Origin: Bedellia somnulentella
Taxonomy: Eukaryota > Arthropoda > Insecta > Lepidoptera > Bedelliidae
Direction of reading: 5' to 3'
Assembly: GCA_963576735.1 (NCBI GenBank)
Contig: OY755171.1
Coordinates: forward strand, 19,566,182 to 19,630,181
DNA length: 64,000 nt
Positions 1 to 64,000 of this stretch are shown in pieces. The translations under genes were made by a program, and so were the position numbers. Numbering within the stretch: the first letter of the stretch is position 1; each line of letters begins with the position of its first letter. The notes beneath the pieces are model-generated. The model saw only the letters and a list, made by a program, of their open reading frames with translations, searched no databases and was not told the DNA's origin.

Positions 1-105
1 GTCAAAGGAGGCAGGCCCATCGCCGTTTTGTACGAATACACTGTCACATATGAAAGTATAACTTAGCCATGTGGGTTGCCTCACGACGCAATGTTTCAAT
101 TCGTT
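1..105 (-). mobile_element. SINE-1 fragment
   Basis: The stretch matches the middle of the SINE-1 family seen complete at 62432-62797 (shared block around GGCAGGCCCATCGCCGTTTT and the CACTGTCACAT block). The window edge cuts off its tail side and its tRNA head is missing, so it is a fragment. Confidence 0.75.
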
Positions 106-237
106 TTAACTATCCGTTCAGTCGTATAAAGAGTGTAACCATTTGCTTGATTTAACCATTATCGCACATTTGTTATCAATTTAACCAAAACAACTAATTT
201 TAAATGTTAAATTACCAATATTACATATTATTATAAG

Positions 238-435
238 GTAGGTGTTCGTAAGAAGCGGCTAAGCGAATTGGGGCTTTCTAAGTGATTTTTGACATATGAC
301 CAAAAAGCCTTGTCTTATAACTTTATCTTCATGCAACTTCTAAAAGTCGCAGAGGAATTTCTTATTCCAACGCTCTGGCTACCCTTTCTAGGGATTTATA
401 GCCGTGAGTATATGTATGTTGTATATGTATATTAT
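238..435 (+). mobile_element. Family T repeat, divergent copy
   Basis: It keeps the family T order: a GGTGTTCGTAAGA block, a degenerate middle, GAGGAATTTCTTATTCC, GGGATTTATAGCCGTGAG and a TATG-rich tail. It is older or more decayed than the copies near 37-46 kb. Confidence 0.7.
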
Positions 436-1230
436 AATATCACCATTTCCGCGTGTGTCTTAATGGAGACTTATTGTTTTCAGGATTTTTAAATTGAATT
501 TTGTGCAATGTGGCTGAAGACCAACCACAAACCGCCGCGCCGTTGAGGTAACATATCAAAGATACTAAATTTAATTATTTATTTTAGCTTTTGAATAAAA
601 CGTTTTATCTATAGCAATACGTTTATATTTAATTGAATTGAAGCTGAATTTACCTAATTGAATTATATAGATATTAGACTAAACATGCATTGCATCGTTA
701 GATGGAATATCTATCAAATAGGTCAGGGTTATAATTGTTATTGCTTTTTAAATATAAATTGTTTACCATTTTAATTGTGATAACGATCTTGTTTAACCTG
801 GCCACCAATACAAGCCAAGCGCCATCCACCCATTACCGGAGCTTCGGTTTATTTTAGGGCCCCTCAGGAGTTTTACTTCCCAACAATAACTTGAATATAT
901 TTTACAAAGATATTTATGTTTTGAGGTCTATTTATTTTTATACGTGTTTGCATCTCGCACCCTTTTAAATCAAGTGATTTAAAAGGGAGCGAGTCATAAT
1001 GCATGCTTGAGATCTGAACATTATACAATTACAAAAAACACAGACTACTTTTTACAAATAAAATTTTGTGCATTTTAGTATCATATGTATTTTACAAAAG
1101 TGAAATGATCACGAAAAAAATTTTTCGTTCAAAATATTGGTACGACAACCGTATATGTAACACAGTTATCAGATAGCCAAGTTCCTAACCGTTCATGTTC
1201 AGGCCTGAATCTATAGGGTGTCTATTTTGC
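436..1230. other. No gene or recognised element
   Basis: AT-rich sequence with short open frames only. I see no splice-supported exon and no repeat shared with the rest of the window. Confidence 0.5.
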
Positions 1231-2165
1231 ATTTAGTCACAATGCATTACTATTTTCCGCTCTTACTAAGGTAAAAGCGCACATTTTAATTTTAAAATAA
1301 AAATACAGAGGTGTGATTTTTTTATTGTATTGGAAAGAATACATGTTCCGATTAAGTATGGAATAAAATATCCGGCAAATGACCTCCACGGCTCCGACGA
1401 CAGGCCATGAAATTTTTCATAACTTTTGCACAGAGATGTTGCTGTATCTCACTGATAACGCGTTGGATTTCCGATTTGAGGAATTGTTTCAGGTTTATTC
1501 GCATAAACCCGAGATTTCACAAAACTCTGAAAAATTATAACCGCACGGCATTAAATCGCACGATTTTGGTGGCCAGTTGACATCAGACTTTCGTGAGAAC
1601 GAATTGCCGGCGCTTTTCGTGGTCTGCTGATTGAGTTCCTGTGTTAGCTGAGCCTTGAACGCATGAAGGTGAAGGTGAAGGTCTTTAGTCGAAATTCGCT
1701 GCATAGTGCTTCGTGAAATTTGAAGTTGTTGAGAACAACACCGAATTAATGTTTTTGAGGTTTCAGCGACACTCCCGTTTACAGCAGCAATGTTTTCAAG
1801 AGACTGACCAGTACGCTGACGCAAAGGATTTTTATTATCCAAAATTGACCCAGTTTCTTATTTTTTTACCAGTTTTCGTATGGTAGACGTAAATTTTGCG
1901 AGCAGTTTCAGCGTAACTTTCCTCATTTTTGTAACGAGTTTTCACAATTATAAGGCGCTGTTATTCCAAAAAGCGCTCCATTTTTAAAAATCGGCATAAA
2001 CAGAGGTGTTAGCTGTAATATTTCAGAGTTGCCACTTGCATGATAGAAGAAATATTCTATTTTTAAAAAGTGCACTTTTAATGAAACACTGATTCTCAAC
2101 TGGCAAGGCGGGTGCGCGGAAAGATTTCACAAAATCTACACTTAGTCACAATGCATTGCTATTTT
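1231..2165 (-). pseudogene. Tc1/mariner-like transposase remnant
   Basis: An open stretch at 1495-1842 (minus) encodes about 115 aa resembling a mariner-type transposase with its middle deleted. The first half has a helix-turn-helix-like part (around residues 30-60, ISRSTMQRISTKDLHLHLH) followed by QLTQEL. It then jumps to VNWPPKSCDLMPCGYN, which resembles the 'WPPRSCDLTPLD' block just before the last catalytic Asp in this superfamily. The interval holding most of the catalytic core is absent and the C-terminus is cut. A TTAGTCACAATGCATT motif occurs at about 1232 and 2144 in the same orientation and may mark element ends, but I could not find clear inverted termini. The assignment rests on motif memory. 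Confidence 0.6.
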
Positions 2166-2824
2166 TGCAATTTTTCATAAGGGGTTGAACTTAAAACTGC
2201 TATAAATTACTACGATTTTTCTGATTTCGAATAATTGCTGAGGTAACAAACTGTTCATGCGATTTTTATTATATCTAACTAAAAACTAGATGGCAAATTA
2301 AATAAAATTAAATATTCTACCTGTATTTTTCTTGTCCAATAATAACCTGATTAAAATTCAGCTTGTGTTTGCAGCAGCAAATCTAGTTAAAAATCTACTA
2401 GAATTAAAATGATGACAAATTGTTTGTGATTCTCATCAAAAGTTTTGCGTAATCATATTTCAGATTGGAATTGATGTCAAGGCATAATATGATTAGTTTG
2501 TGTGCGTTTCAAATACTATATTGACTTATATATTATTATTTATAGATCAACAGATCAATACTAATATTATAAAAAGAAAATCTGCTTGTTTTTATTTTTG
2601 TGTTGAATAGGCTCCGAAACGATTCAATGGATTCAAATAATTCTTTTTATTCGTATAATTCGATATTAAGAAGTAACTTAGGTTAGGTATAAAAAAAATT
2701 GAAAGGTGTTGTCAATATATGAGAATAAGTAGCCTTGGATATTTAAAAATTAATACTAACCATGTGAAGCTGAAGCGGTCCACAAGTAATATGTAAGTCG
2801 GTTCTGGGTGTGTAGGTTGTGGCT
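2166..2824. other. No gene seen
   Basis: AT-rich spacer between the mariner-like remnant and a LINE RT fragment. No supported coding or RNA feature. Confidence 0.5.
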
Positions 2825-3097
2825 TTAAATCCACCTAAGGCCTTTTATTTTTAATTGTTCACCGGCAATTAAATCACAGCACGGATAATAATAATTTTTG
2901 ATGCGAATGCGCTGCCGACGCCCCTGTAGATAACTACGAAACGAGTCCACTACCGTTGGATATAATATGTTAAGAGAACGAATCAAAGCTATATATAATA
3001 ATAAATATAATATATATAGTAATATTTCAAATGAAACTGTATTTAACGCGCTACTAAAGTCAAGCAGAACAGTTAGTAATTCTTTGTCCATACCCAC
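2825..3097 (-). pseudogene. LINE reverse transcriptase fragment
   Basis: The minus-strand reading ELLTVLLDFSSALNTVSFEILL matches the RT palm motif A region (normally LLDFSKAFDTVDHxxL), and FRSYLQGRRQRIRI matches the following 'SYLxxRxQ' block. Between them lies a TATAAT-rich expansion that replaces the normal sequence. The motif A aspartates are only partly kept (DFSSALNT). It is a short dead fragment of a Jockey/CR1-like element. Confidence 0.75.
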
Positions 3098-3149
3098 CGC
3101 ATGTCGTCAGTAATTAATAACAGAGCTGTAACACTAACAGTACTGTGGG

Positions 3150-3440
3150 AACAGTATATATGCGTCGCCCACTACTGGACATATGCCTTACCCAAAGGTC
3201 TCGACAACGACCGGTCTCGTGCTGCCCTCATCCATCGGCTTCCCGAAACTTTCGCGAAACAGTACACGTCGGTAAACCTTGTGGGAGGCCTACCCATACG
3301 GCGTCGGCCTTCAAGCCCCAACGGTTGTCGTTTTGTGTGCAATGTGCCCATCCCATTGCCACTTCAGCTTTGCAACTCTTTGGTTTCTGTCTCATTGTTC
3401 GATTCATCTACGGATTTCTTTGTTGCTGATTCAATCATAA
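3150..3440 (-). pseudogene. RTE-like LINE C-terminal fragment
   Basis: On the minus strand this reads, across frameshifts, the tail found at the end of RTE-type endonuclease-RT proteins in Lepidoptera: W.GHIAH, GRRRMGRPPTR-like, SGSRWMRAARDRS and KAYVQ. No intact frame spans it. A second relic of the same region lies at 4020-4340. Confidence 0.6.
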
Positions 3441-3442
3441 CA

Positions 3443-3810
3443 TAAACATACATAAACGTTCACGCCGTTTATCCCCGAAGGGGTTGGCAGAGGTACCAAT
3501 ACTCCTGAACTCACATGGCAAGCGCCATCTAGTTTCCAGAGAAGGTACCCACGTTTTGCTTAGACAGTGTACTCACGTGATAGGGGGCAGGCCTATCGCC
3601 GTTTTGTACGAATACACTGTCACATGACTAAGTACAACTCAGCCATGTGGGTTTCCTCACGATGTTTTCCCTCACCGTTAGCAACCATGATAAATTAACC
3701 ACACATATGACTTTAGAAAAGACAATTTGGTGTAGGCCCGTCCCAGGATTGGAACTCACGCCCTTCTGTTTTTGGGGCGGGTGTTCTACCCACTGGACTA
3801 TCATGTCGCT
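3443..3810 (-). mobile_element. SINE-1, near full length
   Basis: Minus-oriented SINE-1. Its tRNA-like head is at the right end, where minus-strand reading gives GATAGTCCAGTGGGTAGAAC (A box) and GAGTTCCAATCCTGGG (B-box region). Its tail, next to 3443, carries ATGTTTATGTTATG. This copy shares the CCAGAGAAGGTACC and ATGGCAAGCGCCATCTAG variants with the copies at 8042 and 59778, so these three form a subfamily. Confidence 0.85.
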
Positions 3811-4019
3811 GACTGATTCAATCGCGTCAATAAATTCCTAATATAACCCTTTACGCGTAACATAGACTCGCGCGGCCGTCCTTTGCTAACAAAATCGTCC
3901 ACTTTGGCATCTGAAGTATAGATTTAATAAAGTTGGCAACTCAAAACATATCGAATTCAGTAGTAAAAACTTCAGGAAGCCCTATTTCAAAGCGTTTAAG
4001 TCTCATCACTGTTCGAAGG

Positions 4020-4340
4020 GGAAACAGTACCAGCTAATAGATGTCCATTGCTGGACATGGGCCTCCGCTAAAGATTCTCATAACGATTGGTCCTGTGCTG
4101 TCCTTATCCATAGGCGTCTATTTTCCAAGTCGTCGGTCGAGTCACACGGCGACGTCGGGTACGAGGCTGCCACTTCAGAACCTTAAAGCCCCAACAGCCG
4201 TCGGTTAAGCGTTTAATTTGCTCTGCCTATTTCCACACTTCAGGCTATGTTAGTTGCCCCGGTTGTTTTACGGATCTCCTCTTTGCAGAAAATGGATCGC
4301 ATAGTGAAACTTCTAATTAGCCCTCTCCATTGCCCTTTGG
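4020..4340 (-). pseudogene. RTE-like LINE C-terminal fragment, second copy
   Basis: Same 3' region as 3150-3440 (shared TGGACATxxGCCT, CCTTATCCATAGGCGTC, and GCCCCAACAGCCGTCGGTT), more diverged. It is broken in every frame. Confidence 0.5.
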
Positions 4341-4880
4341 GCGACTTTTAGTTTTCTTATGAGACTCATTGCAAAACGCCTTGTATTTGTGCCGTAAGTC
4401 ATCACATCAAAGATTTTTAACTACCCTTTTACTCAAAACTCTGTAGATGATTGGACAAGAAGACACGGCGCAGATTTTTGAATTCTGCCCATCAGAGCTA
4501 GGTTTAACCTCAAGTTGCAAATAGCTCTTTATTTTAAATGAGGATATTATCAAAGTGTTTTATTACTTTGTTGTATTTTTTAAATCAAATCAAGTACAGC
4601 CTATTGAATTACACTTTGAATATTGTTTGGTGAAAATTGTGTCATTGAATCTAAAAGTTATATGTATATACCGAACTCCGTCTTCAGATGTACATTTATT
4701 TCTTACACAACTAGATTATTTATTAAGTAAAATAAAAAAATAATGTAATATTATTGTATGTGGCGACTGGAACATAGATATTTTAAAAAGTAACAGACAA
4801 AGTAATGAACTCTTCTCAGTGCTTTGCAACCACAATCTCAAGAACCATATTAAAGTCCCAACAAGAAAATCATCGTGCAT

Positions 4881-5778
4881 AATAAATAAAGAATAAATAA
4901 AGGAAAGAAAAATTTCGACACAGGCGGGAATCGAAACCCGCGACCTCGGGTATACGCCCCGACGCTCTGCCAACTGAGCCACCGTGTCAATTGGCTGCCA
5001 GTGCGAAATTCTTCTATCCTTTATTTCTTTTACACGTTTAAGTAGTGTTTTGCGTTTCCTACCTCCGAATTTTAACTAATTCGGAAGGCCACTTGTCTAC
5101 CTTTTCAGATAGAATGCAAATGTTGAAAACGCCTAACTATCACATAATTTAAATCTTTTTGTTCATGAAAACCTCATGTGGGGATTATTACTAATAAATA
5201 AAGAATAAATAAAGGAAAGAAAAATTTCGACGCAGGCGGGAATCGAACCCGCGACCTCGGGTATACGCCCCGACGCTCTGCCAACTGAGCCACCGTGTCA
5301 ATTGGCTGCCAGTGCGAAATTCTTCTATCCTTTATTTCTTTTACACGTTTAAGTAGTGTTTTGCGTTCCCTACCTACCTACAAAAAAAAAATTATTTCCC
5401 TTATTTATTCTTTATTTATTAGTAATAATCCCCACATGAGGTTTTCATGAACAAAAAGATTTAAATTATGTGATAGTTAGGCGTTTTCAACATTTGCATT
5501 CTATCTGAAAAGGTAGACAAGTGGCCTTCCGAATTAGTTAAAATTCGGAGGTAGGAAACGCAAAACACTACTTAAACGTGTAAAAGAAATAAAGGATAGA
5601 AGAATTTCGCACTGGCAGCCAATTGACACGGTGGCTCAGTTGGCAGAGCGTCGGGGCGTATACCCGAGGTCGCGGGTTCGATTCCCGCCTGTGTTGAAAT
5701 TTTTCTTTCCTTTATTTATTCTTTATTTATTAGTAATAATCCCCACATGAGGTTTTCATGAACAAAAAGATTTAAATT
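4881..5778. mobile_element. SINE-5 composite, inverted units, 12-bp target duplication
   Basis: The insertion is flanked by ATCATCGTGCAT (4869-4880) and ATCATCCTGCAT (5779-5790). Removing it rejoins the LINE endonuclease frame (…KSSC-IDMITSS…). It contains two minus-oriented tandem units (period about 313 bp) followed by a little over one plus-oriented unit (5404-5778, period about 311 bp). Each unit has a tRNA-like domain, for example plus strand 5627-5696: GGCTCAGTTGGCAGAGC (A box), a TCGGG/CCCGA anticodon-type stem and GCGGGTTCGATTCCCGC (B box), with ends that can pair as an acceptor stem. Flanking non-tRNA sequence makes this a SINE-like repeat rather than a tRNA gene. Confidence 0.75.
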
Positions 5779-6571
5779 ATCATCCTGCATAGATATGATA
5801 ACAAGCAGTATATCTTCTGCTGAATCAAAGATAAAACATCTAGCACTTTCAGATCATGAGACTGCGCAGTTCATTCAGTTTGAGACACCGAAATCAACTT
5901 TAAATATCACCCCCGTTCAAAAGTTCGTGAAAAAAAGGGACTATTCTAAAGAGAATATTAAAAAATTCGGTAAATGTATTAATGCTCTCTCTTTTATTGA
6001 CGTTTTATTAGAAATTGATACAAATAAACCTATCGATATTTTTCACGTATACATCACTTTTTCATAACTTATGCTTTCCTATCATTAAGGTGAAAGTCAC
6101 AACAAAGCGAAACAATATGCGATGGTTAACTAAAGGCCTAAAACGATGTTGTATAAATAAACGTAAACTTTTTCTTCAATACAGGTCTGATGGGAAAAAC
6201 CGAGGTAATCGAAATTATTATGTTAAGTATACTAAGATATTAAAAAAATGTTTATTAGTATCTCAATCAAAAAATCAGACAAATTATATACAAAGGTCTA
6301 AAAATAAATGTAAAGCATCATGGCAAGTTATCAATTCACATTTAAATAAATTTAAAACTCAACAAGAAATACAATCACTAGATATATCAGGAGAAAAAAA
6401 TTTTGACCCACAAACAATGGTAAACATATTTAAAATTTTTTTTACTAGCATAAATACAAAAAACACTAATAATCAAACAGAAGTGAACAGAAACTTTATT
6501 AAAAATACTAACACTATGTTTTTGACACCATGTGTACCTTCAGAAATGAATAAAATAATTTTATTACAAAA

Positions 6572-6680
6572 TATAAACATAAACGTTCACGCCGAATATC
6601 CCCGAAGGGGTTGGCAGAGGTACTAATACTTCTGAACATCACGTGACTTTGTCACCTGGTGTTCAGAGTACCCACCACCA
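6572..6680 (-). mobile_element. SINE-1 tail fragment
   Basis: It begins with the family tail (TAAACATAAACGTTCACGCC), runs through CCCCGAAGGGGTTGGCAGAGG and the GTGACTTTGTCACCTGGTG block, and stops before the middle of the family. It is inserted in the LINE ORF2 linker. Confidence 0.8.
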
Positions 6681-7036
6681 CCCAGTACAAAATTTTAAAA
6701 GATCAGCAATTCGGCTTTCCAAAGCACAAAGATACTACATTAGCAGCTTTCACATCGATGCATAATGTGATTCAGGCCCTATTTCTATTGTTCTACAACT
6801 GGATATGACCAAGGCCTCCGACCTCGTTTGCCATAAAATTCTTTTTGAGATACTTGAGAATTTAGGTTTTCGTGGTAACTCTCTAAATTGGTTGATCTCT
6901 TACCTCAAAGATCGGGAACAAATGGTATCATTAGTTCATAAGGGCAACAGTTACCACTCTTCAATTACAAAACAAAATCCATATGGTGTACCCCAAGGAA
7001 GCATGTTAATGATGTTGTAGATGACATAAATTGCAA

Positions 7037-7041
7037 AAGCA

Positions 7042-7067
<26 letters not shown>
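7037..7067 (+). repeat. (ATT)n microsatellite
   Basis: About ten ATT repeats lie where the LINE RT catalytic block should be, ahead of the post-RT reading frame. Confidence 0.85.
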
Positions 7068-7076
<9 letters not shown>

Positions 7077-7396
7077 TAACGCGTAAAAACTTGAAGCGCA
7101 ACATGAATAAAACGATTTACATACAATTCCAAACTCGAAATAAAGATCCAATGGATATCAATATAGAATATGACAACATAAAAATAAATGAGGTTAATGA
7201 AACGGTTTTCCTAGGTTTCACTTTAGATAAATTTTGCAGTTGGAAACCGCACATTGAAAAGTTGTTGGGTAAAATAGATAGCTTCATATATGTCCTTAAA
7301 CGACTAAAGCAAGGAACATCAGAAAAAAGTGCTCTGCTTGCATACCATGGCTACGTATCAAGTATTATCCGGTACGGAATAATACTATGGGGCAAT

Positions 7397-7817
7397 AGGC
7401 TATTTGACTGTAATAAAAATATACATTTCTTTTATTTCATTAGTCTTAATATTTCTTTTTAATGCGAGATAAAAAATATTGCAATAATTCACTAAAATGC
7501 GTCTTCTAAAATAAGTATTTTTGATGCAACTGTCACGTGACTAAAAACGACCGTGATTGGCTATTTCTATAATGACGTAGATCGCGCATAAACAGTCAGT
7601 GTATCGCTTCGCTCATTAGTGTTTAATGCGGAATTGACGTCATTTGTGCTTACAGCCGCCATATTACTTAAAGTGGCGTTTTCGCGGCACATTTGAATAT
7701 TGCATTTTATTTTTCGTTTATTTAATAAAATAGCTAAAATGAAGACAGAAAAATATTTTTTTAGGGCTAAACAAATTAACACCGTAAGATAGTTTTCAAA
7801 ACTTAGTCAAATAGCCT
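7397..7817. mobile_element. Inverted-repeat DNA element (MITE-like)
   Basis: Ends AGGCTATTTGACT and AGTCAAATAGCCT are perfect inverses. Outside them the LINE frame resumes (…WGN at 7396, then S-V-D-V-N-R from 7820), with AT duplicated at the junction. About 420 bp, with no transposase seen. Superfamily not assigned. Confidence 0.75.
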
Positions 7818-8041
7818 ATTCAGTAGATGTAAACAGAGTACTAATAGCACAAAAAAATGCATGAGAGCTGGAGCAAACTATGATGATTCGTGTAAACCTT
7901 TGTTTAAATCTTTTGACATTTTATCCGTACCGTGTTTATACATATTTGAAATATGCCTGTTTGTAAAAAACCTTCCAAATTTGTTTGTTAAACACTCAGA
8001 TACAGTCGTTACCTATAGTAAAAGGCACGAAGGTAAATTAT

Positions 8042-8406
8042 AACATAACATAAACATAAACGTTCACGCCGTTTATCCCCGAAGGGGTTGGCAGAGGTTA
8101 CCAATACTCCTGAACTCACATGGCAAGCGCCATCTAGTTTCCAGAGAAGGTACCCACGTTTTGCCTAGACAGTGTACTCACGTGATAGGGGGCAGGCCTA
8201 TCGCCGTTTTGTACGAATACACTGTCACATGACAACTCAGCCATGCGGGTTTCCTCACGATGTTTTCCCTCACCGTTAGCAACCATGATAAATTAACCAC
8301 ACATATGACTTTAGAAAAGACAAATTGGTGTAGGCCCGTCCCAGGATTGGAACTCACGCCCTTCTGTTTTTCGGGCGGGTGTTCTACCCACTGGACTATC
8401 ATGTAA
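8042..8406 (-). mobile_element. SINE-1, near full length
   Basis: Minus-oriented full copy of the CCAGAGAAGGTACC subfamily, inserted in the LINE ORF2 C-terminal region. The LINE frame continues on both sides (…GKL at 8037, KLYIPKRR from about 8406). Its tRNA-like head is at the right end (GATAGTCCAGTGGGTAGAAC on the minus strand). Confidence 0.85.
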
Positions 8407-8599
8407 ATTATACATCCCAAAAAGGCGACTAGAATTATTTTCCCGCAATTGCTATTCTATGGCAATCACAATATTTAATAAGAGACCTGCAAGTTTTAAA
8501 GAATTACCAATGACTAAATTTAAATTATTTTTACACAATTTCTTAGTTAGTAAAATGTACTACAGTGTCAGTGATTATTTATGTGATAAATTTTGACGC

Positions 8600-9048
8600 T
8601 ATAATGTGTTGTTGACATAAAATGTATTTATGGGCTTAAAAGGTATTGACTGAATTATATAATAAACTTTGACATTGTTAATTAATGAATAAAAATAAAT
8701 CTATGCTTAATAATTAAAATATGACAATTAAAATAAAACTAAGACTGTAAATAATATTATGGAAATTGTCTATGGTGCTATAATGTTAATTTTGTTCTTA
8801 ATTTCAAATTATCTTTCTATAGGAAGATAATTTTGATGTAAATATTTGCAAGCTAATCTTGTTAGTAGAATAAGCAAGGACATTTTTGTAACGGTTGATA
8901 TCTCTGTATAATCTTATTCTGGCAAATAAATGATTATTCTTATTCTTCTTAATAATGGAATCTGGTAACACTTTTGGTAACTTGCAAGTACAGCGAATGT
9001 GCACTGTTTTGCAAGAACAGTGTACCTAATTGTGGTATCATTCCGGGG
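8600..9048 (-). other. AT-rich spacer with a possible LINE 3' tail
   Basis: No gene. Minus-strand sequence around 8820-8960 (CATTTATTTGCCAGAATAAG) resembles the 3' end of a non-LTR element, but no coding part is attached. Confidence 0.35.
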
Positions 9049-9115
9049 TCACCACAATCTCAATGAAAACGAAATCAATATTTAAAAATAGAAACAACAG
9101 TTCAGTAAAATTTCT

Positions 9116-9121
9116 TTTATT
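9116..9121 (-). terminator. Poly(A) signal of gene A
   Basis: AATAAA on the minus strand, about 350 nt after the gene A stop. The same hexamer in the same context occurs for gene B at 32551-32556. Confidence 0.55.
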
Positions 9122-9473
9122 CAATACCATCATTGACATCAATTTGAGTCTTAGACTGACCAAAAAGTACGACTTTGTGATAAGGTGTTAATTTGGTATA
9201 CACAAAAGTTATAAACGCCTACACAGTTTTTATGTTGACTTAAATAAAATATTAATTCTATCAACGTCAGTTACTACAAATTCGGTATACTAAAATGCCT
9301 TATTCTTTTTATGATACATAAAATAAAATATCTACCAACCTATCAATTAAATACAGCAGGTAATTTTACTGCGTTTTTAAAGATAAATTGGCATACAAAA
9401 TTTAACTATTCAGTATGAATAAACAGTCATAATCGTCTTTACTCTTACGTTACGTTAGCTTACTTTCGTTTTC

Positions 9474-12400
9474 TTAGTCCGCATTTCTGCGTTGTCTAGC
9501 AGGGCCCGAAGTACCAGTGTTGGTAGATGGTTTAATGACTGGTCGCCATGTACGGGTGAGCTTACTTTCGTTTTCTTCGTCCACATTTCTGCGTTGTCTA
9601 GCAGGGCCCGAAGTACCAGTGTTGGTAGATGGTTTAATGACTGGTCGCCATGTACGAGTGAGCTTACTTTCGTTTTCTTCGTCCACATTTCTGCGTTGTC
9701 TAGCAGGGCCCGAAGTACCAGTGTTGGTAGATGGTTTAATGACTGGTCGCCATGTACGGGTGAGCTTACTTTCTAGTTCCTCGTCCACATTTCTGCGTTG
9801 TCTAGCAGGGCCCGAAGTACCAGTGTTGGTAGATGGTTTAATGACTGGTCGCCATGTACGAGTGAGCTTACTTTCGTTTTCTTCGTCCACATTTCTGCGT
9901 TGTCTAGCAGGGCCTGAAGTACCAGTGTTGGTAGATGGTTTAATGACTGGTCGCCATGTACGAGTGAGCTTACTTTCGTTTTCTTCGTCCACATTTCTGC
10001 GTTGTCTAGCAGGGCCCGAAGTACCAGTGTTGGTAGATGGTTTAATGACTGGTCGCCATGTGCGGGTGAGCTTACTTTCTAGTTCCTCGTCCACATTTCT
10101 GCGTTGTCTAGCAGGGCCCGAAGTACCAGTGTTGGTAGATGGTTTAATGACTGGTCGCCATGTACGGGTGAGCTTACTTTCGTTTTCTTCGTCCACATTT
10201 CTGCGTTGTCTAGCAGGGCCCGAAGTACCAGTGTTGGTAGATGGTTTAATGACTGGTCGCCATGTACGAGTGAGCTTACTTTCGTTTTCTTCGTCCACAT
10301 TTCTGCGTTGTCTAGCAGGGCCCGAAGTACCAGTGTTGGTAGATGGTTTAATGACTGGTCGCCATGTACGGGTGAGCTTACTTTCTAGTTCCTCGTCCAC
10401 ATTTCTGCGTTGTCTAGCAGGGCCCGAAGTACCAGTGTTGGTAGATGGTTTAATGACTGGTCGCCATGTACGAGTGAGCTTACTTTCGTTTTCTTCGTCC
10501 ACATTTCTGCGTTGTCTAGCAGGGCCTGAAGTACCAGTGTTGGTAGATGGTTTAATGACTGGTCGCCATGTACGAGTGAGCTTACTTTCGTTTTCTTCGT
10601 CCACATTTCTGCGTTGTCTAGCAGGGCCAGAAGTACCAGTGTTGGTAGATGGTTTAATGACTGGTCGCCATGTGCGGGTGAGCTTACTTTCTAGTTCCTC
10701 GTCCACATTTCTGCGTTGTCTAGCAGGGCCCGAAGTACCAGTGTTGGTAGATGGTTTAATGACTGGTCGCCATGTACGGGTGAGCTTACTTTCGTTTTCT
10801 TCGTCCACATTTCTGCGTTGTCTAGCAGGGCCCGAAGTACCAGTGTTGGTAGATGGTTTAATGACTGGTCGCCATGTGCGGGTGAGCTTACTTTCTAGTT
10901 CCTCGTCCACATTTCTGCGTTGTCTAGCAGGGCCCGAAGTACCAGTGTTGGTAGATGGTTTAATGACTGGTCGCCATGTACGGGTGAGCTTACTTTCGTT
11001 TTCTTCGTCCACATTTCTGCGTTGTCTAGCAGGGCCCGAAGTACCAGTGTTGGTAGATGGTTTAATGACTGGTCGCCATGTGCGGGTGAGCTTACTTTCG
11101 TTTTCTTCGTCCACATTTCTGCGTTGTCTAGCAGGGCCCGAAGTACCAGTGTTGGTAGATGGTTTAATGACTGGTCGCCATGTACGGGTGAGCTTACTTT
11201 CTAGTTCCTCTTCCACATTTCTGCGTTTTCTAGCAGGGCCCGAAGTACCAGTGTTGGTAGATGGTTTAATGACTGGTCGCCATGTACGAGTGAGCTTACT
11301 TTCGTTTTCTTCGTCCACATTTCTGCGTTGTCTAGCAGGGCCCGAAGTACCAGTGTTGGTAGATGGTTTAATGACTGGTCGCCACTGGCGCTTTTGCCTT
11401 AAATCATCATCATTTTTGGTTTCGCTTGCTAATAGAGACTCAAAAACCTTACTTGTCTCTTGTGCTGGTTTGTTGGTTTCATCTGCAATAAAAGCGTTAG
11501 GTTATTTATTATCTAAAAAAAAAAGTTATGTAGAATTACTATTAGCTATGGAAGAGACGTTATTAAAAAAAATGTCAAGACTATAATAATATACGTGGTC
11601 ATCTCCTTGTATTATGCATATTGATAAACAGATTCTATTGGGTTTCCTCACAGCCTTTATATGTCCCCATCAATGGGCTCGAGCCTACCCAATATAGAGC
11701 GATTTGGCCATAGTCCACCACGCTGGCTAATTGCGGGTTGGCAGACTAACGACTACTATCGTAATAGTAGCCGGGACCGACGGCTTAACGTGCTCTTAAT
11801 TTTCAGATAATCAGGTGATTCAAGCCTGCAATATCCTTCCAAACTGGGTTAAATCTTACAAATTAAATTTGTAAGGTTACCACCCCCGGGGATTGAATCC
11901 GAGACCTCCGTACTTGAAACCAAGCGCTTACCCGCAAGACCACGGAGGCAGTCGCTATTGAGTTTAGACATATGTAAATCAAATTTCTTATCCATTTGAC
12001 AATATTTATCACATTATGTATAGTTGAACAGTACTGAAAAAAAAGCCTTCTTCTAATTGCCATACGTATAAAATATTATCTGCCTTATACACCAATAATC
12101 GGAGATTGTTCTTACCAGACTGTTTCGTGCTTGAAGATAAAACTCCATTTGCAATCTGAAATTGAAAAAAAAATGTTATGGTTTTATATCTATCTAAGCG
12201 GCGATCGATAGTCTCTGCCTGCCACAATGGGAACTAACCGAGTTAGTATACGTATGTGTATGTAGAAAATTACTGCTAACGATACTAGTATTAATGGGAA
12301 GACACATGTTAAGTAATTAATTAATGAGTGAGAATCGGGTGCATAACTAAATGAGTTAAAACAATGAGTTATTGAATAAATGTTGTTGATTATATTTGAA

Positions 12401-13530
12401 GTTGTTTGCCTTGTTTAAATTATTGGGAACGATGCAGAAGAGATTGTTAGTGAGTTGTAAATTTGTGATGAGGTTGAGTTTTGTCCTAATAAAAGATGTT
12501 TATTAGATGCACTGTGTTGCCGGCTCAGAATTTCACTACCCCTTTCTTTCCATGAGTGTCGTAAGCTAAGCGTAGCGTAAGGCCTTTAGTGGTTTTTCGG
12601 TCATGCTGATGGAGACCCATCAACAACGATACTTAATTTCTACCATCTTGACCCCTATCAACTTCCAAATGTGGCTGAGGAGTTTCTAGCTCTAAAGCTC
12701 TGGCTACCCCTTTTTGAGAATAATGGCCGTGAGTTTTTTAAAAAAAAAGACGATACCAGATATTAAAAAAATAAATTGGATTAGTATTTTCTGTTACAAT
12801 AACTCAAATGAATTGCACCCTGTGGAAGGTGCTATTTAAACTTAAACCTGGAATCAATTGTAGTGCATATAGACGAGTGAAAGCATATCTCTAACAAACC
12901 GGACACTTTTTTCGTAGTCCGTTCTTTTCGACAGCGTACTCGAACAGAACGGACTTTTTTTATCCGTTCTGTCATACCGGTATAACAAACAGTATGACAG
13001 ATCGGACTAGACGTTTGCGATCAGCTTGTATTTGCGATCAAGATGATTTAGCAAATATTTAAATTTCTGAATATATTTTCAATATTATTGTTCTATTGTA
13101 ATTAATGACACTGGAACTTATATTAAATATAACTTTATGCGGAAATAATTAATAGGACAATTGGGGGTAGTATTACTTGGTTATATTATGGGGTAGTGTT
13201 ATTCTAAGCCGTGTAGTCTCGGCTTAGAATAACACTACCCCATTTCTACCCGTTGGTGATCGTAAAAGGAGACTAAGGGTATAGGGGCTTATAAAGTGAT
13301 TTTTGGGCGATGTGGTTGGAGACCCGTCACCAAAAACATTTATTATACCAACTTTTCCCCAATCAACTTCCAAAAGTGGCTGAGGAATTTTTCATTCCAA
13401 AGGCTTAGCTACCCCGATAAGGGATTTATAGCCGTGAGTATATGTATGTATGTATGATTTTATTAAGTAATTTTATCTTTAAACTTACCACAATAACTGC
13501 AAGCACGTAACTAATGAATGGTGGTCGCAT
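9474..13530 (-). CDS. Gene A: secreted multi-repeat, furin-site-bounded peptide precursor (three exons)
   Basis: Not a family I recognise. Exons (minus): E1 13530-13489, donor GTAAGT; E2 12155-12116, acceptor TTTCAATTTCAG, donor GTAAGA; E3 11482-9474, acceptor TTTTATTGCAG. Phases join exactly, giving 696 aa. E1 encodes MRPPFISYVLAVIV and E2 IANGVLSSSTKQS, together a signal peptide with a likely cut after the hydrophobic stretch. E3 starts with an acidic propeptide, then RQKR and QWRPVIKPSTNTGTSGP, then about 18 further 34-residue units. Each unit runs NVDEENESKL, TRTWRPVIKPSTNTGTSGPA and RQRR. RQKR and RQRR fit the furin consensus R-X-K/R-R, so processing would free repeated basic Trp/Pro peptides. 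The stop comes from GAA to TAA in the last unit. Coding is supported by exon 1, exon 2 and splice conservation in gene B. An antimicrobial or signalling-peptide role is inference; apidaecin and Baramicin are architectural analogues only. Confidence 0.75.
9477..11400 (-). repeat. 102-bp minisatellite inside gene A exon 3, about 19 units
   Basis: Strict 102-bp period (34 codons), so copy-number change keeps the frame. Units come in two main versions on the minus strand, DEENESKL (GAAAACGAAAGT) and DEELESKL (GAACTAGAAAGT). They are mostly arranged as a trimer of two ENE units and one ELE unit, giving a 306-bp higher-order period. Base changes between units are few, which points to recent unequal exchange or conversion. 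The outermost 5' unit differs (RQKRQWRP instead of LTRTWRP), marking the ancestral junction with the propeptide. Confidence 0.9.
11640..11957 (-). mobile_element. SINE-3 in gene A intron 2
   Basis: tRNA-derived SINE, read on the minus strand from the right: TGCCTCCGTGGTC (A-box region), GGCTTGC-type body and an internal B box (GATTCAATCCC). The body includes TAATTTGTAAGATTTAACCC and a GTCGGTCCCGGCTACTATTA block. It is the same family as 47615-47962 and is absent from the matching gene B intron. Confidence 0.85.
12196..12262 (+). mobile_element. LINE 3' tail remnant
   Basis: Contains GCGGCGATCGATAGTCTCTGCCTGCC…AATGGGAACTAA followed by a GTATG-type tail. It matches the ORF end (W-R-S-I-V-S-A-Y-P-N-G) and tail of the LINE at 32810-32929. 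It is also present at 37834-37895 in copy B, so it was inserted before the duplication. Confidence 0.6.
12524..12735 (+). mobile_element. Family T repeat, variant
   Basis: Head TGTTGCCGGCTCAGAATTTCACTACCCC, then GGAGACCCATCAACAACG, AAATGTGGCTGAGGAGTTTCTAGC and a GGCCGTGAG end. It shares the GGAGTTTCTAGCTCTAAAGCTC variant with 38641-38785, its counterpart in copy B. Confidence 0.75.
12890..13020. other. Hairpin-forming stretch
   Basis: GTCCGTTCT (about 12917) pairs with AGAACGGAC (about 12946), and CCGTTCTGTCATACCGG pairs imperfectly with CAGTATGACAGATCGGAC (about 12990-13008). It may be the remains of a small inverted-repeat element. No function visible. Confidence 0.4.
13188..13456 (+). mobile_element. 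Family T repeat with inverted head duplication
   Basis: A full plus-strand copy (head 13211, TATG tail to 13456) is preceded by an inverted copy of its first 23 bases, so 13188-13210 and 13221-13243 form perfect arms around a 10-base loop. It lies in gene A intron 1. Confidence 0.8.
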
Positions 13531-13575
13531 TGTGCGTCTTGTAAAATAACTTTACTATAGAGCAGTGCTTCAATT

Positions 13576-13610
13576 CTGATACTTATGAATCTAACACACA
13601 CGTTTATATA
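13576..13610 (-). promoter_or_regulatory. Gene A core promoter: TATA box and initiator
   Basis: On the minus strand TATATAAA occupies 13610-13603 and TCAG (arthropod initiator-like) 13579-13576, with 33 nt from the first T of TATA to the initiator A. That leaves a 5' UTR of about 47 nt before the ATG at 13530. The same elements at the same spacing stand before gene B, while upstream sequence differs more. I saw no convincing NF-kB site. Confidence 0.6.
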
Positions 13611-14381
13611 CTTTTCTATCGTTCCTAAACATATGTTGATTTATTTGATCAAGAATACAATAACCATACTTAAAGCCTTATTCATCATTCAAACAATGAT
13701 CAGCACACAACCTGTAGCTGCTTCTATTTATACTCATATTTTGAAAAGAACTTTTGTTAACATCTTACAAATGATAAGCCAAACTCGATAGGGTTGTGTA
13801 GTTTTATACAGATTTCCGATGGCGATTTTTCAGTTTCTTTATTAGATCCTGGGTACTATACAACAAACTAATCCTTTAATACCAATTATGAAGGAAATGG
13901 GAAAAAACAGACGGTTGTGTGCCTGGGGATCGCTTCTCTGGAAATTGGAACTTCTATAGATGCTAAATATTTTAGAAACTTAGAATCTCGATGATGAGTG
14001 TGACGAATATTGTTTGTTTACGTGCTGTGGAATGTGATACTTCTTGCACTGTCAGCGTTTCTATGTAGTGCGCGTCATTTTGCACTGATAGCGCATCGCT
14101 ACACCAATCAAACCTGCCCAAATACAAAAATATGGCTGTCATCTTTAATGTCCTTTATTTCCTTTAAAACAACTCACCAGTATGAATCAAACAAGCCCAA
14201 ATTTGATAGGATTGTGTAGTTATTGTATTTTATTTATGAATTTATTCAGGCATATCAACAGTAGTGTTACATACACCATATTCCACCATAAAGTATTTGG
14301 AATAACAACAGCAGTAAACAATAAAATCAATATTATCTGAATCGCAACCTCTTGTTTTAATTTACGATGTAAACAAACATA

Positions 14382-14575
14382 CATATACTCAAGGCTATAA
14401 ATCGATATAAGGGGTAGCCAGAGCTTCTAAATAAGAAATTCCTCAGCTATTTTTGGAAGTTGAGTAGTGAAAAGATTGGGAAGTAAATCATTTGGTGATG
14501 GCTCTCCAAGTGTATCGCCCAAAAATCACTTAAAAAGCCCCAAAATCTTTAGCTGCCTCTTAAGACCACCCACTC
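14382..14575 (-). mobile_element. Family T repeat shared by both duplication copies
   Basis: Minus-oriented copy (ACTCAAGGCTATAAAT start, TTAGCTGCCTCTTAAGA end). Its orthologue is at 42490-42705 with the same rare changes (AAGGCTATAAATC, TTAGCTGCC.CTTAAGA), so it predates the segmental duplication. Confidence 0.8.
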
Positions 14576-14851
14576 CAAAAAATAAAGTATTGCCATAAAA
14601 TCAATAGAATATTAACAAATATTAAAATCAACATTATCCGAATTGCAACCTCTTCAGTTTTCAATTACGATGTTATTCTGCACCGATAACTACCAAATGC
14701 ATACGATACAGTAAATGTATATATAAAAAAAACCTGAACATAACAACCCTATGTTCATGCTTCATGCGCATGGGCACAAAATGTTTGGGGAATCTATTAA
14801 TATAGTTGTCAGTTTTCATACAGAACGTGGTTTCCGAGCTAGAACAGGGCA

Positions 14852-14976
14852 AGCACGAGCCGTGTTTAAACTAGTTATCGCGTGGGATAAAGTAGCCATC
14901 TCTTACGCACTTACTTAGTATCGTATACTGCCATCTCATTCTAACCGTTATCGTGTCGATAAATTAGCGCTAGTGC
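14852..14976. mobile_element. Short inverted-repeat element, about 125 bp
   Basis: AGCACGAGC at the left and GCTAGTGCT at the right are near inverses. The interior, from GTGTTTAAACTAGTTATCGC to ACCGTTATCGTGTCG, matches 29851-29976 in the opposite orientation. Non-coding. Confidence 0.7.
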
Positions 14977-16250
14977 TAGCTATACAGAACTCTCATGTGC
15001 GCCGATATAGTATACTAAGTTTGTGGATATAGTATTCCACGTCCCACGCAGTGTAAGGGTCACATGGGTTGCGGACAATCTTATAGTAATACTTAGGTGT
15101 TCAGACACCGCTCGAGCGCTCGACACTGTGGTATTCGTTCCAGCGTTATTGCTAGAATGATACTTTTGAAACATTTTACCACAGATAATATAATATTATA
15201 CTAGTACTATATAATAATATACTAGATTTTGCGTTACTTTTGACACTCTCATGTTACACGATTCAGTTATATTTGTGTTACTTTTAGGTCAACATTAAAA
15301 GTTTGCAGCGAAAAAATATGACGAAATTCTCTCTCTATCCCGAGTATTTCTAATTTTTTTTCGGTAGTGTTACTTTTCTCGAGAAAATGTCACTTTTTGT
15401 GCTGTTTCATGTTATATTTGCCTATCTGCCATTAACAACCATGATTTGTAATTCGTTCGCATTCGATTTGGCCATTGGACCACGTTTAATCCAGTCGGAG
15501 GGTGTTCGTAATTTTAGCAGAAGATTCATCATAGTTTATTATTTTTGCGACTACAGTTTTTGAGACTATAGTTTTATTGTTGAACTCTTATGTCACGAAG
15601 CTTATACAACACAAAAGAGACGCCACAGACAATAAATAAGGTTTGAATCTAATAATAATATTGGCCAAACAATTATTATTAATACAAATGATGAATATAT
15701 GTTAGTCAAATTTTAAAGCTGTAAATTCTTTAGTTATTGAATACTGACTAATGAATAAATTTCATTTTGTTTTCTGAATAATATTATTTTTGTTACAATT
15801 GTAAAGGGAATGACATACATTTTCTTTTGTTTATTTCTTTTCATCGCTGTTTTCACATGACGGTGCTGATTACCGTCAATTGGCAAAAAGTTATTCAAAT
15901 AATAAATAGATACTTATTCTACGAACAAATTGTTTAATGGTTATCGGTAAAAATCGTGTTTAAATAATCTATAATAAATTCTTTTATATATTAAATACAA
16001 TTGGCAACTTGAAATCCGTAAGGCAAGGGGTATCAGACCACGTATATATTACTACAAAAATAATACAAAACAACTTCAGGAATTTTAAAAACTCAGTCCC
16101 TAAAGAGATGAAATTAGGGTTTGAAGTTTATGTGTAAATATTTTTCCATTTTGGACTCGACAGTATGAGTAACCAGAATGTATGTTTTCGAATATAATTT
16201 TATAGTAAAAAAAACATCTTTGTTTATAAATATGAACAAAAATAATAATG
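14977..16250. other. Non-coding end of duplication copy A
   Basis: Holds 15000-15075 and 15590-16040, shared with copy B, and a roughly 500-bp piece (15076-15570) missing from B. No gene seen. The site corresponding to the Harbinger-type insertion of copy B is intact here (ACTCTTATG at about 15585). Confidence 0.6.
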
Positions 16251-16281
16251 TCATTTCATTTCATTTCATTTCATTTCATTT
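16251..16281 (-). repeat. (AAATG)n 3' tail of the CR1-like LINE
   Basis: About six TCATT/CATTT repeats on the plus strand, which read (AAATG)n at the 3' end of the minus-strand LINE. Short tandem tails instead of poly(A) are usual for CR1-group elements. Confidence 0.8.
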
Positions 16282-16617
16282 ATTTTTGCAATCCATAAAG
16301 TTGTATACAGCTGTTATATCATTTTACATTAGTATTTATGGACCCTGTCGGGTATAGCAAAATGGAAGAGAGGATTAAACAATTATCTTATCAATCTGTC
16401 ATTAATAATTATTAATTATATCCATCATAGTGTATTAGAATAGAAATATCAAGTCATAGTTATAATACGATTTATTCCACTTATGTCATAGTAATCATTT
16501 TATAAATGTCAAATCTAAATATTTTATTATATATATATTATTATTATTTAAGTAAATATTAATAATGTCATTTTTATTTGGTCAACGGCTATTCGAATAA
16601 GTCTAATAAAATATAAT

Positions 16618-19512
16618 TTATATCAATGTTTCGTCGTTTAAGAATTCTTTTACCGAGTAATAGCATTTTTTTATAAGTAGTTTTTTCAACTGTTGGGGAA
16701 ATTTATCATTTTCAGTTGTTTTGAGTTTGTTGGGCAACTTGTTGTAAATATTTATTGACATTATGTGTGCGTTACACGACTGCATGTGTAGGCGCGTAAC
16801 CGGCATCTGCAATTTGTTTGGGTGTCTCAGTATGTATGGTGTGTCTATATCTTTTCTTTTAGTGTATAAATGTTGATTTTCACGAACGAATTTACAAATT
16901 TCTAGGATATATATACCAGTCAATGTAAGTATGTTATATTTAATGAAATAAGGCCTACAAGAATCCGATTCTGTGATATTTGCAATAATTCTTATTAGTT
17001 TTTTTTGCATAATAAATACCTGAGACGAGTGGGTGCTATTTCCCCATAGTATTATGCCGTAGCTCAGCCAGGAGTTCGCATATGCGAAATAAGTGATACG
17101 CGCGGTTTCTGTACTCGTTGTTTTCTTTATTTCTAGCAAAGCGTACGCAAAGCTACTTAATTTGGATTTAATCCTACTAACATGGGATTTCCAATCAACA
17201 TGAGAGTCAATGTTAATTCCCAATAATGTTGCTTCATTTACTACGTTAATTTTTTCCCCATCATAAGTAAAATCTATGTCAATTTTCTTCTTCTGAGATG
17301 TATGAAAAGCTATTAATTTTGTTTTTTGCGCATTTATTTCCAAATTATGTTTGTGTAGCCAATTCGTTAGGGTTTCAAATAGTGAGGTCAGTTTATTATT
17401 TAAGTCTACATTATTTTGGCAAGGAAGCATTATAGATAGGTCATCAGCAAAGAGTGTGCAGTGAACGTCTTTTATTATTTTAGGAAGGTCATTTATGTAA
17501 ATTAAAAACATCAAACACCCGATTACACACCCCTGGGGTATTGATGCTCTCATTGTTTTGAAATCTGATTGTATAGATTCTATTTCTTTGGTTTCGTAGT
17601 TGTAATATTCAATTTCGACACATTGTATTCGGTTCTGCAAGTAAGATTTAATTAATTTGAGAGTATTTCCGCGGATTCCTACACCATAAAATTTGGTTTC
17701 TAATATATCATATTGAGCTTTGTCGTAAGCTTTTTTTAGGTCTATTAAAATACCAATTGCGTATTCCTTATTTGATATAATTTTTATAGCTTCCTGGATA
17801 TAATTATACACAGCTAAAGTTGTGGACCGGTTTTTCCTAAATCCGTATTGTGAATCGTCTAATATTTTGTATTTACTACAAAAAGAGTTAATACGATTAC
17901 ACAATGCTTTTTCGAATATCTTAGATGAGGTAGGTAGTAAGGCAATGGGTCTATAGTTGTTAGGATTGAGTTTAGAGCTTTTCTTATGAATAGGTTTTAC
18001 GATGGACTTTTTCAAATGGCCGGGAAACACACCTTCTACAAACGATTGATTTATTAGTAAGTAAAATGGTTCCGTCAGTTCCACCGCACATTGTTTAAAT
18101 AAATGAGGTGGTAAATCGTCTAAACCGGAACTTTTTTTACTTTTCAAACATTTTAAAATTCTAAAAACCTCGTTTAAACTTATAGGGTTTAAATACATAC
18201 TATTTTCAATGGGTTGTATAACGGAACAATCATTTTTATTTAATGTATTAATCCTGTCTCCTGCCGATAAGAAGTAGTCGTTAAAAGTAGCAGCCACCTC
18301 TTTTGGGTTACATATGTCTTTGCCGTCAATTTTTAATGTTATATTGTTTTTGTCTCGTCTTGTGTTTTTATTTGTCCTTTCATTGATTATTCTCCACATG
18401 GTTTGTATTTTATTGTCAGATGATTTTAATCTATGTTCATAGCATAATTTTTTGGCTTTGATTATAATCTTTTTTAATATTTTTCCATATTTATTATTGT
18501 GATTTATTAGTCTTTTATCTTTAGAGTGATTTGTTAAAATTCTTAAGAATCTTTTGTTTTTACATGAGTTTTTTATACCGGTTGTTAACCAATGATGTTT
18601 GTGATTTATTGTCAGCTTAATTAACTTTTTCGGTATACATTCGTCTAGTATGTTATTAATGCAATTTTGAAAGCTCTCATAGTTTTCATCAATATTTTTA
18701 CAATTATTAATTATTTTTGACCAATTTATTTGCTTTAATTTAGTTTGAAATTTTAACATATTTACTTCACTAAAAACTCTTCTTTTCATAAACCATTCAT
18801 TTCTTTTCTGTTGTGGTTTCGGTATATTTGTATCTAAATGTATGGCTGTCGCCAAATGATTAGTAAAACCTAGATTCTCCACGGAAGTGTAAAAAGTGTC
18901 GCTGCCGAAATTTGTAAAAATTAAGTCTAAACATGTAGCCGATGTTGGGGTGAAATGTGTAGCTGTCTTTATGTGTTGTTTAAAGTTATACTCCAACATG
19001 AGATCTAAGAACTCGTTTACATTTGCGTTTTTGTCGAGAATATTATAATTAAAGTCACCGCCTATAATAACGTCCCACTTTTGATACCTTTTATTTATAT
19101 GTAAAAGAACTTTACGTACTTGAGTTAGAAATGTTTCTCCCTGTCTTCCATTATGGTAAATAGTGATTAATACAATATTTAGTTTAGTCACAGTCACTGC
19201 AGCGATTTCTATAACATATTCAACAGACTTATCGTTTATTTCTTGCACTTCAATGAATTCCAAATCCTTGTGTAGTAAGATGCAAACGCCGCCCCCTACT
19301 CTTATTTTTCTGCAAAATGTTGCCGCCATGGTATATCCCGTAAAGTTGATCATTGGTAGTTTGTCTTCGGTTAGCCATGACTCCGTGATGCAAATTGCTT
19401 GGTATATGGGATTTCCTTTTATGAATTCTTCTAGTAAATGTTGCTTATTAAAAATGCTCTGGAAGTTTTGGAATAATATATTTATTGTTTGTTTTGTCTT
19501 TCTAGTATCCAC
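16618..19512 (-). CDS. LINE ORF2: endonuclease and reverse transcriptase
   Basis: Encodes about 964 residues. N-terminal APE-type endonuclease: ILFQNFQS (about 12-19), ITESWL with E44, GGDFNYN with D153 and N155, CLDLIFT (about 194-200) and GFTNHLA (215-221). RT: SGLDDLPPHLFK, PIHKKSSKLNPNNYRPIALL, LIDLKKAYD, IPQGCVIGCLMFLIYINDLP, and catalytic FADDLSIML at about residue 687, followed by the usual C-terminal domain (IILWGNS). The element would nick target DNA and prime reverse transcription of its RNA there. Odd points: the frame has no ATG at its head (it opens after a stop at 19530-19528, and the first Met is about residue 54), it overlaps ORF1 by 11 nt, and N218 replaces the Asp of the usual S-D-H motif. 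Otherwise intact over 2.9 kb. Confidence 0.85.
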   Translation of the reverse strand: MDTRKTKQTINILFQNFQSIFNKQHLLEEFIKGNPIYQAICITESWLTEDKLPMINFTGYTMAATFCRKIRVGGGVCILLHKDLEFIEVQEINDKSVEYVIEIAAVTVTKLNIVLITIYHNGRQGETFLTQVRKVLLHINKRYQKWDVIIGGDFNYNILDKNANVNEFLDLMLEYNFKQHIKTATHFTPTSATCLDLIFTNFGSDTFYTSVENLGFTNHLATAIHLDTNIPKPQQKRNEWFMKRRVFSEVNMLKFQTKLKQINWSKIINNCKNIDENYESFQNCINNILDECIPKKLIKLTINHKHHWLTTGIKNSCKNKRFLRILTNHSKDKRLINHNNKYGKILKKIIIKAKKLCYEHRLKSSDNKIQTMWRIINERTNKNTRRDKNNITLKIDGKDICNPKEVAATFNDYFLSAGDRINTLNKNDCSVIQPIENSMYLNPISLNEVFRILKCLKSKKSSGLDDLPPHLFKQCAVELTEPFYLLINQSFVEGVFPGHLKKSIVKPIHKKSSKLNPNNYRPIALLPTSSKIFEKALCNRINSFCSKYKILDDSQYGFRKNRSTTLAVYNYIQEAIKIISNKEYAIGILIDLKKAYDKAQYDILETKFYGVGIRGNTLKLIKSYLQNRIQCVEIEYYNYETKEIESIQSDFKTMRASIPQGCVIGCLMFLIYINDLPKIIKDVHCTLFADDLSIMLPCQNNVDLNNKLTSLFETLTNWLHKHNLEINAQKTKLIAFHTSQKKKIDIDFTYDGEKINVVNEATLLGINIDSHVDWKSHVSRIKSKLSSFAYALLEIKKTTSTETARITYFAYANSWLSYGIILWGNSTHSSQVFIMQKKLIRIIANITESDSCRPYFIKYNILTLTGIYILEICKFVRENQHLYTKRKDIDTPYILRHPNKLQMPVTRLHMQSCNAHIMSINIYNKLPNKLKTTENDKFPQQLKKLLIKKCYYSVKEFLNDETLI

Positions 19513-20626
19513 GAAAGGAACTTTGGCCTATTTTCTCAAAAGTGTTGTTCTGTTGGCGTCTAGTGAAATTTAGTTTTCTTATCTTGAGTCCCTCCTCGTC
19601 CAAATGTTCCATTAGCCATAAACCAGTACCTTTAAATGCATTCTTATTTGATAAAAGGTATTTTGTCATTCTTTTACTTAAAAGTTCTATTTTTAGAGGT
19701 CTTCGCCAGCCTCTCTTTCCTATTCTTTCATAATCTTCAATGTAGCCTTCCAAATTCACGCCAATGATATCATCAAAAATATTCACTATTCTTTCGTGTA
19801 CTTGCCAGTCAGTTTCATTTTGGTATTCGTTTAGACCGTACAGGACAATTGTTTTGCTGTAATCTTCTTGTGATTTTATTAAGTTAGTAGTAGGCAAAGT
19901 TTTGTTGGTCGACATTTCATCCTTCTGGCTTTTATCTTCTAATGTAGAGTTTGTTAAGTGATTTTGCGTAGATGTTAACTTACTATTAGTTTTGCGGATT
20001 TCATCTTTAATAAGTTTATTTTCCAGTTCCAATTGAGTAATTCTTTCGCACTGTTTGTCGGTTTTGGTTTGTAGAGTATAAAATTTGCTTTCTAAAGTAC
20101 TAAATCTCTCATTGATGGTATTTAACTCTTTTCTTAATGCGTTGATTGTTTCATATAATTTTTTGTCTCTGTCATTTTGATTTTGAGTGAGACTGTGTAT
20201 CATTAGCTTAAGCTCGCTAAATTCATTGAATATATTACGCTTTTTGTTCTCTATCGAGGGTGTCAGTATTATAGTTTCGCCGCCAGGTAAGGTATCTTCT
20301 ACAAATGAAAGATCATAGCTTTGATTTTGAATGATTTTGCGTCTTTGTGTTACATTTGCACAGTTTCTTTCCTCTTCCGTCTCCGAGTCGGATGGTAGTT
20401 GCCTAACAGGAGTATTTGTATTATCAATCTTAGGCTGTTTTGATATACACCTCGGGCATTTCCATTTGTCCTTATGTTCGCTTGTCATTGTGTTATAAAA
20501 TCTAACTTCGGGCACATTAACGCAATCAATGTGGAATTTGTGCGCACATTTTGAGCATGTAAGGAATCTCCTGTCTGTTATATTCTTTAAGCATGCCCCG
20601 CATAGCGTTTTGTTTTGTGGCTCCAT
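19502..20626 (-). CDS. LINE ORF1: PHD finger, coiled coil and RNA-binding-like domain
   Basis: 374 aa from a good ATG at 20626. Residues 9-60 carry the eight metal ligands of a PHD finger: C9, C12, C24, C27, H32, C35, C57 and C60. A long polar heptad-rich stretch (about 140-225) suggests a coiled coil for trimer or multimer formation. Residues 260-374 (KTIVLYGLNEYQNETDW onward) resemble the RRM/CTD portion of ORF1 proteins that binds element RNA. PHD-bearing ORF1 is known in CR1-group LINEs. Its last codons (AGT TCC TTT CGT GGA TAC TAG) overlap the start of the ORF2 frame. No breaks seen. Confidence 0.8.
   Translation of the reverse strand: MEPQNKTLCGACLKNITDRRFLTCSKCAHKFHIDCVNVPEVRFYNTMTSEHKDKWKCPRCISKQPKIDNTNTPVRQLPSDSETEEERNCANVTQRRKIIQNQSYDLSFVEDTLPGGETIILTPSIENKKRNIFNEFSELKLMIHSLTQNQNDRDKKLYETINALRKELNTINERFSTLESKFYTLQTKTDKQCERITQLELENKLIKDEIRKTNSKLTSTQNHLTNSTLEDKSQKDEMSTNKTLPTTNLIKSQEDYSKTIVLYGLNEYQNETDWQVHERIVNIFDDIIGVNLEGYIEDYERIGKRGWRRPLKIELLSKRMTKYLLSNKNAFKGTGLWLMEHLDEEGLKIRKLNFTRRQQNNTFEKIGQSSFRGY
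19510..19519 (-). promoter_or_regulatory. Candidate +1 ribosomal frameshift site
   Basis: In the ORF1 frame the minus strand reads TCC TTT CGT G. If the Phe tRNA slips from TTT to TTC, decoding continues GTG GAT ACT AGA, exactly the ORF2 frame. TCC TTT CGT is the core of the +1 shift site used by influenza A PA-X. No shift is proved here; stop-restart on the overlapping TAG is the alternative. Confidence 0.5.
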
Positions 20627-21592
20627 CTGTGCTATTATGTTTACACTATTTTCTTCGATCTTCTTTCTTTAATCTTCGAACAAATATTTGTAAAAGTTCT
20701 TTGTTTGGTTACTAGGTGGCGCTAAGATTGTCAATTTTGCGGTAGATTTAAATATTTTTAATGATGTGAATTTAATAAAAATATTTAAATTGTTTGATGA
20801 TTCGGCACACTAATAACACACTTCTCAAGGAGTTTGACTTAGTCATAGATTCTTTTGATTCCTTAGAGTCACAGTTGTTCCAAGTGTCACTTATTTTGTT
20901 AAAGTAATGGTGAGTCGGTGGTAATTTCCGTTACACTTATAATTTTCAAGATTTTGTTTCACTGCGTTATTATTTCACTTTGTCTTCACTTCCACTTATA
21001 AATTATAGAATTTATTGAAATAACACACATTTAAGCGTAACAAGACTTATAATTTATCTTATTTTTGAAAATTTATATGAACAGTCGATATTGATGACGT
21101 CTCGGCCGCTCTCTCTCTCTCCAATCTAATCTAATCTATTCTTTCGTTATTCGTTCAAAATAATTGTATATTACATAAACACAATAAACTATTAAGGTGC
21201 CGTTAGTTCAGCGAACAGAGTTTTTGAAACATTATAATGCGTATGTTTATAAAATTATGGTTTTGAAAAAAATACATCAAAATCTTGAGGCTTTTCTGCT
21301 GTGAAATTGGTGATTCGAAACGTGAGTAATAAATTTTCGCTCGATAAAAAAAAAACTCACCAACATACCTCTAATTACACTCTTTAAAATGGTTTTATAT
21401 TTTATTTATTTTACCTACTTACACATAACTTGCATCATAATTTGAGCATTTGTATTTCTAATAATAATTGGCGATTAGTTTTCTTTTTTAATAAATTCAA
21501 TAAAACAAATATTTTAAAAACATCGATATTCGCGGTCCTACTCGTGCCCTAGCGCCGCCCGCCGCCCGCTCAGAGCTCGGTGAGCTGCTTTA

Positions 21593-22975
21593 AAGAGCTT
21601 ATTCCATTACACTTTGTCGTTGCTGAATTCAGAAGTCCTTCGTAGTTACTGCCGCAGACGCTTGTTATTCCACTTCACAATTTTCAGTTTCTGAATCATT
21701 CGCGAGCGCGCGAGGATTGCGGGCGGTCGTACGAAATTGTTCCCGCCTTTTTTTTAAAACGCTCTCTATCGGACTCTCTTATGATCTATCCCACTCTCAT
21801 TCAATAAACGACGACACATTGCGTCTATATATCTCTTTCGCTACTATACTTACATATATCCTATTCATGTACACAACCTTTTCCAAATATTTTTACGTCA
21901 TATTTCACACAAAATATTAAATAAGCGGGAACTCCTATATGACATAAAAAGAAAAGCATATTTATTAAAAAGTTTGCCGGGGTCGTACGAAGTGGCGATC
22001 GATAGTTTCAGCCTACCCCAATGAGAAATAATGACGTGAGTATTTGTATGTGATTAAACGTATTTGCTTACCCCAATGGGAAATAATGGCGTGAGTATAT
22101 GTGTGCATGTATGTAATTATACGCCTGTGCCTACCCCCACGGGAATTGATGGCGTGAGTATATCTATGCATATTTGAAACAATACGTATCTGCCTACCCC
22201 AAAAGGAAATAATGGCGGAAGTATAAGTGTGTATGTATCTAATTAAACGTATCTGCCTACTCCGATTGGAAGTAATGGCATGAATATTTATAACATAATA
22301 TAATTTGCATGTATGTGATAAAACGTATTTGCAATACAAAACAATACGCATCTGCGTACCTCAAAAAGAAATCATGGCGGTAGTTTAAGTGTGTATGTAT
22401 GTAATTAAAATCATCTGCTTACCACAATCGGAAGTAATAGCGTGAGTATATGTGTGTTTGTATGTAATTAAACGTATCTGCCTACTCCGATGGGAAGTAA
22501 TGACGTGAATATTTATAATATAATATAATTTGCATGTATGTGATAAAACGTATTTACCTACCCCAATCGGAAATAATAGCGTGAGTATATGTATGTATGT
22601 ATGAATATAATTATACATATCTGCCTACCCCTATGGAACTCCTACCTACCTAACTACCCCTGGAATTAATGGCGTGAGCATTTGTATATCAGCTATAAAA
22701 CTTTTATTATCTTTTTTTTGTTTACGTAATTTGCAATCATAGGCATGTAAAATTTTGGCACGTCCTCTCGCAGTGGCGATGGCGAGCGCGAGGCGACTGA
22801 AGCGTCTGAACGTTATTCCACCTTCCTGAGACGGAGCTACTAAAAATTTAGTGAGCTAGGAGCCAAAATTTGTCTACTTTTCAGAAGCCTAGCGTTCTGA
22901 ACGTTATTCCACTAGTCTGAATTCAGATTCTGTGGCTCTCAGACGTCTGAATTCAGACAAATGGAATAAGCTCTT
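21593..22975. mobile_element. TA-flanked inverted-repeat DNA element with internal minisatellite
   Basis: Perfect 16-bp terminal inverted repeats: AAGAGCTTATTCCATT at 21593-21608 and its inverse at 22960-22975. Both ends are flanked by TA (21591-21592, 22976-22977), as for Tc1/mariner-type integration. Inner GTTATTCCAC and GCGAGCGCGMGG motifs are also inverted. No transposase. Confidence 0.75.
21975..22690 (-). repeat. Minisatellite of about 60-65 bp built from a LINE tail
   Basis: Roughly ten degenerate units on the theme ACGTATCTGCCTACCCC, GGGAAATAATGGCGTGAG, then a TATGT-rich end. The first unit (about 21980-22050) still includes GTCGTACGAAGTGGCGATCGATAG, the ORF end of the LINE seen at 32810-32929, so the array grew from one 5'-truncated LINE insertion. 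Open stretches on the minus strand are by-products. Confidence 0.75.
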
Positions 22976-23169
22976 TAGGGATGGACCTATGTCGTGCGCG
23001 CTTTGTGTTACAGATCTTATTAAGCGGTTATTACATTACGCAATATTCAGACAGTCTTAGTAAGACTGTCTTAAAGTCTAACTAGACAAGCTCGCTATTA
23101 GACTGTGCTGAATACCGCATGTTAACTCATTTTCAAAGCGTACGTAGCCAGTGGCGGTTGTCATAACCG

Positions 23170-23290
23170 CTTAAGTACGAAGTGTTTGATTGGAATAATC
23201 TTTATGAATTTTCTGCCATAAATATGGCATGTCTCGGTACAAATCGAGAACATTAAAAAGCACTTCTTTTTCCTTTGAACAAGCCATTGT
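23170..23290 (-). pseudogene. MADF-like N-terminal exon, left arm
   Basis: Minus-strand ATG at about 23288 opens MACSKEKEVLFNVLDLYRDM, then PYLWQKIHKDYSNQ, and ends TLRT-stop in the terminal-repeat-like sequence TTAAGCGGTTATGAC. The spacing of LDLYRxxPxLW and KDYxN is that of the start of a MADF DNA-binding domain, as found in the accessory protein of Harbinger-group transposons. Only the first third of the domain is present. Confidence 0.55.
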
Positions 23291-23680
23291 ACACGCCCCG
23301 CCACAGCAAAACACATGTCACGCACGCCTTCGCTCTGCGGCTGCCGCGCGATGAATGAACAGTCTAGCGTGCTAAATCATATTACACTACGCGGTATTCA
23401 GCAAGCAAGCAAGTAAGCACGGCCGAACCCATTCGGTCGCTCTAATTAGACAGGCTAACTTGCTAAAGCGGTTATTACATTACGCAATATTCAGACAGTC
23501 TAACTTAGATTGAGCATGGTGTAATAAGAGTTAGCAAGTTAGCCTGTCTAATTAGAGCGACCGAATGGGTTCGGCCGTGCTTACTTGCTTGCTTGCTGAA
23601 TACCGCCGTTCATTCATCGCGCGGCAGCCGCAGAGCGAAGGCGTGCGTGACATGTGTTTTGCTGTGGCGGGGCGTGTACA

Positions 23681-23799
23681 ATGGCTTGTTCAAAGGAAAA
23701 AGAAGTGCTTTTTAATGTTCTCGATTTGTATCGAGACATGCCATATTTATGGCAGAAAATTCATAAAGATTATTCCAATCAAACACTTCGTACTTAAGC
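23681..23799 (+). pseudogene. MADF-like N-terminal exon, right arm
   Basis: Mirror copy of the left-arm exon on the plus strand (ATG at about 23681, stop in CTTAAGCGGTTATG). The two copies differ at only a few bases (GTACCGAG versus GTATCGAG), so the palindrome is recent or kept uniform by conversion. They face away from the centre. Confidence 0.55.
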
Positions 23800-24275
23800 G
23801 GTTATGACAACCGCCACTGGCTACGTACGCTTTGAAAATGAGTTAGCATGCGGTATTCAGCACAGTCTAATAGCGAGCTTGTCTAGTTAGACTTTAAGAC
23901 AGTCTTACTAAGACTGTCTGAATATTGCGTAATGTAATAACCGCTTAACTCTTATTACACCATGCTCAATCTAAGTTAGACTGTCTGAATATTGCGTAAT
24001 GTAATAACCGCTTTACAATTTACGCGAGTGCGGCGCCGTTAGTGTGCGAGTGACCTATCTGTATACGATGCGCGTCAATGTAGGCGTGAGAGTGACCGTG
24101 CGTACGGTTAGCATTAGCAAATATAAAATAATTCATTCAATTCATAGATTGCACTCATTTTTATATTTTATTGTTTAATTTATTAGGAATGGGAAAAAGA
24201 ACAAAACCGTTATAGTAACTTCTAATTTCAATTGATAATATTAAATAGTTACAGGTGTAAACTGAAAATTATATA

Positions 24276-24510
24276 CATTCACATACTCACGGCTATAAAT
24301 CCCTTAACGGGATAGCCAGAGCTTTGGAATGAGAAATTCCTCAGCCACTTTTGGAAGTTGATTTGGGAAAACATGGTAATAATATATTATTTCGGTGACG
24401 GTTCTCCAACTACATCGCCTAAAAATCACTTAAAAAGCCCCTATACCTTTAGTCGCCTCTTACGATCACGGGTAGAAATGGGGTAGTGTTATTCTAAGCC
24501 GACACGACAC
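24276..24510 (-). mobile_element. Family T repeat
   Basis: Minus-oriented, near full length: ACATACTCACGGCTATAAAT, GAGAAATTCCTCAGCCAC, GACGGTTCTCCAACTACATCGCC, ending GGGGTAGTGTTATTCTAAGCCGACAC. Confidence 0.85.
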
Positions 24511-25884
24511 GGCAAAAGTTATGAAATTATCACTGTAATAATTTTGTATAAACTGACAGGGGTAGACAAATCTATCGTATCATTACATTTTATATTGTAA
24601 TCGGCCATGGTAGAAACTATTTTTGAAATTGATAACCTAGGGTACAGTTTTCGTCACCCTGACTGTTATAGACACTCGTAAATATTTTAGAAATAAAATG
24701 TAAATAGTCATAAACAAATGTCCGAACCCATACCATAGAAAATATTTGCGAGTGGCTAAAACTGTCGAGTTGACAATAACTGTATTGCTTACCCTACTGT
24801 ATGTTTTTAAAACGCGCGCCCTGCGTCGCGTTGTCGGGGAGACGGCGGCCTCTCGACCGGCGCGCAGGCGCTTCCCCGTAGGCTTGGGTAGATCCAGCTC
24901 CGCGAGGGGATTCGAATCACCAGGTTCAGGCTCAGTTCCGGTACTGAATCCTCTTAACCGGGCCGGACCGCTTATCGAATCCGGCTCGGTTAAGAAATTC
25001 GGAACTGAATCAAACAACCAAAAAATACCACGCTTACTTCGCGGAACGTAACGATTGCTGTTAACATACATGTAAAAATCAATTAACTCATGTATAATGA
25101 TTCTGTTTGTGTACAGGCTAGGTTCGCTAACATACAAATATCCATATGTAAAAAAAAAAATTACATTTAGAAACATCTTATAACAATATCTACACATAAA
25201 TATATGCAAATCAGAAAGTGACACAACATAAAACACTATCATATTTATAATATCACTATAAACACCATTATTTATGAAAAGATTGATAAATCTATTAAAC
25301 GAAATTGGCAAACAAAGAACAAAAAAGGACAACTCTCTTTTCGTCTCTGTCTCCCGAGTTCAAATTGTATTACATTCTTGTCTCGCTCTCACATTCAGCA
25401 AGCAAAGCAAATGTAACGGTAATAATCGAACCGATCCTGAACCTGATGCCTGAGCCTGTTGTTCGAAAACAATAAAACCGAGCCGGTGCGGAGCGGCCCG
25501 GTTAAGCGAACCTGCACCTGATAAGAAAGAGTGGGGCCGGTTAGGCCAATCAGGCTCACGCAGGGATTCGAATCATTTGAATCCACCGAGCCGGACCTAC
25601 ACACGGCTATTCCCCGCGACCGCGGGGGCCGCACCCCCTGAGATGTTATTTTTCGCTGAACCAACGGCGCCTTAAACTATTCATTCGTTGTAAAAAGTAA
25701 AATGAATTATTTAGTTCGTGTATCAAGAAACATGTATCACTGCGAAATAATTATGAAAATCCTTAAACATAGAATGCTGTGTTTAACTCTCTTTCAAATT
25801 TAAACAAAGGCTAAAATAAGTAACTACAGCTGAATGGTGAACACTTAAAGAACTCAAAAACACAACTAAAAACATGCGTGTACG
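24511..25884. other. No gene; GC-rich inverted motifs in an AT-rich spacer
   Basis: 24830-25050 and 25420-25650 are unusually GC-rich and share motifs in inverse orientation (TTAACCGGGCCG and CGGCCCGGTTAA; CCGGCTCGGTT and AACCGAGCCGG; GGATTCGAATCA in both). Open frames over the region look non-coding. Possibly the arms of a decayed DNA element. Confidence 0.45.
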
Positions 25885-26010
25885 CTGAATATCCCCGGGA
25901 GAGGTACTCATATTTGTCACCTAGTGTTCAGAGAACCCACGTTTTTGCTTAGATAGTATACTCATTTGATAGGGGCAGGCATTTCGCCGTTTTCTTTCGA
26001 ATATAACCGC
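25885..26010 (-). mobile_element. SINE-1 fragment, diverged
   Basis: GCTGAATATCCCCGG, AGAGGTACTCATA, the CACCTAGTGTTCAGAG block and TAGGGGCAGGC follow SINE-1 order, with deletions. Confidence 0.7.
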
Positions 26011-27205
26011 TTAACTTGACTCTATGACCCCATGATTTGATTTTTTTTGTATTCGTCTTTAATTGTGTAAATTTTACAGAAACGTTAAAATTGATAATAA
26101 CCAAATTAATTATTTAAAGAGCACAATATTCTGTCAAAAAATATCGCGGTTAACAGTGGGTAAAAGTGTATTAAGTAAAATTAAATACAAAATTACATAA
26201 ACTCACCACAATTTTTTTATATATATATATTTATTATATATTAAATGAAAAAAAGTTTATATAATATTTTTACCAATGCAAAAATTTGGGATGGGTATTA
26301 ACATTAAATAGTAATGAAAGAATGACAGTAATCGATTACCGATTGATGAATCGATGCTAGAAGATCCAATATATCAGAATCGCAGTGAATAAAATGTACA
26401 ACACTGTAAACTATTGTATATTTAACAAAAATAATAATATGTATAATTATTTTTGTTAAACACAATTTGTTTTGTAATACACAAAACAATTTTATTATGT
26501 TTTAAGGCCAGAAATGGTTAGTGAGTACCACACACACACTCACAAACTTTCGCATTTATAATATTAGTAGGAAGTATGATAGGTACCTAGGATGTAGAAG
26601 TAGTGGATTGAACGTTACAGACGTACTTAACATTTTTTTATTTATTTTTTTTTTGCTCACAAAATACGTAAGGCCATTTTATTTTATTTAATGTTTTTTG
26701 CAAAATGTAGATGTTTGAGCAGACATACTCAACCTTTTTTATTTATTTGTATTTTTTACTAACCAAATACGTAAGGCCATTTATTACTATTAACTTATTT
26801 CAGATCGGAAAGAGACAAATATGGCGATGATGCATTGGTTATGTTCAAGTAAAAAGAGTAGGTGATGTATGTACGGTTAAATGTAGAATCACGCCAGAAC
26901 ATCGCGTTTTCTCATTTTAACGTCCTTTGGAACTATAAAAAACAACTTATCCGGCGAATTGGTAGTTGTATTTTTACATTTAGGCACAACACATAATTTT
27001 CTGGTATTTGGATTGGACATTTTTAAAAGTATTTAATTTTAAAAGGCATGGGCGCGCGATCGCTAGCAGACAGAGAGAGCCAGATTGAGCGTGTTGTGGT
27101 GTGACATCACACCGTCACCGGGCGTCTACAACTTGTTTTACTTCTAAATCGGAATCTAATTTTTTTACTAGTATTTTTTATTTTTGACAGAGAATATACA
27201 GACAT
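26011..27205. other. No gene seen; AT-rich, one TA tract
   Basis: A short (TA)n run lies at about 26218-26240. CTTTCGCATTTATAATATTAGTAGGA at 26548-26573 is the end motif of a dispersed insect repeat, seen also near 37085 and 39757. Two direct pieces, GCTCACAAAATACGTAAGGCC and CTAACCAAATACGTAAGGCC (about 26656 and 26758), form a small local duplication. Confidence 0.45.
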
Positions 27206-27452
27206 ACATACATATACTCACGGCTGTAAATCCCTAGAAGGGGTAGCCAGAGCTAAGGAATTAGAAATTCCTCAGCCACTTTTGGAAATGATAGTGGGGA
27301 AAAGGTGGTAAAAATAAAGGTTAATGGTGATGGGTCTCCAACCGCATCGCCCAAAAATCCCTTAAAAGCCCCAATACCGTTAGTCGCCTCTTACGTACAC
27401 CCACCGGAAGAAATGGGGTGGTGCTATTCTAAGCCGACACTACACAGAATTT
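27206..27452 (-). mobile_element. Family T repeat
   Basis: Minus-oriented full copy, from the CATACATACATATACTCACGG tail to a CTATTCTAAGCCGACACTACAC head. Confidence 0.9.
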
Positions 27453-27599
27453 GGTGACAGAGAATATGAAGTGCTAATAATCAAAATTAGTTCACATTCT
27501 TTATTACAGCCAATGCTCCTGTGTGTATTGTATTTGAACGGGTAATTTCCGCAAGTCGACGTCTTCTGTGCGCCTGTTTTGCGTGATGAAGGGATGGCA

Positions 27600-28607
27600 C
27601 TACTCCAGCCATCCTAGCTCACTAAGGAAGTTCAGGATCCCCCTAATGTCCTTGAACACCTCAGGGAGCGACCTGGCGTCACCCAGGTGTGTTACCCTGT
27701 AATCCGATACATCTGTACACTCGAGGAGCACGTGCGCAGCTGTTTCCTCCTTTTCCATGCATGCTCTGCACAGTGGGCTATCTGTAACACCCAAAGTAAA
27801 CAAGTGTTTGTTAAAAAGGCCATGCCCCGTGAGGGTGGCTGTGATCCAACTAATTTGCTTTTTGTTAAGTTTAAATAGTTTGTTAGTAAGTTGCTTGTTG
27901 AACCTGGGTAAAGCTGTTTTGGCTTGATTGCAGTCGCTCTCCGAGGACCAACATGCGTCCCACTACCTCGTATAGCCTTACGGACGATAGTTTTTAACTG
28001 GTCGTTTGGTAGAGGCAGGCATGGTTCTGGGCCTGTGAACGGGGTATCTGATCCTCTTCTGGCTAATTCGTCTGCTGCATCATTGCCGCGTGATCCGCTG
28101 TGTCCTTTGATCCATTGTATGGTAGTTTCATTGGTTTGCCCTATCGCCGTTAGGGCTTTGTGACATTCATATATGAGCCCTGATTTGCACTTGTAGCTCA
28201 TTAGGGCTTGTAGGACTGATTTGCTGTCCGAGAGAATACGAATTGGAAGTTCTCTGATTTTTCTCGCTGTTACTGCTTGGGCGGCGAGTATGATTGCGAA
28301 GCATTCTGCCTGAAATATCGAATTCCAGGTGCCCATTGGTCTAGCTATTTTTATCTGCAAGTCTTCGGAGTGCTCCTGTGCCAGATTTAGTTTTAGAGCT
28401 ATCTGTAAATATCCTCACTTCCCTTTTATTGAGGCCTTCGTTCGGATTTTCTGTCAGTTGTATTTTGTACTTCTTGTCAAAGAGGTATAGTTTGGGAATC
28501 CTGTCGTTCACAGCTGATATTCTAGGTGCCTCTTTTACCATCCTGGTAAGGATTTCGGCGTGAGGGACTTTCTTGGATTTCCATAGTTTGTTTGCATTTA
28601 GTCTCAC
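27600..28607 (-). pseudogene. LINE RNase H domain and C-terminus
   Basis: Two overlapping frames. 28341-28607 carries VRIFTDSSKTKSGTGAL (first catalytic Asp). 27692-28360 carries AECFAIILAA (Glu), IRILSDSKSVLQAL (Asp) and HSGSRGNDAADELA (His/Asp), the full RNase H signature. 27600-27803, after another shift, ends with a C-x2-C, H-x4-E-C segment (LCRACMEKEETAAHVLLEC), usual at the tail of these elements. At least two frameshifts separate the pieces. Confidence 0.85.
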
Positions 28608-28610
28608 AGC

Positions 28611-30353
28611 TTAGGCAGTAGCTTCTTGCTTGATGAACAGGTGCAGTGGAGTTAAGTTTAGCATTATTTCAAGTGCGGCGGTGGGGGCGGTTCTCATACA
28701 TCCCGTAGCCGCTCTGCACACCAGTCTCTGAAAGCTTTGTAGTTTGCTTTGCACTGTACTTAGCTCTGTACGTTGCCACCAGGCAACAGCGCCGTAGCAG
28801 AGTATTGGTCGTATCACAGCTGTATACAACCATATGATTATTTTGAGGTTTAGACCCCATCGTTTTCCTATCATGCTTCTGCATTGCCAGAATGCTATGC
28901 TGGCCTTCTTGAGTTTGCTCTCAATGTGGCAGCTCCAGTTTAATTTGCTGTCAAGGATTTCTTCCAGGTATTTTACAGTCGGTGAGAGCGTCAGTTTATT
29001 GTTAAAAAGCGTAGGTAAGTTGTAATTGTCTAGTTTTCGCTTATTGGTAAACATTACAAGCTCGGTTTTGTCCGGATTCACTGTCAGCCCGTGCCTTATG
29101 CACCACCTCTCTACTATTCGTAAGGCTGATTGCGTTACGTCACAGACTATGCTTGCTTATTTACCAGTTATCAGAATAGTAATATCATCAGCATATCCTA
29201 TCGTGTAGAAGTGTCTACTGTTGAGTTCTGAGATAAGGTCGTTCGCCACCAGGTTCCAGAGCAGCGGAGAGAGTACGCCACGCTGCGGACAACCTTTCAC
29301 TACTTGAACCTTAGTCTGGTCTTCCGACACTATCACTCGGCTTTCAAGCATGTTTCCTATCCAGGTTGATAGCATTGGTGGGACTTGGTGCCTGTTTAAG
29401 GCTTCGTGAATGCTTTCAAAATTTGTTTTATCAAAGGCTCCTTCGATGTCTAGGAAGCTTTGCTAGACAGATGTTTTTATCTTTAATGGCTTCCTCTGCA
29501 ACACATGTTACTGCATGTAAGGCTGGTTCCGTGCCTTTACCAGCGCTGTAGGCGTGCTGGTTGGGATGGAGCGGTATCGTTTTGAAAGCGTTGTCTCGTA
29601 GTTTTCTATCACACAACCTTTCGAGTGTTTTCAGAAAGAAGGATGTGAGGCTTATTGGTCTGAAGGACTTTGGATTAGTATAATCAGTTTTTCCGTATTT
29701 GGGTATAAACTGCACTTTTACTTCTCGCCATCTACTGGGTATGTATCTAAAGGCTAAGCATGCTCGGAAAATTTCTGCAATCAAGTGTAGGATGGCTTCA
29801 ATTCCCCATTGCAGTAACCCTGGAAAGACTTTATCTATTCCAGTAGAGCAAGCACGAGCGCTATTTTTTCGACACGATAACGGTTAGAATGAGATGGCAG
29901 TATACGATAATAAGTAAGTGCGTAAGAGATGGCTGCTTTATCCCACGCGATAACTAGTTTAAACACGGCTCGTACTAGCCGGGCTGGGGCTTTAAACGTT
30001 TGGAAGCTGGTGATAGCCCACTTGACTTTGTCATAAGTCACTATCTCTTTCGCGAGTTTCCAATCAGACTCTGTTGGATTTACTGTTAAGTGTCTCCAGT
30101 CGTTCCTAGATGTGATTGCACTGTCCGGGAAATGAGTGTCAATATGAATCAGCCTCGGTGGGATTCTTCGAGTGAACTAGTGTAGGTGTTATCCGGTTTT
30201 TTTAAAGATCCTATTCCATTATTTGGTTGATTAGAAAGTATCTTTCTTACCCGGTTAGCTTGCTGGAGGCTTTCAATGTTTTCACTGTATTTCCTCCACG
30301 TAGACGATTTTCTGAAGCGAATGCGTTTCTTGTATTCAGATTTTGCTGTTTTA
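28611..30353 (-). pseudogene. LINE reverse transcriptase, broken
   Basis: RT pieces in order: ANRVRKILSNQPNN (near 30260), then after gaps IPSRWREVKVQFIPKYGKTD and KSFRPISLTSFFLKTLER (29431-29784), VVKGCPQRGVLSPLLWNLVAND and catalytic YADD (29157-29375), and the post-RT segment MNPDKTELVMF to LKLNWSCHI-like (28611-29081). Frames are displaced between pieces. The region at 29835-30041 reads straight through the 126-bp inserted element. Confidence 0.85.
29851..29976. mobile_element. Short inverted-repeat element inside the LINE ORF
   Basis: Same family as 14852-14976, opposite orientation, with near-inverse ends (AGCACGAGC and GCTCGTACT). Its 126-bp length is a multiple of three, and the LINE reading continues across it without a stop. 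Confidence 0.75.
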
Positions 30354-31397
30354 TTATCGGTCCCAGTCATCTGGTGCTTTTGTGTTCATTGCTCTGTTCA
30401 GACATTTCCTGACCTTTGCCCGTAGCTTTTCCAACTCCCGACCCCCCCATTGATCTTTTGTGGGTTGGTTAGCAGGGGGTGTGGTTAAGTGACATGTCTC
30501 TTCATAGCAGCTGATTAGAGCATTGGTGAGCTGCTCTGTCGTTTCTTCTATTTGGCTGGTGCCTTCTAGTCTGCCTTGTGTGCCCTCTTCTTTGATTTTG
30601 TTACTGAGTGAGTTAACAAACGAAATCCGGTCAGTTATCCTTGGATTTCTCCGCGGTTCTGGAGTATTTGATGTAGCCTGTAGGTTAAATCGTAACCATC
30701 TATGGTCCGAACAAGACGCTTCCCCTGAGACGTGCCAGCCATCGATAATGGCCTGAGCACGTGCAGTGGCAAGTGTTAGATCAATGATGGTTCTCGATCT
30801 CCTAGTTACGAACGTGGGTTCAGCACCAATATTAATAATATTAAGTTTAGTTGTGAGTAAGTATTCAACAAGATTCTTACCTCTGTTGTTGCTTATCTTC
30901 ATTCCCCACAGCGGATGATGGGCGTTCGAGTCGGTAGCGACGATGATTTCAAGGTTTTCATCTTCGCAGTAGTCTATCAGTCTTGCTAGATTTTCGGATG
31001 GTATCTCCTCATCATCTGGCATGTAGACTGATGCAATGACCAGCTCCTTTGGGTCCTCGGGAATTGTTAGTTTGATTGTGCATAAATCTCTGGAACAAAA
31101 TTCCACAAGTGGATGTGCAGTTATATTACGCGAGATATAAATACAGGTTCGTGGTTTAACTTGCATAGTACAATGTATAAGCTTACCTCCAAGATTGGAG
31201 AGACCGCGGATACGTTCTCCACTGATCCAGGGCTCTTGAATCAGCGTTATCGAAGTATCCTGCGACAACACCCAACGCCGCACTTGAGCCATCGCGGTTT
31301 CACTGTGTCGGGTGTTGATTTGCAGGCAGTTGATCCTATTGGAGGGTATCATCGACGAGTGAGGCGCCATCGGAAACCGCGCGTTCCTCCTCCTCAA
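30354..31397 (-). pseudogene. LINE ORF2 N-terminus: APE-type endonuclease
   Basis: 347 residues, open, preceding the broken RT. Visible endonuclease motifs: LQINTRHS (about 25-32), LIQEPW with E55, ATDSNAHHPLWG (about 155-166), RTIIDLTLAT and catalytic SDHRWLRF (about 239-246). All expected catalytic residues are kept in this part, unlike the CR1-like LINE above. It begins 62 nt inside ORF1; a Met at MAPHSSMIPS is the more likely start. Confidence 0.85.
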
Positions 31398-32437
31398 TGT
31401 CGAGTGCTTTCAATTTCTCCGCACACTCGGTATACTCCTCTGGAGGGTCTGCCAGCAGAACCTCCTCCGTTAGTTCCATAACCTCTTGGTCAGGCCGGCC
31501 GGAGGAAACCTCTGTCGGAGTCTTCGCTTGCATCGTTGGAGGGCAGATTTCTTCGGCAACACCGATGTTACTTGAAGGCTCCCTCCTCAGTAAGGGATCG
31601 CGTCCCGGTGGGTCTTTTAGGAAGCTACCATTGTTGTGCCGGAACAGTACGTAGAGTGTCCCTACAATGAAGGACAGCCTACGGCCCCTCGCCATGATCG
31701 CAGGGTTCAGGCTTTCCGGCACGCTGAAGATCAGGAAGGTCGTGTTCTCTTGAACGACGTTCTTGTGAACACGCCACTTCCGGACCTCAGCCCACTTATT
31801 TTGGTAGGCCAGCAACTTCCCCACCCTACGGCTGTCCTCCCACTTTCCAGGGATAGCTATCCCGCAGCGAATGCGGCGAGGTAGGTCCCTGTGTTTCCCT
31901 ACTTGAAGGCGTTCGCCTGATGGCAAGACCGTGAGACCTATAAATTGGCAAAGCCAATTATAGGTGCTCACACTCTTGCACCACAGGCCAAGATAACCTT
32001 GCCCCTTAATTGGCTTCCCTTTAAATTCAAAGTTCAGGTGCCGGAGTTTCACCCTCGCCCAAAACAAAGGAGTAAAACTCCTTGTGGATTTGTTCGAGAA
32101 CGAAATCCGAGTCGCTCAAGGATAGATACGCGGTATCTACCCCTGTAATTGCACTTTAACCAGCAAGTCGGTCTGTGTGACCTCGGCGTAGCTCCGACAC
32201 GCAGGGCCCCCGTGAGAGTTGTCAAGCTTCGGCTTCTTGGGTGCCTCCTCGACTGGAGACATGCTCACATCGAGGTGCACCCTTTTGGCCATTGCTGTCT
32301 TCCCCTCACTGGCCCCCCGCGGGCCGGAGCCAGCTTTGGTCACAGGGGCAGTCAGATCGCCGTCAGCAGATTTCTCCACTTTTGGCGATCCAGCCGCATC
32401 CTTTTTGGCCGATACGCTGGCTTTGTGTGTTGACAAA
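31336..32437 (-). pseudogene. LINE ORF1 remnant, DUF4780-like
   Basis: Three frames in order. First 32137-32437: Lys/Ser/Ala-rich head, ending CRSYAEVTQTDLLVKV. A shift near 32150 leads to TGVDTAYLSLSDSDFVLEQI, and a shift near 32050 leads to LRHLNFEFKGKPIKGQGYLG, then LWCKSVSTYNWLCQFI and a C-terminal acidic tail (31336-32040). The order 'SYAEV…VAI…F…G…YLGLWC…S..W' is that of the DUF4780 nucleic-acid-binding ORF1 protein of LOA-like LINEs. Two one-base indels inactivate it. Confidence 0.7.
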
Positions 32438-32550
32438 ACAGTAATCGAGGTGGTCACCACAATCTCAATGTCTCGTGGTTTGTAGGGTAATTCAGTCGGC
32501 AGATTTATATAAATATTTATAAATAGTAACAACAGTTTAGTCATATCGGT

Positions 32551-32556
32551 TTTATT
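32551..32556 (-). terminator. Poly(A) signal of gene B
   Basis: AATAAA on the minus strand in the context shared with gene A (9116-9121), about 520 nt after the gene B stop. The added distance comes mainly from a later LINE-tail insertion. Confidence 0.5.
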
Positions 32557-32809
32557 CAATACAAGCTACGAGTATATATAATAGAGAGGGAGATTATAAC
32601 AAAAACTATGAACAACAATTTGAGTTTAAGACTAACCAAAAAGTATGACTTTGTGATAGGGTGTTAATTTGGTATATATAAAAATTATAAGCGCCTATAC
32701 AGTTTTTCTAATTACTTGAATAAAATATTAATTCTATCAGCGTCTGTAACTACAAATTCGGTATACAAAAACGCCCTATTTTTTATGATATATAATATAA
32801 AAGAAAAAA

Positions 32810-32929
32810 GGAAGATTGATGGATGCAAACGAAGCTAGAGAGGTTTGTCAGGATCGTACGAAGTGGCGATCGATAGTCTCTGCCTACCCCAATGGGAATT
32901 AATGGCGTGAGTATATGTATGTATGTATG
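32810..32929 (+). mobile_element. 5'-truncated LINE, 14-bp target duplication
   Basis: Flanked by TATAAAAGAAAAAA at 32796-32809 and 32930-32943. The plus strand encodes RLMDANEAREVCQDRTKW, then RSIVSAYPNGN-stop, the C-terminus of a LINE RT protein, and ends in (TATG)n. It lies in the gene B 3' UTR; copy A has the empty site (near 9325). Confidence 0.85.
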
Positions 32930-33072
32930 TATAAAAGAAAAAATCTATCAGCGTATCAATTATATACAGCAGGTAATTTAATGTGTTAAAAAATATAAAT
33001 TGACATACAACAGTTAACTATTCAGTATGAATAAACAGCCATAATCGTCTTTACTATATTATATAACTGATT

Positions 33073-36000
33073 CTAAGATACAACATTTCTTCTAGCAGGG
33101 CCCGAAGTAGCTGTGTTGGTAGATGGCAGACTAACTGGTCGCCACTGGCGCTTTTGCCTTAAAACATTACTTGTCTCTTGTACTCCTTTGTAGTTTTCAT
33201 CTGCAAAAAAAGTTTTAAGTTTGTAATAAAAAATTACTGAAAAAAGTAATGTAGAATAAATATTAAGTATGGAAGAAAACTTAATGAAAAATGTCAGGAC
33301 TATAATAATATACGTGGCCAACTCATTGTACTATGGATATTGCAAAACGGGTTGCTGACCCAATAGACTTAATACTGTAAATTTGCTTATGCCAAACTTT
33401 AGGCGTTTTTTCCGGTTCTCTGAGTTCAATCAGGCGTGACTATTTTACTGGCCAAATTTATCCTAGATGAAAAGTATCCTATGTCACAATTTGGGTCATT
33501 ATCGTGCATTCTAGCAGGGTCCGAAGTACCTGTGTTGGTAGATGGCTGAATGACTGGTCGCCACTGGCACTTTGGCCTTAAAAAGTTCTCATATTTTGTT
33601 TCGCTTGCTAATAGATTTTATTGTTAGCTTACTTTCGTTTTCTTCTTCCGCATTTCTGCGTTTTCTAGCAGGGCCCGAAGTAGCTGTGTTGGTAGATGGC
33701 AGACTGACTGGTCGCCACTGGCGCTTTTGCCTTAAAACATTACTTGTCTCTTGTACGCCTTTGTTGTTTTCATCTGCAAAAAAAGTTTTATTTTGTAATA
33801 AAAAATTACTGAAAAAAGTAATGTAGAATAATTATTAAGTATGGAAGAAAACTTAATGAGAAAAATCTCAGGACTATAATAATATACGTGGCCAACTCAT
33901 TGTACTATGGATATTGCAAAACGGGTTGCTGACCCAATAGACTTAATACTGTAAATTTGCTTATGCCAAACTTTAGGCGTTTTTTCCGGTTCTCTGAGTT
34001 CAATCAGGCGTGACTATTTTACTGGCCAAATTTATCCTAGATGAAAAGTATCCTATGTCACAATTTGGGTCATTATCGTGCATTCTAGCAGGGTCCGAAG
34101 TACCTGTGTTGGTAGATGGCTGAATGACTGGTCGCCACTGGCACTTTGGCCTTAAAAAGTTCTCATATTTTGTTTTGCTTGTTAATAGATTTTATTGTTA
34201 GCTTATTTTCGTTTTCTTCTTCCGCATTTCTGCGTTTTCTAGCAGGGCCCGAAGTAGCTGTGTTGGTAGATGGCAGACTGACTGGTCGCCACTGGCGCTT
34301 TTGCCTTAAAACATTACTTGTCTCTTGTACTCCTTTGTAGTTTTCATCTGCAAAAAAAGTTTTAAGTTTGTAATAAAAAAAAAACTGAAAAAAGTAATGT
34401 AGAATAATTATTAAGTATGGAAGAAAACTTAATGAGAAAAATCTCAGGACTATAATAATATACGTGGCCAACTCATTGTACTATGGATATTGCAAAACGG
34501 GTTGCTGACCCAATAGACTTAATACTGTAAATTTGCTTATGCCAAACTTTAGGCGTTTTTTCCGGTTCTCTGAGTTCAATCAGGCGTGACTATTTTACTG
34601 GCCAAATTTATCCTAGATGAAAAGTATCCTTTGTCACAATTTGGGTCATTATCTTGCATTCTAGCAGGGTCCGAAGTACCTGTGTTGGTAGATGGCTGAA
34701 TGACTGGTCGCCACTGGCACTTTGGCCTTAAAAAGTTCTCATTTTTTGTTTCGCTTGCTAATAGATTTTATTGTTAGCTTACTTTCGTTTTCTTCGTCCG
34801 CATTTCTGCGTTTTCTAGCAGGGCCCGAAGTAGCTGTGTTGGTAGATGGCAGACTGACTGGTCGCCACTGGCGCTTTTGCCTTAAAACATTACTTGTCTC
34901 TTGTACTCCTTTGTTGTTTTCATCTGCAAAAAAAGTTTTAAGTATGAAATAAAAAAAAACTGAAAAAAGTAATGTAGAATAATATTAAGTATGGAAGAAA
35001 ACTTAATGAGAAAAATCTCAGGACTATAATAATATACGTGGCCAACTCATTGTACTATGGATATTGCAAAACGGGTTGCTGACCCAATAGACTTAATACT
35101 GTAAATTGGCTTATGCCAAACTTTAGGCGTTTTTTCCGGTTCTCTGAGTTCAATCAGGCGTGACTATTTTACTGGCCAAATTTATCCTAGATGAAAAGTA
35201 TCCTTTGTCACAATTTGGGTCATTATCTTGCATTCTAGCAGGGTCCGAAGTACCTGTGTTGGTAGATGGCTGAATGACTGGTCGCCACTGGCACTTTGGC
35301 CTTAAAAAGTTCTCATTTTTTGTTTCGCTTGCTAATAGATTTTATTGTTAGCTTACTTTCGTTTTCTTCTTCCGCATTTCTGCGTTTTCTAGCAGGGCCC
35401 GAAGTAGCTGTGTTGGTAGATGGCAGACTGACTGGTCGCCACTGGCGCTTTTGCCTTAAAACATTACTTGTCTCTTGTACGCCTTTGTTGTTTTCATCTG
35501 CAAAAAAAGTTTTAAGTTTGTAATAAAAAATTACTGAAAAAAGTAATGTAGAATAATTATTAAGTATGGAAGAAAACTTAATGAGAAAAATCTCAGGACT
35601 ATAATAATATACGTGGCCAACTCATTGTACTATGGATATTGCAAAACGGGTTGCTGACCCAATAGACTTAATACTGTAAATTTGCTTATGCCAAACTTTA
35701 GGCGTTTTTTCCGGTTCTCTGAGTTCAATCAGGCGTGACTATTTTACTGGCCAAATTTATCCTAGATGAAAAGTATCCTTTGTCACAATTTGGGTCATTA
35801 TCTTGCATTCTAGCAGGGTCCGAAGTACCTGTGTTGGTAGATGGCTGAATGACTGGTCGCCACTGGCACTTTGGCCTTAAAAAGTTCTCATTTTTTGTTT
35901 CGCTTGCTAATAGATTTTATTGTTAGCTTACTTTCGTTTTCTTCGTCCGCATTTCTGCGTTTTCTAGCAGGGCCCGAAGTAGCTGTGTTGGTAGATGGCA

Positions 36001-36960
36001 GACTGACTGGTCGCCACTGGCGCTTTTGCCTTAAAACATTACTTGTCTCTTGTACTCCTTTGTAGTTTTCATCTGCAAAAAAAGTTTTAAGTTTGTAATA
36101 AAAAAAAACTGAAAAAAGTAATGTAGAATAATTATTAAGTTTGGAAGAAAACTCAATGAGAAAAATCTCAGGACTATAATAATATACGTGGCCAACTCCT
36201 TGTATTGTGGATAAAGCCAAAACGGGTTGCTGACCCAATAGACATAGACCTGTAAATTTGCGTATGCCAAACTTTAGGCGTTTTTTCCGGTACTCTGAGT
36301 TCAATTAGGCGTGACTATTTTACTGGCCAAATTTTTCCTAGATGAAAAGTATCCTATGTCACAATTTGGGTCATTATCTTGCATTCTAGCAGGGTCCGAA
36401 ATACCTGTGTTGGTAGATGGCTGAATGACTGGTCGCCACTGGCACTTTGGCCTTAAAAAGTTCTCATTTTTTGTTTCGCTTGCTAATAGATTTTATTGTT
36501 AGCTTACTTTCGTTTTCTTCGTCCGCATTTCTGCGTTTTCTAGCAGGGCCCGAAGTAGCTGTGTTGGTAGATGGCAGACTGACTGGTCGCCACTGGCGCT
36601 TTTGCCTTAAAACATTACTTGTCTCTTGTACTCCTTTGTAGTTTTCATCTGCAAAAAAAGTTTTAAGTTTGTAATAAAAAAAACTGAAAAAAGTAATGTA
36701 GAATAATTATTAAGTATGAAAGAAAACTCAATGAGAAAAATCTCAGGACTATAATAATATACGTGGCCAACTCATTGTACTATGGATATTGCAAAACGGG
36801 TTGCTGACCCAATAGACTTAATACTGTAAATTTGCTTATGCCAAACTTTAGGCGTTTTTTCCGGTACTCTGAGTTCAATCAGGCGTGAATATTTTATTGG
36901 CCAACATTTTCCGGGATGAAAAGTGTCCTATTTCACAATTTGGGTTATTATCTTGCATTC
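33073..36960 (-). repeat. Tandem array of about 575-bp units in gene B
   Basis: Six full units plus a terminal one. Exon start positions are 36648, 36072, 35497, 34923, 34347, 33773 and 33200 (steps 576, 575, 574, 576, 574, 573). Each unit has a 141-nt exon, and an intron with a decayed second module (WRPVIQPSTNTGTSDPAR, then stops) plus a unique segment around GGCGTGACTATTTTACTGG. Units are almost identical, so the array is young. Confidence 0.9.
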
Positions 36961-39900
36961 TGCCAAACTTCAATCATATATACATTATGTACTTGAGGAG
37001 CCTTTTCGCCTCAAACACACAAACATCTAAACTTTCACATACATACATACATATACTCACAGCTATATTTCCCTTGAAGAAAACTTTCACATTTATAATA
37101 TTAATAGGATACATGCTTACTTAAGGTTAAGCTGTGTAGTGTCGGCGACTAAGGATGCCAGGGTTTTCTAAGGGATTTTTGGACAACGTCTTTGGAGACC
37201 CATCACCAATAACTTTTATTTTACCATCTTTTCCCCACTCAACTTTCCATGTGGCTGAGGAATTTCTAATTCCTTAGCTCCGGCTACCCCTTCAAGGAAT
37301 TAATAGCCATTACTTATAGAATTTCTTATCCATTTGACAATATTGAACATATTTTGTATAGTTGAACTGTACTGAAAAAAATAATCATTTTCTAATTGAT
37401 CATTTTTTTGCTGTGTAGTGTCGGCTTAGAATAGTACTACCCCATTTCTTCCGGTGGGTGTACGTAAGAGGCGACTAACGGTATTGAGGCTTTTAAGGGA
37501 TTTTTGGGCGATGCGGTTGGAGACCCATCACCAACAACCTTTATTTCACCATCTTTTCCCCACGCAACTTCCAAAGGTAGCTGAGGAATGTCTCATTCCC
37601 TAGCTCTGGCTACCCCTTCAAGGGATTTATAGCCGTGAGTATATGTTTGTTTGTATGTATGTTTCTAATTGCTTTTTCTAGTTGGAATACGTATGAATTA
37701 TTCTCTAAGTATCTGCCTTTTACGCCATTCATCGGAGCTTGTTCTTACCAGACTGTTTCGTGCTTGAAGATAAGACTCCATTTGCAATCTGAAATTGAAA
37801 AAAGAGTGGTTATAGTTTTTTATCTACCTAATTGGCGATCGAAAGTCTCTTCCTATCCCAATGGGAACTAACGGAGTGAGTACACATATATGTATATGGA
37901 AAAGTACTGCTGACGATACTACTATTGATGGGGAGACATACATACATACATATACTCACGGCTATAAATCCCTAGAAAGGGTAGCCAGAGCTAAGGAGCT
38001 AGAAGTTCCTCAGCCACTTTTGGAAAGTTGAGTGGGGAAAAGATGGCAAAATAAAGGTTCTTGGTGATGGGTCTCCAACCGCATTGCCCAAAATCCCTTA
38101 AAATCCCCAACACCGTTAGTCGCCTCTTACGTACACCCACCGGAAGAAATGGGGTAGTGTTATTCTAAGCCGACAGTACACAGCAACACAGTACTACACA
38201 GCAGGGAGACATATGTTAAGTAATTAATTAGTAAGTCGAGGGTATAGGGTGAATTAATAAATGAGTTGTTGAATAAATGTTTGTTGATTGTATTTGAAGC
38301 TGGTTGTTGCTTTGTTACAATTATTGTGAAAGATTCAGAAGAGATTTTTAGTGAGTTGTAATATTACGCTATGTAGTGTCGGCATAGAATAGCACTACCC
38401 CATATCTTCCGGTGGTGTACGTAAGAGGCGACTAACGGCATTGGGGCTTTAATTTAAAGGGATTATTGGGCGATGCGGTTGGAGACCCATCACCAACAAC
38501 CTTTATTTTACCATCTTTTCCCCACTCAACTTTCCAAAGGTGGCTGATGAAATTCTCATTCCTTCCTAAGGAGTCGCCTCTTACGACACCCGTGGGTAGA
38601 AAGGGGTAGCGACATTCTAAGCCGGCACTACACGGCATCCAAGATACCCATCACCAAGGTACCTTATATCTACCATCTTGTTCTCTACCAACATCCAAAT
38701 GTGGCTGAGGAGTTTCTAGCTCTAAAGCTCTGACTACCAATTTTTGGGATTCATGGCCGTGAATATATGTATGTAAATGAACAAAAGACGGAACCAGATA
38801 TATAAAAATAAATACATACACACATATACTCACGGCTATATTTCCCTAGAAGAGGTAGCCAGAGCTAAGGAATTAAAAATTCCTCAGCCACTTTTGGAAG
38901 TTGCGTGGGCAAAAGATGGTAAAAATAAAGGTTGTTGGTGATGGGTCTCCAACCGCATCGCCCAAAAATCCCTTAAAAAGCCCCAATACCGTTAGTCGCC
39001 TCTTACGTACACCCACCGGAAAAAGCCGACACTACACAGCAAAATAAAAATAAATCTGTTCAGTATTTTTTGTAACATTTATTTAAACGAATTGCACAGC
39101 ACACTGTGTTAGGGTGCTATTTAAACAACGACCTAGAATCTATCGTAATGCGTAAAGACGTGTAATAAAATCAATAATGGGTCATATGCATGAGACAAAA
39201 ATAACGGATAATCTCAGAATTATTTGACCCCAATTCCTATTAACGAATAATGTTTATGGTTATTTATAGTATTTGTGGGAGTACTGTTAAAGCAAGCTCA
39301 TAGCAACATCTTACATATATTCATAGATCACGGTATGTACTTAAATGTTTCTCGGCACAGCAGAGTGTGCTGGGTATCTTTTTGCTGTTTCTACATGTTT
39401 TTACACAAGACAGTTGATAGGAACTTTACTGTCAACCGAGGTGTGAGCTGTCAGGTGAGGGGTGTCGGGAGTAGGCTTTTTTTAGTGTGATGGTGAGCCA
39501 GTGATTATTATATAAAACTAGCTGACCCGACAGACTACGTACTGTCAAATTTGCTTATGACAAAACTTTAGGCGTTTTTTCCGGTACTCTTAGTTCAATC
39601 AGCCGTGAATATTTTATTGTTAATTTTTCCGGGATGAAAAGTATTCTATTTGACAATTTGGGTCATTATCAAGCATTCTGCCATATTTCATTAATATATA
39701 TTACGTACTTGTGGAGCCTTTTCGTATCAAACACACAAACATCCGAATATCTAAACTTTCACGTTTATAATATTAACCAACTTTTTGTGAGCGACGGCGT
39801 TGTAAAGGATATAAAGAGATTGAGGCTTTTTATTTTTGGGCGATGCATCCTTAAAAACCTTTATTTAACTACTCTTTCCCCAATCTATTTCCAAAAGTGG

Positions 39901-41584
39901 ATGAAGAATTACCATCTCTGAAGCTATGGAACCCTTTTATGGAATTTATAGCCGCTAGTATATACTCATGAATGATTGATAAATTAATTTCATTATTTCA
40001 ATCGCACTAAGTTTTATGTCTCTAGATAAAAATGACAAAAATCTCTGTATTGACTTTCATTTGCTATATCAACCTCTTAGGGGCTGAGTTCCGAAAATTT
40101 ACTTTTTAATTGTGCATAAGAACATGAAACAAACTATTTTTTACCAAGTTTCTATGTTCAAAAATGAGAATATCTTAGTAAGTACAAATACGAATAGTAG
40201 TTTGACGCTTCGGCGGCGGCTTGGTGCTGCCCCCTACACTGACCGATTATTGCTCGGGAATATAATGGGGATGGGGATAGTTAGTGGTGGGTCTCCATCA
40301 TAAATAATCACTGAAGTGAAGGGATAGTGCTTGCTAATATTATGTATAGCTATTCTTAGCTAATAAAACATTATTTTTTTACAAGAAGATTGAATCACCT
40401 GAGATACGAAGCCGGACGATGTATTCATAATAACACTAATTAAATATTCATAGTAGTTATACCGCTACGCAAATTTTTATTACGCTATATTTTATATTAG
40501 TCTTAGTATTGATAAACAAATAAGTCATTTGAACGTACTTTTTTTTTGCTGAAAATGGATGAAACCTATAGATCTTTCCAAAATGAACATTAATGAAGAG
40601 TCTGATGTGAAGTCCATCGATGAAAAAAATAATCGCTGCAATATGTTGAGCCATGTATGAGTTAAGATTTTTTGATGCTCCTGTAGGAACCCTTGTGAAT
40701 TACTCATTTTCGGGGTTTTATTATTGTATCATTTAGCTTCTAAATTTAGATGTTTATATTAGTTTGCAATATATTACTTTGTTCTAAACGGCACACAATG
40801 CCATCTCCTTGGAGCATTGTGTGCAGCATGCAAACAATAATTTGACTTTCACTCGGAACTATCACTTCTTTCCGGGATTAAAAGTAACTTATTATTATAA
40901 CAACCGTGACAGCTCAATGGGTAGAACACCGGTTATTATGCAAACGACTAGTGTTCAAATTCCGGGTCGGGCATACACGAATTTGTCTTTTCTAAAAACA
41001 TATATGGAGCTACTTTATCATGGTTGTTAACGGTGAGAGAAAACATGGCGAGGAAACCCACATGGCTGAGTTGTACTTAGTCATGTGACAGTGTGTTCGT
41101 ACAAAACGGCGATAAGCCTGCCCCCTATCACGTGAGTACACTGTCCAAGCAAAACGTGGTTACTCTGTACACGAGGTGACAAAGTCACGTGATATTCAGA
41201 AGTATTAGTACCTCTGCCAACTCTGATATTCGGCGTAAACGTTTATGTTTATGTTATGTTATGCTATACGTCTAACTATACGTCTGCAAAATTTCAAAGC
41301 AATCGGGTCTATAGTTACGGCGTGAAAGCGGCACAAACAAACAAACAAACATAACATAAATCAAATTAAAACCATCATAAGACTACACTATAAAAAAAAA
41401 CATTTAGATGAATTGAAAACTTCCTTTTTTTGCAGCCGGTTAAAAAGACATTACCTTTTTGCGATCAGCTTCATCTTCGTAGGAATCTTAATATGATGAT
41501 TCAGAAAAACAAAATAAAATAAAAAGCCTTTAAACTTACCACAATAACCGCAAGCACGTAACTAATGGATAGTGGTTGCATCAT
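33073..41584 (-). CDS. Gene B: paralogue of gene A with tandem repeated exons
   Basis: Exons (minus): E1 41584-41540 (donor GTAAGT), E2 37788-37749 (donor GTAAGA), E3 36648-36508, E4 36072-35932, E5 35497-35357, E6 34923-34783, E7 34347-34207, E8 33773-33633, E9 33200-33073. E1 encodes MMQPLSISYVLAVIV; E2 is identical in protein to gene A, with one silent change. E3-E8 are each 141 nt, phase 1 at both ends, with acceptors TTTTTTTGCAG and donor GAAA/GTAAGC, so any number keeps frame. Each encodes ENYKGVQETSNVL, RQKR, QWRPVSLPSTNTATSGPA, RKRR and NADEENE (some units ENNKGV or NAEEENE): acidic spacer, furin-type site, basic peptide, furin-type site. E9 ends SGPARRNVVS. E7 has lost its donor (GT to AT). 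Predicted 352 aa with six units, 305 aa if E7 is skipped. The exon model is inferred from conserved sites; no transcript was seen. Confidence 0.65.
36961..37130 (+). mobile_element. End fragment of a dispersed repeat
   Basis: GAGCCTTTTCGCCTCAAACACACAAACATC and CTTTCACATTTATAATATTA recur at 39715-39775 (with GACCCGACAGACTACGTACTGTC at its left) and in part at 26548. The class is not determined; possibly an RTE-like or Helitron-like end. Confidence 0.5.
37131..37312 (+). mobile_element. Family T repeat, internally deleted
   Basis: Head GCTGTGTAGTGTCGGC is joined directly to GACTAAGGATGCCAGGG; the rest follows the family to AATTAATAGCC. The head's following 40 bases are missing. Confidence 0.8.
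37411..37665 (+). mobile_element. Family T repeat, full length
   Basis: GCTGTGTAGTGTCGGCTTAG head to GTGAGTATATGTTTGTTTGTATGTATG tail. It interrupts copy B between blocks that are adjacent in copy A (11998-12060), so it came after the duplication. Confidence 0.9.
37936..38195 (-). mobile_element. Family T repeat, full length
   Basis: Minus-oriented. It splits a copy B block (GATGGGGAGACA / AGGGAGACATATGTTAAG) that is continuous at about 12296-12312 in copy A, giving GGGAGACATA-like duplicated flanks. Confidence 0.9.
38372..38785 (+). mobile_element. Nested family T repeats
   Basis: Three joined pieces: a plus copy cut short (38372-38560), a short minus piece (AAGGAGTCGCCTCTTACGACACCC to GCCGGCACTACACGGC, 38561-38640) and a plus variant copy (38641-38785) orthologous to 12600-12735 in copy A. 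Confidence 0.75.
38815..39042 (-). mobile_element. Family T repeat
   Basis: Minus-oriented copy from the CACACATATACTCACGG tail to AGCCGACACTACACAGC, lacking about 25 bases before the head. Confidence 0.85.
39520..39780 (+). mobile_element. Dispersed repeat beginning CTAGCTGACCCGACAGAC
   Basis: Starts AACTAGCTGACCCGACAGAC, shares TTTAGGCGTTTTTTCCGGTACTC with the gene B array introns, and ends CTTTCACGTTTATAATATTA. A second start of the family lies at 41893. The gene B array introns thus contain part of this repeat. Confidence 0.6.
39785..39972 (+). mobile_element. Family T repeat, old copy
   Basis: Recognisable by TTTTTGGGCGATGC, CTTTCCCCAATCTATTTCC and GGAATTTATAGCCGCTAG; many changes and deletions. 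Confidence 0.65.
39973..40902. other. No gene seen, in gene B intron 1
   Basis: AT-rich sequence with only short open frames and no clear repeat family. Confidence 0.45.
40903..41272 (+). mobile_element. SINE-1, full length
   Basis: tRNA-like head (CCGTGACAGCTCAATGGGTAG; GTGTTCAAATTCCGGG) to tail GTTTATGTTTATGTTATGTTATG. It sits in gene B intron 1 and is absent from copy A. Confidence 0.9.
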
Positions 41585-41625
41585 GCGTCTTGTAAATAAC
41601 TTTACTATAGAGCAATGCTTCAATT

Positions 41626-41660
41626 CTGATACTTATGAATCTAACACACACGTTTATATA
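41626..41660 (-). promoter_or_regulatory. Gene B core promoter: TATA box and initiator
   Basis: TATATAAA at 41660-41653 and TCAG at 41629-41626, 33 nt apart as in gene A, followed by a 5' UTR of about 43 nt to the first ATG. Around it, copies A and B are almost identical (GAAAAGTATATAAACGTGTG). Confidence 0.6.
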
Positions 41661-41892
41661 CTTTTCTATCGTTTCTGAACACATATTGTTTTGTATGATC
41701 AGGAAATGAATAAACATAGTTCTAAAGCCTTTTTTGACATTGTCTTTAAAACAATGATCAGAACACAACATATAGCTGCTTCTATTTGCATTTGCTTGCA
41801 AATGATAACCCAAACTCGATAGGGTTGTGTAGTTTTATACAGATTTCCGATGGTTTTTTATTAGACCCTGGTTATGGAACTAACTTAACTAT

Positions 41893-42250
41893 ACTATACT
41901 AGCTGACCCGACAAACTTCGTACTGTCAAAAAATTGTAGACATTCTCTTGAAGGTTGCCATCAAAAAGTCATATGTAGCATATCCCTTGAGGTATCTGTC
42001 ATGCGATGAGGAAAAATATGTTTTTAATATTATTTACATAGCTTTTCCATTTTTTTAAGCTAAGAACCTTTTCTAAGTTTCAAGTAATACGTTACCGAAA
42101 GAATCAGTCGAATCGGTCTCGCCGTTTTCGAATTTTGCGCTTAGCGGCACATTTAGATCCATTTTTAACCGACTTCAAAAAAAGGGAGTGTTCTCAATTC
42201 GACCGTATATTTTTTATAAAGATAGATATGGATCAAACTACTCTTTTAAT
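41893..42250 (+). mobile_element. Dispersed repeat beginning CTAGCTGACCCGACAAAC
   Basis: Starts CTAGCTGACCCGACAAACTT and includes TTTTTAACCGACTTCAAAAAAAGG near 42155-42180, a motif common in Lepidoptera repeats. No coding part. Class uncertain. Confidence 0.5.
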
Positions 42251-42489
42251 AGAAATTATGGAATAAAATGGAATATCTTCCGCCAGGCGTTGGTATGTCT
42301 GGGGACCGCGTATGTAGATGCTAAGTATTTTAGAAACTTCCATACCGTGATGTAGGATTTGTATGGCGAGTCTACGTACGCAGTGCCCTATAGCGGTTGG
42401 ACTAACAATCAGAAAATTTATCAGGATTTAAATCAGTATCATGCGAATAGCAACCTCTTATTTTTAGTTTTAATTTAGGATGTTAACAT

Positions 42490-42705
42490 ACTCAAGGCTA
42501 TAAATCATTAGAAGGGGTCGCTAAAACGAAATGCCTCAGCCATTTTTCGAAGTTGAGCAGGGAAAAGATTGGAAAGTAAATTATTTGGGGATGGGTCTCT
42601 CTAAGCGTATCGCTCAAATACCACTTTAAATGCCCCAATACCCTTAGCTGCCCCTTAAGATCTCTTAAGTTGTGTTATTGTAAGCTGAAACTACACAGCG
42701 TTTTT
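42490..42705 (-). mobile_element. Family T repeat shared with copy A
   Basis: Orthologue of 14382-14575; the two have diverged noticeably, giving a rough clock for the segmental duplication. Confidence 0.8.
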
Positions 42706-42758
42706 ATTGAATTCAGCCATGTCATAAATTCTACTTGAATTATTGACACGATACATAC

Positions 42759-43244
42759 TGTTACGACATCTGTTCGCAAGTAGGAGATAGGATTTGCCAC
42801 TACTAGATAACAGATGGCGTTACTAGTATTCTAATAAGTAAAGGAATTACTAGATGTTTCTCGAATATCGACTTTTCGAGAATGTGGTACTAGAACTTTC
42901 TGTAATATTCGCGTATTTGAGATTTGGCATATATAAAGAGCGACGCGTGCTACGGAGTTATTCGAGTACGAAGAACTAAAGCGAGAACAAGCGAAATACT
43001 AGAGCGAAGAAATTAAATACGACAGTGCAGTGATATACGGATTACGGAAATAAGCTTAACGGTGTGGACAGTGTTACTATAACGGAGTAAATTAGTGTTG
43101 TTAATTAGTGCGAGTATCGATAGTTAATTATCGATAGTGTTTGTTGTGTTGTGTAAAGTGCGTTATTGGTCAATAAATATAATCACACCTTATTGCACGA
43201 AAGTGTGACTGGTATTTATCAAATTAAGAACCCGGTACGTAACA
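42759..43244 (+). repeat. 5' LTR
   Basis: Starts TGTTACGACATCTG and ends CGGTACGTAACA. It carries a TATATAAAG promoter motif at about 42931-42939 and a late CAATAAATATAATC poly(A)-type signal near 43171. A 12-bp inner palindrome TTAATTATCGATAG lies near 43123. Confidence 0.9.
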
Positions 43245-43269
43245 ATTGGTGACAGAAGTGGATTTGAAG

Positions 43270-44802
43270 ATGCCAGTTATGCCGAAGGAAGACGGAAGAG
43301 AGGGTGTGAAGACACGCGCTCAGAAAGCCGCAGAGGGTGAACAGCTGTCGGAAATGAGTTCATCGGTCACGAACCCTCGGAGTGACATTCCAGAGGAGAC
43401 GTCCGCGGTGACTAACGCGCCGTCTACATCAACGGCGCCGGCGGCCGCAACTAATACTGACTTGACGATGATAGTTGAAATGTTTCAAAGCATGCGTGAA
43501 GCACAACAAAGCATACAGGATGTTGTGAAAAACATACATTCGGAGGTACAGGATGTTAAAAAAAACATACATTCGGAGGTACAGGGTGTTGTGAAACAAG
43601 AAGTTCGTGAGTTGCGCGAGGAACAGCAAACTAAGTTCTCACAAGTTCTCACTGCGGTCAATGAAGTCAGTGGTCGGGTGGTTACTGTGGAAAAAGACGT
43701 AGAGCAGATGAAGGAGCAGGTAACCACTATTGAGAAAGATATCGATGACATGAAGACCGACTTCCGCGGAATGGAGAAAAGGGTTCTGCAGCTTGAATCA
43801 CGACCGGTCAAGGTTGTCTCCGGTGAGAATGTAGTAGCTGTCCATGGTCCTCGTGTGAAGGTTCCTCCCTACGACGGAACAACATCCTGGTCGGCGTATA
43901 GACATCAGTTCCAGACTGTTGCGGCTGCCAATGGTTGGACTGATGAACAGTGTTTGACTGCACTGACGGTGGCGCTCCGAGGTCAAGCACTGTCAGTAAT
44001 AGAGGCGCTGCCGACTCCGAGTGGTGGTTTCAAGGACCTGCTGGATGCGTTGGAGTCTCGCTATGGAGAGCGACACCTGGAGCACGTGTTCCGCGCTCAG
44101 CTGCGTGATAGGGTCCAGCGTTCCGGAGAGGGACTTCAGCAGTGGGCCCTTGAAATCGAGAAGCTCGTCCGCAAGGCCTATCCCAGTGTAGATCCGAAGA
44201 CGGTGGAAATGAACCTGGTGCAAGCATTCGTCGACGGCATCAGAGATATCGAAGTGAGAACAGCGGTGAGACTTCAACACCACACGTCTCTCAAGGATGC
44301 CTTGGCGAACGCTCTAGAAGTTGAAGCTTGCCGCCAGGATACGCGCCAAACTCATCGACTTCGTGAGATTGCGGAAGCAAATGAGGACGTCAAGGTCATT
44401 AAAGCACCCGTCGGAAGGAGTACTGGACCGATTTGTTATGGCTGCGGGAAAAGGGGCCATTTGAGATTAAGTTGCCCGCTGAGGGAAAGAATGCAAGATG
44501 TACATTCCCTAGTGCGTGAAAATGGTTTACATGCTAGTGAAAAGATGAAAACCAGATATGACCGTAAAGCTAACACGCCGCGTTTCGAAGAGGGTATGCT
44601 CGTCTGGTTACACAATCCAACTCGCCGGAAAGGGAAGTCCCCTAAGTTACAAAATAGGTGGGAAGGACCGTACAAGGTGGTCACTAGAATAAACGATGTA
44701 ACGTACAGAATTCAACGCCAACCTAGAGGGGCTTCGAAAATAGTTCACATCGATCGACTTGCGAAGTACCATGGAAGCAATAATACTCGGGACGAGTATT
44801 AA
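43270..44802 (+). CDS. Gag fused in frame to integrase C-terminal tail
   Basis: About 510 aa from the ATG at 43270 (the frame is open from the LTR end). Residues 60-190 are a predicted coiled coil with an internal duplication (VKNIHSEVQ twice). The middle is a Gag capsid-like segment (PPYDGTTSWSAYRHQF onward). A CCHC zinc knuckle CYGCGKRGHLRLSC lies near residue 395. Directly afterwards, RMQDVHSLVREN, EKMKTRYDRKA and FEEGMLVWLHNPTRRKGKSP, then WEGPYKVV and HIDRLAKYH, are the C-terminal region of Gypsy integrase. A deletion of most of pol thus joined gag and pol in one frame. It is intact between identical LTRs, so the derivative itself was mobile, presumably with enzymes in trans. The integrase tail is normally DNA- or chromatin-binding. 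Confidence 0.85.
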   Translation: MPVMPKEDGREGVKTRAQKAAEGEQLSEMSSSVTNPRSDIPEETSAVTNAPSTSTAPAAATNTDLTMIVEMFQSMREAQQSIQDVVKNIHSEVQDVKKNIHSEVQGVVKQEVRELREEQQTKFSQVLTAVNEVSGRVVTVEKDVEQMKEQVTTIEKDIDDMKTDFRGMEKRVLQLESRPVKVVSGENVVAVHGPRVKVPPYDGTTSWSAYRHQFQTVAAANGWTDEQCLTALTVALRGQALSVIEALPTPSGGFKDLLDALESRYGERHLEHVFRAQLRDRVQRSGEGLQQWALEIEKLVRKAYPSVDPKTVEMNLVQAFVDGIRDIEVRTAVRLQHHTSLKDALANALEVEACRQDTRQTHRLREIAEANEDVKVIKAPVGRSTGPICYGCGKRGHLRLSCPLRERMQDVHSLVRENGLHASEKMKTRYDRKANTPRFEEGMLVWLHNPTRRKGKSPKLQNRWEGPYKVVTRINDVTYRIQRQPRGASKIVHIDRLAKYHGSNNTRDEY

Positions 44803-44818
44803 TGTAAGGAGGGGGTAA

Positions 44819-45304
44819 TGTTACGACATCTGTTCGCAAGTAGGAGATAGGATTTGCCACTACTAGATAACAGATGGCGTTACTAGTATTCTAATAAGTA
44901 AAGGAATTACTAGATGTTTCTCGAATATCGACTTTTCGAGAATGTGGTACTAGAACTTTCTGTAATATTCGCGTATTTGAGATTTGGCATATATAAAGAG
45001 CGACGCGTGCTACGGAGTTATTCGAGTACGAAGAACTAAAGCGAGAACAAGCGAAATACTAGAGCGAAGAAATTAAATACGACAGTGCAGTGATATACGG
45101 ATTACGGAAATAAGCTTAACGGTGTGGACAGTGTTACTATAACGGAGTAAATTAGTGTTGTTAATTAGTGCGAGTATCGATAGTTAATTATCGATAGTGT
45201 TTGTTGTGTTGTGTAAAGTGCGTTATTGGTCAATAAATATAATCACACCTTATTGCACGAAAGTGTGACTGGTATTTATCAAATTAAGAACCCGGTACGT
45301 AACA
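44819..45304 (+). repeat. 3' LTR
   Basis: Reads the same as the 5' LTR over its 486 bp, with no difference seen by eye, which means a very recent insertion. Confidence 0.9.
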
Positions 45305-45547
45305 ATACATATGCTCACGGCTATAAATCCGAAGAAGGGGTAGCCAGAGCTAAGGAATTAGAAACTACTCAGCCACTTTTGGAAATTTCAGTGGGGAAAA
45401 GATAGAAAAATAAAGGTTGTTGATGATGGGTCCCAACCGCATCGCCCAAAAATCCCTTAAAAGCCCCGATACCGTTCGTCACCTCTTACACACACCCACC
45501 GGAAGAAATGGGGTAATGCTATTCTAAGCCGACACTACACAGCAATA
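45305..45547 (-). mobile_element. Family T repeat hit by the LTR element
   Basis: Minus copy whose ATAC-rich tail is the LTR element's target, as shown by the ATAC duplication. It ends AAGCCGACACTACACAGC. Confidence 0.9.
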
Positions 45548-45711
45548 TTGACATGATACTCTCAAAAAAGTAACGGAGTTTTATTAATTAAAATTAGCCT
45601 TAAACTCAGTCGAATAACTATAAGCAAATATTAAAATCAACATCATCCAAATAACAGCCTCTTCAGTTTTCAATTACGATGTTTACCTGCACCGATAACT
45701 ACTATGTTGCA

Positions 45712-45960
45712 TACATACATACATATACTCACGGCTTTAAATCCCTAGAAGGGGTAGCCAGAGCTAAGGAATTCGAAACTCCTCAGCCACGTTTGGAAAG
45801 TTGAGTGGTGAAAAGATGGTAAAATAAAGGTTGTTGGTGATGGGTCTCCAAACGCATCGCCCAAATAACCAATAAAAAGTCTCAATACCCTTAGTCGCCT
45901 TTTACGACACCCGAGGGTAGAAAGGGTTAGCGACATTCTAAGCCGGCACTACACGGCAAA
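45712..45960 (-). mobile_element. Family T repeat, full length
   Basis: Minus copy, CATACATACATACATATACTC to GCCGGCACTACACGGC; absent from the matching site in copy A (about 14700). Confidence 0.9.
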
Positions 45961-46104
45961 TAGTAGAATATGTATTTAAAACAACCTGAACTCAACAACC
46001 CTATGTCTGTTGTGTTCAATAACAATCCAAATATCAACAAGAAAGAAATGTTTGGGGAATCTATTAATAAAGTCGTCAGTTTTCATACAGACGTATAGAT
46101 GTTT

Positions 46105-46290
46105 TGCTGTGTAGTGTCGGCTTAGAATAGCACTACCCCATTTCTTACGGTGGGTGTACGAAGGAGGCGCTATTAAGAGACCATCACCAACAACCTTTAT
46201 TTTACCATCTTTTCCCCACTCAACTTTCCAAATGTGGCTGAGAAATTTCTAATTCCTTAGCTCTTGCTACCTCTTCTAGGGATTTATAGC
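46105..46290 (+). mobile_element. Family T repeat, internally deleted
   Basis: GCTGTGTAGTGTCGGCTTAG head, then a deletion between GTGTACG and AGACCATCACC, and an end at GGGATTTATAGC where SINE-1 follows. Confidence 0.85.
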
Positions 46291-46291
46291 A

Positions 46292-46652
46292 TAATAATAA
46301 CATAATAACATAAACGTTCACGCCGAATAGCAGAGGTACTACTACTTCTGAACATCATGTGACTTTGTCACCTGGTGTTCAGAGTACCCACGTTTTGCAT
46401 AGACAGTGTACTCACGTGATAGGGGGCAGTCCTATCGCCGTTTTGTACGAATACACAGTCACATGACTAAGTACAACTCAGCCATGTGGGTTTCCTCACG
46501 ATGTTTTCCCTCACCGTTAACAACCATGATAAATAAAACACACATATGTCTTTAGAAAAGACATCTTGGTGTAGGCCCGACCCAGGATTTGAACACTAGT
46601 CGCTTGCACGATAACCGAGTGTTCTACCCACTGGGCATATGCGCCGACATAG
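46292..46652 (-). mobile_element. SINE-1, near full length
   Basis: Minus copy joined to the preceding family T repeat; tail ATAATAACATAATAACATAAACG, head CGCATATGCCCAGTGGGTAG on the minus strand. Confidence 0.85.
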
Positions 46653-46727
46653 TGCTTCACGCCCACGCAGTGTCAAGTGGGTGGGGGGGGGGACACATGG
46701 GTTGCGGGTTTTGTTTTTAAACTCTTA

Positions 46728-47222
46728 AGCGGCCAGTACACAATGGCGGACGATGGCCCACTGCTCGCCATCGCCACTGTGTACAGGGGGCAATGGTGCA
46801 TGATGGCGGACAATTGCCGATCGTGGCGCGCAATGGCGCGCAATGGCGAAGTTGTCGGTTTTTCGGGCACACTTCAAAGGAATCGTGGCGTAGAATGGCC
46901 GGTGGTGTTTCCACAATGGGCCATTGTTTAGTTCGTCACCGACCGCTCATAGATACTTATACTTTTTTTGGAATATTTTATTGCAAAATGTATTGATAAT
47001 CATTATATGACGTAAAAATAACATAAATAGCGCCTTAAACAAAATAAATTACATACATAATAATAAATAAATAGCTGCAACCATAATTACTTCGACGTCC
47101 GTCGCAAGTGGATTGCCAGGCAGTAATGAGCAATGGGCCATTGTGTGAACACCAATTGATCGTGGCCAACAATTGCCAATTGCGAAGCGTGGCCCATCGT
47201 CCGCCATTGTGTACTGGCCGCT
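46728..47222. mobile_element. PIF/Harbinger-type MITE, copy 1
   Basis: Inverted ends AGCGGCCAGTACACAATGG / CCATTGTGTACTGGCCGCT, flanked by TTA (46725-46727, 47223-47225). Copy A holds the empty site with a single TTA (ACTCTTATG, about 15585). GGCCCA/TGGGCC and CAATGG motifs repeat inside. No transposase; its short open frames are not genes. Confidence 0.85.
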
Positions 47223-47614
47223 TTATACGGAGCTTATATAACACAAAAAAGACGCCAAAATGTATTAATAAGGTTTTGAATGTAATAACAATATTGGACA
47301 AACAATTATTAATACACATGATAAATATTATGTTTGTCAAATGTTAAAGCTGTAATTTCGTTGGTTACTGAATACTGACGTAATGAATAAATTTCATTTG
47401 TTTCCTGAATAATATGATTTTTGTTATAATTGTAAAGGAAATGACATACAGTTTTCTTTTGTTTATTTCTTTTCATCGCTTTTCCATATGACGGTGTTGA
47501 TTACCGTTAATTGGCAAAGATAAAATACAAAGACAATTATAAATACTGCGAATAAATTGTTTAATGGGTCTGGGTAAAAAGAAGAGTTTTGAATAATCTA
47601 AGTATAATAGATTC

Positions 47615-47962
47615 AGATATAATAGATGACTGCCTCCGTGGTCTAGCGGTTAAGCGCTTGGTTTTAAGTACGGAGGTCTCGGGTTCGATTCCCGAGGGGT
47701 GGTAAACTTACAAATTTAATTTGTAAGATTTAACCCAGTTTGGAAGGATATTGCAGGCTTGAATCACCTGATTATCCGAAAATTAAGATGATTCCGTGCT
47801 TCGGAGGGCACGTTAAGCCGTCGGTCCCGGCTACTATTACAGTAGTAGTCGTTAGTCTGCCAACCCGCAATTGGCCAGCGTGGTGGACTATGGCCAAATC
47901 GCCCTATATAGGGTAGGCTCGAGCCCCTTGGTGGGGACATATATGGGCTGTGAGAGTGAGAG
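47615..47962 (+). mobile_element. SINE-3, full length, 9-bp target duplication
   Basis: AATAGATTC at 47606-47614 and 47963-47971. Head GCCTCCGTGGTCTAGCGGTT (A box), GGGTTCGATTCCCG (B box). Copy A shows the empty site (about 15970-15980). Same family as 11640-11957. Confidence 0.85.
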
Positions 47963-48030
47963 AATAGATTCTTTATATATTAAAACAATTAGCAACTTGA
48001 AATCCGGAAGACAAGGGGTATCAGATAATA

Positions 48031-49375
48031 ATACTCGACCTCAGAAGCATAAGGTCGGTTGTGTTTTTTAGCTACTTTTCAGGATAGCTAAAAGAAATTT
48101 TCATTTATTCGGTCTGTTTTCTCAGTAATTCGGGAGACTTTAGAGTAAATTTCTAACTTTTTCAATAACATAACTGTCCATCTACACAGTGCTCTTATTG
48201 TTTTATGCGAATGTTACAGATAGGGTCCATATTGGCTCACATAAAATTCTAAATCATATTTGTCATCTTACTTACGATTTGTGTTCATAATAATCACTTT
48301 TATTTTTCGTACTTTATTTATTCATACGTTCTTAATACTGCCAACAGAATTCATAACAGTTAGTGATCATAATTTTTGTATTAATACTGTTACAACCAAG
48401 AATCTTTTTAAAACTATATTTTTTTCAAGATCTTTTTTCTTCATAACCTCAAAAGTGGCTGAAGATTGCCAAGACGAGCCCATATGACTCGCACTGTCAA
48501 AAAGTTATCAGATCTCATGTAGAGCCAAGCTTCTAACACTACACGCCCTAACTCTACATGGCCTTACTTCACAAACTCTACACCTTAGTCAAAATATGTG
48601 GCTTGGCCATTTCGCTACATTCACATCGGCGTAAGGTGAAAAATCAATTCACTGTTCATTACTTTTGTGTTATACAATAGTTCTTGTAGTAACGAACGGA
48701 AAATACCTTAATAATTTTGATGATCATCAGATATAAATAAAATCTGAAGTATAAAAGCTAATGTAATTAAAACTTAATATGTTCAATAAGTCCGCTATTG
48801 ACAATATATCCCGAAAATTTTGTTGATCTAGCATAATCCAAACCCAAGTTATAAGGGTTCAAAAAAATGACGAAGCGCTTCGAGAAAAGGTAGGTAGTGC
48901 CCGTGCGCTTCGCTTGGCTCGTCTTGGCGGGGGCACTACCGTGCCCCCAGGTCTTTAGGCCGTTATAATATACTCTCTGTTTTTCAAAAGTAGTTTTATA
49001 AACTGAAGATAATATCTTTAATTATCTCAAATATGTTCACTTTAAAGGCTCACCAATCAATATCATGCTATGTATTTTAAATACATGTACTCACACTATT
49101 AGTTAGGAGTAGTCAGAGACACATCTCAATCTCATATTTCTATCTCAACTCGTTGCTAAAATAACTCACATGCATAAGGTCGTATGGTTAGCTATTTTTG
49201 CATCCTAGAGAAACATTTGGTTGTATCGTTAAATTCGACCTTTGGTCGTTTAAGAAGTAACAGAATAAGAAGTGGTAACAATAGTTACGGATTTCTGCCT
49301 TAAACTAAATTGTGTTCAGACTAACGCTGTATTATTTATTTACGATATTATGATACGGTATGTTTCGTATTAGAT
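48031..49375. other. No gene seen
   Basis: AT-rich spacer beyond the duplication. 48870-48960 has GGGGGCACTACCGTGCCCCC and AAGCGCTTCG palindromes, and AGGTAGTGCCCGTGCGCTTCG opposing GGGGGCACTACC, perhaps one small decayed element. Confidence 0.45.
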
Positions 49376-50095
49376 TTCATTTGTATTTTGAGATACAACT
49401 TGATATGTCTTTAAGCTTCTTGACTGGGGAGGGCTCGGAATCAACATCAATGGCAAAGACAGCACGCATCTTTTGGCTAAAACCACAGAAAATTTGAGTA
49501 AAGTGCTTAATGACATCAGTAGAGTATCTGAGAGAGTGGGTCTTAAAATGGCCATGGACAAAACGAAAGTCATGTCATAGCCATAATATACCCACTCCTG
49601 TCGAGTTTAAAGACTCCACACTGGAAGTTTTTGACCAACATGTATACCTGGGACTAACCATCCGGTTAGGTAGGGTCAACTTCGGTCAACCGTCGAATCC
49701 AGCTCGAAAAGCTGCGCCGTATCTCCTCGTTCCAAATTCCGCAGAGTCTAAAGACAAAGGTCTTTGACCAATGTGTGTTGCCAGTCATGATTACGGCGCA
49801 GAGACGTGGCTTTTAACAATGGCCCTCATCAACGGGCTTCGAATCACCCAAAGGGCAATGGAAAGGCCTATGTTGGGAGTTTCATTACGCACTTTTTCAT
49901 ACGGGATCAAATCCGCAATGAGGAGATCCGTACAAGAAGTAGAGTGTCTTGGAATAACAGAGGCGGCCAAGGCAATTAAATCCCGAGCACGAGCGATATC
50001 AAAATCAATTCGGACAGTGCATCTGTGCTGCAGGCTCTGGACCGCTGTGAATTCACTTTAAGGCTAGTGCTGGAGTGCCACAGAGCTCAAATAAA
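49376..50095 (+). pseudogene. RTE-like LINE RT C-terminal remnant
   Basis: Plus-strand frames read LEVFDQHVYLGLTIRL, SNPARKAA, then VLPVMITAQRRG-type sequence and AETWLLTMALINGLRITQRAMERPMLG, followed by EVECLGITEAAKAIKSRA. This is the region after the RT catalytic core in RTE-like elements (YGAETW, QRAMER). Several frameshifts. The catalytic core is missing. Confidence 0.75.
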
Positions 50096-50159
50096 TCATC
50101 AGAATCAGACTATAGCTGCTAATTGCTGTCTAAGATATATAATAATTTGAGCTTTATAA

Positions 50160-50395
50160 AATAAGTAACAAGAGATATTTTACTTCAAAAATCACAATAA
50201 ACTTTAGAGGCAACAATCAACAAGAAACATACCTATTACTAATCAGCCTTAGTGTATGAAAAAACATATGTTCTTAATAATATAAGTAACAAGAGATATT
50301 TAACTTCAGTAATCACAATAAACTTTAGAGGCAATAATCAACAAGAAACATACCTATTACGAATCAGCCTTGGTGTATAAAAAAATAAATATCTT
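50160..50395 (+). repeat. Tandem duplication of about 122 bp
   Basis: AAGTAACAAGAGATATTT to ACATACCTATTAC…CAGCCTT at about 50162-50250 is repeated at about 50284-50372 with few differences. Non-coding. Confidence 0.75.
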
Positions 50396-50472
50396 ACAAT
50401 AGTAATGTACATAAACAGCAGTCCTGCAGTTAATAATTAAATAATAATAAATAAATAACAAGTTCAAATTGA

Positions 50473-50690
50473 CATACATACTTACATATAAATCCCTAGA
50501 AGGGCTAGCCAGCCACCTTTGGAAAGTTGAGTAAGGAAAAGATAGTATAATAAAGGTTGTTAGTGATAGGTCTCCAACCGCATCACCCAAAAATCCCTTA
50601 AAAGCTCTAATACCATTAGTCACCTCTTACATAAACCCACCAGAAGAAATGGGGTAGTGCCAAGCTGACACTACATAATTAAACAGTAAT
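50473..50690 (-). mobile_element. Family T repeat
   Basis: Minus copy with a small internal loss (GGCTAGCCAGCCACC) and a degraded head (GGGGTAGTGCCAAGCTGACACTACA). Confidence 0.8.
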
Positions 50691-50828
50691 TCTAAAATAT
50701 CTTAGGAGTTGGCAACAAATTAAATGTTAGATTAAAACAAATATCCTTAAAAAATTTGAATCTACTCTACTTATGATAATTTCGAATTAAATAGAATGAA
50801 AGCAGAATCAGAATACATAAACAATAAA

Positions 50829-51934
50829 TTAAATATATGGATTGCTCCTAACTTTAAAAGAATTTGCAATCGATTCCATCGCATCTGCATGCCTCTTCCT
50901 CTTCAACTGTTTTATTACCTCACCACAAAATGGTTCTTCTAATATATTTTTTATTTTCAATTCGCTTACTAAATTTTCAGCAACATTTATGGTAGATTTT
51001 AGTTTAGTTGTGCGTATGTTCTTTGTTGGGGCTGAAAACAAACACAATGTTAGTAAATTAGTAGAACTGAAAATATTAGGATCATGATTTTATTATATGT
51101 ATTTACCATTTTCATTGGGAGCAGATGCAATTTGTAGACACTCAGGTTCTGTAGTGCCCACATTTGAACAAGATTGTGTAACTTCTGAAATACTTGCTAA
51201 AAAAAAACATCTATTATACCATGAAATAGGAAATTAAATACATATTTCTATTTATATATTTACCTCTCAAGTCACAATTTTCAGCACTTAGGGATGTTAA
51301 AACTGACCCAACACCACTTGTGCTGGCATTCAAGTTAGTTTCTAAATTATGGTCACTGCAAGAGTCATTAGAAATAACTGCATAGCATAATACACTTTAT
51401 AATGTGAAGAGATTTGCTTAATAAATATTTTTAGATATAACTTTTAAACAAATAAGATTCTTACCTATGATAAAAGTAGGAACTGCAGATTCCTGTGCAA
51501 CATCCGCATGCCCCACTATTGATGCATTAGAAATTTGTAGCATCTGTAGTTCGTCAAAGTTTAGCTGAGGTACAGGGAAGCCACCACCAGTTTTTCTGCA
51601 CGACCGTGCCACTGCAGCAGCTTTGTTTTTAGCCTTAGCCTTCTTGTCTTGATATGTCTGATTTGATAAGTTTAAAAGATTAGTAAAATGACGCTGACGA
51701 AAAGAGTGGACTAACCGAGGAAATACGATTACTTTAATGAAGTTCCAATATTTACCTTACGCCACTCCACCCAGGTTTTGGAGGCTCCACCAATGGCATT
51801 TAGCTCCAGACTTATTGCCTGCCATCGCTGCTGTGCAATTTTTTAGTAAATTGTGCTGAAAACTTTCCTCTTCTTAATTCAGCATCAGCTTCAAGCAATT
51901 CTAAAAGTCTGTGCTTTTGCTCACTGATTATCAT
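50829..51934 (-). pseudogene. Harbinger-associated Myb/SANT-like gene, one frameshift
   Basis: Five exons on the minus strand with good GT-AG sites and matching phases: 51934-51756, 51657-51465, 51377-51264, 51196-51107, 51031-50829. Exon 1 opens MIISEQKHRLLELLEADAEL then RRGKFSAQF. A one-base shift at the A6 run (51839-51844) is needed to reach AQQRWQAISLELNAIGG, then ASKTWVEWRK; exon 2 continues TYQDKKAKAKNKAAAVAR then KTGGG. The tryptophan-spaced fold, WR..Y.D.K, K..A and KTGGG are marks of the Myb/SANT DNA-binding protein that accompanies the transposase in PIF/Harbinger elements. The C-terminus is Lys-rich (VIKQLKRKRHADAMESIANSF). Intact apart from the shift, so either recently dead or a domesticated gene with an assembly error. 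No transposase lies next to it. Confidence 0.75.
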
Positions 51935-51936
51935 TT

Positions 51937-52702
51937 TATTCCATTCGCCGTTGAAACTCTCGGCACATGGGGCAACGAGGCGCGGGTTTTCTTAAAAGAT
52001 CTCTCAGCCCGCCTAGTGGAAGTCAGTGGTGATCCTAGGGCTGGCAGCTACCTCGGCCAACGAATTAGCATAGCCATTCAAAGAGGAAATGCTGCCAGTA
52101 TTTTAAGCGGCCAGTACACAATGGCGGACGATGGCCCACTGCTCGCCATCGCCACTGTGTACAGGGGGCAATGGTGCATGATGGCGGACAATTGCCGATC
52201 GTGGCGCGCAATGGCGAAGTTGTCGGTTTTTCGGGCACACTTCAAAGGAATCGTGGCGTAGCATGGTCGGTGGTGTTTCCACAGTGGGCCATTGTTTAGT
52301 TCGTCACCGACCGCTCATAGATACTTATACTTTTTTGGAATATTTTATTGCAAAATGTATATATAATCAGTGATTATATATACATTTTGCTTGTGTTTAC
52401 AGCGATGTTTGCAGTGATTATTAATCACTATATGACGTAAAAATAACATAAATAGCACCATAAATAAAATAAATTACATACAAAATAATAAATAAATAGC
52501 TGCAGCCATAATTACTTCGACGTCTGTCGCAAGTGGATTGCCAGGCAGTAATGAGCAATGGGCCATTGTGTGAACACCAATTGATCGTGGCCTACAATTG
52601 CCAATTGCAAAGCGTGGCCCATCGTGGGCCATTGTGTACTGGGCGCTTTAGGCACGATACCGTTCTGCGAGAGCGATGAATTTTATGAAATTTTCCATCT
52701 TT
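51937..52702 (+). pseudogene. LINE C-terminal fragment split by a MITE
   Basis: IPFAVETLGTWGNEARVFL, then GSYLGQRISIAIQRGNAASIL, is the well-known tail of a non-LTR RT protein. It is cut at 52105 by the MITE and resumes at 52651 as GTIPFCESDEFYEIFHL-stop. Removing the MITE and one TTA restores the frame. Confidence 0.75.
52106..52647. mobile_element. PIF/Harbinger-type MITE, copy 2
   Basis: Same family as 46728-47222, with TTA at 52103-52105 and 52648-52650. It has 40-50 extra bp including CAAAATGTATATATAATCAG and its inverse (about 52362-52390), a local inverted duplication. Confidence 0.85.
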
Positions 52703-53434
52703 AGTAGGTATTTATTTAGTTTTATATTTTAATTTAGGTTGTGAATTGTCATTGTTAATTTTTAATTATTAATGAAAATTAATTTAGAAGTGAGACACTT
52801 GATATTATTTCTATGATAGAAGTGATATCGAACTTGCGAGAACGAGAATTGCCCTCCAGCTGTGATGTTTAGTTGACGTTTCCGCCAATGTTTGGCTATT
52901 GACACCGAAGATTGACATGGATGGATGGATGGATATGAAATTAATGGATTGTTTTATAATATTTTATTCAGTTTGCTCGCTTATATTCAATTGACTGACT
53001 CCAATGTAGTGTAGGATGATAATAATGATATGTTTTGTGAGCTGTTGTAGTTGTGTAAGCAAAAACCGAAAATTACTGGAATACTTTAGCTTAGGTTGCA
53101 AAACTAACTACAAAAGAAACCGTTTACTGTGAAGTAAAATTCGTAAAAAAAGCTCCTGAAAATAAAGCTTCTTAGTTTTGTTTCCAATTGTTCTTTGTTT
53201 GATACTTTTAGTAAGGGTTTGAGTCATTCGTAACTAAATATACATTTTCGGTTGGCTCGAAAGATCAAGAAACCAGGGCCGTAATAAAAGCACTATTTAT
53301 ATAAACATTTCTTCTGCGAAAATAGCCTCGGCCCAGTAATCACTTCATTTCATATTTTGTTTATTAACTTCATTTCAAGCAAAATACTTGATTTGGTTTC
53401 AAACACAAGCACATCATAATAAATCTTTAGCAAG
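52703..53434. other. Upstream region of mRpL27
   Basis: AT-rich. A (GGAT)n run of four lies at about 52918-52933. No TATA box was identified with confidence, as is usual for housekeeping promoters. Confidence 0.4.
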
Positions 53435-55372
53435 ATGATATATAATAAGATTTTGCCTACAGCTAAATCAGTAACTTTAGGTTGGTGTATTGTTAGTTTT
53501 TGAGGTTATTATATACAATTGAAAAAAGGATTTAAATTATCAATTACTTTTAGAAATTGTTCGGCATGCTAGTAAAAAAACTGGAGGCAGTACACAAAAC
53601 ACAAGCTCAAAAGGTAGGCCAAAACATCGAGGATGGAAAGTGCAAGATGGTCACTATGTTAAGCAGGGTCATATGTTGGCTACACAGACTACTACCAGAT
53701 TCCATCCAGGGTTAAATGTAAGTAATATTCTACAATTTAATACGCCTTAGCTTAGATGGAGTATAAAACGATATTCATAGCATGGTAAGTTGTGGGTTAT
53801 AATATGTTTTTTTTTATATGTTTATAAGCTCTCTCCTGAACAAAATCCATGAAAGTAGGATTTTTGATGTATGTGTTATAAATTAAATTCTTCTAAGTTA
53901 TTGTATTGTGAAGCAATTACATTTCATGTGCTAAAGGAGCAACAGATTAGTAGCTGTTTGGTCTATGATCTATCTAGCCTAGGGTGAAATCAAACCTAAA
54001 AAGATGAAAAACATTGTGTGTGTATACAATCGAAATGATTGATCGAAACAGACTCAAACTCATAATAACACACCTTTACAATTTAAGAGGTTAACTGACT
54101 AATAGGATTTCATTCATTTTAACCCTTAACTACTGACGTGTCATTTTGTTTCACTATTACTGACGTACGTATGATATACGTCTTGTTTTTGTTGTAGTTG
54201 CTCTGGTGCATCCATTAAGTGTGATTTGGGTTATTTTTGGTTTTTATCTATTTATGTATGTTATATATAAAGTTAGGATACTAAATAAACAGTCATAATA
54301 TTAACAGCAAAATATTTATTCATCAACAAACTTATGAGTATCAAATTAGAAATATGAACAAAAAATCATTTAGGAGACGTATGAGGTACGACGTCAGTGG
54401 TTAAGGGTTAATAGAGCAGCGCTAGTAAGTGAAGTAATTTAATGACAGCCGTGGCTGAGTGGGTAGGTGACTAGCTTCTCGGTCCGGAGGTTGCGGGTTT
54501 GATCCCCGCTGAGGGCAACATTTATGTGATGAGCGTAAATGTTGTTTCTTAGTCTTGGGTGTTATTTATATGTGTATTGTATTATATTTAAATATATCGT
54601 TGAGTTAGTATCCCTTAATACAAGTCTTACTTAGTTTGGGGCTAACTTTATCGGTGTATAATATGTCCGTATATAATTATTTATATTTATAATTGGTAAA
54701 TTATAACTATGCATGCAGTCATTCAATTTTGGTTTTATCTAAAGCCTGTTAAAATATTATCATCATTATTGTAGTGTATTGTTTTGTGATTATTAATTTA
54801 TTTCGACTTTGAACTATATTCTAAAAAAGTATTTTCATTAACAAGACTTACCTATCTAAAGAACAGAAATTTTTAAAGGACCAACAATAACATTCCTCAA
54901 GGACATCTATCACAATAATCACAAAGATATGAGCTTGTTGTATGAAATGATGATGATTCTATATCAGAAATCAAAAGTTTATGTTGTTTGCTTGATTGTA
55001 TGTAAGTGGCTTAAAGCCAGGAAAAAAGAAACTTTTGCTTTTTGTACTTAAAATTACCATGGCCCTCACACTTTTAAAATAAAAAAGTTCTAACTTTTAA
55101 TTAAGAATCTTTGTATAGAATAAGCAATCATACAAAAAATATCTGAAATAAATATAAAATTATTGCAGGTTGGATGGGGAAAAAACTGTACTCTTTTCGC
55201 AATGGAGGCTGGCAAAGTAGTTGTGACCTGTGAGAAGTTTGACCCTAACTGGGATCACAACTGGGTCAAGAGAGTGTACTCCGGAAGAGAAGACCAAACC
55301 ATTTACAAAAAGTATTTCAATGTCATACCAGAGCCGCAGCATCAGAGATTTAAATTAATTGATGAGTTGTAG
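53435..55372 (+). CDS. mRpL27: Mitochondrial ribosomal protein L27 (bL27m)
   Basis: Three exons: 53435-53480, 53554-53717 and 55169-55372. Phases join exactly, giving 137 aa, close to the usual length. Exon 1 encodes MIYNKILPTAKSVTL, a plausible mitochondrial targeting head (basic, no acids). Exon 2 has HASKKTGGSTQNTSSKGRPKH, the highly conserved start of mature L27, then GWKVQDGHYVKQGHMLATQ and FHPGLN; exon 3 continues VGWGKNCTLFAMEAG and ends KLIDEL. bL27m sits near the peptidyl-transferase centre of the mitochondrial large subunit. Introns are 73 nt and 1451 nt; the second holds a SINE-4. The exon 1 donor GTTGGT is weak, but phase and sequence fit. It is the only clear single-copy host gene in the window. 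Confidence 0.93.
54447..54690 (+). mobile_element. SINE-4 (HaSE-like) in mRpL27 intron 2
   Basis: tRNA-like head GACAGCCGTGGCTGAGTGGG (A box) and GGGTTTGATCCCCGC (B box), then a body with AGTTTGGGGCTAACTTTATCG and a TATTTATATTTAT end. Such SINEs are typical of Lepidoptera. Confidence 0.8.
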
Positions 55373-55482
55373 TTCTAGGTGTAAATTATTATAGTTGTAA
55401 ATAAACTTTTAGTTAGTTGGTTACAATGATAAGTTTCAATTACATAAGTCCCACTACTAGACTGCTAACACACCAGAGATAT

Positions 55483-55812
55483 ATAATAAATAAAGGAAAG
55501 AAAAATTTTGACACAGGTGGGAATCGAACCCATTAGTTAGGCGTTTTCAACATTTGTAGACAAGTGGCTTTCCGAATTAGTAGAAATTCGGTGGTAGGAA
55601 ACGCAAACACTACTTAAACGTGTTAAAGAAATAAAGGATAGAAGAATTTTGCGCTGGGAGCCATTAAGACGGTAGCTCAATTGGCAGAGCGACGATGGGG
55701 CCGTATACCCGAGGTCGTAGGTTCTATTCCTGCACGTGTTGAAATTTTATTTTTCTTTATTTATTAGTAATAATACCCACATGAGGTTTTCATGAACAAA
55801 AAGATTTAAATT
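55483..55812. mobile_element. SINE-5 insertion, 13-bp target duplication
   Basis: ACACCAGAGATAT at 55470-55482 and 55813-55825. It begins with a minus-oriented 3' part (GGAAAGAAAAATTTTGACAC), then switches to a plus-oriented unit with a degraded tRNA-like domain (GGTAGCTCAATTGGCAGAGC) and ends GATTTAAATT. It lies just downstream of the mRpL27 stop. Confidence 0.8.
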
Positions 55813-55829
55813 ACACCAGAGATATGTGA

Positions 55830-56274
55830 GGATAATGTTTTTTTTTATTTTAAATTTAATTTTTAAGTTTAATGTTTTATTTATTTCTGATATTACTTAA
55901 TTAACCTGCGCCATCAAGGTGCTAAGCTAGGTGAGGAAAATGAAGCAATTCCATAGGTTCTATAAAAACACACTGACATAGCACATTTCTGGTCCATATC
56001 TTGTAATTCCTTGCACGGTCAGAGTGTCTTTTTTATTGATTAAGAATTTAATTTAGTTTTCATCCTCTATTAACAAGAAATCGATTTCGGTTGGTAGCAA
56101 AATGCCAGTGGACCAAGAAGCTCCTAAGATTAGGATGTTTTGGTAAACAGACTCTTCAGCTTCATTATTTTAGTATAAATTTATTGGGCTTGAACATTTG
56201 GCAGAGCTAATAATTATGCTGAATAAAATATTTTTGTTGTTTGTTATTGTCCTTAAAGGTTAGTGTTTATTAGT
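55830..56274. other. No gene seen
   Basis: AT-rich 3' flank of mRpL27. Confidence 0.45.
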
Positions 56275-56525
56275 CTGCTGTGTAGTGTCGGCTTAGAATA
56301 GCACTACCCCATTTCTTCCGGTGGGTGTTCGTTAAAGGCGACTAAGGATATTGGGGCTTTTTTAAGGATTTTGGGCGATACGGTTGGACCAATCCCATCA
56401 CCAATAACTTTTATTTTACAATCGTTCCCCCACTCAACTTCCAAAAGTGGCTGAGGAATTTATAATTCCTTAGCTCTGGCTACCCCGTCTAGGGATTTAT
56501 AGCCGTGAGTATATGTATGTATGTA
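56275..56525 (+). mobile_element. Family T repeat, full length
   Basis: GCTGTGTAGTGTCGGCTTAG to GTGAGTATATGTATGTATG. Confidence 0.9.
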
Positions 56526-57084
56526 TTTGTCTTTTACACACTATTCTTAAACCAGTTAGCTCCAGAAAGCTAATAACGAATAAAATTCATGCAAAGTACG
56601 TAATTAGTACATTCGACATTAGGGTAAAAAGGATAATAAGTATTAGGTTCCTTATAAACGAAAAAGTTAAGGATAAGCATTATAATATTTATACTTATTT
56701 TTATTTATTAGCAGTGCGCCATCTTTTGGAAGTTTTTTGTACTAATTAAATCGTTATTTTCTTTGTGTCAACTCATCTTGATTTTATATCTTAGGTACTT
56801 CTGCGGCTTATCGCTAGAGGGAGTTCTTTTTATTCTTTTATGTAAAAGCAATTTTTTTTGTTATACTCAATGATTTATCAGCCCTTTGGTATGACTAAAC
56901 TCATTTGCCTTGCGTTACAGGTTTACGCCTACCTATTTCAATAATAAAAAGTAAAACTGATATACTTCCTTAGGTATCATATCAACGCACAGGTGTAATT
57001 ACTATGTCCAGAAAATTGAGATAGGACTGTAGAAGTACTAAAAATGAAATTTGGGATATATGTATCTGAAATATGAAGAATAAA

Positions 57085-57215
57085 AGAGAATGAATGAGAA
57101 GATTGATGGATGTAAACGAAGCTAGAGAGGTTTGTCAGGATCGTATAAAGTGGCGATAGATAGTCTCTGTCTACCCCAATGGAAAACAATGGCGTGAGAA
57201 TATGTATGCATTTTT
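57085..57215 (+). mobile_element. 5'-truncated LINE tail
   Basis: Encodes RLMDVNEAREVCQDRIKW then a stop (TAG for a Ser codon) and VSVYPNGKQ, ending in a TATG-type tail. It is the same LINE family as 32810-32929. Confidence 0.8.
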
Positions 57216-57697
57216 CGTAGGTATTATCAAAGCTACAATTTTTGTTTTGTTTTGGTGGGAAACTGCTGATGTACCTATACTAAATCTAACAGAGAGACGA
57301 AACCAGGAGCGAATCCAGCCCGCAATTTAGGTTGTGGGAATTGCTATCTAAACTTCCAATTCAAAGTCAGCCTACTTATTGTAGCCCTAATAGACCAAGT
57401 AAGTACGAGGCTGCAAGTTAATTAGGTTTGTGGGCATGCCCACCTTGCCCATATCGCTAGATCCGCGCATGATTTGGGTCTCCCAAGACGCCTATGCTGA
57501 TGGATGGGAGGATGGGACGGTAAGATTGAATATATCGATAAAAGCTTTTACTTAAAGGAATGGATCATATTACTCTTAATGCATAAATCATGGCTAATGT
57601 CCAAACTAATTCAATTGATCGCTAATACTATGACTCACCAAGGATTGAGTAATCGTAGGATAAGCCGAAGCCGGGAAATGTGGGTAGATTACATATA
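57216..57697. other. No gene seen
   Basis: Mixed sequence without a supported exon; short open frames only. Confidence 0.4.
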
Positions 57698-57705
57698 GCT
57701 AGCTA

Positions 57706-58542
57706 CAGAGATGCGATTTATTTGAAATACTTCTATTTAAAATGCAAGTACAAAATGCAAAATACCTATTTTGTATTTGGCATTTAAATGCCTTTTAGTA
57801 AGAAACATTTTGTATTTTATTTGAAATACCTTTCGATATGTATTTTGTATTTTTAATATTCATTTCAAAATGCAAAATACTTTATAACTAAGTTTAGCCA
57901 ATATTAATGAATGACGCTTAATAATGCCGCTGAGGGTGCGTTCGGCTGTTCGCGTCATCAACAAACGTTATTCCACGCCACGCGCTCAGAGTGCTCATGC
58001 TAGCGAGCATGGACACTGTCAGCGCAAACGTTAAAGTGACATTTGACAGCTACTTCGAATGACCCGCCGACCCGCGCCTGTTCGATTGCCGCCAAATTAC
58101 TTAGTTTGACATTTGGGACTCTGAGCGTGCTAAAAGTGATCTATTCCGAATAACAATACCAGTTGTTCGAATAGACTATTCGAACAACTGGTATTGTTAA
58201 AAAGCGTATTAAATAAAGAAAATTGATGTTTAGACTGTTTTGTTTAGTCTTTCCTTTTCTTTTCGTTAGTCTAGTTTTTTACATTATTTTAAGTGAGTAT
58301 TATTATTATTAATAACAACAGAAATTATTGATACGCATACTGATAAATATAATCAATATCATTCAATTTGGTCAAAAAGTATTTTATTTTGAAAGAGTAT
58401 TTTGAAAATACCTATTTTGCATTTAGCATTTGAAATACAAAACGTTAAACTATTTGGTATTTTGCATTTGAAATAGGAAATTTGAAAAGTATTTTGCATT
58501 TTGTATTTAAATGCTTTTTTAAACCTATTTTGTACATCTCTG
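57706..58542. mobile_element. hAT-type non-autonomous element, 8-bp target duplication
   Basis: CAGAGATG … CATCTCTG ends flanked by GCTAGCTA at 57698-57705 and 58543-58550. An 8-bp duplication and CAGAGATG-type ends are hAT marks. The outer 200 bp on both sides are rich in AAAATGCAAAATAC-like motifs, the usual sub-terminal transposase sites. The GC-richer middle (57940-58200) differs in composition and holds a 49-bp palindrome. No transposase. Confidence 0.85.
58151..58199. repeat. Perfect 49-bp palindrome
   Basis: 24-bp perfect arms around one A at 58175 (left arm TAACAATACCAGTTGTTCGA, then ATAG). See findings. Confidence 0.9.
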
Positions 58543-58734
58543 GCTAGCTAGACCCAACAATAAATAGGGAACATTTTTTAATAAATATGAAACTTCAACT
58601 TCAGTGCGTAAGTAGCTGATATCCGTTTCACTTGCCCGTGACAATACAAATAATAGATTAGATGAGGTATTTATAAAAAAATAATCTCAATTTTATTATT
58701 TATTATATTAAGTACAATAAAAAATAAATAAAAT

Positions 58735-59567
58735 AAAAATAAATTTATTTGCACAAAATAACAATTGAAACATCACCGGAGTCTTCCCAGGAAGTAATTA
58801 AAAAAAATTACTTGTGTTGGGAATGACCCGCTTCTTTCCTTACTTATCTAACTTATATCTATACTCAAGCAAAATATTCTAAGGTTTAGTTAAACTAAAC
58901 TAAATATAAACTTATAAAAATAGGTTTTGATATGAGCTTATAAATACAGATTCAATACTGATTGATGTGTGTGAGTGTGGGTGTGGGTGTGTGTGTGTAA
59001 ATGTGAAAAAAATTTTTTTATTAAAATAAAATAATAATAATAAATTAAATATGAAAATAAAATATGATAAGATTTTAAAAGATTGTCTATTATTAGGTTT
59101 GGATTTTATTTTAATCTTGTTAATATTTCCTCAGTCTTATCGTAGGACAGCGTTTCAAGCCATTTATTTAAGGTGAGTTTACATTTATATAATTTAATAT
59201 TATTGAATATTTAAAGGACTAATTAAATTATTTGAAGGACAGAATTTAACTTATTATATATATAAGGGGCTTGACAGTGTATTTGGCGCTGGGCAAAAGT
59301 GGTAAGAACTGTAGTTTGAGGGATAACCAGATCAGCCCTTCTTTTGTTATGCAAGGTCTCATCGAATTTTAAAGATTTATGAAAATTAAGTATTAAGTTC
59401 AGTATATAAAGTTTGCGCACTGACAGGAGGTTACATGTTTTATAGAGATTTTCTGTAGGGAAATGATAAGGTTTGAAATACATAACTTTTAAAAGCGATC
59501 TCTGTGCACGTTCTAAGTGAAGAAAGTGAGTTTTAGACGCACCTCCCCAGATTGGATTGAAGTACAA
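58735..59567 (-). mobile_element. 5'-truncated CR1-like LINE
   Basis: The minus strand encodes MYFNPIWGGASKTHFLHLER, then AQRSLLKVMYFKPYHFPTEN and LYKTCNLLSVRKLYILNLIL, the post-RT C-terminal region of CR1/Daphne-like ORF2 (normally '…WGG…L..IQ…IRII'). The frame ends at 59223. A 3' UTR of about 490 bp follows with GAAGACTCCGGTGATG and an A/T-rich tail. Confidence 0.75.
58966..58999. repeat. (GT)n tract
   Basis: TGTGTGAGTGTGGGTGTGGG followed by TGTGTGTGTG; simple repeat within the LINE 3' UTR. Confidence 0.8.
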
Positions 59568-59777
59568 ACAAAATAAAGTTTTTCACCTTCTCAAAGAGCA
59601 TGCTTATGCTTAATAAAACAGACGTCAGTGAAGTGTTTTGAGCATATGTTAGTGTAGTGTATGTTAATAGAGCAAGGTCTACATCGGTAAGTTTTATCGA
59701 ATCTGAATTTCACACCATGGTCACAGCACTATTGAATATTTTTTTATTATAAATACCATAGATATATTACGTACGAC

Positions 59778-60143
59778 ATGATAGTCCAGTGGGTAGAACA
59801 CCCGCCCGAAAACAGAAGGGCGTGAGTTCCAATCCTGGAGCGGGCCTACACCAATTTATCTTTTCTAAAGTCATATGTGTGGTTAATTTATCATGGTTGT
59901 TAACGGTGAGGGAAAACATCGTGAGCAAACCCACATGGCTGAGTTGTACTTAGTCATGTGACAGTGTATTCGTACAAAACGGCGATAGGCCTGCCCCCTA
60001 TCACGTGAGTACACTGTCTAAGCAAAACGTGGGTACCTTCTCTGGACACTAGATGGCGCTGTCATGTGAGTTCAGAAGTATTGGTACCTCTGCCAACCCC
60101 TTCGGGGATAAACGTTTACGTTTATGTTATGTTATGTTATGTT
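59778..60143 (+). mobile_element. SINE-1, full length
   Basis: Head CATGATAGTCCAGTGGGTAG, B box GAGTTCCAATCC, and tail TTTACGTTTATGTTATGTTATG. Subfamily with ACACTAGATGGCGCTG, like 3443 and 8042. Confidence 0.9.
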
Positions 60144-60151
60144 ATATATTA

Positions 60152-60300
60152 CGCTTTATGGTAAAAAACGAATCACTAAAAACCTTTATTTTTACCATCT
60201 TTTCCCCACTCAACTTCTAAAAGTGGCTGAGGAATTTATAATTCCTTAGCTCTGGTTACCCTTTCTAGGGAAACATAGCCGTGAGTATATGTATATGTAT
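60152..60300 (+). mobile_element. Family T repeat, 5'-truncated
   Basis: Starts within the AACCTTTATTTTTACCATC part and runs to GTGAGTATATGTATATGTATG. 5' truncation fits retroposition. Confidence 0.8.
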
Positions 60301-60654
60301 GGTAAAAAAAAGCACTGGCCAATTTGCAGTTAACTTCAGATTTAGTTTCTTTCCCCCACATTGGGGGCGTTTCAAATCGGCACAATAAATAGCTGTCATT
60401 TTAATACGTATCAATATTCCAGCGTACTTATATAGTATAATGGAGGTCAGTGTGTTAAAGTCAATATCTCCGAAAACACTGATTGTAAGACTGAAAATTT
60501 TACTTCCGAGAATTGGATATGTTAATCTGTAAAAACTATACATAAATACGATTTCTTAAGTACCACAATGCTTCCGCAGTACCTGGGTCCACCATACCGT
60601 CTCCCCTTTTCACCAAAATAACCATGCGAAGACTTGCATGTTTAGAGGTAGAAC

Positions 60655-61008
60655 CGTGATAGCCCAGTGGGTAGAACACTCGGTTATCGTGCAAACGACT
60701 AGTGTTCAAATCCTGGGTCGGGCCTACACCAATTTGTCTTTTCTAAAGACATATGTGTGGTTAATTTATCATGGTTGTTAACGGTGAGGGAAAACATCGT
60801 GAGGAAACCCACATGGCTGAGTTGTACTTAGTCATGTGACAGTGTATTCGTACAAAACGGCGATAGGCCTGCCCCCTATCACGTGAGTACACTGACCATG
60901 CAAAACGTGGGTACTCTGAACACCAGGTGACAAAGGCACGTGATGTTCAGAAGTATTAGTACCTCTGCCAACCCCTTCGGGGATATTCGGCGTGAACGTT
61001 TATGTATA
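60655..61008 (+). mobile_element. SINE-1, full length
   Basis: Head CCGTGATAGCCCAGTGGGTAG, B box GTGTTCAAATCCTGGG, tail GTTTATGTATATTATGTATG. Confidence 0.9.
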
Positions 61009-61704
61009 TTATGTATGTAGGTTGCCTAATATGGAATCAAATATCTCATTCTACCTATACATTTCTATAGAGTCATAGTATAAACTCTGAATTGAAGGAT
61101 TCATGTTATAAGAAGGACACCCTCTCTGAAAGAAAATCAGAATAAAAACTGAAAATATTACTAAAATCTTCCATTCATCGTTGCAAACCTTATCGTATAA
61201 AGTTACAATAAGTACATCATAATTCAACTGCTAACAATATTTATAGCTGCAATAAAATTTGTCATCAGCTTACAGGTAGAAACCGTCCTATATTTCACTG
61301 TGTACCTTCCACCCTTTCTATTCAGCACATATAATGCATGGCATACCTTTTAAGGGAACTATAAATATTTCTATTATCCGTGTCGGTACCTTGGTTGAAG
61401 AGAAGTATTCTAAATAAAATTCGTTGCCAAAGTTATGTGGCTGATGGATGATACTCGTGTATTTGGTAGTTCTAAATTTTCACTAAAAACTGGTCTTATA
61501 CCACAGATTCAGGCTGATATTGGTCTTAAGTCAATTATTCCAGACTGCTAATTTTACGATATATCATAAAACCTGAAATAATTAGCTTATATGCAATGAT
61601 TTTCTTTCCATATTTTAGTGACGTTGTTTGTATCATCTACAAGTGTTTGACGTGGAAAGGTTGCTATAATATAATCTCTATATATAATCTCGTTATTTTT
61701 GTAT
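61009..61704. other. No gene seen
   Basis: AT-rich, no supported exon, RNA gene or repeat family. Confidence 0.45.
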
Positions 61705-61868
61705 CATCTACATACATACATACATACACATACTCAAGGCCATAAATCCCAAAAAGGGGTATCCAGAGTTTCAGAGCTAGAAACTCCTCAGCCACATTTG
61801 GAAGTTGATACGACAAGATGGTAAAAATAAAGCATCGTTGATGATGGGTCTCCAACCGCATCGCCCTG
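61705..61868 (-). mobile_element. Family T repeat, 5'-truncated
   Basis: Minus copy with tail CATACATACATACACATACTC; ends at CTCCAACCGCATCGCCC, so the head half is missing. It carries the GAGCTAGAAACTCC variant. Confidence 0.85.
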
Positions 61869-62431
61869 AAACCAATTAAAATTTAGTAATAAGACATATT
61901 TACCTACAACATCGTGGTAGCTTTATGTGCGGCTATAATCAAACGAAAAGAAAAAGTGGTAAATTGGCAAAGCATTGTAATTTAACAATTTTAAAATGCA
62001 AAGCATGGGAACACATACAAATCCCACGAAAACTTTCGTTTAGAACTTAGATTTTTATGGCTCATATCATCGATAAAAATTGGGTAGTGGTATGCTAATC
62101 AAACGCAAATAAAAATTTTAGACACTATTATATAAGCCGTAACTACGTACGTTTCAACGTTACGAAATGTTCAATTCTACATCAGATGAGCTATATATGT
62201 AGGTAATGTAAAAATTTCCAGGTAGCACCGACAGATTGGTGATTTTCCGGTCCAGAAATAACGTCCGGTTTTTCCGGATGTCGACTGGACTCCGGATTGA
62301 ATGTGCTGTGTTAATAGTCAGAAATAAATGTTTTTTTAAACGGCCAAGTTAAGTTATATTTATATTTTTCTTTCAACGCCAACGTTCACGTCGTATATTC
62401 CCGAAGGCGTAGTTGGTTATATTATAGCATA
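61869..62431. other. No gene; one SINE-1 scrap
   Basis: A 35-bp scrap of SINE-1 (AACGTTCACGTCGTATATTC, about 62382-62412). TTTTCCGG and CCGGA motifs repeat at 62245-62297. Otherwise nothing. Confidence 0.4.
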
Positions 62432-62797
62432 ATAATAGCATAGCATAAACGTTCACGCCGAATATCCCCGAAGGGGTTGGCAGAGGTACTAATACTTCTG
62501 AACATCACGTGACTTTGTCACCTGGTGTTCAGAGTACCCACGTTTTGCATGGACAGTGTACTCACGTGATAGGGGGCAGGCCTATCGCCGTTTTGTACGA
62601 ATACACTGTCACATGACTAAGTACAACTCAGCCATGTGGGTTTCCTCACGATGTTTTCCCTCACCGTTAACAACCATGATAAATTAACCACACATATGTC
62701 TTTACAAAAGACAAATTGGTGTAGGCCCGACCCAGGATTCGAACACTAGTCGTTTGCACGATAACCGAGTGTTCTACCCACTGGGCTATCACGGTTA
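62432..62797 (-). mobile_element. SINE-1, full length
   Basis: Best complete minus copy: tail TAATAGCATAGCATAAACG, head (minus) CCGTGATAGCCCAGTGGGTAG, B box GTGTTCGAATCCTGGG. Confidence 0.92.
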
Positions 62798-62892
62798 TAT
62801 TATAATACTTTTGATATAAAAATAATCAACTCTATTATGATTATTAGCATATCAAAAAAACACAAATAAAGATGTTTTGGGATTTTGGCCGT

Positions 62893-63066
62893 GAGCTTTG
62901 TAGTGTCAGCTTAGAATAGCACTACCCCATTTCTTCCGGTGGGTGTACGTAAGAGGCAATGAACAGTATTGGGGCTTTTAGGGATTTTTGGGCCTTAATC
63001 TTAATTTGCCTCTTGAGAACACCCACGTTAAAAATGGGGTAGTATTATTCTAAGCCAACACAACCA
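62893..63066 (+). mobile_element. Family T head, inverted pair
   Basis: A plus-oriented head (TTTGTAGTGTCAGCTTAG to TTTAGGGATTTTTGGGC) is followed at about 62996 by a minus-oriented piece (TTGCCTCTTGAGAACACCC to TTATTCTAAGCC), another head-to-head arrangement. Confidence 0.75.
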
Positions 63067-64000
63067 TAGAGGTAAATTATCAACAATATTATAACATTTG
63101 TGTCTGTTATAAAGTATGTGATGAATTTTTCATTCGATAAAGGCTGGGTCTGAGCGCCGTGTAATTTTTCTGATGTGTCTACGACCGGGGGAGTCCCCAC
63201 TGCACTTTGAAGGGTGCTCTCGAGATTTCCCGCTTGTAATTTTTCTTGTGCAGCCATATTGCATTGTTCGCCCAATAATACCTCAGCGCCTTCGAGATTC
63301 GAATAACTCAGCGGTTAAATTGGACTTTCACTGAATAGGATATGTCATATGTCATCTTTGTGGAATGAATTGTTTAGAAATAATGTATTACAAACATTTC
63401 GTAGGTACCATTTTTAGTTTCTTCCTCTACCCGATTAAAGTGGAGCAAAAAGTAGAGTTATGAGTTTAGCCGGTATGTATGTTCACCGGTTCTACCATAG
63501 TTTCTATACTCTTGTTGTAACCACACCACGCAATGGTTATAAGCTTTTAAAACATTTAAATCAGCTCGTAAAATTAAACGTCAAAATATTCACTGACAGT
63601 TACAATATACAGTTACCAATGTTTTAATTTTAAAATTTTAGTCGCGTAATCTTGTTTTTTTTAAACAATTTATCATTCCTTTGTTAGATTTGAAACATGA
63701 CGGGATATGCGTTAGATATGTATTGTGGTGAATGACATTCAAATATGACTTTATGATCTAAAACTTTTCGTGATAAGGTTATCGTGCTTAAAATTCATTA
63801 GTACTGAAATATTCGTAATTCCATTTTATGAGGAAGACACTATTAATATCAAGTTTAGCCTAAACTTCATACAAATATAGCCGTAGCACTAAAATAAGAG
63901 TAAAATATCCTAATATCCTAATCAGATAGCCATTTCTTAATCCCATTTGCTGTCATCCCAATTAATCTTAAAACATACAGAATCACATCTTTGTTTTAAA
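63067..64000. other. No gene seen
   Basis: AT-rich. A minus-strand open stretch of 76 codons at 63045-63275 has no recognisable domain and begins in a repeat, so I do not call it. Confidence 0.45.

Follow-up and report, generated by a model that had tools for sequence, protein, structure and literature searches.

Two predicted secreted peptide-precursor paralogues in the moth Bedellia somnulentella: repeats within an exon and repeats of an exon

In the yeast gene MF-alpha-1, a larger number of repeats raises the output of a signalling peptide (PMC5850478). Baramicin A of Drosophila is a secreted precursor in which three copies of related short peptides with an N-terminal Gln are parted by RXRR, and the charges of these peptides are near neutral (IM10 +1.1, IM12 +0.1, IM13 -0.9; PMC8423362). 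The ant hymenoptaecin multipeptide precursor, which has been likened to apidaecin precursors, carries six head-to-tail copies of a 97-aa peptide without introns between them, set apart by an EAEP spacer and an RR processing site (PMC3415428). Lebocins of Lepidoptera derive from secreted precursors with several RXXR motifs (PMC5282435). In Nasonin-6, defensin-like repeats without processing signals lie one to an exon between phase-1 introns, a layout interpreted as exon duplication (PMC2853521). A further route to new gene structure was described in potato, where a tandem duplication activated a GTAAG donor and thereby created an intron (PMC4974935).

We describe herein two genes, A and B, in a 64,000-nucleotide window of the B. 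somnulentella genome (GCA_963576735.1, contig OY755171.1, 19,566,182 to 19,630,181). It is probable that both encode secreted, convertase-cut multicopy prepropeptides and are paralogues, A having grown by unequal exchange inside one exon and B by tandem exon duplication. Phase-exact joins, repeats, cleavage motifs, homology of promoters, exons and 3' ends, and cassette breakpoints are all seen in the sequence (Table 1), from which we infer transcription, splicing, secretion and cleavage of the A and B products.

Table 1. Features of genes A and B (positions in the window; gene structures are predicted)
Feature	Position	Strand	Details
Gene A core promoter and 5'UTR	13531..13630	-	TATAAA at -78; 94/101 alignment columns identical to gene B
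Gene A exon 1	13489..13530	-	42 nt; MRPPFISYVLAVIV; opens the putative signal peptide; donor GTG/GTAAGT, phase 0
Gene A exon 2	12116..12155	-	40 nt; IANGVLSSSTKQS; acceptor TTTCAG; donor CTG/GTAAGA; phase 1 at 3' end
Gene A exon 3	9474..11482	-	Acceptor TTGCAG; 32 aa through RQKR, then 19 WRPVIKPSTNTGTSGPA copies with R[QK]RR; TAA
Gene A 3'UTR	9074..9443	-	AATAAA near 9120; homologous (blastn and alignment) to 32509-33055 of gene B
Gene B exon 1	41540..41581	-	MQPLSISYVLAVIV; 38/42 nt identical to A exon 1
Gene B exon 2	37749..37788	-	IANGVLSSSTKQS; peptide identical to A exon 2
Gene B predicted cassette exon C1	36508..36648	-	141 nt, phase 1-1; RQKR-QWRPVSLPSTNTATSGPA-RKRR; acceptor TTTTGCAG; donor AAA/GTAAGC
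Gene B predicted cassette exon C2	35932..36072	-	
Gene B predicted cassette exon C3	35357..35497	-	
Gene B predicted cassette exon C4	34783..34923	-	
Gene B cassette C5	34207..34347	-	AT in place of donor GT; possible skipping would leave the frame intact
Gene B predicted cassette exon C6	33633..33773	-	
Gene B predicted terminal exon C7 and 3'UTR	32509..33200	-	QWRPVSLPSTNTATSGPARRNVVS, stop, without RKRR; 3'UTR homologous to that of A

Conceptual joining of the three predicted exons of gene A (minus strand, 13530-9474) gave an in-phase coding sequence of 2091 nt and 696 aa with a single stop, the terminal TAA, and thereby bore out the initial annotation, which had joined them at 13489/12155 and 12116/11482. 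The exon 1 donor is equalled in score by only 0.4% of minus-strand GTs, and the exon 2 donor by 0.8% of GTs. A putative signal peptide, read by eye, has a hydrophobic stretch (ISYVLAVIVIA) and small residues at positions -3/-1 (A-N-G); split over exons 1 and 2, it would direct the precursor into the secretory pathway. Including this peptide, the sequence ahead of copy 1 spans 59 aa, and after the final RQRR the protein ends in NAD. The array has a period of 102 and 18.9 copies in Tandem Repeats Finder (score 3562), and is thus not a chance feature. Only 9/102 columns vary among the 18 full units compared, and the 17-residue core is invariant in 19/19 copies, as expected from the initial claim of about 19 near-identical peptides. 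One plus-strand frame is likewise without stops across the array; a gene in this 702-aa stop-to-stop frame was set aside, no paralogue, splice or signal-peptide evidence for it having been noticed in passing.

Regularly spaced RX[KR]R sites surround the repeated peptide in gene A and in the predicted gene B product, as in a processed multicopy precursor: 20 sites in A (one RQKR, 18 RQRR and one RKRR) and 13 in B (seven RQKR and six RKRR). The initial annotation had every 34-residue unit of A ending in RQRR, which holds for 18 of the 19, the remaining one ending in RKRR; it rightly placed RQKR before the first peptide. A furin-like convertase would cut after RQKR, RQRR and RKRR, and carboxypeptidase trimming would then leave many copies of a short linear peptide rich in Trp/Arg/Pro and Ser/Thr (QWRPVIKPSTNTGTSGPA or QWRPVSLPSTNTATSGPA; core WRPV-x-x-PSTNT-x-TSGPA). 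Directly after an RQKR, the peptide would begin with Gln, which may be converted to pyroglutamate. Each added copy may raise the dose of peptide per transcript. The sites for such a release, as first proposed, are present, but in gene A copy 1 alone directly follows RQKR, and copies 2-19 are preceded by KLTR-T. Since this leaves the acidic spacer (NV[DE]EE[NL]ESKLTR) attached, furin alone would yield a single short peptide, the other eighteen products being 34-residue units; short peptides from copies 2-19 would need cleavage at KLTR too. The 18-residue peptides of A and B differ at three residues and are probably disordered and linear. Their calculated charge is +1.0 in A (N-terminus blocked) and 0.0 in B, and that of the 30-residue gene A product (without RQRR) about -0.1, so that the label "basic peptide" given at first fits poorly. 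The gene A unit is hydrophilic (GRAVY -1.54). Ala, rather than the Gly needed for amidation, precedes R[QK]RR in all 19 gene A units and the six RKRR sites of predicted gene B.

Gene B lies on the same strand, from 41581 to about 32.5 kb, and starts about 19 kb away from A. Common to the two are the core promoter, exons 1-2, the reading frame, the processing motifs and the 3' end, and this paralogue, together with the anatomy of gene A, supports the secreted multicopy precursor proposed initially. The promoter block is equally far from the ATG in both, and its TATAAA stands at -78 (A) or -77 (B). Around exon 2 identity is 164/196 (83.7%), compared to 94/101 in the core promoter. Exon 2 itself is identical at 39/40 nt, the single change being synonymous; changes are thus 1/40 in the exon compared with 32/196 in the flanking sequence (p 0.022 by Fisher's test, uncorrected). 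Where leader and first unit were aligned, the coding sequence shows a single indel, of 42 nt and in frame, whereas non-coding indels are of many lengths. A comparison of A unit 1 with B cassette C1 (77 codons) showed no sign of overall purifying selection, pN (0.085) being about equal to pS (0.090), and this counts against the favoured reading; from RQKR to RQRR each of the two equals 0.090.

Where gene A has its array within one exon, gene B has seven tandem cassettes, of which C1-C6 measure 573-576 bp each. The cassette donor is of moderate strength, 3.1% of GTs reaching its score, and is intact in five of C1-C6, C5 having lost it. Because phases are 1-1, any subset of cassettes keeps the frame, and serial splicing would yield seven QWRPVSLPSTNTATSGPA copies. 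Variable columns in C1-C6 number 3/141 in exons and 30/436 in the remainder (p 0.036, uncorrected). Each predicted intron of C1-C6 holds a second, relic unit, with RPKC (6/6) where the exon copies have RQKR (6/6). Downstream, the six relics have RMQD (four) or RMHD (two), this site having been severed at the duplication breakpoint rather than decayed. The contrast of RPKC with RQKR is weak evidence, since the six relics share RPKC by descent and their downstream site was cut by the breakpoint. The breakpoints fit an intron gain by tandem duplication of the exon with a piece of the upstream intron, in which a GTAAG lying latent within coding sequence, and still coding in the 18 full units of gene A, would have been recruited as donor. 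As in potato (PMC4974935), the acceptor would be inherited from the upstream intron and the latent exonic GTAAG turned into a donor; unlike that case, the predicted gene B would reiterate the step over six cassettes. The one-repeat-per-exon layout with phase-1 introns is that of Nasonin-6 (PMC2853521), although predicted C1-C6 have two processing sites each.

Alternatively, the cassettes may be alternative or pseudo 3' exons, giving one copy per mRNA (88 aa when reading through C1, 69 aa via C7). Reading past the donor meets a stop about 14 codons on in each of C1-C6, AATAAA follows shortly 3' of the donor in all six, and C5 has lost its donor. We nonetheless regard this as somewhat unlikely: the A-homologous 3'UTR sits after C7, the phases preserve the frame, five of six donors persist, and the breakpoints match the potato route (PMC4974935).

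Searches for relatives, proposed as a check in the initial annotation, found none. In the protein database, a 154-aa query had no match at E<=1 among 6364 candidates, nor did a 400-aa exon-3 query among the 7990 candidates scored. A LINE ORF from the window, used as a control, had 87 matches at E<=1e-50, one of them insect-named (the moth Phthorimaea operculella); these negatives are therefore weak, the database evidently covering animals in part, though insect proteomes seem sparse in it. PDB gave nothing at E<=1, and the 7 (viral_contigs) and 22 (genome_contigs) pattern matches included no confirmed one, little being expected of viruses and prokaryotes. NCBIfam gave one match only, far under its cut-off. 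Two gene A queries matched no neuropeptide or antimicrobial-peptide model of Pfam at E<=1, and no Pfam or NCBIfam match of gene A above its curated cut-off had at least one significant stretch. DUF6222 and GTA_holin_3TM (Pfam, exon 3) passed the whole-protein cut-off with 0 significant stretches and were read as chance scores summed over repeats. Exact core strings had no match in open-licence PMC papers, and no such peptide was found in the available parts of that literature on analogues. The absence of relatives agrees with the "new family" of the initial annotation; its novelty is unproven because the databases searched hold few insects.

As to function, host defence is our tentative first choice, followed by a role in gland secretion, venom, signalling or reproduction. 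The "antimicrobial or neuropeptide" suggested initially is likewise an inference, with a hardly cationic core, Ala in place of Gly, and no strict kappa-B site weighing against it. Strict sites (GGGRNNYYYY) number 0 and 0 within 1 kb upstream of A and B, which says little, as only 0.36 per kb is expected by density; the looser GGRRNNYYYY occurs 1 and 3 times (0.97 expected per kb). Baramicin A offers a parallel in its secreted precursor, RXRR-parted short peptides, N-terminal Gln and near-neutral charge, but has three copies rather than 19 or 7, and its IM10-like VXRPXRTV motif is absent, by eye, from QWRPVIKPSTNTGTSGPA and QWRPVSLPSTNTATSGPA (PMC8423362). Baramicin carries IM24 and IM22 domains next to its repeats; the corresponding flanks in gene A are the 59 aa ahead of copy 1 and the terminal NAD. 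Gene A shares with ant hymenoptaecin the intronless head-to-tail copies, spacer and basic processing site, yet differs in its spacer, short core, R[QK]RR sites and 19 copies (PMC3415428). Several RXXR motifs in a secreted precursor also recall lebocins (PMC5282435), compared here by description only; Pro makes up 3/18 of our peptide.

That the same processed precursor instead serves signalling, in the manner of a neuropeptide or pheromone, or supplies venom, a gland product or seminal fluid with its peptide is unlikely. Weak charge, the lack of strict kappa-B sites within 1 kb and the three residues that separate the A and B peptides would suit it, but no amidation Gly precedes R[QK]RR, and the Pfam matches include no neuropeptide model. 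To our knowledge, the core resembles no neuropeptide family, which also counts against a signal. We know of no lebocin precursor that holds one peptide in many repeats. In favour of a signal, multicopy precursors also occur outside defence, as yeast MF-alpha-1 illustrates (PMC5850478).

Quite improbable is a locus without function that derives from a dead gene and consists of a 102-nt minisatellite plus a tandem array of 575-bp units amid abundant transposons. An open frame, once formed, persists in a repeat whose length is a multiple of 3, and the stop-free plus-strand frame, the near equality of pN and pS, and the homogenised array (units 9-12 equal units 15-18 at variable columns; units 8 and 14 differ at one) all accord with it. 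Nevertheless, both paralogues retain intact exons 1-2 and splice sites, together with the promoter and a polyadenylation signal, exon 2 has changed less than its flanks, and the coding indel is in frame. More improbable still is a protein that is secreted but stays uncut, a structural or mucin-like component of gland, cuticle or gut lining that is rich in Ser/Thr, perhaps O-glycosylated, and has RQRR as a basic repeat motif. PSTNTGTSGPA 19 times over and the hydrophilic unit would suit it, but not R[QK]RR at the end of all 19 A units, nor such motifs on both sides of the peptide in predicted B C1-C6.

A lineage-specific family, with one peptide amplified twice side by side by in-exon expansion (A, 19 copies) and by serial intron and exon creation via a latent GTAAG (B, up to seven), is a possible reading, offered with reserve. 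If real, it would be a peptide family that homology searches would overlook, and would let nature's two means of increasing dose, repeats in an exon and repeats of an exon, be compared side by side. The intron gain of gene B would be traceable across six near-identical cassettes in which the source intron, the donor and the breakpoint can still be recognised. Moreover, if the dual-route reading is true, splice choice in gene B could determine how many peptide copies each mRNA encodes, with the frame unbroken.

The initial annotation read gene A, a minus-strand gene, as a secreted polyprotein yielding about 19 near-identical peptides. Its three exons do join as claimed, giving 2091 nt that encode 696 amino acids plus a stop, and the 17-residue core is identical in 19 of 19 copies. 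The array has a period of 102 nucleotides (18.9 copies), and a comparison of the 18 full units shows 9 variable positions out of 102: four are purely synonymous, one is a Q/K change in the cleavage site, one gives D/E, and three lie within a single codon alternating between AAC and CTA (N/L), with which a silent GAA/GAG change co-occurs. The unit sequences suggest at least one duplication of a six-unit block, since units 9-12 equal units 15-18 at the variable columns and units 8 and 14 differ once; mean unit-to-unit differences over lags 1-8 have minima at lag 3 (1.93) and lag 6 (2.33). Antisense to the array runs a plus-strand, stop-to-stop frame of 702 aa (9478-11586), which the absence of a stop from the 102-nt unit in that frame probably explains.

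The gene A precursor contains 20 furin-type RX[KR]R sites. Copy 1 is preceded by RQKR, as had been proposed, and followed by RQRR. The other 18 copies are each preceded by KLTR-T; furin cleavage by itself would therefore yield units such as NVDEENESKLTRTWRPVIKPSTNTGTSGPARQRR. KLTR is a weaker, K-x-x-R type site. The core consists of Trp/Arg/Pro and then a Ser/Thr tail, and is hardly cationic; the calculated charge is -0.09 (about neutral) for the trimmed 30-mer and +1.0 for the 18-mer with a blocked N-terminus.

Features of the gene A and gene B region (window positions)
Feature	Position	Strand	Remark
Gene A exon 1	13530-13489	minus	
Gene A exon 2	12155-12116	minus	
Gene A exon 3	11482-9474	minus	
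Gene B	32509-41862	minus	paralogue of gene A on which the reading largely turns; seven exon cassettes
Gene B exon 1	41581-41540	minus	38/42 nt identical to gene A
Gene B exon 2	37788-37749	minus	39/40 nt identical to gene A, peptide unchanged
Gene B cassettes C1-C7	starts 36648, 36072, 35497, 34923, 34347, 33773, 33200	minus	
Relic peptide unit QWRPVIQPSTNTG[TI]SDPA	33498-36492	minus	second unit of each C1-C6, inside predicted introns
Two-ORF LINE	16618-20668	minus	PHD-finger ORF1, 388 aa
Probable second LINE	27600-32115	minus	Pfam matches of ORFs to RNase H and endonuclease
519-aa ORF	43243-44802	plus	integrase-p58 C-terminal match above cut-off
Three tRNA-Tyr genes	4915-5697	two minus, one plus	inside 800 bp

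Gene B was detected by tblastn inside the window, on the strand of gene A. The two genes share promoter and 5'UTR (238/273 identical, 87.2%; 94/101 in the nearest 100 bases), exon 2 flanks (164/196), and the last coding bases with the 3'UTR (353/433), which in gene B follows C7. Cassettes C1-C6 are 573-576 bp long, each with a predicted exon of 141 nt (phase 1-1). TTTTGCAG directly precedes all seven cassette exons, and the donor AAA|GTAAGC ends the exon in five of C1-C6, C5 having AT for GT. Serial splicing of all seven is predicted to give a 351-aa precursor that contains seven peptide copies and 13 cleavage sites, or 304 aa if C5 is skipped.

In C1-C6, the exon is followed by an in-frame stop, beyond which lies the second unit, out of frame and flanked by RPKC on its upstream side and, on its downstream side, by RMQD in four cassettes and RMHD in two. 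This unit loses its downstream end to the cassette breakpoint at position ~262 of the cassette, and C2 DNA from the breakpoint to the next exon matches, at 94.9% over 314 bp, the intron sequence that precedes C1 (36961-36649). The cassettes thus seem to have arisen by tandem duplication of a segment that begins within intron 2 and ends midway through the second unit. AGA or AGAA is common to both sides of the join, as judged from related units, an unbroken second unit being absent. The duplicated intron piece looks like a transposon fragment, because part of it recurs at 39679-39521 (83.9% identity). The acceptor of the new intron would have been inherited from the old one, and its donor would be the GTAAG present in the unit, a sequence that lies within codons (Ser-Lys) in each of the 18 full gene A units. 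A potato gene is described as having gained an intron by a similar route, in which the duplication activated a GTAAG donor (PMC4974935).

The window (GC 37.1%) contains LINE ORFs and many short interspersed repeats, and judging by its repeats it looks lepidopteran. The sole named LINE relative is from the moth Phthorimaea operculella. ORF2 of the two-ORF LINE encodes an endonuclease/reverse transcriptase of 969 aa without internal stops, and the probable second LINE, whose RNase H and endonuclease ORFs the Pfam scan covered, lies directly beyond the gene B 3' end. The 519-aa ORF carries, in one frame with its integrase-p58 match, coiled-coil matches and a PNMA-like match below cut-off.

Exon 2 is conserved above its flanks (p 0.022, uncorrected), and the cassette exons vary at 3/141 positions versus 30/436 in the rest of the cassette (p 0.036, uncorrected; related copies are not independent). 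Against such constraint, pS and pN are nearly equal (0.090 and 0.085, small counts) over 77 aligned codons of gene A unit 1 and gene B C1. The short pro-region differs between the genes by six non-synonymous and no synonymous changes (small counts). These values fit a secreted precursor evolving fast under a fixed processing scheme; they may instead reflect weak constraint.

Host defence ranks first as the putative role of the peptide, ahead of a gland, signalling or reproductive function. No GGGRNNYYYY site occurs within 1 kb of the ATG of either gene, which is weak evidence because just 0.36 per kb are expected; GATA sites number 4 and 3 near the two ATGs (2.7 expected per kb). According to PMC8423362, IM10-like peptides of BaraA are likewise near-neutral and inhibit fungi jointly with a membrane-disrupting agent, so the low charge of the core appears compatible with defence.

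The core string had no match in the open-licence PMC papers searched, and the protein no relative in the protein database, Pfam, NCBIfam, PDB and two contig collections, which hardly cover insect proteomes. A multicopy precursor with convertase sites is an already known layout, seen in apidaecin, hymenoptaecin and Baramicin. The unusual part is the presence of two amplification modes side by side, together with the apparent reiterated intron gain.
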